From Streptomyces sp. PTY087I2 (GTDB taxonomy: Bacteria; Actinomycetota; Actinomycetes; Streptomycetales; Streptomycetaceae): a DNA stretch of 64,000 nucleotides. The stretch is from the NCBI RefSeq assembly GCF_001687325.1, contig NZ_LZRD01000032.1, positions 1-64,000 of the forward strand, given 5' to 3'. The position numbers were made by a program, and so were the translations under genes. This document shows, piece by piece, positions 1 to 64,000 of the stretch. The notes below the pieces were generated by a model. The model saw nothing but the letters and a program-made list of their open reading frames with translations, had not been told where the DNA came from and did no database searches. The first letter of the stretch is position 1. Each line of letters opens with the position of its first letter.

Positions 1-208
<208 letters not shown>

Positions 209-287
209 CAGTTGCTCGCGTCCACTGTGTTAGTTCTGAAATAACGAACAGCCGTGACATTGCCGGTTGGTTTGATTGTTTCATAGT

Positions 288-406
288 GTTTCGGTGGTCA
301 TTGCGTTAGGGAAACGCCCGGTTACATTCCGAACCCGGAAGCTAAGCCTTTCAGCGCCGATGGTACTGCAGGGGGGACCCTGTGGGAGAGTAGGACGCCG
401 CCGAAC
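288..406 (+). rRNA. rrf: 5S rRNA
   Basis: This is a 119-base gene starting GTTTCGGTGGTCATTGCG and ending CGCCGCCGAAC. The first and last bases pair to make helix I, and the CCGAACCCGGAAGCTAAGCC loop region typical of Streptomyces 5S rRNA sits in the middle. It is the last gene of the rRNA operon and is followed within 15 bases by a strong terminator. Confidence 0.96.
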
Positions 407-420
407 AATCTTTGTGGAGA

Positions 421-449
421 GCCCCGCACCGTTTTGGTGCGGGGCTTTT
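421..449 (+). terminator. rRNA operon terminator
   Basis: A perfect stem GCCCCGCACC / GGTGCGGGGC with loop GTTTT is followed by TTTT. It is a classic intrinsic terminator directly after the 5S gene. Confidence 0.9.
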
Positions 450-567
450 CTGCGTTCCGGGACCGGAGGACCAGCGGCCCTCCCTCCACCCCCCCTGCAC
501 CCGACGGCGGAAGCTGAGGGTAAGGTCAGGGGGCATCATTGGCACGTTCTTCACAGGAGGCTCCCGG

Positions 568-1176
568 GTGGAGGTCCAGGAGACCCGGGTCCAGACGGAC
601 CGGGTCCTCACCATCCCCAACATCCTCAGCATGGCTCGCCTTGTCGGGGTACCGCTCTTCCTGTGGCTGATTCTTCGCCCCGTCTTCGGAGGGCCCAACA
701 GCGACAACTGGGCGCTGTTGGTGCTGATGCTCAGCGGCATCAGCGACTACCTCGACGGGAAACTCGCCCGCAAGTGGAACCAGATCAGCAGCCTCGGCCG
801 GCTCCTGGATCCGGCGGCCGACCGTCTCTACATCCTTTCCACCCTGGTCGGCCTCACCTGGCGGGAGATCCTGCCCCTCTGGGTCACCGCACTGCTTCTC
901 GCCCGGGAACTGATGCTTCTCGTGATGGTGGCCATCCTGCGCCGCCACGGCTATCCGCCGCCGCAGGTCAACTTCCTCGGGAAAGCTGCAACCTTCAACC
1001 TGATGTACGCGTTCCCCTTGTTGCTGCTCAGCGACGGGAGTGGTTGGCTGGCCACACTGGCCGCCGTTTTCGGATGGGCGTTCGCAGGATGGGGTACAAC
1101 GCTCTACTGGTGGGCAGGGATCCTCTATGTGGTTCAGGTCCGCCGGCTCGTGAAGGCGGACGCAGTAGCCGATTGA
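568..1176 (+). CDS. CDP-alcohol phosphatidyltransferase family membrane protein
   Basis: A membrane enzyme of about 202 aa that transfers a phosphoalcohol from a CDP-linked donor, as in phospholipid synthesis. The family signature DGxxARx8Gx3Dx3D is complete (from YLDGKLAR to DPAADR, residues about 64-86), so the metal-binding aspartates are present. Several hydrophobic segments surround it. The start is GTG 568, seven bases after a strong AGGAGG; the longer upstream reading frame runs into the rRNA terminator and is rejected. The next gene, about 110 bases on, is a sugar nucleotidyltransferase. The actual acceptor (glycerol-phosphate, inositol or other) cannot be told from the motif. Confidence 0.9.
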   Translation: MEVQETRVQTDRVLTIPNILSMARLVGVPLFLWLILRPVFGGPNSDNWALLVLMLSGISDYLDGKLARKWNQISSLGRLLDPAADRLYILSTLVGLTWREILPLWVTALLLARELMLLVMVAILRRHGYPPPQVNFLGKAATFNLMYAFPLLLLSDGSGWLATLAAVFGWAFAGWGTTLYWWAGILYVVQVRRLVKADAVAD

Positions 1177-1288
1177 GCTCGTTGATGCGGTGCCGCGCAA
1201 TGTGGCCGGTCCGCGGCAGATGGTGCGAATGATGCCCCGACGGGCGAAGTCGGCTAACCGTCGTCTCTTCTAGGAGGACGTTTCCGAC

Positions 1289-3784
1289 ATGAAGGCCGTC
1301 GTGATGGCTGGCGGCGAAGGCACACGTCTTCGCCCCATGACCTCGAGCATGCCCAAGCCGCTTCTGCCCGTGGCCAACAGGCCGATCATGGAGCACGTCC
1401 TGCGGCTGCTCAAGCGGCATGGGCTCAGTGAAACCGTAGTGACCGTCCAGTTCCTCGCCTCCCTCGTCAAGAACTATTTCGGGGACGGCGAAGAGCTCGG
1501 GATGGAGCTCACCTATGCCAACGAGGAGAAGCCACTCGGCACCGCGGGCAGCGTGAAGAACGCCGAGGAGGCGTTGAAGGACGACACGTTCCTCGTCATT
1601 TCCGGTGACGCGCTCACCGACTTCGACCTCACCGATCTCATCGCCTTCCACAAGGAAAAGGGCGGGCTCGTCACGGTCTGCCTCACCCGGGTTCCCAATC
1701 CGCTGGAATTCGGCATCACCATCGTGGACGAGAACGGCCAGGTCGAACGGTTCCTGGAGAAGCCGACCTGGGGGCAGGTCTTCTCGGACACCGTGAACAC
1801 GGGCATCTACGTCATGGAGCCCGAGGTCTTCGACTACGTCCAGGCCGACACCTCCGTCGACTGGTCCGGTGATGTCTTCCCTCAGCTGATGAAGGAGGGC
1901 AAGCCCATCTACGGCTATATCGCCGAGGGCTACTGGGAGGACGTCGGCACCCACGAGAGCTATGTGAAGGCCCAGGCGGACGTCCTGGAACGCAAGGTCG
2001 ACGTGGAGCTCGACGGCTTCGAGATCTCCCCCGGGGTGTGGGTCGCCGAAGGAGCGGAGGTCCACCCCGACGCCGTGCTGCGCGGGCCGCTGTACATCGG
2101 CGACTACGCCAAGGTCGAGGCCGACGTCGAGATCCGCGAGCACACGGTGGTCGGGTCGAACGTCGTCGTCAAGACCGGGGCCTTCCTCCACAAGGCCGTG
2201 GTGCACGACAACGTCTACATCGGACAGCACAGCAACCTGCGGGGCTGCGTCGTCGGCAAGAACACCGACATCATGCGTGCGGCCCGCATCGAGGACGGCG
2301 CCGTCATCGGTGACGAATGCCTGGTCGGCGAGGAGTCGATCATCCAGGGCAACGTCCGGGTGTACCCGTTCAAGACCATCGAGGCCGGCGCGTTCGTCAA
2401 CACCTCGGTCATCTGGGAGTCCCGAGGACAGGCGCACCTCTTCGGGGCGCGCGGGGTCTCCGGAATCCTGAACGTCGAGATCACCCCCGAACTGGCCGTA
2501 CGGCTGGCCGGCGCCTACGCCACGACCCTCAAGAAGGGGTCGACGGTCACGACCGCCCGTGACCACTCCCGAGGTGCCCGTGCTCTCAAGCGGGCCGTCA
2601 TCTCGGCCCTCCAGGCCAGCGCCATCGACGTACGCGACCTGGAGAACGTACCGCTGCCCGTCGCACGGCAGCAGACCGCGCGGGGCAGTGCCGGCGGCAT
2701 CATGATCCGTACGTCGCCCGGGGTGCCGGACTCCGTGGACATCATGTTCATCGACGAGCGGGGCGCGGACCTCTCGCAGGCGCAGCAGCGCAAGCTCGAC
2801 CGGGTCTACGCACGCCAGGAGTACCGCCGTGCCTTCCCCGGCGAGATCGGGGACCTGCACTTTCCGTCCAGCGTGTTCGACTCGTACACCGGGTCCCTCC
2901 TGCGGAACGTCGACGTCGAGGGCATCGCCGAATCCGGGCTCAAGGTCGTCGTCGACGCGTCCAACGGCAGCGCCGGGCTCGTTCTGCCCAGCCTGCTCGG
3001 GCGGCTCGGCGTGGACGCGCTGACGATCAACCCCGGGCTCGACGAGGCGCGGCCCACGGAGTCCGCCGACACCCGGCGGGCCGGCCTTGTACGGCTCGGG
3101 GAGATCGTGTCCTCCGCGCGGGCGGCCTTCGGGGTGCGGTTCGACCCGGTGGGCGAGCGGCTCTCCCTCGTCGACGAACTCGGCCGGATCATCGAGGACG
3201 ACCGGGCCCTGCTGGTCCTCCTCGATCTCGTCGCCGCCGAGCGGCGCAGCGGTCGGGTCGCTCTGCCCGTGACGACCACGCGCGTCGCCGAGCAGGTGGC
3301 GGCCTACCACGGCACCCAGGTGGAGTGGACGACCACCTCGCCCGACGACCTGACCCGGGTGGGCCGCGAAGAGGACACCATCTTCGGAGGAGACGGGCGC
3401 GGAGGGTTCATCGTTCCCGAATTCAGCAGCGTCTTCGACGGGACCGCCGCCTTCGTCCGGCTCATCGGGCTCGTCGCGCGCACCCAGCTCACCCTGAGCC
3501 AGATCGACGCGCGCATTCCCCGGGCGCACGTCCTGCGCCGCGACCTGGCGACGCCGTGGGCCGTCAAGGGGCTCGTCATGCGCCGGGTCGTCGAAGCGGC
3601 CGGAGACCGCAGCGTGGACACCACCGACGGGGTCCGGGTGGTCGAGGCGGACGGCCGGTGGATCATGGTCCTGCCCGACCGGGCGGAAGCCGTCACCCAT
3701 CTGTGGGCGGAAGGCCCCGACGACGCCTCCGCCCAGGCGCTCCTCGACGAGTGGGCTGCGGTCGTGGACAGCGCGGGAGACTGA
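1289..3784 (+). CDS. Mannose-1-phosphate guanylyltransferase fused to a degenerate phosphomannomutase-like domain
   Basis: 831 aa. The N-terminal nucleotidyltransferase domain (about 1-235) carries [11 protein letters not shown] and the [12 protein letters not shown] loop, so it should make GDP-mannose or another NDP-sugar. A left-handed beta-helix region with hexapeptide repeats follows (about 250-390). The C-terminal half (about 400-825) has the fold order of phosphohexomutases, but every catalytic motif is altered. The phosphoserine loop TASHNP reads RTSPGV, the metal loop DGDGDR reads DPVGER, the sugar loop GExSGH reads GDGRGG, and the phosphate loop RPSGTEP reads LPDRAEA. The mutase half is therefore probably structural or regulatory. 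ATG 1289 has AGGAGG upstream. The GDP-mannose substrate is inferred from family membership. Confidence 0.88.
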
Positions 3785-3872
3785 TCCGGGAACGGTGCGC
3801 CGCGACGCCCCGGGCAGGGGGCCGCGGCGCACCGGTGGGGCCATTCGGCGGCAGCCGGGATGACGTGCGACG

Positions 3873-4796
3873 ATGTGCGGCATGTCGCAGCAGTCCCCCG
3901 ATCGGAGCACCGCCCCGCCGTCCGCGCGCCCCGACGCCTCCATGTCGCTGCTGAACAACGTGATGGACCACAGCCTCGACGAGGGGTACGCGGAAGCCGC
4001 GGCGCGGCGCGAGGCCGACGGGAGCGCGGGGCTGCCCCGTACGCTCAAGTCGAAGCTCGGGCTCGCCGCCGGACTCGTGGTGGCCGCCCTCGTGGTCACC
4101 CTCGGCGCCGCCGAGGCGCGGATCTCGGCTCCGGTCGTCGCCAAGGAGCGCGAAGAGCTGATCGACCGGATCAACGCGGAGACGCAGGCCGCGGACACCC
4201 TGGAGTCGAATGTCGACAAGCTCCGCGCCGATGTGAGCGAACGTCAGCGCAAGGCGCTGGAGCAGCACGGCGGGGACCAGGGGCAGCTGGTGGCCCTGCT
4301 GGCCGGGGCGACCCCGGTCGAGGGGCCCGGCGTGAAGCTGGTCGTCGACGACGCGAAGAACACCGACCAGGGAGGCGGCGGCCCCCGTGAGTCCTCGGGC
4401 TTCGCCGACACCGGACGGGTGCGCGACCGGGACATGCAGCGCGTCGTCAACGGTCTGTGGGAGTCCGGTGCCGAGGCCATCGCCATCAATGGGCAAAGGT
4501 TGACGGCCCTGTCGGCCATCCGGGCCGCGGGCGACGCCATACTGGTCGACAACAGACCGCTCGTACCGCCGTACACGGTGCTGGCGGTGGGGGACGGCAA
4601 GAAGCTCGCGACCGCGTTCCAGGACAGCGCCGACGGCCAGTACCTCCAGGCGCTCAAGGAGAGCTTCGACATCCGCACCAGCATCTCCGACCAGGCGAAG
4701 GTCCGGCTTCCGGCAGCGCCGAGCCTGATCGTCCGTACAGCAGAGCCGAAGGCCGCCGGCAGTGGTGCGGCAGACACAGAGAAGGGCACATCGTGA
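3873..4796 (+). CDS. DUF881 family membrane-anchored protein
   Basis: About 307 aa with one N-terminal transmembrane helix (roughly residues 60-80) after a cytoplasmic tail, then a heptad-rich coiled-coil stretch (about 90-130) and a C-terminal alpha/beta domain with the DUF881 pattern (GPGVKLVVDDA; NGLWESGAEAIAINGQR). In actinobacteria this family is encoded near cell-division and envelope genes; its biochemical role is not settled. ATG 3882 (MSQQ) is an equally possible start, and neither has a strong Shine-Dalgarno. The stop codon overlaps the start of the next gene (GTGA), so the two are translationally coupled. Confidence 0.85.
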   Translation: MCGMSQQSPDRSTAPPSARPDASMSLLNNVMDHSLDEGYAEAAARREADGSAGLPRTLKSKLGLAAGLVVAALVVTLGAAEARISAPVVAKEREELIDRINAETQAADTLESNVDKLRADVSERQRKALEQHGGDQGQLVALLAGATPVEGPGVKLVVDDAKNTDQGGGGPRESSGFADTGRVRDRDMQRVVNGLWESGAEAIAINGQRLTALSAIRAAGDAILVDNRPLVPPYTVLAVGDGKKLATAFQDSADGQYLQALKESFDIRTSISDQAKVRLPAAPSLIVRTAEPKAAGSGAADTEKGTS

Positions 4797-5125
4797 TCGC
4801 CGTACTGGGCCTCGTCGTGGGAGTCGTGGTCGGACTGTTGGTCCGGCCCGAGGTACCGGCGGTGGTCGAGCCCTACCTGCCGATCGCGGTGGTCGCCGCG
4901 CTCGACGCCGTGTTCGGCGGTCTGCGGGCCATGCTCGACGGCATCTTCGTCGACAAGGTCTTCGTGGTCTCCTTCCTCTCCAACGTTGTGGTGGCCGCGC
5001 TGATCGTCTTCCTCGGCGACAAGCTGGGCGTCGGCGCCCAGCTCTCCACGGGTGTGGTGGTCGTGCTCGGCATCCGGATCTTCTCCAACGCCGCCGCGAT
5101 CCGCCGGCACGTCTTCCGGGCTTGA
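4793..5125 (+). CDS. sbp: Small basic protein (DUF1290 family) membrane protein
   Basis: 110 aa, nearly all hydrophobic, with about three or four membrane segments and a basic C-terminus (AAIRRHVFRA). It matches the DUF1290 small basic protein, which in many Gram-positive bacteria sits beside division genes. GTG 4793 overlaps the upstream TGA. The gene lies between two DUF881 genes, an arrangement conserved in Streptomyces, which suggests the three products work together at the membrane. The function itself is unproven. Confidence 0.85.
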   Translation: MIAVLGLVVGVVVGLLVRPEVPAVVEPYLPIAVVAALDAVFGGLRAMLDGIFVDKVFVVSFLSNVVVAALIVFLGDKLGVGAQLSTGVVVVLGIRIFSNAAAIRRHVFRA

Positions 5126-5130
5126 GGCCG

Positions 5131-5955
5131 ATGAACAACGACGAGAACCCCCGCAGCGAACAGCCCGAGGACGGCGCGTCCGCCGTCCCGGACGCCTCCG
5201 TACCGCCGTCCCCGGCCCAGCCCCCGGCCCAGGAGACGACCGGCAGGCAGCGGCTCAAGGCGGGCCTGTGGCCGCCGCGGCTGAGCCGGGCCCAACTGAT
5301 CGTCGCCGTGCTGCTGTTCGGGCTCGGTCTGGGGCTCGCCATCCAGGTGCGGTCCGCCGGCGACGACAGTGCGCTGCGCGGCGCCCGGCAGGAGGACCTG
5401 GTCCGCATCCTCGACGAGGTCGACGACCGGACCCAGCGCCTGGAGGACGAGAAGCAGCGCCTGGACGATCAGCGCACCGAGCTGGAGAACAGCTCCGACC
5501 AGGCGGAGGAGGCCCGGAAGCAGACGCTGGAGAAGGAGCGCCAGCTCGGCATCCTCGCGGGCACTGTCGCGGCACAGGGTCCCGGCATCACCCTGACGAT
5601 CACCGACCCCGCGCGTGCGGTCGCCCCGGACATGCTGCTCGACGCCATTCAGGAGCTGCGCGCGGCGGGCGCCGAGGCGATCGAGGTCAACGGGGTGCGG
5701 GTGGTGGCCAACACCTACTTCTCCGGGGGCGCCGGGGACGTCCGGGTCGACGGGAAGAAGATCGAAGCACCGTACGAGTTCACGGTGATCGGCAAACCGC
5801 AGGATCTGGAGCCCGCCCTCAACATCCCCGGCGGTGTGGTCCAGACGCTGGAGAAGGAGCAGGCCACCGTGCTCGTGGAGCGGTCCGACGACATCGTCGT
5901 GGACGCCTTGCGACCGGCGCAGCGGCCTGACTACGCTCGGTCGTCCTCCCCGTGA
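5131..5955 (+). CDS. DUF881 family membrane-anchored protein (second copy)
   Basis: 274 aa. It has a proline-rich N-terminal tail, one transmembrane helix (LIVAVLLFGLGLGLAIQV, about 53-70), a long charged coiled coil (about 85-130) and a DUF881 domain (GPGITLTITDP; AGAEAIEVNGVRVV). It is a paralogue of the gene at 3873-4796 with the same domain order. The ATG lies five bases after the stop of sbp. Like its partner it probably faces the outside of the membrane through the C-terminal domain; no catalytic motif is visible. Confidence 0.85.
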   Translation: MNNDENPRSEQPEDGASAVPDASVPPSPAQPPAQETTGRQRLKAGLWPPRLSRAQLIVAVLLFGLGLGLAIQVRSAGDDSALRGARQEDLVRILDEVDDRTQRLEDEKQRLDDQRTELENSSDQAEEARKQTLEKERQLGILAGTVAAQGPGITLTITDPARAVAPDMLLDAIQELRAAGAEAIEVNGVRVVANTYFSGGAGDVRVDGKKIEAPYEFTVIGKPQDLEPALNIPGGVVQTLEKEQATVLVERSDDIVVDALRPAQRPDYARSSSP

Positions 5956-6145
5956 GCGGGGCGGGCGTGGGGGCCGCCCGACCGGGTCGGACGGTTGCGG
6001 GGGGTCGCCGCACCGGATTGGTGGTGCGTGGTGGAAACTGTCGGGTGGATACGGACGTTGTGAAGATGTCCGGGTCGGCAGGTGTGGTCAATCAGGGTTC
6101 GTCCTGCCCCACGGGCGGGTCTATGTCGGTCAAGGGGAATCGCCC

Positions 6146-6925
6146 GTGAAGTTGTTTGCGAAGTTGTTCGGGAAGAGTGCACGCGAGGACAGCAACAGTG
6201 CTGCCCGCCACCGCGCTCCGCGCCACGCCCAGGGCGAGGAGCAGGAGGCGGAGCGTCCGCTCTTCCGCGACGAGGTGTCCGGAGCCCCGGGGGGTGACGG
6301 CGTGTCGGCTGTTGACCCTGCCGGTGCCGGACGCATAGGTTTCGGCGCACCATCAGCCTCGAGTACGGGTGGAGGGTTCACCCCGGAGGGCTCGTCGATG
6401 CCGGTCTGTACGAGGTGCGGTCACCGCAACGCGGAGGCCAGCAAGTTCTGCTCCAACTGCGGTGCGCCGCTGCGGGGTGGCGTTCCCGAGCGTCCCTCGG
6501 AGACGACGTCCACGATCTCCATCTCCGGTCTTGAGGCGTACGAGGCGGAGGCGACCGGCCAGACCGCTCTGCCCTCGCTCTCCCCGGAGGCCCAGGCCGC
6601 GGTCGACGCCCTGCCCGCGGGCTCGGCGCTGCTGGTCGTGCGGCGCGGTCCGAACTCCGGCAGCCGCTTCCTGCTCGACAGCGATCTGACCACGGCCGGC
6701 CGTCACCCGCAGAGCGACATCTTCCTCGACGACGTGACCGTGTCGCGGCGTCATGTGGAGTTCCGCAGGAGCCCGGAAGGTAGCTTCACCGTGGGCGATG
6801 TCGGCAGCCTCAACGGCACCTACGTCAACCGTGAGCGCATCGATTCGGTCCCGCTGTCCAACGGCGACGAAGTCCAGATCGGAAAGTACCGCCTGGTCTT
6901 CTACGCGAGCCCGCGGGGCGTGTGA
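6146..6925 (+). CDS. garA: GarA/OdhI-like FHA-domain protein with zinc ribbon
   Basis: About 259 aa. Middle: a zinc ribbon, CTRCGHRNAEASKFCSNCG (four Cys). Then an ETTSTIS phosphorylation-type motif, equivalent to the ETTS motif that Ser/Thr kinases PknB/PknG modify in mycobacterial GarA and corynebacterial OdhI. Last: a forkhead-associated domain with GRHPQSDI, SRRH and NGTYVN, the phosphothreonine-binding residues. Known homologues inhibit 2-oxoglutarate dehydrogenase when unphosphorylated. GTG 6146 has AAGGGGA seven bases upstream; an upstream in-frame extension is not needed. The following ftsR gene is the same neighbour that odhI has in Corynebacterium. Confidence 0.9.
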   Translation: MKLFAKLFGKSAREDSNSAARHRAPRHAQGEEQEAERPLFRDEVSGAPGGDGVSAVDPAGAGRIGFGAPSASSTGGGFTPEGSSMPVCTRCGHRNAEASKFCSNCGAPLRGGVPERPSETTSTISISGLEAYEAEATGQTALPSLSPEAQAAVDALPAGSALLVVRRGPNSGSRFLLDSDLTTAGRHPQSDIFLDDVTVSRRHVEFRRSPEGSFTVGDVGSLNGTYVNRERIDSVPLSNGDEVQIGKYRLVFYASPRGV

Positions 6926-6966
6926 CCAGCCCCGGTATCCGTCCGGGGGGACCCCCAGGAAGGCCC

Positions 6967-7710
6967 ATGCTGCGAACACCGACAGGCGGTGCCGGACACG
7001 GCACCGCCACCGCGGAAGCGCGGCCGATGAGCATCGGAACGGTGCTCATCCAGCTGCGCGAGGAGTTTCCCGAAGTCACCATCTCCAAGATCCGGTTCCT
7101 GGAGGCCGAGGGGCTCATCGAGCCACAGCGCACTCCTTCCGGATACCGGAAGTTCGCCCCGCGTGATGTGGAGCGCCTGGCGCAGGTGCTCCGGATGCAG
7201 CGGGACCACTACCTGCCGCTGAAGGTCATCCGGGAGCACCTGGACGCGCTGGCCCGGGGGGAGCAGCCCGTTCTGCCCTCGCCGGGTGCGCAGCGGGACC
7301 TCGCCGACGGGGTGTGGGAGGCCGGCCCCGCCGGGGCGACCGCCGCCCGGATCGGGCGGGCCGAGCTGATCGCGGCCGCCGAGGTCGACGAGGAGCGGCT
7401 GACCGAGTGGGAGTCCTACGGGCTGATCGTCCCGTCCCCGGACGGCGGCTACGACGCCGACATGGTGACCGTCGCCAAGCTGGTGGCCGATCTGGGCCGT
7501 TTCGGTCTGGAACCACGTCACCTTCGGGCCATGCGGGCCTCCGCCGACCGGGAGGCGGGCCTGGTGGAGCAGGTGGTCGCACCCCTGCGCCGACACCGTA
7601 ATCCGCAGACCAGGGCCCATGCCGAGGCCACCGCGAACGAGCTCGCCGAGCTGTCCGTACGGCTGCACGCGGCGCTCGTCCAGAGCGCTCTGCGCACCCG
7701 TCTGCACTGA
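6967..7710 (+). CDS. ftsR: MerR-family regulator FtsR
   Basis: About 247 aa. It has an N-terminal winged helix of the MerR type (KIRFLEAEGLIEPQRTPSGYRKF) and a longer-than-usual C-terminal region with helices but no metal-binding cysteines. Position directly after garA and before the bifunctional nuclease matches corynebacterial ftsR, which activates ftsZ expression. ATG 6967 has AGGAAGG just upstream. The alternative GTG 6922 overlaps the garA stop (GTGA) and would add 15 residues. Confidence 0.85.
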   Translation: MLRTPTGGAGHGTATAEARPMSIGTVLIQLREEFPEVTISKIRFLEAEGLIEPQRTPSGYRKFAPRDVERLAQVLRMQRDHYLPLKVIREHLDALARGEQPVLPSPGAQRDLADGVWEAGPAGATAARIGRAELIAAAEVDEERLTEWESYGLIVPSPDGGYDADMVTVAKLVADLGRFGLEPRHLRAMRASADREAGLVEQVVAPLRRHRNPQTRAHAEATANELAELSVRLHAALVQSALRTRLH

Positions 7711-7763
7711 CCTCGGCGGTGCCCGACTACCCAAACATGGCGAGCACGTCCTAGGGTTGCTGT

Positions 7764-8237
7764 GTGAACGAGCTCGACGTTGTCGGTGTCCGGGTGGAAA
7801 TGCCCTCCAACCAACCGATCGTTCTCCTGCGTGAAGTGGGAGGCGACCGGTACCTCCCCATTTGGATCGGTCCGGGGGAGGCGACCGCGATTGCCTTCGC
7901 CCAGCAGGGCATGGCTCCCGCCAGGCCGCTGACCCATGACCTGTTCAAGGATGTGCTCGAGGCCGTGGGCCAGGAGCTCACCGAGGTCCGTATCACGGAC
8001 CTGCGCGAAGGGGTCTTCTACGCGGAGCTCGTCTTCGCCAGCGGAGTCGAGGTGAGCGCCCGGCCCTCCGACGCCATAGCGCTCGCCCTGCGGACCGGCA
8101 CGCCGATCTACGGCAGTGACGGCGTGCTGGACGACGCGGGCATCGCGATCCCCGACGAGCAGGAGGACGAGGTGGAGAAGTTCCGCGAATTCCTCGACCA
8201 GATCTCTCCGGAGGACTTCGGTACGAACAGCCAGTGA
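7764..8237 (+). CDS. Bifunctional nuclease family protein (DUF151)
   Basis: 157 aa. The DUF151/BFN fold is recognised by LPIWIGPGEATAIAF near the start and by SARPSDAIALALRTGTPIY later, followed by an acidic tail. The family name comes from plant proteins with RNase and DNase activity; the bacterial role is unclear. It lies 53 bases after ftsR and precedes a second MerR gene, a conserved four-gene block. GTG 7764 is the only reasonable start. Confidence 0.88.
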   Translation: MNELDVVGVRVEMPSNQPIVLLREVGGDRYLPIWIGPGEATAIAFAQQGMAPARPLTHDLFKDVLEAVGQELTEVRITDLREGVFYAELVFASGVEVSARPSDAIALALRTGTPIYGSDGVLDDAGIAIPDEQEDEVEKFREFLDQISPEDFGTNSQ

Positions 8238-8321
8238 CCGTCCCGCGAGGGGGTGCCGTCAGCGCATCCGACAAGCCTTTCCCGGAAACGAGACACGGGA
8301 AACCACCCTCAGGGTGATTAT

Positions 8322-8339
8322 CACTCGGCGTGCCGAGTG
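8322..8339. promoter_or_regulatory. Inverted repeat upstream of the second MerR gene
   Basis: CACTCGGC-GT-GCCGAGTG is a perfect 8-bp inverted repeat with a 2-base spacer, about 70 bases before the MerR start. MerR proteins bind dyads of about this size in their own promoters, so autoregulation is a reasonable inference. Confidence 0.45.
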
Positions 8340-8407
8340 TGGCGATCGTTGACGCACCCCGAGTGACTGCCTACCTTCGAGTGGGCAGGTCAAGGACGGA
8401 GGTCGGC

Positions 8408-9034
8408 GTGAGAAGCAGCGGCGACGGAGCGGCGGCGGGTGGGCCGTATCCGCAGCACGGCAGTGGAGCCGACCACACCATCAGGCAGCCGGTTCAACCG
8501 GCTGCGGTGGCAGCGGGCGGCGTGGCAGCGGCGAGCGATGCGGGTGACATCGGCTATCGCGGACCGACGGCGTGCGCGGCGGCGGGGATCACCTACCGCC
8601 AGCTGGACTACTGGGCGCGTACGGGGCTGGTCGAGCCCAGTGTGCGCCCGGCCTACGGGTCGGGGACCCAGCGTCTCTACAGTTTCCGGGACGTGGTCCT
8701 CCTCAAGATCGTCAAGCGGTTCCTGGACACCGGGGTCGCGTTGCAGAACATCCGCACCACGGTCCAGCACCTGCGGGACCGGGGTTTCCAGGACCTCGAA
8801 CGCATGACGCTGATGAGCGACGGGGCCACGGTCTACGAATGCTCCTCGCCCGACGAGGTCGTCAGCCTGCTCCAGGGCGGGCAGGGGGTCTTCGGGATCG
8901 CCGTCGGTGTCGTCTGGCGGGACGTGGACGCGGCGCTCTCGCAGCTGCACGGCGAGCGGGTCGACACGGGCGAGACGCTCATCGGCCACAACCCCGCGGA
9001 CGAGCTGGCCCGGCGGCGTAACCGCGCGGGCTGA
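8408..9034 (+). CDS. MerR-family transcriptional regulator
   Basis: About 208 aa. A low-complexity N-terminal arm (about 1-50) precedes a MerR winged helix (GITYRQLDYWARTGLVEP; TQRLYSFRDVVLLKIVKR). The C-terminal domain lacks cysteine metal-binding motifs, so its effector is unknown. GTG 8408 has GGAGG five bases upstream; an earlier ATG at 8330 would put the start inside the inverted repeat and is less likely. It corresponds to the second MerR gene that follows ftsR and the bifunctional nuclease in actinobacteria. Confidence 0.85.
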   Translation: MRSSGDGAAAGGPYPQHGSGADHTIRQPVQPAAVAAGGVAAASDAGDIGYRGPTACAAAGITYRQLDYWARTGLVEPSVRPAYGSGTQRLYSFRDVVLLKIVKRFLDTGVALQNIRTTVQHLRDRGFQDLERMTLMSDGATVYECSSPDEVVSLLQGGQGVFGIAVGVVWRDVDAALSQLHGERVDTGETLIGHNPADELARRRNRAG

Positions 9035-9158
9035 GCACCCCGGGCGAGCGGCGCGACACGACCGTACGACGCGACAGGACGACGGACATGGGGCGGTCCG
9101 GTGCCCCACGGGGTGCCGGACCGTCCCGTTGTCAGTGCCGTAGGGCAGCATCGACGGT

Positions 9159-10619
9159 GTGAGACCCGCGCCCACCATCCTTCACCTGGACATGGACGCC
9201 TTCTACGCGTCGGCGGAGCAGGCGGCCAAGCCGAGTCTGCGCGGCAAGGCGGTCGTGGTAGGCGGCCTCGGTCCGCGCGGAGTGGTCGCCACCGCCTCGT
9301 ACGAGGCCCGGCGCCTGGGCGTGCACTCGGCGATGCCCACCGCCCAGGCCCGGCGGCTCGCACCCAACGCCGCCTATCTGGTGCCCCGCTTCTCGCTGTA
9401 CCGGACGGTGAGCGACCAGGTGATGGAGCTGCTGGGGCGGCTGTCCCCGCTGGTGGAGCCGCTCAGCTTGGACGAGGCCTTCGTGGACCTGGAGGCCGGC
9501 GGGACGGCCGACGACTCGGCCTCGGCCCGCGCCACGGGAGAGGGGCTGCGGGTGGCCATCCGCGCCGTGACCGGACTGAGCGGGTCCGTCGGACTCGCGG
9601 GTTCCAAGATGCTCGCCAAGATCGCCTCCGAGCAGGCGAAGCCGGACGGTCTCGTCCTCATCGAGCCGGGCACCGAGCGCGAGCTGCTCGCCCCCATGTC
9701 CGTACGCATCCTGCCGGGGGTCGGCCCGGCCACCGGCGACCATCTCCGGCGGGCCGGGATGACCACCGTCCACGATCTGGCCGAGGCGGGCGAGGCGGAG
9801 CTCGTGCGGCTGGTCGGCAAGGCTCATGGCCATGGGCTCCACCGGATGGCGCTGGGGCTCGACGACCGGCCGGTGGTCGCCGAGCGGGACGCCAAGTCCG
9901 TATCGGTGGAGGACACCTTCGACGTGGACCTGCACGACCGGGTGCGGGTGCGCGCCGAGGTCGAGCGGCTGGCCGTGCGGTGCGTGGAGCGGCTGCGCGC
10001 CGCCGACCGGTCGGGCCGCACGGTGGTGCTGAAGGTGCGCCGCTACGACTTCTCCACGCTGACCCGCTCCGAGACGCTCAGAGGCCCCACGGACGACCCC
10101 ACCGTGGTGCGTGAGGCGGCGGGGCGGCTGCTGGAGTCCGTCGACACCACGGGCGGCGTACGGCTCCTGGGCGTCGGCGTCACGGGGCTCGCCGACTACA
10201 CGCAGGAGGACCTGTTCGCCCAGGCCGCCGACGCCCGGGAGCTCGCGCGGCGTGACCTGGAAGACCACGCGCCGGCCGTGGCGGGCGGTGAGGCGGAGGC
10301 CGCCCCGGAGCCCGAGGCGGACAGCGCCGAGCAGCTCGCCGCGCGGCGCTGGCCCGCCGGACACGATGTGCACCACGAGGAGCACGGGCACGGCTGGGTG
10401 CAGGGCAGCGGCATCGGCCGGGTCACCGTCCGGTTCGAGGAACCGTGGAGCGCACCCGGTCGCGTCCTGACCTTCCGGATCGACGATCCGCTGCTGCGGC
10501 CCGCCGACCCGCTGCCGCTCGTCCGCGAGAGCCCCGACTACTCCTCCTGGCCCGCCAGCCTGCCGAAGTCCCGGTCGTCGGACGCCGCCTCATCCGGGGG
10601 CGGGGAGTCCAGACCGTAG
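9159..10619 (+). CDS. dinB: DNA polymerase IV (Y-family)
   Basis: 486 aa, a translesion DNA polymerase. The catalytic palm residues are in LHLDMDAFYASAEQ (about 8-21) and SLDEAFVDLEA (about 103-113). The helix-hairpin-helix segment (MSVRILPGVGPATG) and the little-finger domain follow. The last 110 residues are an acidic, proline-rich extension with no recognised domain. GTG 9159 opens the protein. The 3' end overlaps the convergent PRC-barrel gene by 82 bases. Confidence 0.93.
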   Translation: MRPAPTILHLDMDAFYASAEQAAKPSLRGKAVVVGGLGPRGVVATASYEARRLGVHSAMPTAQARRLAPNAAYLVPRFSLYRTVSDQVMELLGRLSPLVEPLSLDEAFVDLEAGGTADDSASARATGEGLRVAIRAVTGLSGSVGLAGSKMLAKIASEQAKPDGLVLIEPGTERELLAPMSVRILPGVGPATGDHLRRAGMTTVHDLAEAGEAELVRLVGKAHGHGLHRMALGLDDRPVVAERDAKSVSVEDTFDVDLHDRVRVRAEVERLAVRCVERLRAADRSGRTVVLKVRRYDFSTLTRSETLRGPTDDPTVVREAAGRLLESVDTTGGVRLLGVGVTGLADYTQEDLFAQAADARELARRDLEDHAPAVAGGEAEAAPEPEADSAEQLAARRWPAGHDVHHEEHGHGWVQGSGIGRVTVRFEEPWSAPGRVLTFRIDDPLLRPADPLPLVRESPDYSSWPASLPKSRSSDAASSGGGESRP

Positions 10620-10912
10620 TGCCGGTAGAGCTGGAGCTCCTGCTCGGGCGACAGGTGCCGGCCCACGCCGAAGTCCGGTGCGCCCTTGATCAACGCCCGG
10701 TCGAAGGGGACGCGCAGCGTGTCCTCGACGAATTCGCTGGGCTCCAGCGGGACGAAGGCGTCCCTGCTGAACAGGCCGGTGCGTACGGCCGCCCACTCGG
10801 GCACCCCCGTCGCGTCGTCGAGATAGACCTCATCCACCGTTCCGATCTTGGTGCCCTTGCGATCGAAGGCCTTGCGGCCGATCAGGCGGCGCGGATCGAT
10901 ATCCGTCTGCAC
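10538..10912 (-). CDS. PRC-barrel domain protein
   Basis: About 124 aa. The N-terminal 75 residues form a PRC-barrel (LIGRKAFDRKGTKIGTVDEV), followed by an acidic C-terminal tail ending DRDFGRLAGQEE. PRC-barrel proteins of this size in Streptomyces are cytoplasmic and of unknown function. GTG 10912 follows GGAGG; a longer start at 10942 is possible. The gene is antisense to, and overlaps, the last 82 bases of dinB. Confidence 0.8.
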   Translation of the reverse strand: MQTDIDPRRLIGRKAFDRKGTKIGTVDEVYLDDATGVPEWAAVRTGLFSRDAFVPLEPSEFVEDTLRVPFDRALIKGAPDFGVGRHLSPEQELQLYRHYGLDSPPPDEAASDDRDFGRLAGQEE

Positions 10913-11049
10913 GGTGCCTCCCACTGGTCGCGGACCGCTCACGGCGGTCCTGTCGCTCCACCGCCACCAGCCAAATGCAGATCCGTGGTGTCGGCCACTC
11001 GAGAGCTCCGGCGCGGCGGCCGCTGGTAGGCTGGCAGTGGCTGCTGACC

Positions 11050-11272
11050 CCGTGCGGGAGAGTCCTCCGGTGGAGAATCCGGAGGCGCCGAAGGAGCAAC
11101 TCCTCCCCGGAATCTCTCAGGCCCCCGTACCGCACGGACGAGGTCACTCTGGAAAGCAGGGCGGATCCGTGCGGGCGCAGGCCCAAGTGGACCCGACCCT
11201 CACCGACGGTGAAAGTCGGCACGCCCCCGGGCGGGCCGGTGAAGCTCTCAGGTTGAGATGACAGAGGGGGAG
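11050..11272 (+). ncRNA. Tandem glycine riboswitch upstream of gcvP
   Basis: Two consecutive glycine aptamers are visible. The first runs from GTGCGGGAGAG to CTCTCAGGC (about 11052-11123). The second runs from GCACGGACGAGG to CTCTCAGGTTGAGATGACAGAGG (about 11141-11271). Both have the conserved GGAGAG/CTCTCAGG pairing and GCCGAAGGAGCAA or GGTGAAG cores. It lies in the 5' leader of the glycine decarboxylase gene, where glycine binding is known to switch the gene on in other bacteria. Confidence 0.9.
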
Positions 11273-11335
11273 GCCGTTCGGGCACCCGCGCCGTGGTGCC
11301 CCTCGCAGGTCGTGACAGACCAGGAGGCCTCCACC

Positions 11336-14221
<2,886 letters not shown>

Positions 14222-14274
14222 AATCAGCCTGTCGTAGGGCGTGCGCCGTGAGCGGCGCGCGCCGGACATGCGTC

Positions 14275-14315
14275 GGGGCCGGTGCGGAGATCTCTCCGGG
14301 CCGGCCCCTTTTTTT
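14275..14315 (+). terminator. Terminator after gcvP
   Basis: GGGGCCGG ... CCGGCCCC form a stem around an internal CGGAGA/TCTCCG pairing, followed by a run of seven T. Confidence 0.85.
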
Positions 14316-14369
14316 CGTAAGACCTCTTCCGTACGGCTTTTTCGTACGGCTTCTTTCGTACGGCCGCTC

Positions 14370-14576
14370 TCAGGCGGCCTTCACCACGCGGCCGGCTGCC
14401 AGCGGCCGGTGCGGGGCGATGATCTGCCCGTCGGGCAGCAGTTCGCCGGTGTCCTCGAAGAGCAGGACGCCGTTGCACAGGAGGCTCCATCCCTGTTCGG
14501 GGTGGTGGGCCGTCAGACGGGCGGCCTCCCGGTCGGGCGAATCAGCGGTGGGGCAGGGTGGCTGGTGCTGGCACAT
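14370..14576 (-). CDS. DUF5999 family small protein
   Basis: 68 aa starting MCQHQPPCPTADSPDREAA. This short, highly conserved Streptomyces protein has an N-terminal CxHxxxC-like cluster and a compact beta-rich remainder (WSLLCNGVLLFEDTGELLPDG). Function is unknown. ATG 14576 fits the family length; a longer frame up to 14633 is not needed. It is a single gene convergent with gcvP. Confidence 0.8.
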   Translation of the reverse strand: MCQHQPPCPTADSPDREAARLTAHHPEQGWSLLCNGVLLFEDTGELLPDGQIIAPHRPLAAGRVVKAA

Positions 14577-14911
14577 GGATGGGTTCTTTCGCTGCGTCGA
14601 GTCGAGTGTCCTGCGGCTGGATGGTTCGTTCATGGCCGCCCCCGTATCAGTCGGTCCGGTCCCAGTGTTGCCCTACGGGGAAGGATCCGCAGGGATTTCG
14701 CTACAGCACCCGTACTCCTCCCATGACGCATCACCCGCGCGGACGGTTCACCGCAACTGCACTGTCCCTTTGGGTGGTTCGGGGTGGCCGGATGGGGCTA
14801 GTCCGAATGGGCAGCACAGCGCCCCCGCGGTGACCCCTTCCGTCGCCCGGCGTGCGGAGGGCGGATCGGGGTCGCCACGGGGGCGCTGTGGCCGGACCGG
14901 GCCGGCGTCGG
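14577..14911. other. Intergenic stretch without a supported gene
   Basis: Open frames here are short and have no recognisable protein features. The region must hold the promoter of the DUF5999 gene and the 3' end of the convergently organised neighbour. I see no clear repeat or RNA structure. Confidence 0.5.
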
Positions 14912-15496
14912 TCAGGCCGAGCTGAGGAGCGGCCCCGGGGCCACCCGCAGCGAGATGACGGGCAGCAGATCGGCGACCCGGTGCGGGCGGTGGGCGGCGA
15001 TGCCCGGCGGGGCCGGCGCCAGGGGCACCAGCACGTCCGTGGGCGCGAGCACCCCGCCGGAGGGATCGGCCTCGGTGTCGCCGTGCAGCCACAGGGTGAG
15101 CATGTACAGCTCCGGGATGGACAGCAGCCGCGCCTGGCACCCGGTGGCCGAGGCCTCCGCCTGCCGGACGGCCAGCTCGGTCGAGGCGAGGTAGGGGCCC
15201 TCGAAGAAGTGCGAGAACGTCCAGCCGTCGGGGGTGAGCACGGTGTCCGCCGCGGCGACCGCGCGGCCCTCGCTCCGGATCAGGAAACGCCAGGCCGCCA
15301 GGCGGGTAAGCGGCGCCGCCCCGGTGGGGGCGATCCGGTCCAGCACATGCACGGGAAGCGGGAGTTCGGGGCTCAGCGGTCCCTGGACGGACCGGAGAGC
15401 GGAGGTTCGGGCTTCGCGGACGGCGGTGGGAGAACCGAGGGCCGCGAGAACGCTGCGCAGGGCGGGCGCGGGAGCCGAGGGAACATGCAGCGGCAT
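14912..15496 (-). CDS. Hypothetical protein
   Basis: About 194 aa. The protein is Ala/Pro/Leu-rich with good Streptomyces codon bias. The segment GWTFSHFFEGPYLASTELAV and the hydrophobic ISLRVAPGPLL near the end do not match a family I know. No signal peptide or membrane helix is evident. ATG 15496 (MPLHVPSA) is chosen because GAGAGG lies about ten bases upstream; a longer frame to 15643 has a weak N-terminus. Confidence 0.6.
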   Translation of the reverse strand: MPLHVPSAPAPALRSVLAALGSPTAVREARTSALRSVQGPLSPELPLPVHVLDRIAPTGAAPLTRLAAWRFLIRSEGRAVAAADTVLTPDGWTFSHFFEGPYLASTELAVRQAEASATGCQARLLSIPELYMLTLWLHGDTEADPSGGVLAPTDVLVPLAPAPPGIAAHRPHRVADLLPVISLRVAPGPLLSSA

Positions 15497-15980
15497 AGTG
15501 GGTCGCCTCTCACTTCGGAGACACGGTGGAGCTTGGGCGGGTGCAGACGGCGCTGTCGGCGTGCGGGCCAGAGGAGGCCGGTGACGGGCGAGTCGTATCA
15601 ACTCTCTGCCTCGTTGAGCGGAGTTTATATGACGCGTGTTCACACAGTGTTTCCGCTAGCAGTCGGGGATATGCCACGCAAGGCGTCATCCGGCCTTCGA
15701 ATCGCGGTATTCCTGCGCATTTGATCGGCTGCGGTCGGCGCCGACCTGGCAACCTTCCGGTTGCACGGACGGCCGAAACTCGTCGGTGTTTTCACCACGC
15801 ATGATCCAGCCGAAAATGCCCCGTGCCGCATGCCGTGGGAATGTGCCCCCGGTCTCCTGCAACCAGACTATCGGGTATCGGAGGCCCGTGGGGGCGTTAC
15901 GGATCACTCTCGCTGGGCATTATCGATCGTGATGCGAGCGGCCTGGGCCGCGGGCCGCCCACTGGAGGAGGGACCCCTCG
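15497..15980. other. Gene-less promoter region
   Basis: About 480 bases, partly AT-richer than its surroundings (15600-15720). It separates the divergent hypothetical gene and the glutamate-cysteine ligase-like gene and should hold both promoters. Frames here are short and not protein-like. Confidence 0.5.
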
Positions 15981-17486
15981 ATGGGGGAGAAGGTCGTGGC
16001 GGGAGCCGTTGACCTGTCCGATCGACAGGCGTACCGGACGAAGCTCAACCGGTGCCTGGAGGGGCTGGGGAGGCTGCTGGAGGAGCGGAGGTTCGACCGT
16101 CCGCGGAACCTGATGGGGCTGGAGATAGAGCTGAATCTCGCGGGTTCCGACGGGATGCCCCGGATGATGAATCAGCAAGTGCTCCAGCGCATCGCGAGCC
16201 GGGATTTCCAGACCGAACTGGGGATGTTCAATCTCGAAGTGAATATCCTCCCGCACCGCCTCGGCGGCCGGGTATTCGATCAGCTCTCGGAGGAGTTGCG
16301 GACCGGCCTCGCCTATGCGCACCGGAAGGCGGGGGAGGTGGACGCGGGGATCGTGATGATCGGAATCCTGCCCACCCTCGGTGAGCACGACGTGGTGTCC
16401 GCGAATCTCTCGGACGTGGACCGCTACACCCTGCTCAACGACCAAATGGCGGCCGCCCGGGGGGAGGATTTCGCCCTGGATATCGAAGGCGTCGAGCGAT
16501 TGGTCTGCACCTCGCCCTCGATCGCCCCGGAATCGGCCTGCACCTCGGTCCAGCTGCATCTCCAGGTGACGCCGGCCCGGTTCGCCGACGTCTGGAACGC
16601 CGCGCAGGCGATCACCGGTGTCCAGATCGCGCTGGGCGCCAACGCCCCGTTCCTGTTCGGGAAGGAGCTGTGGCGCGAGTCCCGGCCGCCCCTGTTCCAG
16701 CAGGCCACCGACGTACGGCCGCCGGAGCTGGCGAACCAGGGCGTGCGCCCCAGGACCTGGTTCGGGGAGCGCTGGATCGGCTCCGCGCACGAGCTGTTCG
16801 AGGAGAACCTGCGGTACTTCCCGCCGCTGCTGCCGATCTGCGACGACGAGGACCCCCTGGAGGTGCTGGACGGGGGCGGGGTGCCCGAGCTGGGCGAGCT
16901 GGTGCTGCACAACGGCACCGTCTACCGCTGGAACCGCCCGGTGTACGGGATCGCCGACGGCATTCCCCATCTGCGGGTGGAGAACCGCGTCCTGCCCGCC
17001 GGGCCGACGGTCACCGACGTGATCGCCAACGCCGCGTTCTACTACGGGCTCGTGCGGGCGCTCGCCGAGGAGTCCCGGCCGGTGTGGAGCCGGCTGCCGT
17101 TCGAGGCCGCCGAGGAGAATTTCACCGAGGCCTGCCGGCACGGCATCGAGGCCGAGATGCTCTGGCCCCGGTCGGGCCGCTCCGGCGGACTGGCCAGGAT
17201 CCCCGCCGTACAGCTGGTCCTGGAGGAGCTGCTGCCGCTGGCCGCCGCGGGACTGGACGCCTGGCACATCGAGCCCGCGGACCGGGACCACTACCTCGGC
17301 GTGATCGAGGAGCGGTGCAGGCGGCGCGTCAACGGGGCCTCCTGGCAGGTCGCCACGTACCGCCGGGCCCTGGACGCCGGGCTCGGTCGGGACGCGGCCC
17401 TCGCGGCCACCACGCGGCGCTACGCCGAGCTGATGCACGCGGGGGAGCCGGTGCACACCTGGCCGGTGGGGTTCCCGGCGCCCTGA
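15981..17486 (+). CDS. Glutamate-cysteine ligase family protein (GCS2)
   Basis: 501 aa, a carboxylate-amine ligase of the GCS2 family. Conserved segments include LMGLEIELNL (about 39-48), QTELGMFNLEVNILP (metal and glutamate binding) and SVQLHLQV. In actinobacteria members include EgtA of ergothioneine synthesis and YbdK-like ligases, but none of the other egt genes is nearby, so the true substrate is open. ATG 15981 follows GAGGAGGGA. It stands alone, followed by a repeat-rich spacer. Confidence 0.75.
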   Translation: MGEKVVAGAVDLSDRQAYRTKLNRCLEGLGRLLEERRFDRPRNLMGLEIELNLAGSDGMPRMMNQQVLQRIASRDFQTELGMFNLEVNILPHRLGGRVFDQLSEELRTGLAYAHRKAGEVDAGIVMIGILPTLGEHDVVSANLSDVDRYTLLNDQMAAARGEDFALDIEGVERLVCTSPSIAPESACTSVQLHLQVTPARFADVWNAAQAITGVQIALGANAPFLFGKELWRESRPPLFQQATDVRPPELANQGVRPRTWFGERWIGSAHELFEENLRYFPPLLPICDDEDPLEVLDGGGVPELGELVLHNGTVYRWNRPVYGIADGIPHLRVENRVLPAGPTVTDVIANAAFYYGLVRALAEESRPVWSRLPFEAAEENFTEACRHGIEAEMLWPRSGRSGGLARIPAVQLVLEELLPLAAAGLDAWHIEPADRDHYLGVIEERCRRRVNGASWQVATYRRALDAGLGRDAALAATTRRYAELMHAGEPVHTWPVGFPAP

Positions 17487-17708
17487 GGGGCGGCAGGGGC
17501 GGTGACGGGTCCGTGGCCTGTGGGCCCGTCACTCCTAGCGGCGCGGTGGGGCTTGTGGGTCCGTTGCTCTTGGGCGGGCGGGGCGGCTTGTGGGCCCGTG
17601 GCGCCTGGGCGGCGCGGTGCGGTGGGTCGGGTCCGGTGCTCTGGTCAGGCCTCCGGGCCAGTCGCTCCGGTGTGGGCTGCGGGCTGCGGGCTCGTCTCTC
17701 CGGTGCGC

Positions 17709-17773
17709 CACGGCCGGTCCGGGGCCTCACTCCTGGGTGGCATGGCCGGTCCGGATGCCTCACTCCTGGGCGG
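17709..17773. repeat. Imperfect tandem repeat at the 3' end of the VWA gene
   Basis: Two near-identical units of about 32 bases (ACGGCCGGTCCGGGGCCTCA and ATGGCCGGTCCGGATGCCTC, each continuing CTCCTGGGYGGC) cover the stop codon of the VWA gene and the sequence just beyond it. Further decayed copies of CTGGGCGGCGCGG and TGTGGGCCCGT extend back to about 17515. Confidence 0.65.
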
Positions 17774-19553
17774 CGCGGCCGTTCTGGCCCGCTGCCATGA
17801 TGGCCTGGAGGATCACCGCCTGGATCTCCGCCGGGTCGCTCACCTCGTAGCCGTCGCCGCCGGTGATCCGGGCGATCTCGGCGACCTCCTCGCGGTCCGC
17901 GTCCGGGCCCACCGCGATGGCGATGACCGGGACGGGGCGCTCCGGGTCGACGAGCTTCTTCAGCTCCGTGATGAGCCCGCTGCGCGAGATGCCGTTCGTG
18001 TCCTGGTTGGAGCCGTCGGTGAGGATCACCAGGGCGTTGAACTTCCCCTTCACATACGTCGACCGGGCCTCCTTGTACGAGGCCAGCGTCGTGTCGTACA
18101 GCCCCGTCGCACCGCCGGGCACCGGCTGAAGCCCCGTGAACGCGGCCGTGAGCTTCTCCCGGTGCGTCCCGCCGCCCGGGGCCCGGTCGCCGAGCCGCTT
18201 CGTCTCCATGAGCCGCCGGTAGTCCTTCTCGCCGTCCAGCGTGGTGGCGAACTCCCACAGCCCGATCTCGTCGTTGGGCGTGAACTGGTCCAGCGCCTGG
18301 ATCAGCGACTCCTTGGTGACGTCCATCCGGGACTGGTTCCGCCCCGGCACGAGCGTAGCCATCGAGCCGGAGGCGTCGACCACCGTGGTCAGCCGCGCGC
18401 TCTGCACGGTGATCGTCCACATGCCCAGCGTCTCCTGGAGCTCCTTGGCCGAGGGCGCTTCGGCCGCCGGTTCCGCGTACGGCTGGGGCTTCCTGCCGCC
18501 GGCCGCCGCGACGAGGGAGTCCTCCGCGCTGCCGTCACCGGCCCGGAACCCGTGCTCGGCGAACGTGGCCCGGGCCTCCCGGTCGCCCAGCAGGTTCATG
18601 AAGCGCAGGGCCGCGCGGGACTCCGCGGTGCTCAGCCGTGGCTCGTTCACCAGCGTGTACGGGTAGTCCAGCAGCGGAGTGCCGTCTTCCGGGTAGAAGA
18701 GGTCGAGCTTGCCTGCGCCGGTCGCCTCCGCGTTGTGCGCGAAGGCCGCCTGCTCGGAGATCAGGACCGCCTGGTTGCGCTTCGGGTTGCCCTCCTCGGC
18801 CCCGGACGTGCTCCGCGCCAGGGTCTCCAGCACCTGTGCGTCGCCGTCCGACATCCGCTCGGCGAGCACCTTCGCGGTCTGGGCGACCCGGGTGTCGCTG
18901 TCCCCGCCCTGCCGTGCCGACGAGGCGCCGATGCCGGCGAGCGCCAGCAGCCCGGTGGCGCTGCGCGCCGGGTCGGCGGCGCCGAGGCGTACCCGGTCCG
19001 AGCCGAGCGTCGCGGCCACCAACTCGGCCCAGGTGTATGTCTTCCGGGGCCAGCCCAGGGCCCGCGAGGCGGACGGCACCATGGCCAGGGCCACGGGGGA
19101 GGAGGCCACCGAGTCGGACGGCGAGACGGGGGTGCCGTCGCCGAGCCCCTTCGCCCGCTCCAGCCACAGGTCCGAGTCGGGCAGCCAGACCTGGAAGCCG
19201 GGATCGGTGTCCCCTGCCGCGAGGACCTCGGCGACCTTGTGGGAATCGCGGGCCAGCACCTCCACGGCGAGGCAGTGGCCGTCCGCCTTCACCTCGTCCG
19301 CGGCGGCCCGCTCGGCTATGGAACGTACGGCGGGGGCGATGTCCGGGGACGCGGCCACGGACAGATGCACCGCGGAGTCCTCGCAGGACTCGGAGAACGA
19401 CAACAGGCCGCCCTTGACCGCGACAGCCGTTCCCGTCGCCACGGCGAGGACGAGCAGGGTGGCGATGGCGACCGTACGACGCCGGCGCCGGGTGCTCGGG
19501 TGGCCCCGGCGTCCTTCCGCCGCGTGGCTGTCGGGCAAGCTATGACGTCCCAT
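17760..19553 (-). CDS. Membrane-anchored substrate-binding and VWA domain protein
   Basis: 597 aa. A basic N-terminus (RRRRRT) and one transmembrane helix (about 27-47) anchor it. Residues about 60-370 look like a periplasmic solute-binding fold. A von Willebrand A domain follows (about 395-590) with an intact MIDAS site: DASGS, then the threonine in GGATGLYDT and the aspartate in LTDGSNQD. Such proteins are common in Streptomyces and probably bind a ligand or protein outside the membrane in a metal-dependent way. No other functional clue is present. Confidence 0.82.
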   Translation of the reverse strand: MGRHSLPDSHAAEGRRGHPSTRRRRRTVAIATLLVLAVATGTAVAVKGGLLSFSESCEDSAVHLSVAASPDIAPAVRSIAERAAADEVKADGHCLAVEVLARDSHKVAEVLAAGDTDPGFQVWLPDSDLWLERAKGLGDGTPVSPSDSVASSPVALAMVPSASRALGWPRKTYTWAELVAATLGSDRVRLGAADPARSATGLLALAGIGASSARQGGDSDTRVAQTAKVLAERMSDGDAQVLETLARSTSGAEEGNPKRNQAVLISEQAAFAHNAEATGAGKLDLFYPEDGTPLLDYPYTLVNEPRLSTAESRAALRFMNLLGDREARATFAEHGFRAGDGSAEDSLVAAAGGRKPQPYAEPAAEAPSAKELQETLGMWTITVQSARLTTVVDASGSMATLVPGRNQSRMDVTKESLIQALDQFTPNDEIGLWEFATTLDGEKDYRRLMETKRLGDRAPGGGTHREKLTAAFTGLQPVPGGATGLYDTTLASYKEARSTYVKGKFNALVILTDGSNQDTNGISRSGLITELKKLVDPERPVPVIAIAVGPDADREEVAEIARITGGDGYEVSDPAEIQAVILQAIMAAGQNGRAAQE

Positions 19554-19717
19554 GTCGGTGGTACCCCTCCTTGAGGATCAAACAAGGAAAAGGGGGACCC
19601 GACCATCAGCGATGGTGGTCGTCCCCCGGCCTGTCGCGCATGATCTTCGTACCTGTATTCGAGACCCTAGCGGGACGGTCGGTGGGATGAGACGCGATTG
19701 CAGAACAAAAGGCAGGT

Positions 19718-20518
19718 GTGCAGGTGGAGGCCGGGCGCGTGGCTGATTCTTATCCCCAAGAGGCCGTGTCACGAAGGATCTTGCGGTCCGAGGTGGTGCT
19801 GGTCCTGGCGCTCTCCCTGGGCGCCAGCGCACTGTCGTCCCTCATCAGTTTTGTCGGATCCCTGACGAAACCGGGAGGATTGAAGGACCAGGCGGCGACG
19901 CTCAACGGCTCGTACGCTCCGGGCCGTCCATGGCTTGATCTGGCGTGGCAAATGTTCGGGATCGCAACGGCTCTGGTGCCGGTCGCGCTGGTCGCGCATC
20001 TGCTGATCCGGGAGGGGGCGGGCCTGCGGGCCATCGGCTTCGACCGGACCAGGCCCTGGTTCGACCTCGGCCGGGGAACCCTGGTCGCGGCCGGTATCGG
20101 CAGCGCCGGTCTCGCCTTCTACCTTGTGGCCCGCGCCAGCGGGTTCAACCTGACGGTCGTTCCCGAGTCCCTGCCCGACGTCTGGTGGAAGTTCCCCGTA
20201 CTGATCCTCTCGGCGATCCAGAACTCCGTGGTGGAGGAGGTCATCGTCGTCGGGTATCTGCTGCGCAGGCTCGGCCAGTTGGGCTGGACACCGATGGCCG
20301 CCCTGGTGGCCAGCTCCGTACTGCGCGGGTCCTACCACCTGTATCAGGGGATCGGCGGCTTCATCGGCAACGTGGTGATGGGCGTCGTCTTCGTGCTGCT
20401 CTACCGGCGCTGGGGCCGGGTGGGCCCGCTGGTCGTCGCGCACGCGCTCCTGGACATCGGGGCGTTCGTCGGATACGCGCTGCTCGCGGGCCGGGTGGAC
20501 TGGCTGCCGACGCCTTAG
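19718..20518 (+). CDS. CPBP family intramembrane metalloprotease
   Basis: 266 aa with about seven or eight membrane segments. The CPBP/Abi motifs are in order: the EE pair in SVVEEVIVVGYLLRRL, the second histidine motif SYHLYQG, and HALLDIG near the end. This fold is shared with Rce1 CAAX proteases; in bacteria the targets are mostly unknown. GTG 19718 or GTG 19724 can start the protein, with AAAGGCAGG just upstream. It is divergent from the VWA gene. Confidence 0.85.
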   Translation: MQVEAGRVADSYPQEAVSRRILRSEVVLVLALSLGASALSSLISFVGSLTKPGGLKDQAATLNGSYAPGRPWLDLAWQMFGIATALVPVALVAHLLIREGAGLRAIGFDRTRPWFDLGRGTLVAAGIGSAGLAFYLVARASGFNLTVVPESLPDVWWKFPVLILSAIQNSVVEEVIVVGYLLRRLGQLGWTPMAALVASSVLRGSYHLYQGIGGFIGNVVMGVVFVLLYRRWGRVGPLVVAHALLDIGAFVGYALLAGRVDWLPTP

Positions 20519-20568
20519 GGGCCTGTTCCGCGGGGCAGAAGGTTCCGCGGTTCAGATGGTTCCCGGGC

Positions 20569-21390
20569 TCAGAAGGCGGTGAGCAGTTCGCCGTCGATCA
20601 CGGTGACCGCGGCGCCGGTCAGCAGGGTGCGGTCACCGCGCAGCGCGGTACGGACCAGCCCCGAGCGGGCGGACGCCTGGAGGCCGGTGAGGTCGTCGCG
20701 GCCGAGGCGGGCCGACCAGAAGGGGGCCAGCGCGGTGTGGGCGCTGCCGGTGACCGGGTCCTCGTCGATGCCGACGCCCGGGAAGAAGCCGCGCGAGACG
20801 TAGTCGTACCCCCGGGAGGGGTCCTCGGCCGCGGCGGTGGCGATGACGCCGCGCCGGGAGTGGGCCGTCAGGGCGGCGAAGTCCGGGGCGAGCGCCCGTA
20901 CGGCCGCCTCGTCGCGGAGCTCGACGAGCAGGTCACCGATGTGCTCGCCGGTGTCGTGCACCGAGACGGGGTCGGCCCCGAGGGCGTCGGCGAGCCCGTA
21001 CGGCACCGGCTCCTCGGACAGCGGGGCGGTGGGGAAGTCGAGGGTGAGGGAGCCGTCCGGGTGGGCGGTCGCGCTCAGGATCCCGCAGCGCGCGGTGAAG
21101 CGCACCGGGCCGGTGGCCAGGCCCGTGGTGTGCAGGACGTGGGCGGTGGCGAGCGTCGCGTGCCCGCACATGTCGACCTCGGCGACCGGCGTGAACCAGC
21201 GCAGCGCCCAGTCGGCCGCGCCGCCCGGGGGCAGCGGGTGGGCGAAGGCCGTCTCGGAGAGGTTGACCTCGGCGGCGATCTCCTGAAGGCGCTCGGCGGC
21301 CGGGAACGCGCCGCCCTCCAGCAGGAGCACACCGGCGGGGTTGCCGGAGAAGGGGCGGTCGGTGAACGCGTCGACGATGCGAATCCTCAT
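20569..21390 (-). CDS. PhzF family isomerase
   Basis: 273 aa, two-lobed diaminopimelate-epimerase fold. The PhzF catalytic glutamate is in NLSETAF (about residue 45); GHATLA and the DPVTGSAH loop are also present. PhzF in phenazine producers isomerises dihydro-hydroxyanthranilate, but most family members outside phenazine clusters have unknown substrates, and no other phz gene is near. ATG 21390 is used rather than the longer frame to 21486, which runs through a CTGC repeat. Confidence 0.85.
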   Translation of the reverse strand: MRIRIVDAFTDRPFSGNPAGVLLLEGGAFPAAERLQEIAAEVNLSETAFAHPLPPGGAADWALRWFTPVAEVDMCGHATLATAHVLHTTGLATGPVRFTARCGILSATAHPDGSLTLDFPTAPLSEEPVPYGLADALGADPVSVHDTGEHIGDLLVELRDEAAVRALAPDFAALTAHSRRGVIATAAAEDPSRGYDYVSRGFFPGVGIDEDPVTGSAHTALAPFWSARLGRDDLTGLQASARSGLVRTALRGDRTLLTGAAVTVIDGELLTAF

Positions 21391-21450
21391 GCGCCGACCG
21401 TAGAACGCCGGAACGGGGACCGGCCAAGGCCAATTCGGGGTGTCTGGCTC

Positions 21451-21479
21451 CTGCCTGCCTGCCTGCCTGTCTGCCTGCC
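21451..21479. repeat. CTGC tetranucleotide repeat
   Basis: CTGCCTGCCTGCCTGCCTGT followed by CTGCCTGCC makes about seven units with one change. It lies about 60 bases upstream of the phzF-like start. Confidence 0.8.
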
Positions 21480-21581
21480 CGTCCATGTCGCTCCCTGTGC
21501 TTCTTGCGGCCGGAGCGGCCGCGTCCGCCGGGTTCGCCGCTCACCGATGAATCCTCGGACCCGGAGGAGTCACCAGGAGGA

Positions 21582-21640
21582 GAACGTACGCGTCGAGTAG
21601 GGAACGTACGCGTCCAGTAGGGCGTACGTGTCCCGTACGG
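21582..21640. promoter_or_regulatory. Direct repeats upstream of the dihydrofolate reductase-like gene
   Basis: Two adjacent 20-base copies, GAACGTACGCGTCGAGTAGG and the same with one change, are followed by GCGTACGTGTCCCGTACGG. Each carries the palindromic core CGTACG. They lie 10-70 bases before the start and could be operator sites. Confidence 0.4.
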
Positions 21641-21651
21641 AAGAGAGCGGC

Positions 21652-22212
21652 ATGCGCACTTTCGCGATCACCCAGAACATCACCGTCGACGGCTCGGTCG
21701 AAATGATCACGGACTGGTTCGACCCGCAGGGCCAGGCGGGCGCGGACATGAGCGACGTCCTGGAGGAGAGCCACCGGCAGGACGACCGTGCCGACGCGCT
21801 GCTTCTAGGGCGGCGGACGTTCGAGGACTTCCGCGGCTACTGGCCGCTTCAGACCGATGACGCCACGGGTATCACTGCCTACCTCGACCGGGTGGCCAAG
21901 TACGTCGTCTCCTCCACCCTCACCGACCCCGGCTGGCAGAACTCGACGGTCCTGAGGGGCGACCCCGTCGAGGAGGTCCGCCGGCTGAAGGAGGAGAGCG
22001 GCAAGGACATCGTGCTCACCGGCAGCATCACTCTGGCGCACGCTCTGATCACGGCCGGTCTGGTCGACGAGTACCGCCTCTTCGTCTATCCGGCCGTCCA
22101 GGGCCGCGGCCGCCGGCTCTTCCCGGAGAAGTACGAGGTCCCGCGCCTGCGACTCCTGGAGTCGAGGGCCTTTCGCAGCGGGATCACTTTGCAGCGGTAC
22201 GCCCCGGCCTGA
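21652..22212 (+). CDS. Dihydrofolate reductase family protein (RibD C-terminal-like)
   Basis: 186 aa. The fold is that of the RibD C-terminal/YwjB reductases: FAITQNITVDGSV at the start, LLLGRRTFEDFRGYWP (about 45-60), and DIVLTGSITLAHALITAGLVDEY carrying the NADPH-binding strand. Members use NADPH but often have no known substrate. ATG 21652 follows GAAGAGAG. The 3' end overlaps the convergent zinc-ribbon gene by 29 bases. Confidence 0.88.
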   Translation: MRTFAITQNITVDGSVEMITDWFDPQGQAGADMSDVLEESHRQDDRADALLLGRRTFEDFRGYWPLQTDDATGITAYLDRVAKYVVSSTLTDPGWQNSTVLRGDPVEEVRRLKEESGKDIVLTGSITLAHALITAGLVDEYRLFVYPAVQGRGRRLFPEKYEVPRLRLLESRAFRSGITLQRYAPA

Positions 22213-22438
22213 GGGCGACCGGCGTACTGCCCGGCCGGGTGTCCAGCGACCAGGTGTGCGTACAGCCGGGGCACTGGAGGTGCAGGACCGGGCCGTCGTT
22301 GGCGATCAGGTAGCGCCAGTGCTCGCCGCAGGTACGGCGGTCCGCGCAGGTCGCGCAGTGGCGGGCGTCGTCGCAGGCCGGGCAGGTCACCCAGGCGCGG
22401 CGGGCGATGTCCGCCTGCGGATCAATGGGCAGCCGCAC
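22184..22438 (-). CDS. Small zinc-ribbon-like hypothetical protein
   Basis: 84 aa. It has three Cys pairs, CPACDDARHCATC, RTCGEHW and LQCPGCTHTW, which suggest zinc fingers. GTG 22438 overlaps the end of the DUF6400 gene by 17 bases, so the two are probably co-translated. No known function. Confidence 0.6.
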   Translation of the reverse strand: MRLPIDPQADIARRAWVTCPACDDARHCATCADRRTCGEHWRYLIANDGPVLHLQCPGCTHTWSLDTRPGSTPVALRPGRTAAK

Positions 22439-22685
22439 GGCCGGGATCCTCGTCCGGCAGAACACCGGCGGCCACGAGCCGGTCGTAGGTGCGCTGCTGC
22501 TCGGCGTCCAGGCCCGAGTAGAGCAGGGCGTAGGCCTCGTTCTCGCTGCGGAGGGCGGCCACCGGATCCCAGTCGGGCCCCAGCGCGGCGACGACCTCGG
22601 CCCGCCGCCGGGCTTCCTCGAAGGTCAGGTCGATGGTGAAGGGGGTGAGCTCGGCTGTCCCGTCCTGGCTCAGGGGTGTGTTCAT
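22422..22685 (-). CDS. DUF6400 family small protein
   Basis: 87 aa, helical, with the conserved-looking core FTIDLTFEEARRRAEVVAAL and LLYSGLDAEQQRTYDRLVAAGVLP. The family is found in Streptomyces and its role is unknown. ATG 22685 is used because an upstream extension would read through a tandem octamer repeat. Confidence 0.6.
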   Translation of the reverse strand: MNTPLSQDGTAELTPFTIDLTFEEARRRAEVVAALGPDWDPVAALRSENEAYALLYSGLDAEQQRTYDRLVAAGVLPDEDPGRAAAH

Positions 22686-22698
22686 GGCTGTGCTTCCG

Positions 22699-22729
22699 GT
22701 GCGGGGGTGCGGGGGTGCGGGGGTGCGGG
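22699..22729. repeat. GGTGCGGG octamer tandem repeat
   Basis: Four copies of GGTGCGGG, starting 14 bases upstream of the DUF6400 ATG, in the position where the Shine-Dalgarno would lie. Confidence 0.75.
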
Positions 22730-22970
22730 CAATCCTCACCATCTGTACCAGGCCTCCGCCGCGGCAGGGAAGGGTGACCTAAGTCGCCTGGCGGTGGTTC
22801 GGACGCGCCTTCCCAGGGCGGTGTCCGACGGACTGGCGGGGGCGCGCCGGGGGTTGTCCGTACGGGGGCGCCGACGGCGGTCCGGGCCGGGCGCGGTCCT
22901 GTGGCACACGTCATAGGCGTCGCGTCCGCCGGTCCGGCCCTGCCCGTGCCGGACCGGCGACGAGGCCGCG

Positions 22971-23372
22971 TCAGGCGACGGCGGTGCCCTCCAGCTCGAC
23001 CATCAGCCCGGGGACCGCCAGCCGTGCCACCCCGAGCATGGTGCTGGCCGGTGCCACCCCGGCCGCGCCCAGCCGTCCCGCCAGCGTGCCGTAGTGCTGG
23101 AGGAGCAGATCGACGTCGGTCGTGCAGACGTTGAGCCGGACGAGGTTCGCGAGAGACATACCGGCCTCGCTCAGGACGGCCTCCAGATTGTCGACGCTCA
23201 GCGCCAACTGGGCCGCCATGTCACCGTCGTGCCGGGGCTTGCCGTCGTCGCCCGTCGCGGTCTGCCCCGCGATGTACAGGGTCCGGGACTGCCCGGAGAC
23301 GAGTTCGCCCTGGTTGAAGCCCAGGTCGACGGACCAGGTCACCGGGTTGACGGCCGTTCGTTCCACTGCCAC
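22971..23372 (-). CDS. RidA family protein
   Basis: About 133 aa of the YjgF/YER057c/UK114 fold, with LYIAGQTATGDDG and ASTMLGVARLAVPGLMVELEGTAVA. RidA proteins hydrolyse reactive enamines and imines made by PLP enzymes. GTG 23372 has GGAGCT six bases upstream. It is divergent from the WYL regulator, which may control it. Confidence 0.85.
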   Translation of the reverse strand: MAVERTAVNPVTWSVDLGFNQGELVSGQSRTLYIAGQTATGDDGKPRHDGDMAAQLALSVDNLEAVLSEAGMSLANLVRLNVCTTDVDLLLQHYGTLAGRLGAAGVAPASTMLGVARLAVPGLMVELEGTAVA

Positions 23373-23463
23373 TTCAGCTCCGTTCGTTCGACCGAGAAGG
23401 TACGAGGGGAGCCTTCCAACCAATGACGACACCCTTGGTCAGGTATTTGGCTAGGGTTCCCGC

Positions 23464-24435
23464 ATGCGCGCCGACCGACTGGTCTCGCTGGTCCTGCTGT
23501 TGCGGCAGCGCGGCCGGCTGACCGCCGACACCCTGGCCCGCGAGCTGGAGGTGTCCACCCGCACGGTGCTGCGTGACATCGAGGCGCTGTCCTCGGCCGG
23601 TGTCCCGGTCTACGCCGAACGCGGCCGGCACGGCGGGTTCGCGCTGCTGCCCGGCTTCCGGACCGAGCTCACCGGGCTGAACCACGACGAGGCCCTCGCC
23701 CTGCTGGCCGCCGGATCGGGGCGTGGGGAGCAGGTGTTCGGGCTCGGGTCGGCGCTCGCCTCGGCCATGCGGAAGGTGGTCGACGCGCTGCCCGAGAGCC
23801 ATCAGACCGCCGCGGGCGACGCGGCCCAGCGGTTCCTCGTCGACCCGGAGACCGATCTGCTCTCCCGCCGCACGGTCACCGACGAGGTGCCCGACGCCAC
23901 CATGATGGCGGTCCGCCGCTCCGTGCTCGCCGGGCACAAGCTGCGTATCCACTACGCGGCCACGGGCCGGGCACCGCAGTGGCGCACGGTGGACCCGATC
24001 GGCCTGGTGACCGTACGGGACCGGGGCTATCTGCTGGCCACGCGATCCGGCGAGGACCGCACCTACCGGCTGTCGCGCGTGCTGGCGGCCGAGGAACTGC
24101 CCGAGGCGGCGGAGCGGCCGGACCGCGTCGACCTGGACCGGATCTGGCGGGAACGTTCCGCGCGGTTCCTCTCCGACGACCACATCACCGCGCTGGTGCG
24201 AGTGAGCCCGCTGCGACGGGAGGAGCTGCTGGGCACCGTGCGGGCCGTCCGCGCGGAGGGACTCGAAGCGGACGGCTGGTCGCGGCTGGAGGTCACTTTC
24301 CAGGACGCCCGGCATGCCGAATGGGCGCTGTGGCAGCTCGGTACGGACGCGGAAGCCCTGGCACCGCAGTCCTTGCGCAGCGCCCTGCGCGACCGGGCGG
24401 CCACGATCGTGGCCCGCTACGGGGACGCGCCCTGA
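23464..24435 (+). CDS. WYL-domain transcriptional regulator
   Basis: 323 aa. N-terminal helix-turn-helix of the HTH_11 type (RGRLTADTLARELEVSTRTV, about 19-38), then a WYL domain (LRIHYAATGRAPQWRTVDPIG) and a C-terminal WCX-like region. Family members sense small ligands or nucleic acid. ATG 23464 gives the typical start MRADRLVSL. Its likely target is the divergent ridA-like gene. Confidence 0.9.
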   Translation: MRADRLVSLVLLLRQRGRLTADTLARELEVSTRTVLRDIEALSSAGVPVYAERGRHGGFALLPGFRTELTGLNHDEALALLAAGSGRGEQVFGLGSALASAMRKVVDALPESHQTAAGDAAQRFLVDPETDLLSRRTVTDEVPDATMMAVRRSVLAGHKLRIHYAATGRAPQWRTVDPIGLVTVRDRGYLLATRSGEDRTYRLSRVLAAEELPEAAERPDRVDLDRIWRERSARFLSDDHITALVRVSPLRREELLGTVRAVRAEGLEADGWSRLEVTFQDARHAEWALWQLGTDAEALAPQSLRSALRDRAATIVARYGDAP

Positions 24436-24481
24436 GGGAGGCGGCACTCACCGGCGTCCCCCGCGGGCCCGGTCTGCCCGG

Positions 24482-25600
24482 TCACAGTCCGGGGATCCCG
24501 TTTCGCCGCAGGTGCAGTTCGGAGCGGACGAGTTCGAGGAGACGGCCGGTCCAGTTGCGGCCGCGGCCGGCGTTGTCGCCCCAGAAGGCCGACTCCATGT
24601 CGTCGTAGATCAGAGTGGCGTCGTCCGTCGCCAGCAGGATCTCGGCCAGCTCGGGATGCTGGTCGTACTTGGCGCGGAGCAGGCCGGTCATGACGGCGGC
24701 GCGGCTGTGCTCCCAGCCCTCGCGGCGGGGTGCCGCGGCCGCGAGCTTTCGTGCCGCGGCAGCGGTGTCCGCCGCGGTGATCGCGCTGCTGATCTCCGGC
24801 TGCGCGACCGACAGAGCCCAGTAGGCGTGGGCGACGGAGGGGTGGAGGACTTCCCCGACGGTGATGGGGGCGGGGTAGTCGTTGCGCAGTCCGCGGTGGC
24901 CGGGATCGGCCACCGGCTTGTTCGGATACGACTCGTAGAGCTGGATCGCGGGGGCGTGCGGAACTGCCGGCCCGTCCGCCGGGACGCGCTTGTCGTGCTC
25001 CCGCCTCCAGTGGGCGCGCTCCTCGAAGTACGCGAGGGCCCTGTCGTAACTCTCCTGCGAGACCGGGGGGTCGTTCGGCAGGTAGGTCCGGCCGCCGGGC
25101 CCGGCCACCAGCACGCGCAGCGGCCAGTCCTTGCTGTCCATGTCGCCCAGCGCGTAGCGGCGCCGCGAGGCCGGGACGGCGAGGAAGGCGGCCTCCGCCG
25201 CGGCTCGGTTCTCCTCGGTCCGGTCCGCGAGGAAGACGTCGACGGCGGCCAGGCAGCGGCCGGTCGAGTCGGGCCGGTCGTTCAACTGGTCGATGGTGTC
25301 GCGGACTTCGGCGATGACCAGTTCCGGGGTGAGCCGACTCCGCGGCTCGCCGAACTTCCAGGTCGCCAGATGGTGCGCGGATGCCTCGGCGCCGTCCGGG
25401 AGGGTGGTGGCCACCCAGCCGGTCCGCAGCTTCTCCTCGAACTCCTCGATCGTGACCAGGCCCCAGCAGTCGATGAGTCCGTCGGCGTAGATGAAGAGGT
25501 CGGTGAGGAAGTACCTGCCGTTGCGGATGAAGGCGTGCCGCCAGGTTCCGGGTATGCGGACGCCGTCCGCGATGCGATAGGTGATCCGTCTGCCGATCAT
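24482..25600 (-). CDS. NADAR-domain protein
   Basis: 372 aa. The N-terminal 100 residues form a small beta domain (YRIADGVRIPGTWRHAFIR; GLIDCWGLVTIEEFEEKL). The C-terminal 160 residues match NADAR (YbiA/DUF1768): an initial HAYWALSVAQPE, then MTGLLRAKYDQHPELAEILL, AFWGDN and GRNWTGRLLELVRSEL. NADAR enzymes are N-glycosidases that act on ADP-ribose or riboflavin intermediates, and some serve as antitoxins that remove ADP-ribose from nucleic acid. No DarT-like partner is seen here. ATG 25600 (MIGRRITYR) is the family-like start. Confidence 0.75.
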   Translation of the reverse strand: MIGRRITYRIADGVRIPGTWRHAFIRNGRYFLTDLFIYADGLIDCWGLVTIEEFEEKLRTGWVATTLPDGAEASAHHLATWKFGEPRSRLTPELVIAEVRDTIDQLNDRPDSTGRCLAAVDVFLADRTEENRAAAEAAFLAVPASRRRYALGDMDSKDWPLRVLVAGPGGRTYLPNDPPVSQESYDRALAYFEERAHWRREHDKRVPADGPAVPHAPAIQLYESYPNKPVADPGHRGLRNDYPAPITVGEVLHPSVAHAYWALSVAQPEISSAITAADTAAAARKLAAAAPRREGWEHSRAAVMTGLLRAKYDQHPELAEILLATDDATLIYDDMESAFWGDNAGRGRNWTGRLLELVRSELHLRRNGIPGL

Positions 25601-26304
25601 CCCGCGATTGTGCCGCAGGGGCCGCCGGGCGGGCCTTGATTTTCTCCTGCGATCCTGGGCCGGGCCTGATCGTCTGGCTTCCCCCGGCTCGAGGCCCTTT
25701 GGCCTGACGCGTCGCCGAGGCCGGCCCTCGGCTGCTTCCATGGTCGAGCACTCTCCCCCGGGTAGCTTCAAGGTGGGAGGCGATGTGGCTCTCTTCAGAC
25801 GCCGTGAGAACGACGGTCCGGATTGGGTCACGGATCTGCCAGGGGCGAGCCGAACAGAGCGGAAGTTCTATCAGGCACTCATCCGTCAGTACCTGAGGAC
25901 GCTGAAGGCCGCGCACGTGTCACGGTGCGCAGCTCGTGCAGCCCGGAACCCGGGAGGGAGTGGCGACCCTGGCTCGGCTTTACGATGCCGACGCGAAGGG
26001 GGCGGTACGTGACACTCCCGGGGCAGACCTGCTGAGCCCCGGTGAGCGGCGCAACCGTGCTGCGCCTGGACAGGGCAGTCGGGTACTCACGAGCCGACAT
26101 CGCCAGCAAAGTTCGGATTCAGCTGGGGACGGCCTCGGGCCCGGTCTTCTCGGATATGAGTACGTCTCAGCCGCGCTCCAAGCCTCGCCGTAGCTGGGGA
26201 TCCCTGGGCCGGCCATTCGTATCGGGCCCCGCATTTCGGGCCGCCTTCGGAAGGCGGCCCGAAATGCGGGGTGACTCGGCCTCAGGAGAGGCCGGCGTCG
26301 CGCT
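25601..26304. other. Gene-poor region with decayed-looking frames
   Basis: About 700 bases with no gene I can support. Short plus-strand frames (for example 25741-26012 and 25936-26193) look partly protein-like but break frame and match nothing I know; they may be remnants of a deleted gene. A long hairpin closes the region (26227-26271). Confidence 0.45.
26227..26271. terminator. Long perfect hairpin
   Basis: A 21-bp perfect stem (CCCCGCATTTCGGGCCGCCT T and its complement) with loop CGG. It is 34 bases after the end of the acetyltransferase gene and most likely ends that minus-strand transcript. Confidence 0.8.
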
Positions 26305-26739
26305 TCAGTCCAGGGTGACTCGATAGACAGCGGACTCCCTCCGCTGAAAACCCGCCCGCTCGTACAAGCGGTTCGCGGCCTCGCGCGAAGGGCGTGATGT
26401 GAGGTCGACGGTTCGCGCCCCTGCGTCCGCTGCCAGTACAAGGGCTTTGTCGATCAAGACCTTGCCGACCCCGTGACCACGGGCGGCGGTGTCGACCACT
26501 ACGTCCTCGATGTGGGCCCGCAGGCCGGACGGCAAGGGCGACATCACCAGCGTCAACATCCCGACGATCACGCCCTCGACACGGGCCGCCAGCAGCGTGT
26601 TGGTACTGGCACCCGTCAATCTCCCCACTGCTTCATGGTCCAGGGGCTTGGCCTTGGACGACAACTGCGGAAGCAGGCGAGCGAACGCCTCCACCAATTC
26701 GTCCGTCGCCTCGTGAACGACCTCAGTCTCGACACTCAT
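26305..26739 (-). CDS. GNAT family N-acetyltransferase
   Basis: 144 aa, a complete Gcn5-type fold. The acetyl-CoA loop is seen in VVVDTAARGHGVGKVLIDKA, preceded by the beta strands of GMLTLVMSPLP, and the C-terminal NRLYERAGFQRR is typical. The substrate is unknown. It starts at ATG 26739 and is followed by the long hairpin. Confidence 0.88.
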   Translation of the reverse strand: MSVETEVVHEATDELVEAFARLLPQLSSKAKPLDHEAVGRLTGASTNTLLAARVEGVIVGMLTLVMSPLPSGLRAHIEDVVVDTAARGHGVGKVLIDKALVLAADAGARTVDLTSRPSREAANRLYERAGFQRRESAVYRVTLD

Positions 26740-26769
26740 GCTCTGGAACTTATCGGCTGAGGCATCGGC

Positions 26770-27180
26770 TCAGACGGTGAGGCGGCTGGGCACGGCGTCC
26801 GCGCGCCCGTAGGTGAGTACCTGGGCAAGGACTTCGCGGAACTGGGCGACGTCTTCGCGTGGTGCCTCGATGACGGCCTCGATCTCGCTGTCATCCAATC
26901 GCAGGTCCTTCAGGGCGGCAGGGTCCAGTGAGACATGGAGGACGTTGCCCGTCAGAACGGCTTCACGCACACAGCCGTACGCGGTCCCCTGGCCGGCTGT
27001 GACCAGGCAGTGCGTGTCCATCCCGAGGGCTGTCTCCTGGTCGTCGGGCTCGTCCTCACCCGCCATGAACATCAGGACGAAGCCGCTGCCGTCCTCTCGC
27101 TCGGCAAGGGCTGCCTCGGTGAAGTAGCCGTCGGGGTCGATCTCGGTTCTGGCGGCGCGGGCGGTGAATCGGTACGTCAT
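26770..27180 (-). CDS. Imm10-like small protein
   Basis: 136 aa, acidic, with beta-strand pattern. It resembles the Imm10 immunity-protein family (EREDGSGFVLMFMAG; LHVSLDPAALKDLRL; FREVLAQVLTYG), which in other systems neutralises polymorphic toxins. No toxin gene is next to it, so this may be an orphan immunity gene or an unrelated domain. It is divergent from the PadR gene. Confidence 0.55.
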   Translation of the reverse strand: MTYRFTARAARTEIDPDGYFTEAALAEREDGSGFVLMFMAGEDEPDDQETALGMDTHCLVTAGQGTAYGCVREAVLTGNVLHVSLDPAALKDLRLDDSEIEAVIEAPREDVAQFREVLAQVLTYGRADAVPSRLTV

Positions 27181-27232
27181 GGCGGCGTTCTATCAGCGCA
27201 GGGCGGCCTTGCCATCCGATAGTTTCCGATAT

Positions 27233-27262
27233 ATCGTTGACGCATCGCGACAGATCAACGAT
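27233..27262. promoter_or_regulatory. Inverted repeat in the PadR promoter
   Basis: ATCGTTGA (27233-27240) and TCAACGAT (27255-27262) form a perfect dyad with a 14-base spacer, 16 bases before the padR ATG. PadR dimers bind such sites, so autorepression is likely. Confidence 0.55.
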
Positions 27263-27277
27263 GGAAGGAGCGTAGCG

Positions 27278-27886
27278 ATGCGTTCACATGGGCATGGATA
27301 CGAGCACGGGCCGGGGCACTACGGGCCCGGTCATCGCGGTCGGGGTGAGGGGGACGGCCGGCGGGCCGCCTTCGGGCCGTTCGGGCCGCCGTTCGGTGGT
27401 GGTCCCTTCGGAGGGCCGCGCGGCCGTGCCGCTGGAGGTCGGGGGCGGGCGCGGCGCGGTGATGTGCGGGCCTCGATCCTGGCTCTGCTGAAGGACCGCC
27501 CGATGCACGGGTACGAGATGATCCAGGAGATCGGCGAGCGCAGCGGCGGGGCCTGGCGGCCCAGCCCGGGTTCCGTCTATCCGACGCTTCAGCTGCTGGA
27601 AGATGAAGGGCTGATCGTCAGTGCCAGCGAGGGCGGCAAGAAGCTGTTCACGCTCACCGAATCCGGGCGGAGCGAGGCCGAGACCGGTCCCGAGGCTCCC
27701 TGGGAGGAGGCCGGGCGTGGTGTCGACTGGGAAAGCATGAACGAGATCCGGCAGGCCGGGTTCGGTCTGATGGAGGCGTTCGGGCAGGTCTGGAAGACCG
27801 GCTCCGCCGATCAGCGGGAGAAGGCGCTGACCGTGATCAACGACGCTCGCAAGAAGCTCTACCTGATCCTTGCCGACGAGCATTGA
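27278..27886 (+). CDS. PadR family transcriptional regulator
   Basis: 202 aa. A His/Gly-rich N-terminal tail (HGHGYEHGPGHYGPGHRG) precedes a PadR winged helix (ILALLKDRPMHGYEMIQEI; PSPGSVYPTLQLLEDEGLI). The C-terminal helices include a Vir_repress-like dimerisation part. The histidine tail could bind metal, which is unusual but not tested. ATG 27278 follows GAAGGAG; a dyad in the promoter suggests self-control. Confidence 0.9.
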   Translation: MRSHGHGYEHGPGHYGPGHRGRGEGDGRRAAFGPFGPPFGGGPFGGPRGRAAGGRGRARRGDVRASILALLKDRPMHGYEMIQEIGERSGGAWRPSPGSVYPTLQLLEDEGLIVSASEGGKKLFTLTESGRSEAETGPEAPWEEAGRGVDWESMNEIRQAGFGLMEAFGQVWKTGSADQREKALTVINDARKKLYLILADEH

Positions 27887-27930
27887 GCCGTGCGCGGCAG
27901 GTGGTACGGCAGGGTGGATGGTGCGTGTCG

Positions 27931-27962
27931 GGCCCCGCGGGATGGAATCCGCGGGGTCCTTC
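27931..27962. terminator. Hairpin between convergent genes
   Basis: GGCCCCGCGG ... CCGCGGGGTC form a stem (one mismatch) with a short T-rich tail. It lies between padR and the convergent SRPBCC gene and can serve both. Confidence 0.6.
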
Positions 27963-27994
27963 GCGTGTGGATTTCGTCTACCCGTCTGGCCTGG

Positions 27995-28426
27995 TCACCT
28001 CGTGACCAAGCTGCCCAGCTTGCGCAGTGACTCCTGGAGCGCCGCCGTCGCCGAGTCCGTGAGTTTGCCGCCCATCAGCGAGACCGCCGCGCCGGTGAAC
28101 TCCCCGTCGATGCGCACCGTCGTGCCGTCGCCCTCCGGGGTCAGGGCGTACCGCATGACCAGGTTGACGCCCATCGGGCCCTTCCCCCGGGTTGCCAGCA
28201 GGCGGCCCCGCTCCAGGGCGTCGATCGTCCAGGTCACCTCGGCCGGGAAGCCCATGAGCTTCATGTTCTCCTCGTAGGTGGCCCCGAGTTTCAGCTCGGC
28301 CGGGCCGCCCCCGGGGAAGCCGGTGTGGGTGGCGTTCCACTCTCCGTACGACGAGAAGTCCGTCAGGAGGTCCCAGATCTTCTCGGCGGGTGCCTCGATG
28401 CGTGCCTCGGCGCTGACTTCGGCCAT
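27995..28426 (-). CDS. SRPBCC/polyketide cyclase-like protein
   Basis: 143 aa, single helix-grip fold (EARIEAPAEKIWDLLTDFSS at the start, TPEGDGTTVRIDGEFTGAAV in the sheet, C-terminal long helix). Such proteins bind hydrophobic ligands; this one is most like Streptomyces proteins annotated as SRPBCC family or CoxG. ATG 28426 has GGGGTGG upstream. It is convergent with padR. Confidence 0.82.
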   Translation of the reverse strand: MAEVSAEARIEAPAEKIWDLLTDFSSYGEWNATHTGFPGGGPAELKLGATYEENMKLMGFPAEVTWTIDALERGRLLATRGKGPMGVNLVMRYALTPEGDGTTVRIDGEFTGAAVSLMGGKLTDSATAALQESLRKLGSLVTR

Positions 28427-28505
28427 GCGACCACCCCTGGTTCGTCCGGTATCGGTGTCGCGGAACGTAGTGGGGGCCTCGCCAACATTCAATACTGATG
28501 AACCG

Positions 28506-28691
28506 TCAGATCTGCTGCGGCTGTCGGTGCCGCCAGATCACCGCCGCGTCGAAGCGGTCCGACGCGCGGGGGTGGGGGCCGTCGTCGTGGCAGTGGAAGG
28601 CTGTCCAGAAGAGGTCGGCGGGCACGGCGTCGTCGGGTGCGTACACGCGGTAGACGTATTGCAGTCCGTCCTGGGCCAGCAGGGCGACCAT
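28506..28691 (-). CDS. Small hypothetical protein
   Basis: 61 aa, MVALLAQDGLQYVYRVYAPD... with an aromatic core and acidic middle. It lacks motifs. A slightly longer product starting at GTG 28700 is possible. Codon use fits Streptomyces, but the short length leaves doubt. Confidence 0.4.
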   Translation of the reverse strand: MVALLAQDGLQYVYRVYAPDDAVPADLFWTAFHCHDDGPHPRASDRFDAAVIWRHRQPQQI

Positions 28692-28946
28692 CCAGAACAC
28701 CCGTTCCTCCCCTCCCGTCCCTGCTGTGTGCCTTGCGGCGTGAAGGACGTATGCGCGGGGGTCCGCGGTTGCCACGGGGGCGCACGATGCAAGGCGGCGC
28801 GCGCCCCGGAGGTCCGATGGTTGTGCCCTCCGGCACGATCTCATCCGCAAGGATGACGGATCGCTCTGCCGTCCCCAACTTCGGTGGGATGCCCAATGGG
28901 TCGCTCCGGCGATGCCTTCCGGCTCCCGGACTGATGGGGTAGAGGG

Positions 28947-29489
28947 GTGCAAAACCGGACGCCGCGGATCCCTGAGCAGCCCGCACCGAACCACCCCGAA
29001 CTCGATGCCCGTTTCACCGACGAACTGGCAGCGGTGCTGACCGGTGCGCGCAGGCGTGCGCTGCGGGACGGGGACCGCCAGATCGACACCGCCCATCTTC
29101 TGCACTCGCTGATCGAGACGGATCCCGAGGTCCGCGAGGCCTTCGACGGCGGGCCGCAGCTGGCCAGGGTGCTCGGCTATCTCGTCCAGCGCAGCATCGG
29201 TTACGGGCTCCGCTGGCAGGGCTCCGTGGAGGATTCCGGGGCCGTTCCCGTGGTGCGCGACCCGGCCGCCGACGGCTGGTCGCCCTCGGCGCTGGCCGCG
29301 ATGGACGACGCGCTGTACCGCGCGGCCTCGCGCGGCGACGACCGGGCCGCCGGCCTCGACCTGCTCGCCGCGCTGGCCGCCGACGCCGAGTCGCGCGCGG
29401 TGGAAGTGCTCGCCCGCGGGGGAGTGGACGCGCGGTGGCTCGCCGACCGTGTGGCCGTGCTCGCGGCCGAGGAGTCGCGGCGCGGCTGA
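28947..29489 (+). CDS. Clp N-terminal (ClpR) domain protein
   Basis: 180 aa with two Clp-N repeats (about 18-90 and 100-170), recognised by FTDELAAVLTGARRRALRDG and QIDTAHLLHSLIE. It has no ATPase part, so it may be a ClpC/ClpP adaptor or a substrate-binding protein. GTG 28947 is used. The next gene (EamA) lies 87 bases downstream in the same direction. Confidence 0.8.
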   Translation: MQNRTPRIPEQPAPNHPELDARFTDELAAVLTGARRRALRDGDRQIDTAHLLHSLIETDPEVREAFDGGPQLARVLGYLVQRSIGYGLRWQGSVEDSGAVPVVRDPAADGWSPSALAAMDDALYRAASRGDDRAAGLDLLAALAADAESRAVEVLARGGVDARWLADRVAVLAAEESRRG

Positions 29490-29575
29490 GGCGCCGTGGT
29501 GCTCGCCCCCGAGGCCGTCGTCTCGACAGGTGTCATGAGGGTGACGGTCCTGTCGACTGCTGCCATGATGTGCCG

Positions 29576-30610
29576 ATGCACGCGTCTTCGAGGTTTCAGG
29601 GCCGAAGCGCCGGGCTGGGGCTCGCCCTGCTCTCGGCCTTTGCGTTCGGCGGTTCGGGAGTGGCGGCCAAGCCGCTGATCGAGGCGGGGCTCGACCCGCT
29701 CCACGTGGTCTGGCTGCGCGTCGCGGGCGCCGCCGTCATCATGCTGCCGGTCGCCTGGCGCCACCGGAATCTCGTACGGGAACATCCCGCCCTGCTCGCC
29801 GGGTTCGGCCTCTTCGCGGTGGCCGGGGTCCAGGCGTTCTACTTCGCCTCGATCTCCCGCATCCCCGTCGGGGTGGCGCTCCTGGTCGAATATCTCGCGC
29901 CCGCGCTGGTCCTCGGCTGGGTCCGCTTCGTGCAGCGCAGGCCCGTCACTCGGGCCGCCGCCGTCGGCGTGGTGCTGGCCGTCGGCGGACTCGCGTGCGT
30001 CGTCGAGGTCTGGGCCGGGCTCAGCTTCGACCTCCTCGGGCTGCTGCTCGCCCTCGGCGCCGCCTGTTGCCAGGTGGGGTACTTCGTCCTCTCCGACCAC
30101 GGCGGGCAGGACGGCCGGTCCGGCCGCGACGGCGAGCAGGCCGAACCCCCGCACCCCGTCGGCGTCATCGCGTACGGACTGATCGTCGGCGCCGCCGTCC
30201 TCACCGTCGTCGCCCGCCCCTGGGGCATGGACTGGGCGCTGCTCGGCGGCAGCGCGGGCATGAACGGCAACGAGGTCCCCGCCTGGCTGCTGCTCGGCTG
30301 GATCGTGCTGCTCGCCACCGTGCTCGCGTACGTCACCGGGGTCGTCTCGGTCCGGATGCTCTCGCCGCAGGTGGCCGGGGTCGTCGCCTGCCTCGAAGCG
30401 GTCATCGCGACCGGGCTGGCCTGGGTGCTCCTCGGCGAGCACCTCTCCGCGCCGCAGCTCATCGGCGGATGCGTCGTGCTGGCCGGTGCGTTCATCGCCC
30501 AGTCCGCCGCACCGAAGCCGCCCTCCGGTCCGGTCGCCGCCGGGGCCGGCACCGGGGCGGTGGCCGAGCCGGCCGAGGGCGAGTTGTCCCACGGGCGGGC
30601 CCCGCATTAG
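29576..30610 (+). CDS. EamA/DMT family transporter
   Basis: 344 aa with about ten transmembrane helices in two EamA halves (ALLSAFAFGGSGVAAKPLIE near the start; RMLSPQVAGVVACLEAVIAT in the second half). The DMT superfamily exports metabolites such as amino acids; the substrate is unknown. The long glycine/alanine-rich C-terminal tail is non-membrane. ATG 29576 is chosen over an upstream frame that overlaps the Clp-N gene. Confidence 0.88.
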   Translation: MHASSRFQGRSAGLGLALLSAFAFGGSGVAAKPLIEAGLDPLHVVWLRVAGAAVIMLPVAWRHRNLVREHPALLAGFGLFAVAGVQAFYFASISRIPVGVALLVEYLAPALVLGWVRFVQRRPVTRAAAVGVVLAVGGLACVVEVWAGLSFDLLGLLLALGAACCQVGYFVLSDHGGQDGRSGRDGEQAEPPHPVGVIAYGLIVGAAVLTVVARPWGMDWALLGGSAGMNGNEVPAWLLLGWIVLLATVLAYVTGVVSVRMLSPQVAGVVACLEAVIATGLAWVLLGEHLSAPQLIGGCVVLAGAFIAQSAAPKPPSGPVAAGAGTGAVAEPAEGELSHGRAPH

Positions 30611-30620
30611 TGTGCCGACC

Positions 30621-30656
30621 ATGCATCTGACTGTGCTGCCGCCGCCTGCTGCGTAG
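30621..30656 (+). CDS. Possible 11-residue leader peptide
   Basis: ATG CAT CTG ACT GTG CTG CCG CCG CCT GCT GCG TAG encodes MHLTVLPPPAA. The three consecutive prolines near the end are the sort of sequence that stalls ribosomes. It precedes the 162-bp inverted-repeat element and the next EamA gene. A leader role is inferred from position only. Confidence 0.3.
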   Translation: MHLTVLPPPAA

Positions 30657-30816
30657 GGCCTTTCGTTTGGATCAGGTCGGATCAGGGAGCGGGCCCCGGT
30701 GCGTGCAGCTGCAAGGCGGAGGATTGAGGCAACGCGGAGCGTTGGTGATTGACGACAACGCCGCAGGTGCGCGTGCCGGGGCCCGCGAGCCCGACATGAT
30801 CCAAACGAGAGGCCCT
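30655..30816. mobile_element. 162-bp inverted-repeat element (MITE-like)
   Basis: Terminal inverted repeats of 20 bases, AGGGCCTTTCGTTTGGATCA and TGATCCAAACGAGAGGCCCT, with one mismatch. The interior also folds: GCGGGCCCCGG at the left pairs with CCGGGGCCCGC at the right. There is no open frame, so it could only be moved by a transposase supplied elsewhere. No target-site duplication is obvious. Confidence 0.65.
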
Positions 30817-30936
30817 GGCGCACGCGGCCACTCCTGACGAAGACCGGGCTCGGGCAGTCCCCGAGCGGTTCGTCGCTGCCCGCGTGCGGAGCCGAGCGAC
30901 CGTCACCACGCCTTCGTCTTCCGTCGGAGAAGTCAT

Positions 30937-31896
30937 ATGTCCTTCCCTGCCGTATCCGCGCTGCCCGTCGGGCGGAGCCTGCTGTATCTCGTCGTCGCCG
31001 GAGTCGCTTGGGGCACGGCCGGCGCGGCCGCGTCCCTGATCTTCCGGGTCAGCGACCTCGGCCCCCTCGCCCTGTCCTTCTGGCGCTGCGCGGGCGGTCT
31101 CGTCCTGCTCGCCGGGGCGCTCGCCCTCCGTCCCCGCCGTACGCCCCGGGAGCCCGAACCCCGGCGTCGCCGGCTGCTCCGCATCCTCGGCACCGGCATC
31201 GGACTCACCGTGTTCCAGAGCGCGTACTTCGCCGCGGTCGAGGTCACCGGCCTCGCCGTCGGCACCGTCGTGACGCTCGGCGCCGGGCCCGTCCTGATCG
31301 CCGTCGGGGCGCGCCTGCTGCTGGGTGAACGCCTCGGCAGGGGCGGCCTGGCCGCCGTGACCGGGGCGCTGACCGGGCTCGCGGTGCTGGTCCTGGGCGG
31401 CGAGGGCGGTGACGTCGTACCCGCCGGGGTGCTGCTCGCGCTGCTGTCCGCCTCCGGGTACGCGGCGATCACCCTGCTCACCCGGTGGCTCGGGCGGGAC
31501 GGCGGTGGCGGCGACGCGCTGACCACCAGCGCCTGGGCGTTCGGCATCGGTGCGGTGGGGCTGCTGCCCATGGCCCTGGCCGAGGGGCTGGTGCCGCACA
31601 CCGCCGAGACCGGGCAGGTGCTGTGGCTGCTCGTCTATGTGGCGGCGGTGCCCACCGCCCTCGCGTACGCGCTGTACTTCGCCGGGGCCGCCGTCGTCCG
31701 GGCGGCCACCGTCTCCGTGATCATGCTCCTGGAGCCGGTGAGCGCGGCCGTCATCGCGGTGACCGTCCTGCGGGAGCGGCTCACGGCGGCCACGGTCCTC
31801 GGCACGCTGCTCCTGCTGACCGCCGTGGCCGGACTGGCCCTCGCGGAGGCGCGCGGCGCGGCGGTCGCTCGCCGGGATGCGCCCGTGGCGGTGTGA
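30937..31896 (+). CDS. EamA/DMT family transporter
   Basis: 319 aa, ten predicted membrane helices in two EamA domains ([39 protein letters not shown]). It is a separate paralogue of the upstream EamA gene. ATG 30937 is preceded by GGAG. The 5' leader of about 280 bases holds the inverted-repeat element and a second hairpin (GCTCGGG-CAGT-CCCGAGC, about 30848-30865), so its expression may depend on leader structure. Confidence 0.88.
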
Positions 31897-31989
31897 CGGT
31901 CCCTGCCGGCCCCTGATGAGGGGCGCTGTCGGACCCTGATGACGTCGGCGGAGGCCTCGCACCCCTGTGGTGGCCGGCCTCCGCCTCCG

Positions 31990-32685
31990 TCAGAGCGCCG
32001 ACAGGTAGTCCGGTACGCCGATCGTCGGGTCCAAGTCGTCCGCCGGGACCGGCGGAGCGTAGCCCCGGGTGAGCGGCACGATGCCGGTCCAGTGCGGGAG
32101 GGCGCCGTCCTCGGGCTCGTCGTTGGGGCCGCCCGTGCGGACCTTCGCGGACACCTCGTCCAGGTCCAGCCGGATCACCGCGGTCGCGGCCAGCTCCTTG
32201 CCGTTGGCGGGCCGCGAGTCCTGGGAACGGCCGGGCACCACCTGGTCCACGATCGCGTCGAGCGCGAGCCGCAGCTCCTCGGGGTCGGTCACCGTCACGG
32301 CCCTGCCGTGCACCACCACCGAGCGGTAGTTCATCGAGTGGTGGAAGGCCGACCGGGCCAGCACCAGGGCGTCGACATGGGTGACCGTCAGGCAGACCGG
32401 CAGCCCCGGATCCGCGCCCTTCGCCGCCCGCAGCGGTCGCGAGCCCGTCGAGCCGTGGACGTACAGCCGCTCGCCTATCCGGCCGAAGAGCGTCGGCAGG
32501 ACGACCGGGGCGCCGTCGCGTACGAAGCCCAGATGGCAGAGGTAGGCCTCGTCGAGGATCGAGTGGACCAGCTCCCGGTCGTAGGAGGCGCGGTCCTTGG
32601 CCCGGGTGGGGATCGTGCGGTCGGTGGGCAGGTAGGGGGCGGCGACGCCCTGTCCCGCGCTGTCGGGCGTTGCGGTGTGCTGCAT
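31990..32685 (-). CDS. Pyridoxamine 5'-phosphate oxidase family protein
   Basis: 231 aa, FMN-binding split barrel of the NimA-like type (YLCHLGFVRDGAPVVLPTLF; GERLYVHGSTGSRPLRA; FHHSMNYRSVVVHGRA). These proteins bind flavin or haem and reduce small molecules. It is divergent from a MocR-type regulator, a common pairing in which the regulator controls the oxidase-like gene. Confidence 0.85.
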   Translation of the reverse strand: MQHTATPDSAGQGVAAPYLPTDRTIPTRAKDRASYDRELVHSILDEAYLCHLGFVRDGAPVVLPTLFGRIGERLYVHGSTGSRPLRAAKGADPGLPVCLTVTHVDALVLARSAFHHSMNYRSVVVHGRAVTVTDPEELRLALDAIVDQVVPGRSQDSRPANGKELAATAVIRLDLDEVSAKVRTGGPNDEPEDGALPHWTGIVPLTRGYAPPVPADDLDPTIGVPDYLSAL

Positions 32686-32699
32686 TTGCTGAACTCCAT

Positions 32700-32711
32700 T
32701 GCACTAGTGCA
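32700..32711. promoter_or_regulatory. Palindrome in the divergent MocR/PPOX promoter
   Basis: TGCACTAGTGCA is a perfect 12-bp palindrome, overlapping the candidate -10 (CATAAT, 32710-32715) of the MocR gene, whose -35 could be TTGCTG about 18 bases before. A GTG start only about eight bases beyond the -10 suggests a leaderless mRNA. Confidence 0.5.
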
Positions 32712-32722
32712 TAATATTGTTT

Positions 32723-34054
32723 GTGCTAGGAGAGTATCGGATCAGTGGGCGGCGCGCATCGGAGATTGCCGCCAGCATCGAGCGCGGGGTCGGCTCCGGA
32801 GACCTTCCGCCGGGCCATGTGCTGCCTCCCATGCGGGAGTTGGCCGCGAGCCTGGAGGTCAACCCCAACACCGTGGCGGCCGCCTACCGGACGCTGCGCG
32901 AGCGCGGGGTGATCGAGACGGCGGGCCGACGGGGGAGCCGGGTGCGGGCCGCCCCGGCCAGTACCTCGCGCGGCTCCCTGCGGATCGAGGCGCCGCCGGG
33001 CGTCCGGGACCTCGGCGAGGGCAACCCCGATCCGGAGCTGCTGCCCGACCTCGGACCGGCGCTCGCCGCGGCTGCCGCTGCGGACGCGGAGTGCCACGGT
33101 CTGTACGGGCAGCCCCCGGTGGTCCCGGAGTTCGCCGCGTACGCCCGCGCCGCGCTGGACGCCGACGGGGTTCCCGCCGGGCCGGTCGCCGTGACCTCCG
33201 GTGCCCTGGACGCGATCGAGCGGGTCCTCGCGGCGCACCTCAGGCCGGGCGACACGGTGGCCGTGGAGGACCCCGGCTGGGGCAGTGTGCTCGACCTCGT
33301 ACCGGCGCTCGGGCTCCGTGCCGTACCGGTCGGCGTGGACGACTCCGGTCCGCTGGCCGCGGATGTGGAGCGGGCGCTGCGGGCCGGGGCGCGGGCCCTC
33401 GTCGTCACCTGCCGGGCGCAGAACCCGACCGGTGCGTCGGTGGACGCCCGGCGCGCCCGGGAACTCCGCGCGGTTCTCGCCCGCCACCCGGACGTCCTGC
33501 TGATCGAGGACGACCACGGGCACGCCATCGTCGACCTGCCGCTGCATCCGCTGGCCGGGGCGACGGTCCACTGGGCGTTCATCCGCTCGGCTGCCAAGGC
33601 GTACGGGCCGGATCTGCGGGTCGCCACGCTCACCGGGGACGCCGTCACGGTCGACCGGGTGGAGGGGCGGCAGCGGCTCGGGCCCGGCTGGGTCAGCCGG
33701 CTGCTCCAGCGCGCCGTGCTCCATCTGTGGACCTCGGGCGCCGTCGACACCCGTACCGTCGCGCGGTCCTACGGTGATCGCCGCGACGCGCTCATCCGGG
33801 CGCTGGCGGAGCGGGGTGTCAGCGCCCGTGGCCGGAGCGGGATGAACGTGTGGGTGCCCGTGAGCGACGAGACCGGGGCGGTCGCCCGGCTGCTCCACGC
33901 GGGCTGGGCGGCGGCCCCGGGCGCTCGCTTCCGGCTGGACACGCCCCAGGCGGTCCGGCTCACCGTCTCCCCGCTGACCGCGGCGGACATCGGTCCCCTG
34001 GCGGACGCGGTGGCCGCCGCCGCAGGGCCTGCGCGGCCGGTCAGTTACGGCTGA
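32723..34054 (+). CDS. MocR-type PLP-dependent regulator (GntR + aminotransferase)
   Basis: About 443 aa. N-terminal GntR winged helix (MRELAASLEVNPNTVAAAYR, about 34-53), then a fold type I aminotransferase domain (PLP lysine in FIRSAAKAYGPDLRVA). Such fusions sense PLP or amino-acid metabolites and control genes next to them. GTG 32723 is preferred to TTG 32717. The gene overlaps the convergent EamA gene by 14 bases. Confidence 0.9.
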   Translation: MLGEYRISGRRASEIAASIERGVGSGDLPPGHVLPPMRELAASLEVNPNTVAAAYRTLRERGVIETAGRRGSRVRAAPASTSRGSLRIEAPPGVRDLGEGNPDPELLPDLGPALAAAAAADAECHGLYGQPPVVPEFAAYARAALDADGVPAGPVAVTSGALDAIERVLAAHLRPGDTVAVEDPGWGSVLDLVPALGLRAVPVGVDDSGPLAADVERALRAGARALVVTCRAQNPTGASVDARRARELRAVLARHPDVLLIEDDHGHAIVDLPLHPLAGATVHWAFIRSAAKAYGPDLRVATLTGDAVTVDRVEGRQRLGPGWVSRLLQRAVLHLWTSGAVDTRTVARSYGDRRDALIRALAERGVSARGRSGMNVWVPVSDETGAVARLLHAGWAAAPGARFRLDTPQAVRLTVSPLTAADIGPLADAVAAAAGPARPVSYG

Positions 34055-35303
34055 GGCGGGCGGTGTCCGCGTCCGGCGGCTCGATGGGACGCGAGGTCAA
34101 CGGTCGTGCCGATGCCGATGCCGATGCCGGTGCCGGTGCCGATGCCGGTGCCGATGCCGGTGCCGATGCCGATTCCGAGGTCGGGGTCGGTACCGGTGCC
34201 GATTCCCGGGCCGAGGTCGGCGTGGCAGGTCGGCTGCCTTCCGGGGCCCGAGCCGGGGCGGCGGGCCTGCCGCCCTCCGGGGCGGGGGTCGACTCCGAGG
34301 CCGAGGCCCGGGCCAGGGCCGCGGCCCGCCGGGGCCGGCTCTGTGTGAGGGCCGCCCCGACCAGGACCACCAGCGCCCCGACCGGCGTGTTCCAGCTCAG
34401 CTGTTCGCCGAGCAGTGCGACGCCCGCCGCCGTCGCGATCACCGGGATGAAGTACGTGACCATCTGCGCCGTCGTCGGGCCGACCTCCTGGACCAGGCCG
34501 TACTGGAGCAGCACCGCCAGGCCTGTGCCCAGCGCCCCCAGGGCGAGAACCGAGAGCGTGGGCAGAAGCGGGAAGGAGGTGGGGGCGGAGGTGAACAGCG
34601 GTGTCACCACAGCCAGTTGCACCGTGGCGAGGCAGAGCTGGCTGCCCGTCAGCGCCAGCGTCGACGATCCGGTCCCGGCCAGCGTGCGGCGGACGTAGAT
34701 CCAGCCGACCGGATAGCAGAACGAGGCGAGCAGCGCCATGCCCGTGCCCGGCAGATCCAGGCCGGAGAAGCCCTGCCAGGCGCCCAGCACCGTGAGGACG
34801 CCCAGGAAGCCGAGGCCCAGGCCGGCCACCCGGCGGTGGGTCGGGCGGTCCTCCGACAGGGCGACCACCGAGAGCGCCATGCCCCACAGCGGTGACGTCG
34901 CGTTGCAGATCCCGGCCAGTGTCGAGGGGATCGTCAGCTCCGCGTAGGAGAAGAGCGAGAACGGCAGCGCGTTGAGGAGCAGCGCCGCGACCGTCAGGTG
35001 TCCCCAGGTGCGGGCCCCACGCGGCAGCCGTTCCCGGCGCATCGCCATGGCTGCCACCAGCACCGCCGTACCGGCCAGCAGGCGGCCGAACGTGACCTGG
35101 AACGGGGCGTACCCCTCGGTCCCGACCTTGATCAGCAGAAAGCTGAACCCCCAGATCAGCGAGAGCCCCGCGAACCGGATCCGCCAGTCGAGAGCCGGTC
35201 GCCGGGCGGCCGGGGCCGGGGTCGACGGCACCGGGGGAGTGGGAGGGAGAGGGGGTGCGGCTGATGCCGGGGCCGTGGCCCTCGGCTCGCAGGGAGCGCT
35301 CAT
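34041..35303 (-). CDS. EamA family transporter with low-complexity tail
   Basis: 420 aa. Residues 40-335 form two EamA halves with about ten helices (LSLIWGFSFLLIKVG; GPTTAQMVTYFIPVIATAAG). The last 90 residues are an Ala/Ser/Pro/Thr-rich tail encoded by hexanucleotide repeats (34105-34176) and are probably disordered. It is divergent from a LysR regulator, which may control it. ATG 35303 is used. Confidence 0.85.
   Translation of the reverse strand: MSAPCEPRATAPASAAPPLPPTPPVPSTPAPAARRPALDWRIRFAGLSLIWGFSFLLIKVGTEGYAPFQVTFGRLLAGTAVLVAAMAMRRERLPRGARTWGHLTVAALLLNALPFSLFSYAELTIPSTLAGICNATSPLWGMALSVVALSEDRPTHRRVAGLGLGFLGVLTVLGAWQGFSGLDLPGTGMALLASFCYPVGWIYVRRTLAGTGSSTLALTGSQLCLATVQLAVVTPLFTSAPTSFPLLPTLSVLALGALGTGLAVLLQYGLVQEVGPTTAQMVTYFIPVIATAAGVALLGEQLSWNTPVGALVVLVGAALTQSRPRRAAALARASASESTPAPEGGRPAAPARAPEGSRPATPTSARESAPVPTPTSESASAPASAPASAPAPASASASARPLTSRPIEPPDADTARLSRN
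34105..34176. repeat. GATGCC/GGTGCC hexanucleotide tandem repeat inside a gene
   Basis: About twelve six-base units alternating GATGCC and GGTGCC. In the EamA gene they encode the Ala-Ser/Ala-Pro repeats of the C-terminal tail. Unit number could vary between strains without shifting the frame. Confidence 0.85.
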
Positions 35304-35334
35304 GAGGTCCAGCCTGACGAAGACGACGTCGTAG

Positions 35335-35348
35335 AACAAGCGAATGTT
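35335..35348. promoter_or_regulatory. LysR operator candidate
   Basis: AACA-AGCGAA-TGTT is a short dyad in the 74-base gap between the divergent EamA and LysR genes. LysR proteins bind such sites in their shared promoter regions. Confidence 0.35.
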
Positions 35349-35377
35349 TCTGCGGTCGATCGCGTAGCATCGCTTAC

Positions 35378-36292
35378 ATGTTGAACCTGGAGCGGCTGCG
35401 CACCCTGGATGCCCTCGCCCGGCACGGCTCGGTCAGCGGGGCGGCCGACGGGCTGCACGTCACGACATCGGCGGTCTCGCAGCAGATGGCCAAGCTGGAG
35501 CGCGAGGTGGGGCAGCGGCTGCTCGCCAAGAACGGCCGCGGTGTCCGCCTCACCGACGCCGGCCGACTGCTCGCGGACCACGCGGCGCGGATCCTGTCCC
35601 AGGTGGAGCTCGCCCAGTCCGACATCGAGGCCCAGCGGGGCGAGGTCGTCGGCGAGGTGCGGATCTGCGCCTTCCCGACCGCGGCCCGGGGGCTGTTCCC
35701 CGCGACGCTCACTTCCCTGCGCGCGGACCACCCCGATCTCACCGTCCGTACCCGCGAGTTGGAGCCCGAGCAGGGGCTGCGCGCGGTGTTCCGCGGAGAC
35801 GTCGACCTGGCCGTCGTGCTCGACTGGAGCAACAAGCGGCTGCCGGTGCCCGGCGGGCTGACCAGGGCCGAACTCCTCGACGACGCACCGGACATCGCCA
35901 TGCCCGCCGGGCATCCGCTGGCGGACCGCGACGAGGTGGACCTGGAGGACTTCGCGGACGATCCGTGGGTGTCCTGGCCCGAGGGCGAATTCTGTTACGA
36001 CTGGCTGATGTTCACCCTGCGCTCCCGGGGCATCGAGCCGCGCATCGCCCACCTGGCCGGTGAGCACCATACGCAACTGGCCCTGATCGCTGCCGGGTTC
36101 GGCGTCTGCGTGGCCCCACGGCTGGGGCGCGGACCGATTCCCGAGGGGGTTCGCCTGGTGCCCGTGCGCCAGACCATGCGGCGGCACATCCACGCGGTCT
36201 GGCGCACGGACGCGGACCGCCGCCCGTCCGTCCGGGCCGCGGTGGCGGCGCTGCGCGCGGCCGGTGCGGGCGTGGCGGCAGACGGAGGGTGA
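35378..36292 (+). CDS. LysR family transcriptional regulator
   Basis: 304 aa. N-terminal winged helix (ERLRTLDALARHGSVSGAAD; TTSAVSQQMAKLEREVGQRL) and a C-terminal substrate-binding domain. It is divergent from the EamA transporter at 34041-35303, so control of that exporter is the simplest inference. Confidence 0.9.
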   Translation: MLNLERLRTLDALARHGSVSGAADGLHVTTSAVSQQMAKLEREVGQRLLAKNGRGVRLTDAGRLLADHAARILSQVELAQSDIEAQRGEVVGEVRICAFPTAARGLFPATLTSLRADHPDLTVRTRELEPEQGLRAVFRGDVDLAVVLDWSNKRLPVPGGLTRAELLDDAPDIAMPAGHPLADRDEVDLEDFADDPWVSWPEGEFCYDWLMFTLRSRGIEPRIAHLAGEHHTQLALIAAGFGVCVAPRLGRGPIPEGVRLVPVRQTMRRHIHAVWRTDADRRPSVRAAVAALRAAGAGVAADGG

Positions 36293-36338
36293 GCCTCCGA
36301 GGGGGAGAGAGCGCGCAGAAGGGGCGTGCCCTCGGGGC

Positions 36339-36809
36339 TCAGGTGAGATCGGCGAGCTTGCGGAAGTCCCAGGAGGTGATCTTCTCCGGGGTGATCCGCA
36401 GCCAGGCGTGCCGTCCGTCGTGCGGCATCTCCGTCATGCCGAAGTACTTCACCGGGAACAGCCGCTCCGGCTCCGCGAGTTCGGGACAGGGCTCGCCCGT
36501 ACGGGGCGCCTCGCCGACGAACTCCGCCCGGCCGGTCAGCTCCACGCCGCGCAGTTCCTCGTACTCTTCGCCGTCGTCCACGACCACGGCGATCCTGGGG
36601 TCCTTGCGCAGCTGCGACCAGCGCAGGCTGCGCGTGATGGAGTACAGCCAGAGCGAGGCGCCGTCCCAGACGAACCACAGCGCACCGACGTGCGGAGCGC
36701 CGTCGGAACCGAGCGTCGCCACCCGGCAGGTGCGCTGTTCGCCGAGGTAGGCGTCCCGCTCCTCGGGCGTCATCATGATCCGGCGGCCTCGTCGCTGGGT
36801 GTCGGTCAT
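36339..36809 (-). CDS. Pyridoxamine 5'-phosphate oxidase family protein (F420/FMN split barrel)
   Basis: 156 aa, single split-barrel domain (TCRVATLGSDGAPHVGALWF; SLRWSQLRKDPRIAVVVDDG). Members bind FMN or F420 and reduce small molecules. ATG 36809 fits the family start; a longer frame to 36833 is not needed. Confidence 0.85.
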   Translation of the reverse strand: MTDTQRRGRRIMMTPEERDAYLGEQRTCRVATLGSDGAPHVGALWFVWDGASLWLYSITRSLRWSQLRKDPRIAVVVDDGEEYEELRGVELTGRAEFVGEAPRTGEPCPELAEPERLFPVKYFGMTEMPHDGRHAWLRITPEKITSWDFRKLADLT

Positions 36810-36956
36810 GGCCGCCCTCTCCTCGATGTCCATGATGCTGACTGGGTGTCAGGAATCATGGACGCTCTTCCTTCGTGACGCAATGGCCGCTACTCTCGCG
36901 CGCCCGAAGACAGGACGCCCGAGGACAGGACGCCCAAGGACATGAGAGGAGTGCCC

Positions 36957-37625
36957 GTGCCGTCGAGGGAATCGCACGAGCGGCTTGTCGCGCTGCTCGA
37001 CCCCGCCACCACCGTTCTTCTGACCGTCGAGTGCCAGCAGGGCGTCGTGGGCCCGGACAGCGCCCTGCCCGAACTCGCCGCCGCCGCCCGCTCGTCGGGC
37101 GCGCTGGCCAACATCGCCCGCCTCGTCACCGCCGCGCACGAGAGCGGCGTCCAGGTGATGCACGCGGTCGCCGAGAGCCGGCCCGACGGGCGCGGCGGCA
37201 ACCGCAACGCCCGGCTCTTCCGTGCCGCCGCCCGGCTGCCCGTCCAGCAGCACACCGGCAGCACCGCCGTCCGGGTCGCACCGCCCATCGAGGTCGCCGA
37301 CGAGGACCTCGTCGTCCGCCGGCTGCACGGACTCTCGCCGCTGGCCGGCACCGATGTCGATCCGCTGCTCCGCAACCTCGGCTGCCGCACGCTCGTCGTC
37401 ACCGGCGTCTCGGCCAACATCGCCATCCCCAACGCCGTGTTCGACGCGGTCAACCTCGGCTACACAGCCGTCGTCCCGGCCGACGCCATCGCGGGGGTGC
37501 CCGCCGAATACACCCCCGCCATGGTCCGTAACACCCTGGCCCTGGTCGCCACCGTCACCAGCACGGACGCGGTCCTCGGCGGCTGGAAGCGGCCCCGCAG
37601 AACGGGTGCGGCTACGCCAGCCTGA
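36957..37625 (+). CDS. Isochorismatase-fold protein with altered catalytic residues
   Basis: About 222 aa. The Rossmann-like cysteine hydrolase fold is clear, but two catalytic positions differ: the first Asp motif (usually LLVVDMQ) reads LLTVECQQ, and the Cys motif (usually GVSTNVCV) reads GVSANIAI. It cannot use the normal cysteine nucleophile. GTG 36957 follows AGAGGA. A short GACAGGACGCCC tandem repeat lies in the promoter. It is convergent with the Rieske gene, overlapping by 14 bases. Not part of the 41-54 kb operon. Confidence 0.8.
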   Translation: MPSRESHERLVALLDPATTVLLTVECQQGVVGPDSALPELAAAARSSGALANIARLVTAAHESGVQVMHAVAESRPDGRGGNRNARLFRAAARLPVQQHTGSTAVRVAPPIEVADEDLVVRRLHGLSPLAGTDVDPLLRNLGCRTLVVTGVSANIAIPNAVFDAVNLGYTAVVPADAIAGVPAEYTPAMVRNTLALVATVTSTDAVLGGWKRPRRTGAATPA

Positions 37626-38073
37626 TCGCATCGCCCTCGACGGTGATCTCGCGGGCGGGCAGCGGCTGGGTGGCGGGCCCGCCCGTCGGGCTGCCTGTGG
37701 CGGCGTCGAAGGTCGAGTTGTGGCAGGGGCAGGTGATCATCCCGGCCGAGACGTCCTTGACCGCGCAGCCCTGGTGGGTGCACGTGGACGAGAACGCTTT
37801 GAACTCGCCCGGTTTCGGCTGGGTCACCACGACTTTCTGCGCGGCGAAGACCACCCCGCCGCCCTCCGGGATGTCGGCGGTGGCGGCGAGCACCGCACCG
37901 CCCTGCTGCTCGCCGCCGCTGCCGGGCTGCTGGACCGAGTCGGAGCCTCCCGAACCGTTCGATCCGTCCGATCCGCCGCACGCGGTGAGGGCGGCAGCCG
38001 CTCCGGCCGCTCCCACCGCGGCGACGACCGTGCGGCGTCCGAGGAGGCTCCGGTGCTCCTGCGTTGCGCTCAT
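37612..38073 (-). CDS. Rieske [2Fe-2S] lipoprotein
   Basis: 153 aa. The N-terminus has a Tat-like RR and a lipobox (RRTVVAAVGA, then LTAC), so it is an exported lipoprotein. The cluster ligands are present: CTHQGC and CPCHNS. A Ser/Gly/Gln linker joins them. Its electron-transfer partner is unknown. Confidence 0.9.
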   Translation of the reverse strand: MSATQEHRSLLGRRTVVAAVGAAGAAAALTACGGSDGSNGSGGSDSVQQPGSGGEQQGGAVLAATADIPEGGGVVFAAQKVVVTQPKPGEFKAFSSTCTHQGCAVKDVSAGMITCPCHNSTFDAATGSPTGGPATQPLPAREITVEGDAIRLA

Positions 38074-38186
38074 CGCGGCATTCCCTTCGTCGGTGTCCCC
38101 GTCTCGGGCACGTCGGTCAGAGGTACGTGCCCTACGACCGCGATGTTCACGCCGACGACCGCTCCGTACGCAGGTGGCCCGGCCTG

Positions 38187-39176
38187 TCAGGCCTTACGGA
38201 GGCGGGCGACGATCCCGTCCAGATCCCGCCGGAACAGATCGGGCCGGACGAAGTGACCGCCGGGCACCTCGTGCCACTCATGGGCAATCCCCGCCGCGCC
38301 GAGACTGCCCCGGAACTCCCGCTGCCCTGCCAGGACTTGGGTCTCGTTGACCGTGTCGAACCAGTTGACCGGGTTGGGGCTGGTCCCGGCCACCAGGAAC
38401 ACCCGTTTGTTCCGGTAGCTCTCGACCCGCTGCACCGGATTGTCGGCGCTGACCCGCGCCTCGTCCCACAGCGGCGCGCCGTAGACCGTGCCGCCGCCCA
38501 ACTCCACCGCTGCTGAGGACAGGTTGGCCCAGTGGGTGACGAGGCCGGCGTCGCGGCGCAGACTGGCCGGGCCGGAGTGGGAGCTGACCGAGGCGAAGTG
38601 CCCGTAATACTTCGCCGCGTACTTCAGCGCGCCGAATCCGCCCATCGAGAACCCGGAGACCGCCCTGCCGTTGTACTCCGCGTACGTACGGAAGTTGGCG
38701 TCCACCCACGGCAGCAGCTGGGCGATGTGGAAGGTCTCCCAGTTGCGGGGGCCGACGTTGGAGGCGACCGGGTTGGAGTACCAGCCCGCGGCGCCGCCGT
38801 CCGGCATCACCACGATGAGCGGCTTTCCGGCGGTCCAGGCGCGGATGCCCATCCGGTCGAAGGTGATGAAGTCCTGCCCGGTACCGCCCCCGTGGAACAG
38901 ATACAGGACCGGATACCGGCGCCCGCCGGAGTGGTAGCCGTCCGGCAGCAGGACGTTGACGCCGGGGTTCCAGCCGATCGCGTCGGTCGCGAAGCGGAAG
39001 TAGCGCATACGGGGGTCGCGCTCGTCGCGGTCCACGATGCGCAGACCGAAGCCGTCGCCCACCGCATGGGCGGCGGACGCCGACGCCAGAACGCCTCCGG
39101 CGCCGAGCGCCGTAGTCGCGGTGACTCCGGCGGCGGCCTTCAGAATGCCTCTGCGCGTGGGCCGTTGGGTGCTCAA
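38187..39176 (-). CDS. Secreted alpha/beta hydrolase (esterase)
   Basis: About 329 aa. Tat signal peptide (PTRRGILKAAAGVTATTALG). The mature enzyme has the esterase-D/mycolyltransferase-like fold with nucleophile motif GFSMGGFGAL, an acid near the middle, and the C-terminal catalytic histidine in GGHF. It starts at TTG 39176 after AGGAGGTC. Likely a secreted esterase; the substrate is unknown. It lies in the same orientation as the C39-like protein upstream. Confidence 0.88.
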   Translation of the reverse strand: MSTQRPTRRGILKAAAGVTATTALGAGGVLASASAAHAVGDGFGLRIVDRDERDPRMRYFRFATDAIGWNPGVNVLLPDGYHSGGRRYPVLYLFHGGGTGQDFITFDRMGIRAWTAGKPLIVVMPDGGAAGWYSNPVASNVGPRNWETFHIAQLLPWVDANFRTYAEYNGRAVSGFSMGGFGALKYAAKYYGHFASVSSHSGPASLRRDAGLVTHWANLSSAAVELGGGTVYGAPLWDEARVSADNPVQRVESYRNKRVFLVAGTSPNPVNWFDTVNETQVLAGQREFRGSLGAAGIAHEWHEVPGGHFVRPDLFRRDLDGIVARLRKA

Positions 39177-39228
39177 CGTGACCTCCTGGTCAAGGGAGTG
39201 AGGGTTGCGGGATGCGTGGTGCGAGGTG

Positions 39229-39942
39229 TCAGGCCGAGTAGCCCTTCGGCGGGATGAGGCTGGCCAGCTGGTCGAAGGAGATCCAGTAGATCTGGTTGCC
39301 GCCGAAGGACGCGGGGTCGGCGATGAGGACCGTGCGGTCGACCGCGTCGTAGCCGAAGACGGTGAAGTAGTGGTAGATCGTCTGGTCCGGCGGGTAGCCG
39401 GGCGGCTGGTTGCCGGGCGGAGCGACGATGTTGGCGACCAGCGGATAGTTGCGGTCGATGTCGAAGACGATGTCGTGCCACAGGAGGTCCCGCTGCGCCT
39501 GGGTGGGCGGGTCGTTCGGCATCTCCTTGGTCTCGTACCAGCCCCCGCCGAGACGGGCGTTGAGCACGGCGGTGACCTGGCCGATGTGATCGGTGCCCGC
39601 CTCGGTCGTGCCGAGCTGCGCCGCCAGCTCGCCCTGGCTCGGCGGTGCGGTGCGGGCGGAGAGCGCGATGCGGGTGGCGGCGGGGCCGCACCAGTAGCCG
39701 GTCTGCTGGACCTGGTAGTCGATCTCCAGCCACCGGGCGTCGCCCGCCCGCCCGGCGTCGACGCGCAGCTTCGTCCCCGGCTCGTCGTATCCGGAGGCGA
39801 GGGCCGTGCCGGCCGTCGAGTCGTGGGCCCGTACGTCCACGACCGGGACGGCGGGGGAAGGGGAGGCCTGGGCGGTGCCGGGGAGGAGCAGTGCTCCGAG
39901 GGTGAGTGCTGCGATCGTGGCCGGGACAAGTCTCGCGCGCAT
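39229..39942 (-). CDS. Secreted C39-like peptidase
   Basis: 237 aa with a signal peptide (IAALTLGALLLPGTAQASPS). A C39_2 peptidase core is visible: VQQTGYWCGPAATRIAL (catalytic Cys), IYHYFTVFGYDA (His) and LIADP (Asp). C39_2 domain proteins are exported and process or bind peptides. It lies upstream of the esterase in the same orientation and may be co-transcribed. Confidence 0.85.
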   Translation of the reverse strand: MRARLVPATIAALTLGALLLPGTAQASPSPAVPVVDVRAHDSTAGTALASGYDEPGTKLRVDAGRAGDARWLEIDYQVQQTGYWCGPAATRIALSARTAPPSQGELAAQLGTTEAGTDHIGQVTAVLNARLGGGWYETKEMPNDPPTQAQRDLLWHDIVFDIDRNYPLVANIVAPPGNQPPGYPPDQTIYHYFTVFGYDAVDRTVLIADPASFGGNQIYWISFDQLASLIPPKGYSA

Positions 39943-40077
39943 GAGGGCTCCTGTGGGGGACGGGGCCGTACGGGAACGTCACCGTGCGGGGACGGGGTGG
40001 GGCCGTCCGGCCGGGCGGTGACTGGGGACAGCGTGGAGGCCCGGCGGCGACGGGCACAAGCGCTGTAAGTCCAGGCT

Positions 40078-40165
40078 TACGGGCGGGAGTTCGCCGCCCA
40101 ACGCGCGTTCCGCCCCACCCGCGCTCGCCCTACGCGCGTTCCGCCCCCACCCGTGCTCCGCCCTA
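40078..40165. repeat. Decayed tandem repeat of ACGCGCGTTCCGCCC
   Basis: Three copies of ACGCGCGTTCCGCCC separated by CACCCGYGCTCGCCCT-like spacers, at the 3' end of the helix-turn-helix gene. The last copy forms the gene's final codons. Confidence 0.65.
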
Positions 40166-41164
40166 CGCGCGTTCCGCCCGGCGGTCCTCCGCGGCCAGCA
40201 GCGCGCGCCCCTCGGCGGTCGCGACGTGGAAGGCGCGGCCGGCCGTGCGGACGGTGGTGGTCAGGCCCGCCTCGCGCAGGACGTTCATGTGCTGGCTGAC
40301 GGCCGGGTGGGTCACCTGGAGCATCCGGGCGGCCTCCACGGTCGAGCATCCGGTGCGGGCGGCCCGCAGCAGGTCGGCGCGGGTCTGCCCGAGGAGACGG
40401 CCGAGTGGGCTCCGGCCCGTCGCCGGTGCCGTGGCCCCCGTGGTGTCCGCCCAGCCGGCCGAGTGGTGGATGGGGTGCACCAGGACGGGCGGCAGCTCAC
40501 CGTCCGCCAGGGTGGTCGGGGTGGGCCAGCAGAAGAACGACGGCTGGAGCACCAGACCCCGCCCGTTCAGCCGCAGATGCTGGTCCACCGGGTAGGTGAC
40601 CTCCAGCACGGGCGGCCGCCAGTGGACGTCGGGCCCGAGGCCGGTCAGCAGCGCCTCGGTGCCGCCGTCCATCAGATGCCGTGTCCGCAGCGCCCGGTCG
40701 GCCTCCAGGGCCGCGCGGACCTGCCGCCAGTGCGGTACGAGCGCTTCCGCCTGGTAGGCGTGGAGGGCTTTGCCCAGCCGAGCGAGCGCGTCCGGGTCGC
40801 CCTCGGCCAGGGCGGCGGCCCAGCCGGGCAGCCGCCTCGTCCCGGCCAGCCGGGTCAGCTCCGCCCGCAGCCTCGGCCGCGGCGTGCCGAGCAGGGTGTC
40901 GACGGCGGCCCGGAACGTGGTGCGGTCGCCGGAGGTGGGGGTGAGGAAGTCGGGGGAGTACCCGTGGGGCGGCAGGAGCGGCGAGAGCAGCCGCCGGCTC
41001 TCCGGGAGCCGGGGCCGCACCCAGCGCCTCCAGGCCCCGAACACCCGCTCCCCGTCCGTCCGTTGCAGGGTCTGCACGCTGTTGGTGATCTCCCACAGGA
41101 AGTCCGGGCCCGGGGCCACCCTGACCCGCGTCAGGTCCTCGGGGGTGAAGTGGATCCGCAGCAT
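40163..41164 (-). CDS. ArsR-like winged-helix regulator
   Basis: 333 aa. A large N-terminal domain of unknown fold (MLRIHFTPEDLTRVRVA...) is followed by a C-terminal ArsR-type winged helix (TGCSTVEAARMLQVTHPAVS; QHMNVLREAGLTTT). This arrangement is common in Streptomyces DUF5937 regulators. ATG 41164 is the family-like start. It lies directly downstream of the biosynthetic operon on the same strand and could be a regulator of it or just a neighbour. Confidence 0.8.
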   Translation of the reverse strand: MLRIHFTPEDLTRVRVAPGPDFLWEITNSVQTLQRTDGERVFGAWRRWVRPRLPESRRLLSPLLPPHGYSPDFLTPTSGDRTTFRAAVDTLLGTPRPRLRAELTRLAGTRRLPGWAAALAEGDPDALARLGKALHAYQAEALVPHWRQVRAALEADRALRTRHLMDGGTEALLTGLGPDVHWRPPVLEVTYPVDQHLRLNGRGLVLQPSFFCWPTPTTLADGELPPVLVHPIHHSAGWADTTGATAPATGRSPLGRLLGQTRADLLRAARTGCSTVEAARMLQVTHPAVSQHMNVLREAGLTTTVRTAGRAFHVATAEGRALLAAEDRRAERA

Positions 41165-41240
41165 GGACGCTCCAGGGGAAGGCGAGTCAGACCGCCGCAC
41201 CCGGGACCCCCGCCGGCCACCGCACCCGCGGCCCGGCCGA

Positions 41241-41269
41241 CTGCCCGCCGTGCGAACACCGGCGGGCAG
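41241..41269 (-). terminator. Hairpin after the biosynthetic operon
   Basis: CTGCCCGCCG (41241-41250) and CGGCGGGCAG (41260-41269) pair perfectly around a nine-base loop. It lies about 180 bases after the last operon gene in the direction of transcription. It has no T-run. Confidence 0.5.
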
Positions 41270-41447
41270 CAGCCCTCTTCCCGCACCGACGGCGAACAGG
41301 CCACTACCCGCCACCGCCACGGGATATGCCGGGCGCGGGGATCTCCTACGCCTGCGCGAAGTTCTGCATGTAACGGCCCGCTCACGGGAAGCGCGCCGCC
41401 GCTGTTGAGCAGCAGCAGGTCGACCGCTTGCCGCGGCGGCGGCGACC

Positions 41448-42650
41448 TCAGGACACGGCCGGACCGGCCGCCCTCTGCCCCAGCGCCGCCTCCAGACGTT
41501 CGACGGCGGCGGTCAGGATGTCCGTGGACGCCGCGAACGAGAGCCGTACGTGCTGTTCCGCGGTCGGTCCGAACGCGCTTCCGGGAGTGACGACCACCCC
41601 GGTGCGGTCGATCAGCCAGGCGGCGCACTCCTGAGCCGAGCCGAATCCGAGACCGGAGATGTCGGGCAGCACGTAGAACGCCCCTTCGGGGTCCGCGCAG
41701 GAGACGCCGGGGATCCTGTTGAGCCCGGCGACCAGGAGTCGGCGCCGGTCGTCGTACCGGGCCACCATCTCCTCGACGCAGCCGCGGGTTTCGTCGGCGA
41801 GCGCGGCGAGCGCGCCGTGCTGGACGAACGAGGCGGCGCAGCCGACGGTGTGCTCCTGGACCTTCACGACCTCCCGCATCACGGCGGCCGGGCCCGTCAC
41901 ATAGCCCAGCCGCCAGCCCGTCATGGCGTAACTCTTGGAGAAGCCGTTGACGGTGAGAGTCCGGCCCTCGCAGCCGGGCCGGGCGGCCAGGCTGAGATGA
42001 GGGCGGTCGCCGTAGCGGATGTACTCGTAGATCTCGTCCGCGAGCACGACGAGGTCGTACCGGTCGGCGACGCGTGCGACGGCGTCGGCCTCGGCGGCCG
42101 TCAGCATGCGGCCCGTCGGGTTGTTGGGCGAGTTCACCAGGATCGCCCGGGTGCGCGGGGTGACGGCGGACGCCAACTGCTCGGCGCTGAGGGTGAAGTT
42201 GTCCCGGGGATCGAGAAGGACGTCGATCGGACGCCCGCCGAGCAGGGTGATCATCGGCGCGTAGCTGACCCAGGCCGGTGAGGGCAGCAGCACCTCGTCG
42301 CCGGGCCCGATGACGCCGGCGAGGGCGATGTAGGCGGCGTGCTTGGCCGAAGGGGTGACGATGATGTCGGTCCCCGGGTCGGCGACGATCCCGTTGTCCC
42401 GCAGCAGTTTGGCGGCGATGGCCTCGCGCAGCCGGGGGATGCCGCGACTCGGCGTGTAGTGCGTGAGGCCGGACCGCAACGCCTCGGCCGCCGCGTCCGC
42501 CACGTGTCCGGGCGTCGGGAAGTCGGGTTCGCCGCCGCTGAGGTTGAGCACGTCGACGCCCCGGGCCTTCTGCCGCTGGACCTCGTCGAGCAGGGCGACG
42601 GTGGGCGAGCGCCCGATGGAGGCGGCGACCGGCGGGGGCCCGGCCCTCAC
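41448..42650 (-). CDS. PLP-dependent aminotransferase, class I/II (biosynthetic operon)
   Basis: 400 aa, fold type I aminotransferase of the aspartate/aromatic group. The PLP lysine is in NGFSKSYAMTGWRLGY (about 232-247); NSPNNPTGR and the C-terminal arginine segment are present. It probably aminates a keto acid made by the operon, in the way BacF does in bacilysin synthesis, or installs a ring amine. GTG 42650 overlaps the stop of the isochorismatase-like gene (GTGA), so the pair is translationally coupled. It is the last gene of the operon. Confidence 0.88.
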   Translation of the reverse strand: MRAGPPPVAASIGRSPTVALLDEVQRQKARGVDVLNLSGGEPDFPTPGHVADAAAEALRSGLTHYTPSRGIPRLREAIAAKLLRDNGIVADPGTDIIVTPSAKHAAYIALAGVIGPGDEVLLPSPAWVSYAPMITLLGGRPIDVLLDPRDNFTLSAEQLASAVTPRTRAILVNSPNNPTGRMLTAAEADAVARVADRYDLVVLADEIYEYIRYGDRPHLSLAARPGCEGRTLTVNGFSKSYAMTGWRLGYVTGPAAVMREVVKVQEHTVGCAASFVQHGALAALADETRGCVEEMVARYDDRRRLLVAGLNRIPGVSCADPEGAFYVLPDISGLGFGSAQECAAWLIDRTGVVVTPGSAFGPTAEQHVRLSFAASTDILTAAVERLEAALGQRAAGPAVS

Positions 42651-43243
42651 GCGGCGACCCGCCCGGCCGTGGGCAGCGCCCGCTCGACGCTGCTCACCTC
42701 GGCGGTACGGGCGAGCATGAGCAGCGCCGCGTCCTGAAGCTCCTGGTCGCCCGTGGCCGTCGCGTCCTCCAGCACCTCGACGGCGAAATCGCGGTCGTGC
42801 GCCTCCCGGGCGGTCATCAGCACGACCAGATCGGTGGCCACCCCGGTGAGCAGCAGCGTCCCGATCTTCCGGGACCTGAGCAGGGATTCGAGGTTCGTGC
42901 CGTAGAAGGGGCTCACCCGCTGCTTCACCACGACGTTCTCACCGGGCTCGGGCGTCAGCCTCTCGTGGACCCGGGTCCCCCAGCTGCCGAGGGTGAAGCG
43001 GCGCTCCGGGTCGGGCGGCCCGAACAGGTCCGACGCCGGAGGCCAGTCCTCGTAGTGAGCGCTGTAGCCGAGGACCACGTAGATGACGGGGATGTTCCGG
43101 GAGCGTGCCCGCTCCACGGCCTGAGCCGTACGTTCGATCACGTTGCGGCGCGCCACCTCCTCCCGGCACACGTGCGCGTAGTGCCCGTCGGGGTGGACGA
43201 GTTCGTTGACCATGTCGAGGACGAGCAGTGCTGAGCGGGACAT
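42647..43243 (-). CDS. Isochorismatase-fold protein without the catalytic Cys (biosynthetic operon)
   Basis: 198 aa. The Asp (LLVLDMVNELV) and Lys (VVKQRVSPFYG) of the family are kept, but the cysteine position reads GVATDLVVLMTAREA, Val instead of Cys. True isochorismatases and PhzD also lack Cys and cleave vinyl ethers through Asp/Lys chemistry, so a vinyl-ether substrate related to chorismate is possible. It is 2 bases after the FAD gene and overlaps the aminotransferase by four bases. The reaction is not known. Confidence 0.82.
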   Translation of the reverse strand: MSRSALLVLDMVNELVHPDGHYAHVCREEVARRNVIERTAQAVERARSRNIPVIYVVLGYSAHYEDWPPASDLFGPPDPERRFTLGSWGTRVHERLTPEPGENVVVKQRVSPFYGTNLESLLRSRKIGTLLLTGVATDLVVLMTAREAHDRDFAVEVLEDATATGDQELQDAALLMLARTAEVSSVERALPTAGRVAA

Positions 43244-43245
43244 CT

Positions 43246-45111
43246 TCAACCTCGTATCGCCAGGGGTCGGGGGGTGTTCAGGTCGGCGGGCCGCAGCAGG
43301 TGCGCCGCGACGTCGTCCGCGTCGCGCATGAACTCGCTCCAGCCCGCGGGGCCGGTCGCGACGACCTGGGTGAAGTAGCGGGAGTGCTCGGTGGGAATGC
43401 CGAGCACATGGAGTCCGGGTTCCGGGCGGCCGTCGGAGCGGACCGGATGGAACGGCGACCGGGACACCGCGAGGCCGCCGGTGGGGAACTCCCCGCCGTT
43501 GACGAACTCGCTCCACAGCCCGCGGCGCAGCAGCGCGCGGGTCAGCGCGGAGGTGTCGGCACGGACGTCGACCGCCGGGATCCGGGCGTCGATGACGGTC
43601 TCGACCTCCTCACGGGCGCCCCCGACCTGCGGCGAGGTGACGGTGAACCTGCTCGCCCCGGCATCCGCCGCGAACCGGGCCCGCGGGCCGATGACGCGGA
43701 GCACCCCGGCGTCGATCAGGGCACGCGTCTCGCGCAGCCTGACCAGGGGCGGCCCCGCCGCGAGGAAGGCGCTGCGCGGGGCGTACCAGTCGATCAGGTC
43801 GTCCCGGTGCGAACTCGGCGTCAGGCCACCGAAGTCGGTGAGCTCCCGGATGATCCAGCGCAGGCTGCGCAGGACGTCCAGACCGGCCTTGACCGGGGAG
43901 TCCACGTTGCCCCGCTCCGCCTCGCGTACGTCGGCGTCCACGGCGGCGAGCAGTTCCTTGTCGAAGGCGTCCCGGCCGGCGAACGTCCGGCCGGCGAACG
44001 GCAGCGCCAGCGTGTCGAAGTCGAGGCCGGGCAGCCCGGCCAGGCCGAAGTCGGCCGCGTGGCGCGCCAGTTCGGCGATGGAGCGGCCCCCGCCGGCCCG
44101 CACGCGGGCGGCGAACTCCTCGGCGGTGGCCGCTCCCGAGCGTTCCCGCAGCACGGCGGTGAAGTGGACGAAGTCGACCTCCGCCATCAGCCGGGGCGTC
44201 AGATGCCGTCGCATGTCCAGGCGTTCGGACCCCGCCGTGGCGCGGACGAGTTCCTCCGTGAAGAAGACCGGCCGGTGCAGGAACCCCCCGGGCTTCTGGT
44301 TGCGGCCGCGCGCCGGCTGCGGAAAGCCGCTGCGCGAACCGGCGACGAGGAAGGGCTCGTTGCCGCTGGGGAGGTAGACCAGGCCGTCCCGGGACTCGGT
44401 GAACCGGCCGCCGCGCCCGACCGTGAGCGCCGCCACCACGTCGTAGAACGTGAGTCCCATGCCGATCACACCGGCCTTGCTGCCCGGTGCGACAGCGGAC
44501 AGCGGCATGTCGGCGGCCGAACCGCCGGGGATGAAGCGCAGGGCCGGATCGCTCTCGGCGAACCGCTGGAGTTCCCGCAGATGTCCCGACAGCCGTGGCC
44601 GCGCGTGACCGGTGGCCAGCGCCGCCCTGTCGACGCGGATCTCCCTCCCGTCGTCGAGGGTGAGGCAGTAGCCCTCTCCCTCCTTCCGCAGGTCCGTCAC
44701 GGTGGCGACGAGCCGGTGCAGGGTGACGGAGGGGGGCAGGTGCCGTTCGATCGCGTCGAGGAGGAAGAGCAGGTACCGCCCGTAGAGGCCGCGCGGCGCG
44801 TAGTCGTTCGCGTGATCGTGACCCGGTTCGGTCATGTCCCACCACTGGGCGAACGAGGGCCCGGCTCCGGGACGGGCGGGCCCGGCGTCCGGCGGTCCGG
44901 AAAACGCGGTGATCTCCCCGGCCACCGTGTTCATCAGATACCAGTCCGGCTGTCCGGTCCGCCAGATCCGGCCGCAGCCGACCTGTACGGCGTCGATGAG
45001 ATGGATCTCCACCGGCCCCGGTACCTCGGCCGCCCGGGCGGCGAGCCGCTCCAGGATGCTCAGGGCCCGTGGGCCGCCCCCGACGATCGCGAGCCTGACC
45101 GGCGCGCTCAT
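43246..45111 (-). CDS. FAD/NAD(P)-binding oxidoreductase (biosynthetic operon)
   Basis: 621 aa. An N-terminal Rossmann motif VRLAIVGGGPRALSILERLA is typical of the FAD-NAD(P)-binding (NAD_binding_9) group, with the Trp-rich FAD signature RIWRTGQPDWYLMNTVAGEI. Second and third dinucleotide segments occur near residues 215 (VGIGMGLTFYDVVAA-like) and 290. It probably oxidises an amine or alcohol in the pathway; an imine product would fit the RidA gene nearby. The ATG overlaps the chorismate mutase stop (ATGA). Confidence 0.8.
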   Translation of the reverse strand: MSAPVRLAIVGGGPRALSILERLAARAAEVPGPVEIHLIDAVQVGCGRIWRTGQPDWYLMNTVAGEITAFSGPPDAGPARPGAGPSFAQWWDMTEPGHDHANDYAPRGLYGRYLLFLLDAIERHLPPSVTLHRLVATVTDLRKEGEGYCLTLDDGREIRVDRAALATGHARPRLSGHLRELQRFAESDPALRFIPGGSAADMPLSAVAPGSKAGVIGMGLTFYDVVAALTVGRGGRFTESRDGLVYLPSGNEPFLVAGSRSGFPQPARGRNQKPGGFLHRPVFFTEELVRATAGSERLDMRRHLTPRLMAEVDFVHFTAVLRERSGAATAEEFAARVRAGGGRSIAELARHAADFGLAGLPGLDFDTLALPFAGRTFAGRDAFDKELLAAVDADVREAERGNVDSPVKAGLDVLRSLRWIIRELTDFGGLTPSSHRDDLIDWYAPRSAFLAAGPPLVRLRETRALIDAGVLRVIGPRARFAADAGASRFTVTSPQVGGAREEVETVIDARIPAVDVRADTSALTRALLRRGLWSEFVNGGEFPTGGLAVSRSPFHPVRSDGRPEPGLHVLGIPTEHSRYFTQVVATGPAGWSEFMRDADDVAAHLLRPADLNTPRPLAIRG

Positions 45112-45365
45112 ACGGCGGCCCCGCGGGACATCGTGAGTACGAGGGCGGCCAGGCGCGCCCCGTCGTCGCCGAGGCGGTCGGCGTACCGCTGCACGATCCG
45201 CCGCTCCCGGCCCGCGGCCAGCCGGCTGCCGCCGTCGCGCATCCGGCTGTGCTGGATCTGCCGGGAGAGCGCCATCCGCTCCTCCAGGAGCGCGATGATC
45301 CTCTCGTCGAGCGCGTCGATCCCGGCCCGCCAGGCCGTGATGGGTTCCGTGGCCTCGCCGCTCAT
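45108..45365 (-). CDS. Chorismate mutase, AroQ type (biosynthetic operon)
   Basis: 85 aa, all-helical monofunctional chorismate mutase of the high-GC Gram-positive type: WRAGIDALDERIIALLEERM, then RERRIVQRYADRLGDDG, and the closing MSRGAAV. It converts chorismate to prephenate. It resembles ordinary chorismate mutase rather than the ADC mutase PapB, and no ADC synthase is nearby. ATG 45365 is chosen because the residue pattern starts there; a longer frame to 45479 is not needed. It supplies prephenate to the decarboxylase in the same operon. Confidence 0.9.
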   Translation of the reverse strand: MSGEATEPITAWRAGIDALDERIIALLEERMALSRQIQHSRMRDGGSRLAAGRERRIVQRYADRLGDDGARLAALVLTMSRGAAV

Positions 45366-45415
45366 GTCGCTCCCTCCCTCCCGGACACCGCCGGTCAGGG
45401 ACCCCGCACCCGTGC

Positions 45416-45799
45416 TCACGCGCCCACCACCGCCAGCACGTCGGCCTCGATGAGCAGGCCCCCCGGCAGCTGCACCCATATCGTCGTGCGGGCCGGCGCG
45501 ACCTCGCCGAACACCTCGTCGAACAGCTCGTTCATGGCCGCGAAGTCCTCCTCGCGCGCCAGGTAGATCCTGACCATCAGCACATCGGAGACGGCGGCAC
45601 CGGCGGTGCCGAGCAGCTCCCGGAGGTGGGTGAACACGGCTCGGGCCTGCTCACGGAAGCCCGGCACGGGCCCGTCGAGCCGGCCGGGGACGAACGGGAC
45701 CTGGCCCGAGACCGCCAGGAGCGGTCCGCGGCGTACGACCGGTGAGTAGCGTGCGGCCGGGGCCGGAGCGCCGGGCGCGGAGAACGTCTCGCTGAGCAT
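45416..45799 (-). CDS. RidA family protein (biosynthetic operon)
   Basis: 127 aa of the YjgF/RidA fold (PLLAVSGQVPFVPGRLDGPV; VRIYLAREEDFAAMNELFDE; PARTTIWVQLPGGLLIEADV). RidA proteins hydrolyse enamines and imines, so here it could remove by-products of the two aminotransferases or the FAD enzyme. ATG 45799 has AAGG six bases upstream. It lies between leuD-like and chorismate mutase. Confidence 0.88.
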   Translation of the reverse strand: MLSETFSAPGAPAPAARYSPVVRRGPLLAVSGQVPFVPGRLDGPVPGFREQARAVFTHLRELLGTAGAAVSDVLMVRIYLAREEDFAAMNELFDEVFGEVAPARTTIWVQLPGGLLIEADVLAVVGA

Positions 45800-45862
45800 C
45801 AATGACCTTTTCCGGAGAGGTACGGGAAGGGGTTCGGGGCATCGGCGCCGGGCCGGCCGCCG

Positions 45863-46453
45863 TCAGACCGGGCCGGACCGGCGCTGCCCGGCGGCGGCCG
45901 ATTCGTACGCCTCGATCTCGGGGAGACGGCCGAGCGTCTCGGCGATCGGGTCTCCCGGCTCCAGCAGCCGGCGGAGCAGCGGCTCGGCGATCCGCACCGG
46001 GCTCTCCACCTCTCCGCAGGTCAGCCGCCGGGCCGCCAGATCGACGGTGACGGGCAGCCAGGGATCGGCTTCGACCGCGGCCCACAGCCGCTCGATCACC
46101 TCGTGGTCGACCTCGGCCGTCCACAGGCTCCGCATCGTGGCGTTGCCCCGGAAGATGTCACCGAAGCGGCTGGCGACGACCACCTCGAACCCCGCGCTCT
46201 GGAGCGCCCAGACGGCCGATTCGCGGGAGGATCCGGTGCCGAAGTCGCGGCCGGCGACCAGGACGGTCGCACCCTGGTGGGCGGGCTGGTTGAGGACGAA
46301 CGCCGGGTCCGCCCGCCAGTCCGCGAACAGGATGTTCGTGAAACCGTTCGGCCGGAAGTACGGGACGAACCGGGCCGGGGCGAGCTGGTCGGTGTCCACG
46401 TCGTCGCGGCGCAGGGGGACCGCGGTCCCCCTGCGGAGGGCGGGCTCGCTCAC
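45863..46453 (-). CDS. 3-isopropylmalate dehydratase small subunit-like (LeuD)
   Basis: 196 aa. This is a full-length LeuD-like subunit: [20 protein letters not shown] (about 13-32) and [20 protein letters not shown]. With the large subunit it makes an aconitase-type isomerase moving a hydroxyl between neighbouring carbons. Start GTG 46453 overlaps the leuC-like stop (GTGA). The pair sits in a secondary-metabolism context rather than next to leucine genes. Confidence 0.9.
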
Positions 46454-47847
46454 AGGTCCTCCGGAGTGGTGAGGCGGCCGGAGACAGCCGTGGCCGCCGC
46501 GACGCGCGGTGAGACCAGGTGGGTCCTGGACTGCTTGCCCTGACGCCCCTCGAAGTTGCGGTTGCTGGTGGACGCGGCGCGTTCGCCCGGGGCGAGGCGG
46601 TCCTCGTTGAGGGCGCAGCACATGGAGCAGCCCGCGCCTTCACGGAAGTCGGCGCCGGCCTCGGCGAACACCTTGTCCAGCCCCTCGGCCTGCGCCTGCC
46701 GGCGGACGGCGGCCGAGCCCGGGACGATCAGCAGGTGCACACCGTCGGCCACCCGGCGCCCGGCGAGGACGGCCGCGGCATCCCGCAGGTCCTCGATCCG
46801 CCCGTTGGTGCAGGAGCCGAGGAAGACGGTGCTCACCGAGAGGTCCCGGACGGCCTGGCCGGGGCGCAGCCCCATGTAGTCCAGGGACCGCCGGGCCGAG
46901 GCCCACTCCTCCTCGGTGGCGAAGTCGGCCCGGGTGGGGATCGATCCGTCGATCAGCAGGTTCTGCGCCGGGTTGGTCCCCCAGGAGACCCGGGGGCCGA
47001 CGGCGGCGGCGTCGATGTGCACGACGTCGTCGAACCGGGCGTCGTCGTCGCTGCGCATCGCGCGCCAGCGCGGTTCCGCCTCGGCGAACGCGTCGGCCCG
47101 GCCCTGGGCCTCCAGCCGGCCGCGCAGGTAGTCGATCGTCGTGTCGTCGGCGGCCACCAGGCCCGCCCGCGAACCGGCTTCGATGCTCATGTTGCAGAGC
47201 GTCATCCGGCCTTCCACGGAGAGCCCGCGGACGGCCTCGCCGCGGTACTCGATGATGCTGCCCTGCCCGCCCCCGGTGCCGATCTGCGCGATCAGCGCCA
47301 GCGCCAGGTCCTTCGCCGTTGCCCCGTCCGGCAACGCCCCGGAGACCTCGACGGCGAGGTCCCCCGGCCGGTGCACGGGCAGGGCCTGGGTGGCCAGGAC
47401 ATGTTCGACCTGGCCCGTGCCGATGCCGAAGGCGAGCACGCCCAGGGCGCCGAGTGTCGAGGTGTGCGAGTCGCAGCAGACGATCGTCATCCCCGGCTGG
47501 GCGAGGCCGAGTTCGGGGACGATGACATGCACGATCCCCTGGTCCGCGTCGCCCAGCCGGTGGAGCGGGATGCCGAACTCGGCGCAGTTGGCGCGGATCA
47601 GCTCGCGTTGCCGCCGCCCGGCCAGATCCTCCAGGGCGCCTTGTCGGGTCGGGGTGTTGTGGTCCTCGACGGCGAGCGTGCGGTCGGGGCGGCGGACTTT
47701 TCTGCCGGACGCCCTCAAGTCGTCGAAGGCCCGGGGGGTGTTGACCTCGTGCAGGACGTGCAGATCGACGTAGAGCAGATCGGCCCCGTCGTCGAGCGGG
47801 CGCACCACGTGCTGGGACCAGATCTTCTCGGCGAGCGTCCTGCCCAT
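46450..47847 (-). CDS. 3-isopropylmalate dehydratase large subunit-like (LeuC)
   Basis: 465 aa, normal LeuC length. The [4Fe-4S] ligands are present in GSCTNGR and [33 protein letters not shown] is the conserved loop. It should isomerise 2-substituted malates to 3-substituted malates after the condensation made by the DRE-TIM enzyme. ATG 47847 lies one base after the prephenate decarboxylase stop. No leuB-like dehydrogenase is in the operon, so either the host enzyme is used or the malate is the real branch point. Confidence 0.9.
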
Positions 47848-47848
47848 C

Positions 47849-48463
47849 TCAGGCCGCCACCGGCTCGACGGCCCGGGTGAGCCGGAAGACGGACCAGAGC
47901 ATGTCGATGGGCCGGGTCTCGGAGATGAACGTGAGGCCGTACCGCTCGGCCGACGGTGCGGTGGTGAGCGCCGCCTCCACCCGGCCGGCCCGCGCGGCGA
48001 GCGCGGCCGCGCTGGTGGAATCGGTCAGGACGGTCTCCTTGACGCTCATCCCCTTCGGCAGCAGCTGCTCGATCAGCGGTACGGGGGCGGGGTGGCTGGC
48101 GATCCGGACCGGCCCGGAGGGAGTGCTGCCGGGCACCACCGCGATGCCGTACAGGGGGGTCCGGTAGTGGTAGGCGCCGACCAGGCTCAGCTCCGTGTTC
48201 ATGTAGAACTCGGACACGTTGGCGTACGCGTTGGCCACCACCAGCAGATCGGCCGAGCCCTGGAGCACCGCTCTGGAGGCGGATTCGTAGCTGTGGAACA
48301 GCGCGGGGGTCTGCTCGACGGAGTCACCGGGAAGCCGCGCTATGAGGTGCTTGGCCGCCAGTTCGCTGCTCGTGCCGGCCGGTCCCAGGGTGGCCACCTT
48401 CCAGCCCCTCGCCGTCGTGGGCATGGAGATATCCAGGAATTTCTGGTCTGTCGGTTGCTGCAC
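47849..48463 (-). CDS. Prephenate decarboxylase, BacA/AerD/SalX-like
   Basis: 204 aa, the same length as BacA of bacilysin synthesis. The N-terminus [19 protein letters not shown] and the stretch [18 protein letters not shown], followed by [13 protein letters not shown], match prephenate decarboxylases rather than dehydratases. The TRF motif essential for dehydration is not there (the end reads MLWSVFRL), and there is no ACT domain. These enzymes decarboxylate prephenate without aromatisation, giving dihydro-4-hydroxyphenylpyruvate. GTG 48463 follows GGAAGG. Known partners include bacilysin, aeruginosin Choi and salinosporamide cyclohexenyl units. Confidence 0.82.
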
Positions 48464-48507
48464 TGTCTTCCTTCCACCGGTGCTTGCGGGAAGCGGGGCG
48501 TGGGAGT

Positions 48508-49467
48508 TCATCGGGGCGGTACGGGGGTGAGCCAGGTGGCGTACGCGGGGCGCCGTCCCCGTACCACCTCGGTGTACACATCGCGGAGTCGCCGGGTCAG
48601 GTCCCCGGCCCGGCCCGTGCCCACCGGGCGGTGGTCGATCGAGGTGACGGGGCAGACCTCGACACCCGTACCGGTGGTGAACACCTCCTGGGCCTCGTCC
48701 AGTTCGGCGCGTCCCACCGGCCGTTCCGCGACCGGCAGGCCGAACTCCCGCGCCAGCAGCTCGATCACCGTGGCCCGGGTGATGCCGGGCAGGATGTCGG
48801 CGGTGACGGGCGGGGTCGCGATGCGGCCGTCCCGGCCGACGACGAAGACGTTGGACGTGCTCGCCTCGGTGAGGTTGCCGTCGAGGCCGAGCATCAGCGC
48901 GTCGTCGCAGCCGTCGGCGTACGCCTCCTCCACGGCCAGGGCGTTGTTGGCGTACGTGCCGGTGATCTTGGCCGCTGACGGGATGCTGACGGACGGCACG
49001 CGCCGGAAGCTGCTCACCTTGCAGGCCAGACCCTCGCTCGGGACGTAGGGCCCCATCCGCACCGTGGTCAGCGTGAACTGCGCGGAGACCCCGCTCAGCC
49101 GGACGCCGAAGGGGGTGCCCGGTTCGAGCGCCAGCTTGTAGGCGAGCGGGCGGATGTAGGTGTCGCCGTCGCCGTCGCCGCCGTTGCGCCGCAGCAGGTC
49201 CAGGACGACGTCGCTCATGTCGTCCACGGTCAGCGGCAGCCGGATCCGCAGCGCGCCGGCGGAGCGCTCCAGGCGTTCCAGGTGCTCACGGAGCCGGAAG
49301 ACCGAAAGACCGGCCGTGTCTTCCCGGGCGTAGGCACGGATGCCCTCGAAGACACCGGTTCCGTAGTGCAGGGCCTGGGTGCTCACGGGCAGGCCCACCG
49401 TGTCGGCGCGGACGAACTCCCCGTCGTGGAAGGCGAACCGGGGCGAGGCCACGGCGGTCGTGGTCAT
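48508..49467 (-). CDS. Class IV (branched-chain type) aminotransferase (biosynthetic operon)
   Basis: 319 aa, D-amino-acid/BCAT fold. Conserved parts are STQALHYGTGVFEGIRAY (about 29-46), YIRPLAYKLALEPG, PSAAKITGTYANNALAVEEA (the PLP lysine is in SAAKITG) and DGNLTEASTSNVFVV. It probably transaminates the homologated keto acid. The ATG overlaps the stop of the adenylate-forming enzyme gene (ATGA). It is followed by a 44-base gap to the prephenate decarboxylase. Confidence 0.88.
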   Translation of the reverse strand: MTTTAVASPRFAFHDGEFVRADTVGLPVSTQALHYGTGVFEGIRAYAREDTAGLSVFRLREHLERLERSAGALRIRLPLTVDDMSDVVLDLLRRNGGDGDGDTYIRPLAYKLALEPGTPFGVRLSGVSAQFTLTTVRMGPYVPSEGLACKVSSFRRVPSVSIPSAAKITGTYANNALAVEEAYADGCDDALMLGLDGNLTEASTSNVFVVGRDGRIATPPVTADILPGITRATVIELLAREFGLPVAERPVGRAELDEAQEVFTTGTGVEVCPVTSIDHRPVGTGRAGDLTRRLRDVYTEVVRGRRPAYATWLTPVPPR

Positions 49468-50879
49468 CGCGCGCCACGCCCCGCGGCGATCGCCAGGGCG
49501 GCCGCCCGCTCGGGCTCCGCGCCGGAGCCGCGCCGGTCGTGGATGCGCGCGGCCTTCCAGCTGACCATCGCGCCCGTGCTGGTGATGGCGTCCATGGAGC
49601 CGAGCACGACCTCGCAGGCGACATGGAAGGTGTCCGCGACGGCCCGCCGGATCGCCACGCGATCGATGGCGGCCCCGGCCTCCTCGTCGACGGGTTCGAG
49701 GTTGACGGTGACGAGGTCCTGGCCGTCGGCCTCGTCGATGAGGAGGAAGTAGTCGATGACACCGCGGATATGGGTGAACAGCGTCTGTTCGAGGTCGAAC
49801 GCGGTCACCCGCCGTCCGGCGAGGCGCAGCGCGTCCCGGCTCCGGCCGATCGGCTGCATCACTTCGGAGACCGAACCGGGCTCCGCGAAGAGCCGTACCA
49901 GGTCGCCGGTGCGGTACCGCACCAGAGGCTTGGCCCCCCGGTACAGATGGGTGACGACGAGCTCGCCCTCCCGTACTCCGCCCACCGCCTCGACCGCCCG
50001 CCCGGTGTCGGGGTCGATCACCTCGATGTGGTTGTTCAGCGGGACGGTGTGCAGCCGGCCGTCGGCGTGGCAGGCGGCCATGATCGACGCTTCCTGCGAG
50101 GCGTACATGCAGTTGTAGACGGCGGCCGACCACAGCGCGCCCAGGTTCTCCAGCATGGCGGGCGAGGTGAGTTCCCCGAGGGTGAGGATGAGCCGGACGC
50201 CCAGGCGGCCGTGGAGGTCGATTCCCGCGGCGCGGGCCGCCTTCGCCAGCGAGATGGCCATGCCGGGGGTGCAGACGATCGCGGTGACGCCGAGCTGTTC
50301 GAGGAGCGCCAGCGCGCGGGGGAAACCGACGACCGGTGAATGCGGCCACATCTTGACGACGGTGTGGCCCAGGTTGCGCAGTACGTCGCCGAAGGTGTCC
50401 CCGGTCGAGTGGAGTTCGGTGGGCCCCATGACCGCGACGACGTGACGCTCGCCGTGCTGGGCGAAGATCTTCTCGTACGCCAGGGTCAGGGCCGTGTTGT
50501 TGACGATGGAGTCCCGCTCGTCACGGGGGCACGGGGTGGCCCGGCCGGTCGTTCCGGTCGTCTCGTAGTAGACCCAGGCCCGGTCGATCGGCTGCGACAT
50601 GACGTCGAACAGATCCGCCCGCAGATCGTCCTTGGTCGTGAACGGCACCGCGGCGAAGTCCTGGGGGCTGATCGGACCGGCCGCCGGCACCGTCACGCCG
50701 CTCAACCGGTCGGCGTAGAAAGCCGAGTTCGCCCGGACGTAACGGATGGTCTCCGCCGCCCGCTCCATCTGGAGCGCGTGCACTTCCCCGGGCTGCCAGC
50801 CGCCGTCGTGGAGCCGTCGCTGCTCGGCCAGGGTGTCCTGGGCGTAGGCCGCGAGTTCCGGCCTGAAGAGGGTGAACAC
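49464..50879 (-). CDS. PaaK-like adenylate-forming enzyme (biosynthetic operon)
   Basis: 471 aa, phenylacetate-CoA-ligase type. The P-loop motif is YYETTGTTGRAT; the YRTGD motif and the C-terminal STGAMVSWKAARI are present. It activates a carboxylic acid as acyl-AMP and may pass it to CoA or an amine, or close a lactone. AMP-forming enzymes make the beta-lactone in belactosin and cystargolide pathways, which also use isopropylmalate-type chemistry. GTG 50879 follows AAAGGA. The true acceptor is unknown. Confidence 0.84.
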   Translation of the reverse strand: MFTLFRPELAAYAQDTLAEQRRLHDGGWQPGEVHALQMERAAETIRYVRANSAFYADRLSGVTVPAAGPISPQDFAAVPFTTKDDLRADLFDVMSQPIDRAWVYYETTGTTGRATPCPRDERDSIVNNTALTLAYEKIFAQHGERHVVAVMGPTELHSTGDTFGDVLRNLGHTVVKMWPHSPVVGFPRALALLEQLGVTAIVCTPGMAISLAKAARAAGIDLHGRLGVRLILTLGELTSPAMLENLGALWSAAVYNCMYASQEASIMAACHADGRLHTVPLNNHIEVIDPDTGRAVEAVGGVREGELVVTHLYRGAKPLVRYRTGDLVRLFAEPGSVSEVMQPIGRSRDALRLAGRRVTAFDLEQTLFTHIRGVIDYFLLIDEADGQDLVTVNLEPVDEEAGAAIDRVAIRRAVADTFHVACEVVLGSMDAITSTGAMVSWKAARIHDRRGSGAEPERAAALAIAAGRGAR

Positions 50880-50961
50880 CGGTGTCCTTTCGATCGGTTG
50901 ACATGGAGGTCGGCGAGGAGCTGTGGAAGGCCGTCCCGGCGCGGGCCCGGAGCGCCCGGAC

Positions 50962-51294
50962 TCATCCGGCCCGGCCGGGCTCGCCGAGCAGCGCGCCCTC
51001 GGACCGGTCGAGATCGACCACCACCCAGGTGCTCAGCTCCTTCCAGGCCCGCACTCCGCGCTGGTGGTCCGGGTGGTGCTGGTACCTCTCCAGCGCGGCC
51101 CGGTCCGTGAACAGGCCGATGACGGCGAAGTCGTGGGCCGCCTCGCGGGGAGTGGTGTTGCGGCCGACCGACCAGGACCGGATCTCCGGGATGTGCTCGG
51201 GGTGCCCGCGCGAGATGCGTTCGGCCTCCACGGCCCGGGGGTCGTCCCAGGTGACGCCCGGAAGGAAGCGGAAACAGACGATGTGGCTGATCAT
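50962..51294 (-). CDS. Dabb (stress-responsive A/B barrel) domain protein
   Basis: 110 aa, single alpha/beta barrel domain (ISHIVCFRFLPGVTWDD; HDFAVIGLFTDRAALERYQH; WVVVDLDRSEGALLG). Small Dabb proteins act as dimers and in some plant and microbial pathways are cyclases or ligand-binding proteins. Its place between the condensing enzyme and the adenylate-forming enzyme suggests a specific pathway step. The role is inferred only from position. Confidence 0.84.
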   Translation of the reverse strand: MISHIVCFRFLPGVTWDDPRAVEAERISRGHPEHIPEIRSWSVGRNTTPREAAHDFAVIGLFTDRAALERYQHHPDHQRGVRAWKELSTWVVVDLDRSEGALLGEPGRAG

Positions 51295-51307
51295 CCCCGG
51301 GCCCCGG

Positions 51308-52477
51308 TCAGCCGGGTACGGGAGCGAGGTCGGCCGCCAGGCGCTCGCGGAGGACGGAGATGTCCTCGCAGTCGCTCTCGGCGCGCTCGAAGATGTACCG
51401 GCGGTAGACCTCGTCCAGTTCGGCCTTGTCGATCTCCAGCCCCAGTTCGCCCAGAAGGTGGCGCAGCACCGCCCGGCCGGAGTGCCGGCTGATCAGCAGG
51501 CTGCGCTCCCGGCCGAACCGGGCCGGCTCGACGTACTCGTACGTCGCCGGGTTGCGGAGCATGCCCGCCTGGTGGATCCCCGCCGCCGTGCCGAAGGCGT
51601 ACTTGCCGAAGATCGCCTTGTTCCGGGGCTCCTCCAGCCGGATGATCTCGCGGAGCCGGTTGTAGACGCTGTAGATGCCCGCCAGGTCGGCCGTGGAGTA
51701 CAGGCCGATCCGCTCGCCCTTGTAGGCGAGGAAGGCGCAGACCTCCTCCATGGCGGTGTTGCCGGCGCGCTCGCCGATGCCGCCGACGGTGACCTGGACG
51801 TCGTCGGCACCGGCCTCCAGCCCCGCGATGGCGTTGGCGGTCGCGACACCGAAGTCGTTGTGGCAGTGCACACCGATGCGCACCGGGGCGGGCGCCCACG
51901 ACCGGATCCGGGCGATGAGATCGCCGAACTCCGCGGGGGACGCGCAGCCGGAGGTGTCGGCGACGGGGATGTAGCGGGCCCCGGCCTCCACCGCCCGCTC
52001 GGTGAGCTGTTGCAGATAGCCGAGGTCGCCGCGGGTGGCGTCCTCGATGCCCACGGCCACGGTCTCCACCCCGAGGGAGGCGGCGAACCGCGCCGCGTCG
52101 ACGGCGTCCTCGATCGCCTGCTGCCGGGTGATGCCGAGCTTGTGCTCCAGGTGGATGTCGCTGCCGGTGCCCATGATCTGGAGTACGTGGTTGCGACCGC
52201 CCGCCGCCTGCACCGCCGTCTCGACGTCGTCCCGGCGGGCCCGGGAGAGGGTCGCCACCCGGGCCCGGGAGAGCGCCGCGGACACCGCCTGGGTGGCGTC
52301 GAAGTCGTTGGACGAGGACGCCGGGAATCCCGCCTCGATGATGTCCACGCCCAGCGCTTCGATCCGCAGGGCCAGATCGAGTTTGTCCTGGGAGGACATG
52401 GCGTTGGCGGGGGCCTGTTCTCCGTCGCGCAGCGTCGTGTCGAATATCTCGATGCGCCGCGGTTCTTTCCTGGTCAT
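51308..52477 (-). CDS. 2-isopropylmalate/homocitrate synthase-like enzyme (DRE-TIM metallolyase)
   Basis: 389 aa. The signature is complete: FDTTLRDGEQAPANAMSS near the start, IEAGFPASSSNDFDAT, the metal site HCHNDFGVATANA, and GERAGNTAMEEV. It lacks the C-terminal leucine-regulatory domain of true LeuA, as is common for homologation enzymes in secondary metabolism. It should condense an alpha-keto acid with acetyl-CoA; here the likely keto acid is the prephenate-derived dihydro-hydroxyphenylpyruvate. ATG 52477 is used. The gap to the Dabb gene is 13 bases. Confidence 0.9.
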   Translation of the reverse strand: MTRKEPRRIEIFDTTLRDGEQAPANAMSSQDKLDLALRIEALGVDIIEAGFPASSSNDFDATQAVSAALSRARVATLSRARRDDVETAVQAAGGRNHVLQIMGTGSDIHLEHKLGITRQQAIEDAVDAARFAASLGVETVAVGIEDATRGDLGYLQQLTERAVEAGARYIPVADTSGCASPAEFGDLIARIRSWAPAPVRIGVHCHNDFGVATANAIAGLEAGADDVQVTVGGIGERAGNTAMEEVCAFLAYKGERIGLYSTADLAGIYSVYNRLREIIRLEEPRNKAIFGKYAFGTAAGIHQAGMLRNPATYEYVEPARFGRERSLLISRHSGRAVLRHLLGELGLEIDKAELDEVYRRYIFERAESDCEDISVLRERLAADLAPVPG

Positions 52478-52554
52478 TTCTCGGACTCCTTGGATCGAGG
52501 AGAGCCGTCGGGGCGCTCCCTGGAACTCCTGCCGTCCTGATGCGCGCGGACCGT

Positions 52555-52947
52555 TCAGTCGACCGGCCGTACCGGCTGCTCCCATACGACGAATCCGACG
52601 GCGCCCTTCGGACTGCGCGGGGTGTGAACGCTGTCCGGTGGCATGACCAGCAGGCTGCCCGCCGGATAAACCCCGTCGTCGGTCTCGATCTCGCCCTCGA
52701 GAATCCAGATGATCTCGTATCCGGGATGCCGGTGCGGCTGGGCTTTCCCGTTCGGCAGGTAACGGACGATGGCCGCCGCCGGACCGTCCGCGCCGGTCTC
52801 CCGCGTCGAGTACAGCGAATGCATTTCCACGCCGACGCGTCCGTCGCGCATCAGCGGCTGGAACTCGTAATCCACGGGGCCGAACGATTTCCCCGGTATG
52901 CCTCCGTACAGCTGCGGAAGCGCGTTCGTGCCGTTCTGTTCCGACAT
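52555..52947 (-). CDS. Single-domain cupin (biosynthetic operon)
   Basis: 130 aa. The cupin metal site is shown by NGKAQPHRHPGYEIIWILEG (His-x-His and a Glu) and PPDSVHTP (last His). Bacilysin and aeruginosin pathways use a cupin (BacB, AerE) right after the prephenate decarboxylase to move a double bond in dihydro-hydroxyphenylpyruvate. This single-domain protein could do the same, although it is not a close BacB look-alike. ATG 52947 has AAGGG six bases upstream. Confidence 0.8.
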   Translation of the reverse strand: MSEQNGTNALPQLYGGIPGKSFGPVDYEFQPLMRDGRVGVEMHSLYSTRETGADGPAAAIVRYLPNGKAQPHRHPGYEIIWILEGEIETDDGVYPAGSLLVMPPDSVHTPRSPKGAVGFVVWEQPVRPVD

Positions 52948-52986
52948 GCTCATCCCTTTTTCTTCCGGTCCTGGGGCGGAGGGGTT

Positions 52987-53994
52987 TCAGTCGCCGACCT
53001 TGCCGGGGATGCCGTCGATCCAGGCGTCCCGGTGCGCGTCGGCGGCGGCCCGGTCGGAGAAGGCGTAGGTCTTGAGCAGCCACCGGCCGAGCGCACGCGT
53101 GGAGTCCTGGATCTCGATCTGCTCCCGGTTGTGCAGGGCGCTCTGGTTGGCGAACGTGAGCACGTCGCCCTGCTGCATGCGGTGCCGCTGCTTGGGCACC
53201 CGGGTCAGCGCGTTCTTCAGCGCCAGCAGGGCGTCCTTGGCCTCGACGGGCGCGTCACCGGCGGCTGTGGTGTGGGTGTCGAGGTAGCGCAGCGAGGAGA
53301 CCCCGCTGAGGATCGGATGGGACGGCGTGCTGTCGAGTTCGGTGTTGGCGTCCCGGGAGACCACGTCGAACGGGGTGACGAAGTAGGGCTCGCGGAGCAC
53401 CTGCTGGGTCTCGGGCGACAGCTCGGCCAGGAGCCGCCGGCCGGCGACGAAGCCGGTGTAGACCAGGTCGTCGGGCGGGCAGCGCATGCCCAGCAGCGTG
53501 ATGTAGTCGGCCCGGACGGGGTGGGCCGTGCGGTCGTTGTGGAACACGACCTCGCCGCCGTTGTAACCCGTCTGCTGTCCCAGGTACTTGTTGATGGCGA
53601 CGACGTCGATGAAGAAGTCCCCGCCGAACCGGTTCGCGTAGGAGAGCAGCGGGGTCCGGGTGATCTGGGCCAGCAGCTCCAGGAATCCCTCGCCGATGAA
53701 CGTGACCTTCCGGCTCTTCTTCTCGGCGGAGGGGTCCTCGTTGCCGATTTCCGGAAGGTCTTCGTCGACCGGGCAGTTCCGCAGGACATGCGCCTCCGAA
53801 ACGCCCGAGGAACGTTCCTCCCTGATTTGGTCGGCCGCGCGGAGCAGCCTTTCGGGTACTCCACCGTCGATCACGAGCTTGGAGACGCGGTCACTGAATG
53901 CGAGATAGTCCTCGTAGGGACTCACCTCGACGGTTTCCAGCCTTTCGATGAGCTGTGAGCGTTCACTGTCCGTCAGAACGAGCAGGGCTTCCAA
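52987..53994 (-). CDS. Fe(II)/2-oxoglutarate-dependent oxygenase (TauD/clavaminate-synthase-like)
   Basis: 335 aa. The metal triad is visible as VVFHNDRTAHP (HxD) and LHNRE (third His), with an arginine for 2-oxoglutarate in LGRWLLKTYAF. The overall form resembles the clavaminate-synthase-like hydroxylases of amino acids (lysine, arginine). It may hydroxylate the final amino acid or its ring. It starts at TTG 53994 after GGGAG and is the first gene of the operon. The promoter should lie in the 125 bases upstream. Confidence 0.85.
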   Translation of the reverse strand: MEALLVLTDSERSQLIERLETVEVSPYEDYLAFSDRVSKLVIDGGVPERLLRAADQIREERSSGVSEAHVLRNCPVDEDLPEIGNEDPSAEKKSRKVTFIGEGFLELLAQITRTPLLSYANRFGGDFFIDVVAINKYLGQQTGYNGGEVVFHNDRTAHPVRADYITLLGMRCPPDDLVYTGFVAGRRLLAELSPETQQVLREPYFVTPFDVVSRDANTELDSTPSHPILSGVSSLRYLDTHTTAAGDAPVEAKDALLALKNALTRVPKQRHRMQQGDVLTFANQSALHNREQIEIQDSTRALGRWLLKTYAFSDRAAADAHRDAWIDGIPGKVGD

Positions 53995-54119
53995 AACCGA
54001 CTCCCGGAATCGCTTGATGGGGCACGGTTATTCAAGCAACCTGCCGCATTCCCCACATCGGCTGACGGTCGAGACCGGCCTCCACCTATGGAGGATGTGC
54101 GTACGGGGGCGGGTGGCCC

Positions 54120-54186
54120 GGGGACATGACGGAGAAGGCGCGGACCACCCCGCCGGGGTGGTCCGCGCCTTCTCCGTCATGTCCCC
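54120..54186. terminator. 32-bp perfect inverted repeat
   Basis: Arms 54120-54151 and 54155-54186 are exact complements with a 3-base loop (GCC). It lies 33 bases beyond the stop of the FAD oxidoreductase gene and about 125 bases upstream of the oxygenase start. It should stop transcription from the right before it enters the operon. Confidence 0.85.
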
Positions 54187-54218
54187 GCTCGGGGGCGGGT
54201 GTCAGTGGGCTGCCGGTG

Positions 54219-55433
54219 TCAGTGGGCGTCGTAGATGCCCCGGTAGTGGCCGAGGGCGGTCTCGTGGATCTTCTCGTCGCTCCAGGAGTCGAAGCGGCCG
54301 GGGGAAAGACGGTCGGGGTCGAGAAGGGCGTCGCCGGTGCCCAGCAGCATGTTCGCGAGCTGCCGGCCCACCCCGCCGGCGTGGGTGACCCAGGAGGCCT
54401 CCGCGAACCACAGACCGGGCACCCCGGCGGCCGGTCCCACGAGGGGCAGTTCGTCGGGGGTGAGAGCGAAGACACCGTTGAGCCTGCGCCCCCGGGGCGC
54501 CTGCCGGAAGGCCGGCACCAGGGCGAGCGCCTCCTCGATCGCCGTGCCGAACTCCGCATCGGGGAAGGGGAGTTCGGCGGAGGTGAGCTCCGGGCCCGGG
54601 GTGAGCGGCAGTGCGGTGTGGGCGTAGCTGCCCAGTCCGTACCGGCGGCCGTGGCGGCGGGTGTAGACCGCCTGGTCCGGGTAGCGGACGATCGGGGTGT
54701 CCAGCGGGGTGTCGTCGAGCCCGGGCAGTTCGGCGGTGAACACATAGGGGTGCTGGACGTCGACCATGGGGAGCCGTACCCCCGCCTGCGCCGCCAGGAC
54801 CGGGCCCCAGATGCCGGTGGCGAGCACGACCCGGTCGGCCGGGATCAGCCGGGCGTCCTCGCCCGCCCGGACGCCGATGACCGCGCCGCGCTCGACCTCC
54901 AGCCCGCGCACCGCCGTGTTCCAGCGGAAGCGGACTCCGCCGCGCTCGGCGGAGTCGACCAGGGCGTGGGTGAGCGCCGCCGGATCGGCGGCTCCGTCGG
55001 CCGGGATGTACAGCGCCCCCAGGGCCTTCTCCGCGTCGACCAACTCCGGTGCCAGCGCGGCGGCTTCGGCCGCGCCGATGACCCGCGCCTCGATGCCGAG
55101 GGCCCGGCCGTGTTCGACGTCGCGGTGGGACTGCTCCAGGCGGTCGGAGTTGGTCGCGATCTCCAGGCAGCCGACCTGCCGGAAGACCGGTGCGGGCGCG
55201 GTCCGCGAGAGCTCCAGGTAGGTGGCGACGCTGTCCTTCGCCAGCACGGCCAGTTCCCCGGTGGCGCTGAGCTGACCGACGAACCCGGGTGCGAGCCCCG
55301 TGGATCCGGGCAGGGTCGCCCGGTCACGGGCGTCCAGCACCGTCACCCGGCCGTGTCCCAGCTCGGCGAGGTGATGGGCCACCGAGGCCCCCACCACTCC
55401 GGCCCCGACGACCAGGATCTCTTCCGTAGCCAT
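54219..55433 (-). CDS. FAD-dependent oxidoreductase (DadA/glycine-oxidase-like)
   Basis: 404 aa. Rossmann motif ILVVGAGVVGASVAHHLAEL, conserved Gly-rich and DAO signatures, and the closing motif GGVGRQLANMLLGTGDALLD. It is like the DAO part of sarcosine or dimethylglycine oxidases. It may oxidise an amino acid or N-methylglycine. It is divergent from an IclR regulator with a dyad in between, which suggests control by that regulator. ATG 55433. Confidence 0.87.
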   Translation of the reverse strand: MATEEILVVGAGVVGASVAHHLAELGHGRVTVLDARDRATLPGSTGLAPGFVGQLSATGELAVLAKDSVATYLELSRTAPAPVFRQVGCLEIATNSDRLEQSHRDVEHGRALGIEARVIGAAEAAALAPELVDAEKALGALYIPADGAADPAALTHALVDSAERGGVRFRWNTAVRGLEVERGAVIGVRAGEDARLIPADRVVLATGIWGPVLAAQAGVRLPMVDVQHPYVFTAELPGLDDTPLDTPIVRYPDQAVYTRRHGRRYGLGSYAHTALPLTPGPELTSAELPFPDAEFGTAIEEALALVPAFRQAPRGRRLNGVFALTPDELPLVGPAAGVPGLWFAEASWVTHAGGVGRQLANMLLGTGDALLDPDRLSPGRFDSWSDEKIHETALGHYRGIYDAH

Positions 55434-55515
55434 GGCTCTCCGTCCTCGGTATCCACTTCGATATACCCGCCGTGCGGGCGTGGATCAATTTTGGCGGCAG
55501 TGATGCTATGTTTCG

Positions 55516-55528
55516 CGAACATTGTTCG
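55516..55528. promoter_or_regulatory. IclR operator candidate
   Basis: CGAACATTGTTCG is a perfect 13-bp palindrome (6-bp arms, 1 central base), about 25 bases before the IclR start and 83 bases from the divergent FAD gene. Confidence 0.5.
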
Positions 55529-55552
55529 GCAATACCGATTGCGAGTGAAGCA

Positions 55553-56353
55553 ATGGTGCAATCTGTTCAGCGTGCGGTGCACATTCTACGAGAGCTGGCC
55601 ACCGCCGGTCCTCGTCTGGGTGTCACGGAACTCGCCGCTCGGATCGGGGTATCCAAACCGACCGTGCACGCGCTGCTGCGCACGCTGGAAGCGGAGGGGC
55701 TGGTACGCCAGGAAAGGGAGACCAACAAGTATCTCCTCGGCTCCGGCCTGCTCCGCCTCGGCAACGCGTACCTGGAGACCCAGGAACTCCGGTCGCGCAC
55801 CCTTCCCTGGGCCGACGCCCTCGCCGAACGCACCGGCGAAGCGGTCTGGGTCGCCGTACTGGACAACGACCGGTACGTCCTCGTCGTACATCACGTGCTC
55901 CGGCGGGGGAGCGGCGTACAGATCCTGGAACTCGGCGCCAGCATTCCCTGGAACACCTGCGCGCTCGGCAAGGCGATCGTGGCCTTTCTGCCGCAGCAGG
56001 AGCAGGAAGCCCTGCTCCAGGGCGAGTTGGCCAGGCTGACCGGACAGAGCGTGGCGGACCCCGGCACGCTCTCGGCCCAGCTGGAAGAGGTGCGCCGGGT
56101 CGGCTACGCCCAGGAGGACCAGGAAAGCGTGCTGGGCGAAGCCGCGATCGCCTCACCGGTGTTCGAGCGGCACGGGTATCTGGCGGGCGCCATCGGCATC
56201 GTCGGCCCGGTCGAACGGCTGCTGGCGGACGACCGTCAGCAGTACGCGGTGGCCGTGCGCGAGGTCGCGACACTGCTCTCCCGCGAACTCGGAGCGGGCC
56301 GGGGCGTCGCCTGGCAGGCCCGGCCCGAGAACTCCGCCCCGCCGGTTCCGTAG
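55553..56353 (+). CDS. IclR family transcriptional regulator
   Basis: About 266 aa. N-terminal winged helix (VQRAVHILRELATAGPRLGV; ISKPTVHALLRTLEAEG-like) and an IclR effector domain (SIPWNTCALGKAIVAFLP; GYAQEDQESVLGEAAIASPV). ATG 55553 is preferred to the longer frame from 55472 because the palindrome would then lie in the promoter. It likely controls the divergent FAD oxidoreductase gene. Confidence 0.9.
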   Translation: MVQSVQRAVHILRELATAGPRLGVTELAARIGVSKPTVHALLRTLEAEGLVRQERETNKYLLGSGLLRLGNAYLETQELRSRTLPWADALAERTGEAVWVAVLDNDRYVLVVHHVLRRGSGVQILELGASIPWNTCALGKAIVAFLPQQEQEALLQGELARLTGQSVADPGTLSAQLEEVRRVGYAQEDQESVLGEAAIASPVFERHGYLAGAIGIVGPVERLLADDRQQYAVAVREVATLLSRELGAGRGVAWQARPENSAPPVP

Positions 56354-56360
56354 GGCGAAA

Positions 56361-56403
56361 CGCCCCGCCCCGGGACGACTTGACGCCGTCGCGGGGCGGG
56401 GCG
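56361..56403. terminator. Bidirectional terminator between IclR and GAPDH genes
   Basis: CGCCCCGCCCCG (56361-56372) and CGGGGCGGGGCG (56392-56403) pair perfectly, between two convergent genes. Confidence 0.75.
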
Positions 56404-56423
56404 CTGCCCGCACGATCCGTGCC

Positions 56424-57428
56424 TCAGGAACCCAGCAGGCGTGCGACGTCGACCAGCCGGTGCGAGAAGCCGGACTCGTTGTCGTACCAGCCGAAGATCT
56501 TGACGTGGCGTCCGTCGCCGGTGACCGTCGTCAGCTTCGAGTCGAAGATGCAGGACGCGGGGTCGCCGACGATGTCGGTGGAGACCAGGGGGGCGTCCGT
56601 GTGGCGCAGGACGCCGGCCAGCGGACCGGCCGCCGCGTCGGCGAACAGCCCGTTGATCTCTTCGACGGTCGTCGGCCGGGAGGTGTACGCCGACAGGTCG
56701 GTCAGCGACCCGACCGGGACCGGCACGCGCAGGGACAGACCGGCCAGCCTGCCGTTCAGCTCGGGCAGCACGGCGCCGATGGCCTTGGCCGCACCGGTCG
56801 ACGTGGGCACGATGTTGAGGGCGGCCGAACGGGCCCGCCGCGGGTCCTTGTGCGGCCCGTCCTGGAGGTTCTGGTCCTGCGTGTACGCGTGCACGGTGGT
56901 CATCAGGCCGTGTTCCAGGCCGACTCCCTCGTGCAGCACCTTGGCGAGAGGCGCCAGGCAGTTCGTGGTGCACGAGGCGTTGGAGACGATGTGGTGGGTC
57001 GCCGGGTCGTAGTCCTGGTGGTTGATGCCGTACGCGAGGGTGATGTCCTCGTTCGTCGCGGGGGCCGAGATGAGGACCTTCCGCGCGCCGGCCTCGATGT
57101 GCGCCCTGGCCTTGGTGCCGTCGGTGAAGATGCCGGTCGACTCGACCACGACGTCGACGCCCAGCTCGTCCCAGGGCAGCTTGCCCGGGTCGCGCTCCGC
57201 GTGGACCGCGATCTTCCGGCCGTCGATGACCAGGGAGTCGCCGTCGGCCTCGACCTGGGCGTCGAGCCGGCCCATGGTGCTGTCGTAGGAGAGCAGATGC
57301 GCGAGCGTCGCCGCGTCCGTGAGGTCGTTCACCGCCACCACGTCGAGGTCGGTTCCCCCGGTGAGCGCGGCTCGCAGGAATCCGCGGCCGATGCGGCCGA
57401 ACCCGTTGATGGCGACCTTGGTGCTCAT
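56424..57428 (-). CDS. gap: Glyceraldehyde-3-phosphate dehydrogenase
   Basis: 334 aa, full-length class I GAPDH. NAD-binding INGFGRIGRGFLRAALTG; catalytic Cys in SNASCTTNCLAPL; His in TVHAYTQDQNLQDGP. It should be active in glycolysis/gluconeogenesis. Streptomyces usually carry a housekeeping copy elsewhere, so a copy next to a biosynthetic cluster can be a self-resistance version (as in pentalenolactone producers) or a way to shift triose phosphate flow. No residue change specific for resistance was recognised. It stands between an IclR gene and an EamA exporter. Confidence 0.95.
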   Translation of the reverse strand: MSTKVAINGFGRIGRGFLRAALTGGTDLDVVAVNDLTDAATLAHLLSYDSTMGRLDAQVEADGDSLVIDGRKIAVHAERDPGKLPWDELGVDVVVESTGIFTDGTKARAHIEAGARKVLISAPATNEDITLAYGINHQDYDPATHHIVSNASCTTNCLAPLAKVLHEGVGLEHGLMTTVHAYTQDQNLQDGPHKDPRRARSAALNIVPTSTGAAKAIGAVLPELNGRLAGLSLRVPVPVGSLTDLSAYTSRPTTVEEINGLFADAAAGPLAGVLRHTDAPLVSTDIVGDPASCIFDSKLTTVTGDGRHVKIFGWYDNESGFSHRLVDVARLLGS

Positions 57429-57540
57429 GTCTTTCTCTTTTCTCTCTGTGGCCGAATGCGTCATGACCGGACGCATCGTGCGGGAATCGAAATCGAGACA
57501 GAATTCCGGGAAGCAGCCGGATCCGGAGAAGCGGCCGGTT

Positions 57541-58446
57541 CTATTTGCGTGCCGCGAGCAGAACTCCGACACCACCGAGAACCAGCCCGAAGATCGCGGA
57601 AAGGTTGAGCGTCTGGCCGATGATCAGCCAGGCGAGCAGGGCGGTGACGGCGGGGGTGAGGAAGAAGAGCGTGCCCACCCGGTTCGCGGCCTGCTTCTTG
57701 AGCATGAAATTGAGCAGCAGGAACGTCCCCACGGAATTGATGAGGACGATCCAGGCCAGCGATCCGCCGAACGCGCCCCAGTCGGTGACCTCGGGATCCT
57801 CCAGCGTCAGGGTCAGGATTCCCATCACCGGGGCGCTGGCGAGGAAGTGCACGGCCGTACTGCTGCGGACATCCGCTCCCGGGGTGAACCGCTTCTGATA
57901 GACGGTGCCCACGCTCAGCCCGAGGAGTCCGATGAAGGACAGCACGATCGCGCTGACGGAGAAGTGCAGCGCTCCGCCGACCGCGAGCAGCACCCCGGCG
58001 CCACCGATGACGAAACCCAGCCACTGCCGCCCGGTGATCTTCTCGCCCAGGAACATCCCGGCCAGCAGGGCGATCAGCACGGGGTTGAACCCCTGGATCA
58101 GCGCCACGACGCCCCCGGGCAGTCCCGCGCCGATCGCCGTGTAGAAGGCGCCGAACTGCACCGCCTGCATCAGCAGGCCGACGACGACGACATGCAGGAG
58201 CAGCCGCCCCCGGGGCCAGGGCGATCCGCTCACCCCGGCGATCACCGCGAGCAGGACGCCGGCGATCGCGAAGCGGGCGAACGTCAGCAGGAGGGGCGGT
58301 GCCGCGTCGGTGCCGAGCACGGCCGCGATGAACGCACTGCTCCACAGGACCACGAAGACGGCCGGGACCGCCGCTGTGGCCCAGGGCGGCGGCGGGGCGG
58401 CGGTGGGCTGCTCCGCCGGAGCAGTCTTGAGATCGTCGCGTTGCAT
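57541..58446 (-). CDS. EamA/DMT family transporter (possible exporter)
   Basis: About 301 aa, ten membrane helices (VPAVFVVLWSSAFIAAVLG; TFLLLNFMLKKQAANRVGTL). EamA proteins export amino acids and related metabolites, so it may export the cluster product. ATG 58446 has GGGAGG about ten bases upstream. It is divergent from the CGNR regulator and follows GAPDH with 112 bases between. Confidence 0.87.
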   Translation of the reverse strand: MQRDDLKTAPAEQPTAAPPPPWATAAVPAVFVVLWSSAFIAAVLGTDAAPPLLLTFARFAIAGVLLAVIAGVSGSPWPRGRLLLHVVVVGLLMQAVQFGAFYTAIGAGLPGGVVALIQGFNPVLIALLAGMFLGEKITGRQWLGFVIGGAGVLLAVGGALHFSVSAIVLSFIGLLGLSVGTVYQKRFTPGADVRSSTAVHFLASAPVMGILTLTLEDPEVTDWGAFGGSLAWIVLINSVGTFLLLNFMLKKQAANRVGTLFFLTPAVTALLAWLIIGQTLNLSAIFGLVLGGVGVLLAARK

Positions 58447-58517
58447 GGCGGAGACGCCTCCCACGGGAAAAGTAACCGTACAGACAGGTTCGCCGGAACC
58501 CTACCGAGCCTTGGATC

Positions 58518-58534
58518 AACCAGTCAATGTGGTT
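58518..58534. promoter_or_regulatory. Dyad between EamA and CGNR genes
   Basis: AACCA-GTCAATG-TGGTT, five-base arms, 12 bases before the CGNR start and 72 from the divergent EamA start. Confidence 0.35.
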
Positions 58535-58545
58535 ACCCTGACGGC

Positions 58546-59079
58546 ATGAACTTCGCATTTGTCAGCGGCAGCGTGGCCCTTGACTTCGTCGGAACGGTGC
58601 AGGCCCGACGCGATGCCCCGCTGGACCTCCTGACCACATCGGCCGATCTGTCCGCCTGGTGCGCCGCCTCGGGGGTCCTCGACGACCCGCCGGCGGCGAC
58701 GCACGCCGACCTGGAAGCGGCGGTGGATCTGCGGGAAGCCGTCTACCGCCTGTTCCTCGCCTCGACCTCCGGCTCTCCGTACGCCCCGGAGGACTGCGCC
58801 GTGGTGAACCTCGCCGCGGCCCCCAATCCGGCCCGCGTCGAACTCCTGCCGGACGGCGCGGTGAAGCGCCACGGCGAGGTCGACGCCGCTCTCTCAGCGG
58901 TGGCCCGGGACGCCGTGGAACTGCTCCTCCAGTCGGCCCACCCCGTGAAGGAGTGCTCCGCGCCGCGCTGCACACGCCTCTACGTCGACCGCTCGCACCG
59001 CGGCTCGCGCCGGTGGTGCGACATGACCCGGTGCGGCAATCGGGCCAAGGCGGCCATGTACCGCGCGCGCCACGCCTGA
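58546..59079 (+). CDS. CGNR zinc-finger protein
   Basis: 177 aa. The C-terminal zinc finger is KECSAPRCTRLYVDRSHRG followed by WCDMTRCGNRAKA, which gives the family its name. The N-terminal part (VSGSVALDFVGTV) is the usual ABATE domain. These proteins are DNA-binding regulators, and here it may control the divergent EamA gene. ATG 58546 begins MNFAFVSGS. Confidence 0.88.
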   Translation: MNFAFVSGSVALDFVGTVQARRDAPLDLLTTSADLSAWCAASGVLDDPPAATHADLEAAVDLREAVYRLFLASTSGSPYAPEDCAVVNLAAAPNPARVELLPDGAVKRHGEVDAALSAVARDAVELLLQSAHPVKECSAPRCTRLYVDRSHRGSRRWCDMTRCGNRAKAAMYRARHA

Positions 59080-59135
59080 CCGGTCCCGGTGGAGCCGTCG
59101 GGCGCGCGGGCCGTCTTCCCGTACGCGCGCCGGCT

Positions 59136-59777
59136 TCACCGGGAGGTCCTGGCGGAAGCCGGGGCCGCCACCCGGGCCAGCGACCGGAAGAGGAGCGTGG
59201 TGGACGCGGCGCCCGGGTCCATGTGCCCGACGCTGCGATGCCCGAGGTAGGACGCCCGCCCCTTGCGTGCCTGCATCGGGATCGTGGACCAGGCGCCGGC
59301 CGCCGCGGCCGGCGCCGCTGCCGACGCCGCCGCGCCGAGATCCCCGGCCCGGACGGTACGGAAGGCCGTCAGCGCCGGGATGAAGGCGTCCACCATCGTC
59401 TTGTCGCCCGGCGCCGCGGCGCCCAGCCGGACGATCGCGTCGAGCCCGGCCGTGAGCGCGTCCCCGAACTGCGCGGCGTCGGCCCTGGCCGCCGGCAGTG
59501 CGGTTCCCATCGCGGAGAAGGCGCCGCCGTACAGCACTCCGGAGGCCCCTCCGACATGAGCTCTGATCAGCGCTCCCGATTCCCGCAGCACTTCGCCGGG
59601 AGAATCCGGTATTTCGCCCGATTCCAGCCATCTGCGAACGCGGGAGAGCCCTCTGTGGAGGTTGACTCCGTGATCCCCGTCGCCTATCGCGGAGTCCAGG
59701 GTGGTCAGATGGTCTTTCTCTGCAAGGGCAGCCTCTTCGAAAGCCAGAAGCCAGGATTGAGCAAGCGCTCTGTCCAC
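59136..59777 (-). CDS. DhaL-like domain protein (orphan)
   Basis: 213 aa. The DhaL nucleotide-binding fold of dihydroxyacetone kinases: LDSAIGDGDHGVNLHRGL (metal aspartates), GGASGVLYGGAFSAMG and PGDKTMVDAFIPAL. The partner DhaK is not next to it. DhaL uses ATP, or DHA-kinase phosphotransfer from DhaM in PTS systems, and needs DhaK for the substrate, so the orphan copy must work with a distant DhaK or have another task. GTG 59777 matches the family start. Confidence 0.82.
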   Translation of the reverse strand: MDRALAQSWLLAFEEAALAEKDHLTTLDSAIGDGDHGVNLHRGLSRVRRWLESGEIPDSPGEVLRESGALIRAHVGGASGVLYGGAFSAMGTALPAARADAAQFGDALTAGLDAIVRLGAAAPGDKTMVDAFIPALTAFRTVRAGDLGAAASAAAPAAAAGAWSTIPMQARKGRASYLGHRSVGHMDPGAASTTLLFRSLARVAAPASARTSR

Positions 59778-60121
59778 ACGGTTTCCTTCACTTGCGACGG
59801 TGGTGGGGGAACGCCGCCCCTCGACCACATTGTCAAGCGACACCGCAGGATGCTCATGTGAATGGCCGGAATCAGACCGGTCATTTACTCTAGTGCGTCA
59901 CTCCGGCGCGAACAACGGGCCGTTGAGTAAAGAGAAAGCCAAACGGCCTTCAGGGATTGGATCCGGGCGCTCTCCGACAGTTTTCAGCCAGGATTTCCGG
60001 AAAAGCTGGCATGTGAGGTGCGAGCCTGCATGTGATCTGAACTCCATTCAGCATTGCTGAACGCGATTCCGAGAACTAGGCTCCCGTCCGTCAACCGAGC
60101 ATCCTCGCGAAGGGCGTACCC
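59778..60121. promoter_or_regulatory. Divergent promoter region with a palindromic site
   Basis: No gene is seen. TTCAGCATTGCTGAA (60047-60061) is a 15-bp palindrome that overlaps a likely -35 (TTGCTG, 60054-60059); TAGGCT (60077-60082) with exactly 17 bases between is the -10 for the LuxR gene that follows. A regulator, maybe LuxR itself, may bind there. Confidence 0.5.
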
Positions 60122-60850
60122 ATGTCTCTGGAGCGTGATCTCTTCGGTGCCGGCCGGCCCACCGACGAAAAGGTGCGGGTCCTGGTGGCGGACGGCGACC
60201 CGGCATCGCGCCATGTCCTCACCCGTGTCCTGCGCAGATCGGCGCACCTCGATGTGGCGGCCGCCATCAGCAGCCAACAGCCCCTGCACCAGTGGCCCTT
60301 GGGCGGGGCCGATGTGGTGGTGCTGGTGTCCGCCCCGCACGAGAACACCATGGACCGGGTCCGGCTCCTGGCCTCGCGCGAGGTGCGCGTACTGCTCATC
60401 GGCACCGGCTGGAACAAGTACCGTCTCGACGCCGCCTTCGCGGCCGGCGCCACCGGCTGCCTGGCGAAGGACCTCGGGCCGGCCGGAGTCGCGGCCGCCG
60501 TCCGTGCGGTCGCCTCCGGACACACCGTCCTCTCCCCGGAGTTGCGCGCCCTCTACGTGCAGCGGCCGCCCGTCCCTTCGGGCTGCCAGGCCGACGGGGC
60601 CGAGGAGCTGCTGCCCACGCTCACCTCCCGTGAGCAGGAGGTGCTGCGGAATCTGGCCGAGGGCATGTCGACAGCCGAGACCGCGGCCCGGCTGCGCGTC
60701 TCCCCCGCCACGGTCAAGAGCCATGTCTCCCACGTCCTGACCAAGCTGGGCGCCCGCAACCGCCTGGAAGCCGTCCTGCTGTTCCAGCGCTCGTGCGAAC
60801 GCGCCGCTGAGACGGTGCTGGGCTGCCCCCGCTCCGCCCTGGCCGGCTGA
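60122..60850 (+). CDS. LuxR-type regulator with degenerate receiver domain
   Basis: 242 aa. Residues about 15-130 look like a response-regulator receiver, but the phosphate-accepting Asp region reads DVVVLVSAPHE, so Val is at the usual Asp position. A LuxR helix-turn-helix follows (SREQEVLRNLAEGMSTAETA; VSPATVKSHVSHVLTKLGAR). It is probably not phosphorylated; ligand binding or constitutive action is inferred. ATG 60122 has AAGGGCG upstream. A similar gene follows it. Confidence 0.87.
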   Translation: MSLERDLFGAGRPTDEKVRVLVADGDPASRHVLTRVLRRSAHLDVAAAISSQQPLHQWPLGGADVVVLVSAPHENTMDRVRLLASREVRVLLIGTGWNKYRLDAAFAAGATGCLAKDLGPAGVAAAVRAVASGHTVLSPELRALYVQRPPVPSGCQADGAEELLPTLTSREQEVLRNLAEGMSTAETAARLRVSPATVKSHVSHVLTKLGARNRLEAVLLFQRSCERAAETVLGCPRSALAG

Positions 60851-60935
60851 CGGCGAACAGCGCGCCTCCCCCTCCTCGTCCATCGGCGGATGACGGGGTC
60901 CGGCCGGGCATGGATGATCGCAGCGTGCTCGAGCT

Positions 60936-60960
60936 CTGCCAGGGGCGGCACCCCTGGCAG
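60936..60960 (+). promoter_or_regulatory. Perfect hairpin in the leader of the second LuxR gene
   Basis: CTGCCAGGGG and CCCCTGGCAG pair around CGGCA, right before the Shine-Dalgarno (GGGGGAGG, 60970-60977). It could be an operator or a hairpin that affects translation. Confidence 0.5.
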
Positions 60961-60982
60961 TACGACCTAGGGGGAGGCCGCC

Positions 60983-61705
60983 ATGCCTGGCATCGAGTTG
61001 ATCGAGCGTGAACGCAGCACCGGACTCAGGACGAGGGTCCTGCTGATCGAACAGGATCCGATATCGCGCCACGTCCTGACCGCGATCCTCGAACGTGACG
61101 ACCAGCTGGAGGTCGTCTCCGCGGACGACCCGGAGGACGACGACGCGGTCGGCATGGCCGCACACGCGGAGGCCGTCATCGTCTCCATCGGCTCCGGCCA
61201 GGACATCCCCGCGTTCGTCGCCGAACTGACCGCGCGTCACGGCACACGCGTCCTGCTCGTCAGCAGCAGCTGGTCCGGCCGGCTGCTGGACTCCGCGCTG
61301 GCCGCGGGCGTCACGGGGTGCCTGCTGAAGGAGGCCGCGATGCCGAACCTGGTGGGAGCGGTCCGGGCCGTGCACGCCGGACTCTCGGTGATCTCGCCGC
61401 AGATCCACCGGCGCATGATGCGACGCGAGGCGGGATGGGACGCGTCGGCGACCCGGGAACGGCCCGGCGAGCCGCCCATGACCCGGCTGGTCGCGTCGCT
61501 GTCCCCGCGGGAACGCCAGGTCCTGTGGCTGCTCGCCGAGAGCCGGACCACGTCCGAGGTGGCCGACCAGCTGCTGATCTCGCCGACCACGGTGAAGAGC
61601 CATGTGTCCAACGCCCTGACCAAGCTCGGCGCCCGCAACCGGGTCCAGGCCGTCCTGGCCGTACGGGAGTTCATGGCCCGGGACGCGGAGTCACCCTCGG
61701 GGTGA
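60983..61705 (+). CDS. LuxR-type regulator with degenerate receiver domain (second copy)
   Basis: 240 aa, paralogue of the previous gene with the same order: a degenerate receiver (RTRVLLIEQDPISRHVLTAI; AEAVIVSIGSGQDIP where the Asp would be) and a LuxR helix-turn-helix (SPRERQVLWLLAESRTTSEV; ISPTTVKSHVSNALTKLGAR). GGGGGAGG precedes ATG 60983. It is convergent with the DAHP synthase gene. Confidence 0.87.
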   Translation: MPGIELIERERSTGLRTRVLLIEQDPISRHVLTAILERDDQLEVVSADDPEDDDAVGMAAHAEAVIVSIGSGQDIPAFVAELTARHGTRVLLVSSSWSGRLLDSALAAGVTGCLLKEAAMPNLVGAVRAVHAGLSVISPQIHRRMMRREAGWDASATRERPGEPPMTRLVASLSPRERQVLWLLAESRTTSEVADQLLISPTTVKSHVSNALTKLGARNRVQAVLAVREFMARDAESPSG

Positions 61706-61721
61706 GTCCGCGTCCCGGGCC
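61675..61721. terminator. Long hairpin between convergent genes
   Basis: GGCCCGGGACGCGGA (61675-61689) and TCCGCGTCCCGGGCC (61707-61721) pair exactly, with TCACC/GGTGA extending the stem to a CTCGG loop. It covers the LuxR stop codon and ends the DAHP synthase transcript too. Confidence 0.8.
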
Positions 61722-61725
61722 GGTG

Positions 61726-63069
61726 TCACCGCTCTCCCCGGTACATCTCCGCCACGAGGAAGGCCAGGTCCAGCGACTGACGGCGATTGAGCCGGGGGTC
61801 GCAGACCGTCTCGTAGCGCAGGGGGAGCTGGTCGACGTGCACCTCGTCGCCACCGCCCACGCACTCGGTCACATCGCTGCCGGTCAACTCCACGTGGATG
61901 CCGCCCGGATGGGTGCCCAGCGAGCGGTGGGTCTCGAAGAAGCCTCTGACCTCGTCCATCATCGCGTCGAGGCTGCGCGTCTTGTACCCGTTGGAGGTCT
62001 TGAAGGTGTTGCCGTGCATCGGGTCGCAGATCCAGGCGACCTGGGCGCCGCTCGCGGTGACCTTCTCCACGAGAGGGGGCAGCGCGTCGCGGACCTTCTC
62101 CGCGCCCATCCTGGTGATGAAGCTGAGCCGGCCCGGCTCGCGGTCCGGATCGAGCTTGTCGATCAGCGCGAGGACCTCGTCCGCCGCCACGCCGGGGCCG
62201 AGCTTCACCGCGATGGGGTTGCGTACCGTCGAGGCGAACGCGACGTGCGCTCCGTCGAGTTGGCGGGTGCGCTCGCCGATCCAGAGCATATGGGCGGAGG
62301 TGTCGTAGAGGTCGCCGCCGCGCGAGTCCACCCGGGTCAGAGCGGCCTCGTAGTCGAGGATCAGGGCCTCGTGGCTGGCGTAGAACTCGACGTCGTCCAG
62401 GGCGTCGGGATGCGCCCCGCACGCCTTCATGAAGGCCAGGGCCCGGTCGATCTCCCGGGCCAGCCGCTCATAGCGCTCGCCGCTGGCGGACAGCGCGACG
62501 AAGTCCTGATTCCAGGCATGGACCTGGTCCAGTGCCGCGTATCCGCCGGCGGTGAAGGCGCGCACGAGGTTCAGCGTGGCGGCGGACGCGTTGTACATGC
62601 GCCGCAGCCGCTCGGGGTCGGGCGTGCGGGAAGCTGCGGTGAAATCCGGGCCGTTGACCGAATCGCCGCGGTAGACCGGAAGAGTCACCCCGTCCCGGGT
62701 CTCGGTGTCCTGGGACCGCGGCTTGGAATACTGGCCGCCTATCCGGCCGACCTTGACCACGGGCACCGATCCCGCATAGGTCAGCACCACGGCCATCTGG
62801 AGAATCGTCTTGAGCGTGTTGCGTATGTTGTCGGCCGAGACGGCGGCGAAACTCTCCGCGCAGTCGCCGCCCTGGAGGAGAAATGCCTCCCCCCTCGCGA
62901 CGGCTGCCATACGCGTACGCAACTGGTCGCACTCGCCCGCGAAGACCAGCGGGACCGCGGTCGACAGATCGGTGAGAACGGAGGTCAGGGCCTCGGGGTC
63001 CGGCCAAGAAGGCTGCTGGGCGGCGGGTTTGGCACGCCAGGAATCGCGGACAGTTTCATTTTTCGTCAT
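61726..63069 (-). CDS. Class II 3-deoxy-D-arabino-heptulosonate 7-phosphate synthase
   Basis: 447 aa, plant-type (class II) DAHP synthase: LLQGGDCAESFA (about 65-76), RIGGQYSKPRS, the Cys and metal residues in WICDPMHGNTFKTSNG, and LDLAFLVAEMYRGER at the end. It condenses PEP and erythrose 4-phosphate, the first step to chorismate. Cluster copies often raise precursor supply. ATG 63069 has no Shine-Dalgarno but overlaps the stop of an 11-codon leader frame. Confidence 0.93.
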   Translation of the reverse strand: MTKNETVRDSWRAKPAAQQPSWPDPEALTSVLTDLSTAVPLVFAGECDQLRTRMAAVARGEAFLLQGGDCAESFAAVSADNIRNTLKTILQMAVVLTYAGSVPVVKVGRIGGQYSKPRSQDTETRDGVTLPVYRGDSVNGPDFTAASRTPDPERLRRMYNASAATLNLVRAFTAGGYAALDQVHAWNQDFVALSASGERYERLAREIDRALAFMKACGAHPDALDDVEFYASHEALILDYEAALTRVDSRGGDLYDTSAHMLWIGERTRQLDGAHVAFASTVRNPIAVKLGPGVAADEVLALIDKLDPDREPGRLSFITRMGAEKVRDALPPLVEKVTASGAQVAWICDPMHGNTFKTSNGYKTRSLDAMMDEVRGFFETHRSLGTHPGGIHVELTGSDVTECVGGGDEVHVDQLPLRYETVCDPRLNRRQSLDLAFLVAEMYRGER

Positions 63070-63101
63070 GTTCGGAATGTGCGGCAGACGACTACCGCCA
63101 C
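63066..63101 (-). CDS. Possible 11-residue leader peptide coupled to DAHP synthase
   Basis: GTG 63101 follows GAGGAAGGAA and encodes MAVVVCRTFRT, then TGA (63066-63068) that overlaps the ATG of the DAHP synthase gene (ATGA). The main gene has no other ribosome binding site, so coupling is plausible. Confidence 0.4.
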   Translation of the reverse strand: MAVVVCRTFRT

Positions 63102-63350
63102 TTCCTTCCTCGGAACCAACAGGATCGCGGTTGACAGGCCGATCCAAGCAGCGGCCGCGTAGTACCCGCATCGGCGCACGGACGAGTTTTCCCTGCGCTT
63201 ATGGGGGAGGGGTTACGTCCCGGCGCGGCGGCCCGGACACTTCTCGCCTCGCCGCCGCTCACCCCCGGTTACTATGCTCACTTCCTGCCTCTGGCCTCGG
63301 AGACGTTGTCCGTGGAAGGCACGGTCGAAGAGATTGGATGGCCTGGGAAA

Positions 63351-64000
63351 GTGCTGGAAGAGGTCGTAGCGACCCGTTACGTCACGCCTCTGCGTGAGGG
63401 CGGCTCGCTCCCCGGGATCGTCGAGGCCGACGACCTCGGCACGTACGTCATGAAGTTCACCGGAGCCGGACAGGGCCGCAAGACGCTTGTCGCCGAGGTC
63501 ATCTGCGGCGAGCTGGGCCGCCGGCTCGGGCTGCGGGTGCCGGAGCTGGTGACCATCGAGCTGGACCCGGTCATCGGACTGGCCGAGCCGGACCAGGAGG
63601 TGCAGGAGCTGCTCAAGGCGAGCGGCGGCCTGAACCTCGGCATGGACTACCTGCCGGGCTCGTTCGGGTTCGACCCGCTCGCCTACGAGGTCGGGGCGGC
63701 CGAGGCCGGGCGGATCGTCTGGTTCGACGCGCTGATCAACAACGTGGACCGCTCCTGGCGCAACCCCAACCTGCTCGTCTGGCACGGCGACCTCTGGCTC
63801 ATCGACCACGGCGCGACCATGATCTGGCACCACAACTGGCCGGGCGCCCAGGCCTCCGCCGCCAAGCCGTACAACGCCTCCGACCACGTCCTGGCCCCCT
63901 TCGGACCGGACATCGCGGCCGCGGCCGCCGAGCTCGCCCCGCTGGTCACCGAGGAACTGCTCACCGAGGTGGCCGCCGACGTACCGGACGTCTGGCTGGC
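63351..64000 (+). CDS. HipA family kinase (partial, cut by window end)
   Basis: About 216 residues of a HipA-like kinase: YVTPLREGGSLPGIVEADDL near the start, YVMKFTGAGQGRKTLVAEV with the ATP lysine, FDALINNVDRSWRNPNLLV (the catalytic Asp region) and WLIDHGATMIWHHNWPGAQA. GTG 63351 gives a typical start; GTG 63312 would add 13 residues. The frame continues beyond 64000. No HipB partner is seen in the window. Confidence 0.85.
   Translation, partial: MLEEVVATRYVTPLREGGSLPGIVEADDLGTYVMKFTGAGQGRKTLVAEVICGELGRRLGLRVPELVTIELDPVIGLAEPDQEVQELLKASGGLNLGMDYLPGSFGFDPLAYEVGAAEAGRIVWFDALINNVDRSWRNPNLLVWHGDLWLIDHGATMIWHHNWPGAQASAAKPYNASDHVLAPFGPDIAAAAAELAPLVTEELLTEVAADVPDVWL

Follow-up and report, generated by a model that had tools for sequence, protein, structure and literature searches.

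Photorhabdus forms dihydrophenylalanine by means of a non-aromatising prephenate decarboxylase and a transaminase (PMC5897657), and disruption of salX abolishes the supply of cyclohexenylalanine (PMC2866466). Among the Salinispora strains that carry the cluster, the cyclohexenylalanine genes are reported to be kept and to vary in position. The HphA/HphCD/HphB homologation of aromatic substrates in Nostoc uses a benzylmalate-synthase-like step followed by a LeuCD-type isomerase (PMC12961565), and the PDB entry 8cp2 is an aspartate N-hydroxylase (PMC10404684). We compared with these systems a stretch of 64,000 nucleotides from Streptomyces sp. PTY087I2 (contig NZ_LZRD01000032.1, positions 1 to 64,000; hereafter designated the window). 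The Photorhabdus 2,5-dihydrophenylalanine locus (L101 and eight others) resembles the window in a Dabb-domain protein, a PaaK-like ligase, a branched-chain aminotransferase-like protein (BCAT), and the decarboxylase (44–45% identity), whereas its DUF2000, CMD, OCD, and LysE genes are missing from the window cluster, and LeuC, the isopropylmalate-synthase-like enzyme, and the flavoenzyme, all three found in the window, are missing from it; the orthologous cluster of genome G170 keeps DUF2000, as Photorhabdus does. The same four genes recur in the salinosporamide locus with SalX (Salinispora fenicalii, L106; decarboxylase identity, 53%), which additionally contains OCD, DUF1330, PhzF, P450, MbtH, and NRPS genes and has no leucine-type (Leu-type) cassette. 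BacA of bacilysin/anticapsin biosynthesis (Bacillus; Streptomyces sp. Mg1, L058) belongs to the same decarboxylase family (32–38% identity), but its partners are BacB and SDRs, unlike those in the window. The Hph pathway is likened to the window by description and not by sequence, with the same order of condensation and LeuCD-type isomerase; it differs in its aromatic keto acid, in its dehydrogenase HphB, and in having no flavin N-hydroxylase. The aspartate N-hydroxylases (the Streptomyces sp. V2 enzyme, CreE, and FzmM) resemble the window flavoenzyme in its full-length match to 8cp2 (E 2.9e-97) with five of eight pocket residues kept, whereas the partner of the window flavoenzyme is the Leu-type cassette.

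The window cluster consists of 14 genes on one strand (41448–53994) and is conserved in S. sindenensis (L059), S. durocortorensis (L060; genome-collection copy, L033), and G170 (L034). It is an apparently new arrangement, in which the decarboxylase set is merged with a second cassette comprising the isopropylmalate-synthase-like enzyme, LeuC, LeuD, the flavoenzyme, an aminotransferase, and a TauD-like oxygenase, together with a chorismate mutase and an extra DAHP synthase. The 14 genes, and the extra DAHP synthase gene outside that stretch, are as follows.

41448–42650, minus strand: class I/II PLP aminotransferase-like enzyme (PF00155, 244.3 bits)
42647–43243, minus strand: isochorismatase-fold hydrolase (PF00857, 138.7 bits)
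43246–45111, minus strand: flavin N-hydroxylase of the aspartate N-hydroxylase (8cp2) type (PDB 8cp2/8cp5, E 2.9e-97; most of the Arg cluster kept)
45108–45368, minus strand: chorismate mutase (NF005894 and TIGR01808, over cut-off)
45416–45802, minus strand: Rid-family protein (PF01042)
45863–46453, minus strand: LeuD-like isomerase small subunit (NF002458, over cut-off; PF00694)
46450–47847, minus strand: LeuC-like isomerase large subunit, second copy (TIGR00170, over cut-off; 63% to the copy elsewhere)
47849–48511, minus strand: prephenate decarboxylase-type gene (220 aa from ATG 48511; 204 aa if the start is GTG 48463)
48508–49467, minus strand: branched-chain aminotransferase-like protein, class IV (NF005146, 293.6 bits, above the cut-off of 279; PF01063)
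49464–50879, minus strand: PaaK-like adenylate-forming ligase (PF00501; PDB PaaK-like ligases, best E 1.8e-24)
50962–51294, minus strand: Dabb-domain protein (PF07876, 70.0 bits)
51308–52477, minus strand: 2-isopropylmalate synthase-like protein without the regulatory domain (PF00682, PF22617; NF002086, 356.5 bits, below the cut-off of 532)
52555–52953, minus strand: single-domain cupin (PF12973, PF07883)
52987–53994, minus strand: TauD/asparagine-oxygenase-like Fe(II)/2-oxoglutarate oxygenase (PF02668; PDB amino-acid hydroxylases, best E 6.2e-10)
61726–63171, minus strand: class-II DAHP synthase, second full-length copy (PF01474, 672.9 bits)

The DAHP synthase copy is linked to the cluster in four genomes (G000, G178, G170, and S. 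sindenensis). No LeuB gene occurs in the cluster, and the sole PF00180 gene of the genome lies on another contig; therefore, a LeuB step, if any, would be borrowed. A BacB-type role was considered for the cupin and rejected, since the protein is short, has a single cupin domain, and accompanies the Leu-type cassette (5/7 cassette loci).

The preliminary description had reported, with no strand given, an open reading frame of 204 residues at 47849–48463; this frame is real and corresponds to the GTG-start form on the minus strand. The upstream ATG at 48511 overlaps the BCAT stop codon as ATGA. GTG 48463 is a plausible start codon, because GGAAGGA lies just 5' of it and because it marks the point from which the sequence is conserved in the G170 orthologue (dN, 0.70 across the preceding 16 codons and 0.115 downstream). 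The orthologues of the window protein in two other genomes show 96% and 77% identity, and comparison with the more distant one (G170) gave a dS of 0.506 against a dN of 0.146; thus, the frame is not a chance one, and the gene is under purifying selection. The LGPAGTSSE and VANAY..FYMN motifs noticed earlier were both found in the translated protein, and the two absences noticed with them hold as well: a Pfam scan returned PF00800 only (32.7 bits; cut-off, 25.2) and hence no ACT domain, and SVF occupies the position of the TRF motif. The ENS motif is also absent, with NAY at that position, and the three matching NCBIfam models of prephenate dehydratases (PDTs) scored 24–35 bits against cut-offs of 219–577.

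The preliminary description had further called the protein a prephenate decarboxylase rather than a dehydratase, by likeness to BacA, AerD, and SalX, which we take to be prephenate decarboxylases sharing these features. The sequence supports this assignment through profiles, residues, and gene partners, and through trees in part. A decarboxylase profile was built from 16 sequences (five BacA-type, four Photorhabdus, three salinosporamide-type, two anticapsin-type, and two cyanobacterial) without the window orthologues, and a PDT profile was built from 15 true PDTs, control PDTs being collected from 12 of the genomes of the scan relatives; AerD was not retrieved by name, and the two cyanobacterial relatives with BacB/SDR neighbours served as its stand-ins. 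The window protein scored 185.1 bits with the decarboxylase profile and 36.1 bits with the PDT profile, whereas the true PDTs gave the reverse, 126–230 bits with the PDT profile and 5–36 bits with the decarboxylase profile (leave-one-out, 15/15). When a known-type group was withheld from the profile to which it belongs, its one test member scored 159–188 bits; therefore, the window protein, at the same level, behaves by score as a sixth group of the decarboxylase profile. For all 77 decarboxylase-type rows the decarboxylase profile gave the higher score, with a margin of 107 bits or more, although 16 of these rows had been used to build that profile. The PDT of the genome itself is encoded on another contig (C9) and scored 164 bits in a search in which the window gene scored 32 bits.

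The T and R of TRF, the E of ENS, and a Q residue are catalytic in PDTs. Consistently, the E and N of ENS, the Q, and the T and R of TRF are invariant in all 15 PDT rows, and the window protein has at these columns a gap for E, the N (in NAY), Leu146 for Q, and Ser207 and Val208 for T-R. Among the 77 decarboxylase-type rows, Trp206 and Phe209 are invariant, position 207 is Ser or Thr, and position 208 is never Arg; Thr118, Pro119, Tyr121, and Gly122 are invariant in a 49-row alignment (A3), and the window protein carries both T118-P119-x-Y121-G122 and W206-[ST]-x-F209. LGPxGTSSE is found in 77/77 decarboxylase-type rows, a count that proves little, as the same pattern was used in the genome scan. 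Collectively, it may be concluded from profiles and residues that the gene product is very probably a non-aromatising prephenate decarboxylase.

Phylogeny had been proposed as the check on this assignment. In a quick tree of 99 rows, which omitted 10 of the 80 scan loci, the 14 PDTs formed one side of a branch (SH-aLRT, 99), and in a careful tree of 78 rows, from which 22 rows with long branches or near-copies had been dropped and to which L188 had been added, the PDTs without the window formed one side of a branch at 100/100. The position of the window group is less settled: the AU test did not reject a topology that places the window trio next to the PDTs (p 0.641; likelihood 7.0 above the free search), and a tree joining the BacB set plus the window gave p 0.415. 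Thus, the split of the PDTs from the window stood, and the point at which the window trio joins with respect to the PDTs did not become fixed; the tree, as a reading of the sequences, keeps the window outside the PDTs without fixing its basal place or the deep branching. When the predicted structure of the window protein (pLDDT, 86.8) was compared with the PDB, ranks 1–10 (TM, 0.47–0.53) were taken by PDT chains and by the PDT-like GqqA. In a phmmer search of the PDB, the decarboxylase matched a PDT only weakly (E 0.012), and so did the family profile (E 0.0097).

A survey of the genus gave matches in 102 of 392 genomes, of which 15 (window included) lay at E ≤7.6e-38, the next being at 2.9e-22. 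When the 14 other close relatives were read as 14 loci of 16–20 kb, a PaaK-like ligase and a BCAT were found near the gene in all 14 and a Dabb-domain protein in 13. A GTDB contig scan with alignment A2 yielded 126 confirmed relatives, 80 of which were kept; gene calls in the unannotated loci were heuristic, and 20 of the 80 loci have cut flanks, so that partner absence there is weak. PaaK-like ligase and BCAT occurred together in 55 loci (with Dabb in 54/55 and OCD in 51/55), BacB and SDR in 12, neither set in 13, and both in none. The prephenate decarboxylases can thus be told apart by two partner sets, BacB/SDR and Dabb/PaaK/BCAT, with zero overlap in 80 loci. The latter includes the nine Photorhabdus loci and Salinispora fenicalii, and named plasmid records of Pantoea and Pseudomonas carry it with the decarboxylase and an exporter; the former includes Bacillus, two cyanobacteria, and two further Bacillota. 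Streptomyces sp. WZ-12 has the decarboxylase set inside a PKS-NRPS cluster, and Streptomyces sp. Mg1 has an anticapsin-like partner set. These results show that the window gene is part of a recurrent set of Dabb, PaaK-like ligase, BCAT, and decarboxylase common with the Photorhabdus and Salinispora loci, and they raise the question of why formation of dihydro- and cyclohexenyl-alanine needs a carboxylate-activating ligase. The window-type loci L059 and L060 have no BacB bicupin and SDR beside the decarboxylase, both lying outside the 12 BacB/SDR loci, and they contain no OCD, DUF1330, or PhzF. Since the window lacks OCD (present in 51/55 of the PaaK and BCAT loci), PhzF, and DUF1330, its later chemistry must differ.

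The flavoenzyme belongs to a common family (305/392 genomes at E ≤1e-40), and the surroundings of 20 of its best matches were read. LeuC, LeuD, the aminotransferase, and TauD surrounded it in 7/20 loci, along with the synthase (6/7), the isochorismatase-like protein (6/7), and the cupin (5/7), and none of these seven cassette loci had a decarboxylase match. In one of them, L188, a PDT gene lies between the synthase and the flavoenzyme (PF00800, 165 bits; TRF present; ACT, 23.9 bits, just below the cut-off of 27), and L196 has at the same place a PDT-like stretch interrupted in frame; neither a PDT nor such a stretch was seen in the other five. Among the eight pocket residues listed for the aspartate enzyme, R13, R266, R409, R412, and R416 are kept in the window flavoenzyme, R276 is replaced by Leu and N413 by Trp, and R577 aligns to Gly; Trp at the N413 position was found in 6/10 cassette members and in 0/20 others. 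It is only suggestive that such a pocket may suit a bulkier dicarboxylic amino acid, for example a 3-substituted aspartate.

The cassette without a decarboxylase in 7/20 loci, taken with the PDT adjoining the synthase in L188, makes the window cluster look like a natural swap of an aromatising for a non-aromatising starter enzyme. The best explanation, which we hold with good though not full confidence, is that the gene encodes a prephenate decarboxylase that stands alone and belongs with the BacA, SalX, and Photorhabdus enzymes. The genes for chorismate mutase and for the second DAHP synthase, both present in the window, would provide for prephenate supply. By analogy with its family, the decarboxylase would take the carboxylate off the prephenate ring and leave the 4-hydroxyl group in place, giving 3-(4-hydroxycyclohexa-2,5-dienyl)pyruvate (dihydro-4-hydroxyphenylpyruvate) with a non-aromatic ring; to call this the committed step that keeps the ring non-aromatic, as had been done, is reasonable. 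The keto acid may then be modified by the products of the co-conserved Dabb/PaaK/BCAT genes. Condensation with acetyl-CoA by the isopropylmalate-synthase-like enzyme, followed by LeuC/LeuD isomerisation, would afford a 3-substituted malate, which would be aminated and then N-oxidised by the aspartate-N-hydroxylase-like flavoenzyme. We infer that the chances are about even for this passage of the keto acid to the synthase and LeuC/LeuD and its subsequent amination and N-oxidation. More tentatively, and with the balance somewhat against it, the product of the starter swap might be an N-oxidised amino acid antimetabolite with a cyclohexadienyl or cyclohexenyl ring in place of the usual aromatic one, with the linked extra GAPDH gene possibly marking the target or self-resistance. 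The presence of the synthase, LeuC, and LeuD in the absence of LeuB prompted the idea of a link to bestatin-type 3-amino-2-hydroxy acids; this link is speculation, and a literature search on it found no paper.

The strongest competing explanation accepts the prephenate decarboxylase but has its ring product converted directly into an amino acid via BCAT, the Leu-type cassette being a second, unrelated pathway that acts on a different keto acid. It is a serious contender, albeit one we would not bet on: in Pantoea, Pseudomonas, and Vibrio the decarboxylase set occurs by itself, accompanied by a LysE exporter, just as the cassette stands alone in the seven flavoenzyme loci, whereas the 14 genes of the window are interleaved on one strand, with the decarboxylase between BCAT and LeuC, and S. 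sindenensis, S. durocortorensis, and G170 all retain this grouping; moreover, the PDT adjoining the synthase in L188 suggests an arylpyruvate substrate.

It is unlikely that the gene encodes a relative with another reaction, for example on another shikimate-derived substrate, as may hold for TdaC and the L019 and L023 groups. Such stand-alone relatives do exist and score above their PDT-profile values with the decarboxylase profile: L019–L022, a separate branch of short PDT-like proteins adjoining PaaK-like ligases (101 against 25 bits), the L023 group (67–71 bits), and TdaC, a short TRF-less relative (75 against 20 bits). The TdaC case establishes that a short TRF-less protein alone is not enough to call a decarboxylase, and the absence of OCD from the window set would also fit another reaction. 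Against this, the window protein scores at the level of the held-out known-type groups, keeps the FYM and W-S-V-F positions that are changed in these other groups, and has a chorismate mutase adjoining its gene. Finally, a degenerate or specialised prephenate dehydratase supplying phenylpyruvate for an aromatic product is very improbable, for although PF00800 lies above its cut-off, a real PDT occupies the same cassette at L188, and the AU test allows a place beside the PDTs, this identity is contradicted by the profile scores (36 bits against 126–230 for left-out real PDTs), by the loss of the T-R of TRF, the E of ENS, and the Q, and by partners that are those of the dihydro- and cyclohexenyl-amino acid loci.

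For the preferred reading, a decarboxylase feeding the Leu-type cassette, the enzyme is of a known kind, and what is unusual is the combination of a ring-preserving starter, leucine-type chain extension, and a flavin N-hydroxylase. No paper joining a prephenate decarboxylase with isopropylmalate-type genes was found in the open-licence literature, most subscription papers lying outside this scope; as far as that literature can tell, the cluster combination is apparently undescribed. If the reading is true, nature offers the same cassette in two versions, one with an aromatic starter and one with a non-aromatic starter, so that the ring tolerance of the downstream enzymes could be tested directly; the cluster would then also hint at small amino acid antimetabolites of a new, non-aromatic class.

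Several further genes were observed in and around these loci. At 56424–57428 (minus strand) lies an extra GAPDH gene, whose linkage to the cluster is seen in G000, G178, and G170; in G258 and G289, a GAPDH gene adjoins the Leu-type cassette. The remaining cassette genomes either lack a linked copy or have copies on other contigs, control genomes also give 3–4 matches, and the linked copies do not form one clade. It is possible that a linked GAPDH marks a target or self-resistance. The stretch 59136–61705 contains a DAK2-domain gene and two LuxR-type regulator genes; LuxR homologues occur near the Leu-type cassette in 5/7 loci, and L188 has a DAK2 homologue (66%). For an FAD oxidoreductase gene (DAO) at 54219–55433 (minus strand), homologues at 74% are present in two decarboxylase loci, those of Amycolatopsis azurea (L065) and Streptomyces fumigatiscleroticus (L112). 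A Pseudomonas aeruginosa plasmid (L056), where a small-amino-acid pathway would not be expected, carries the decarboxylase set together with a LysE exporter. In some Streptomyces loci, the decarboxylase set and a chorismate mutase are accompanied by a PF02621 (MqnA/MqnD-like) gene, as at L039:5182–6114; genes like it occur in 10 scan loci. Near a Dabb-PaaK-BCAT-decarboxylase-OCD set, L038:5487–6371 encodes a proteasome beta subunit (TIGR03690, 361 bits) with homologues in L037, L046, L086, and L132, which suggests proteasome-inhibitor clusters with self-resistance.
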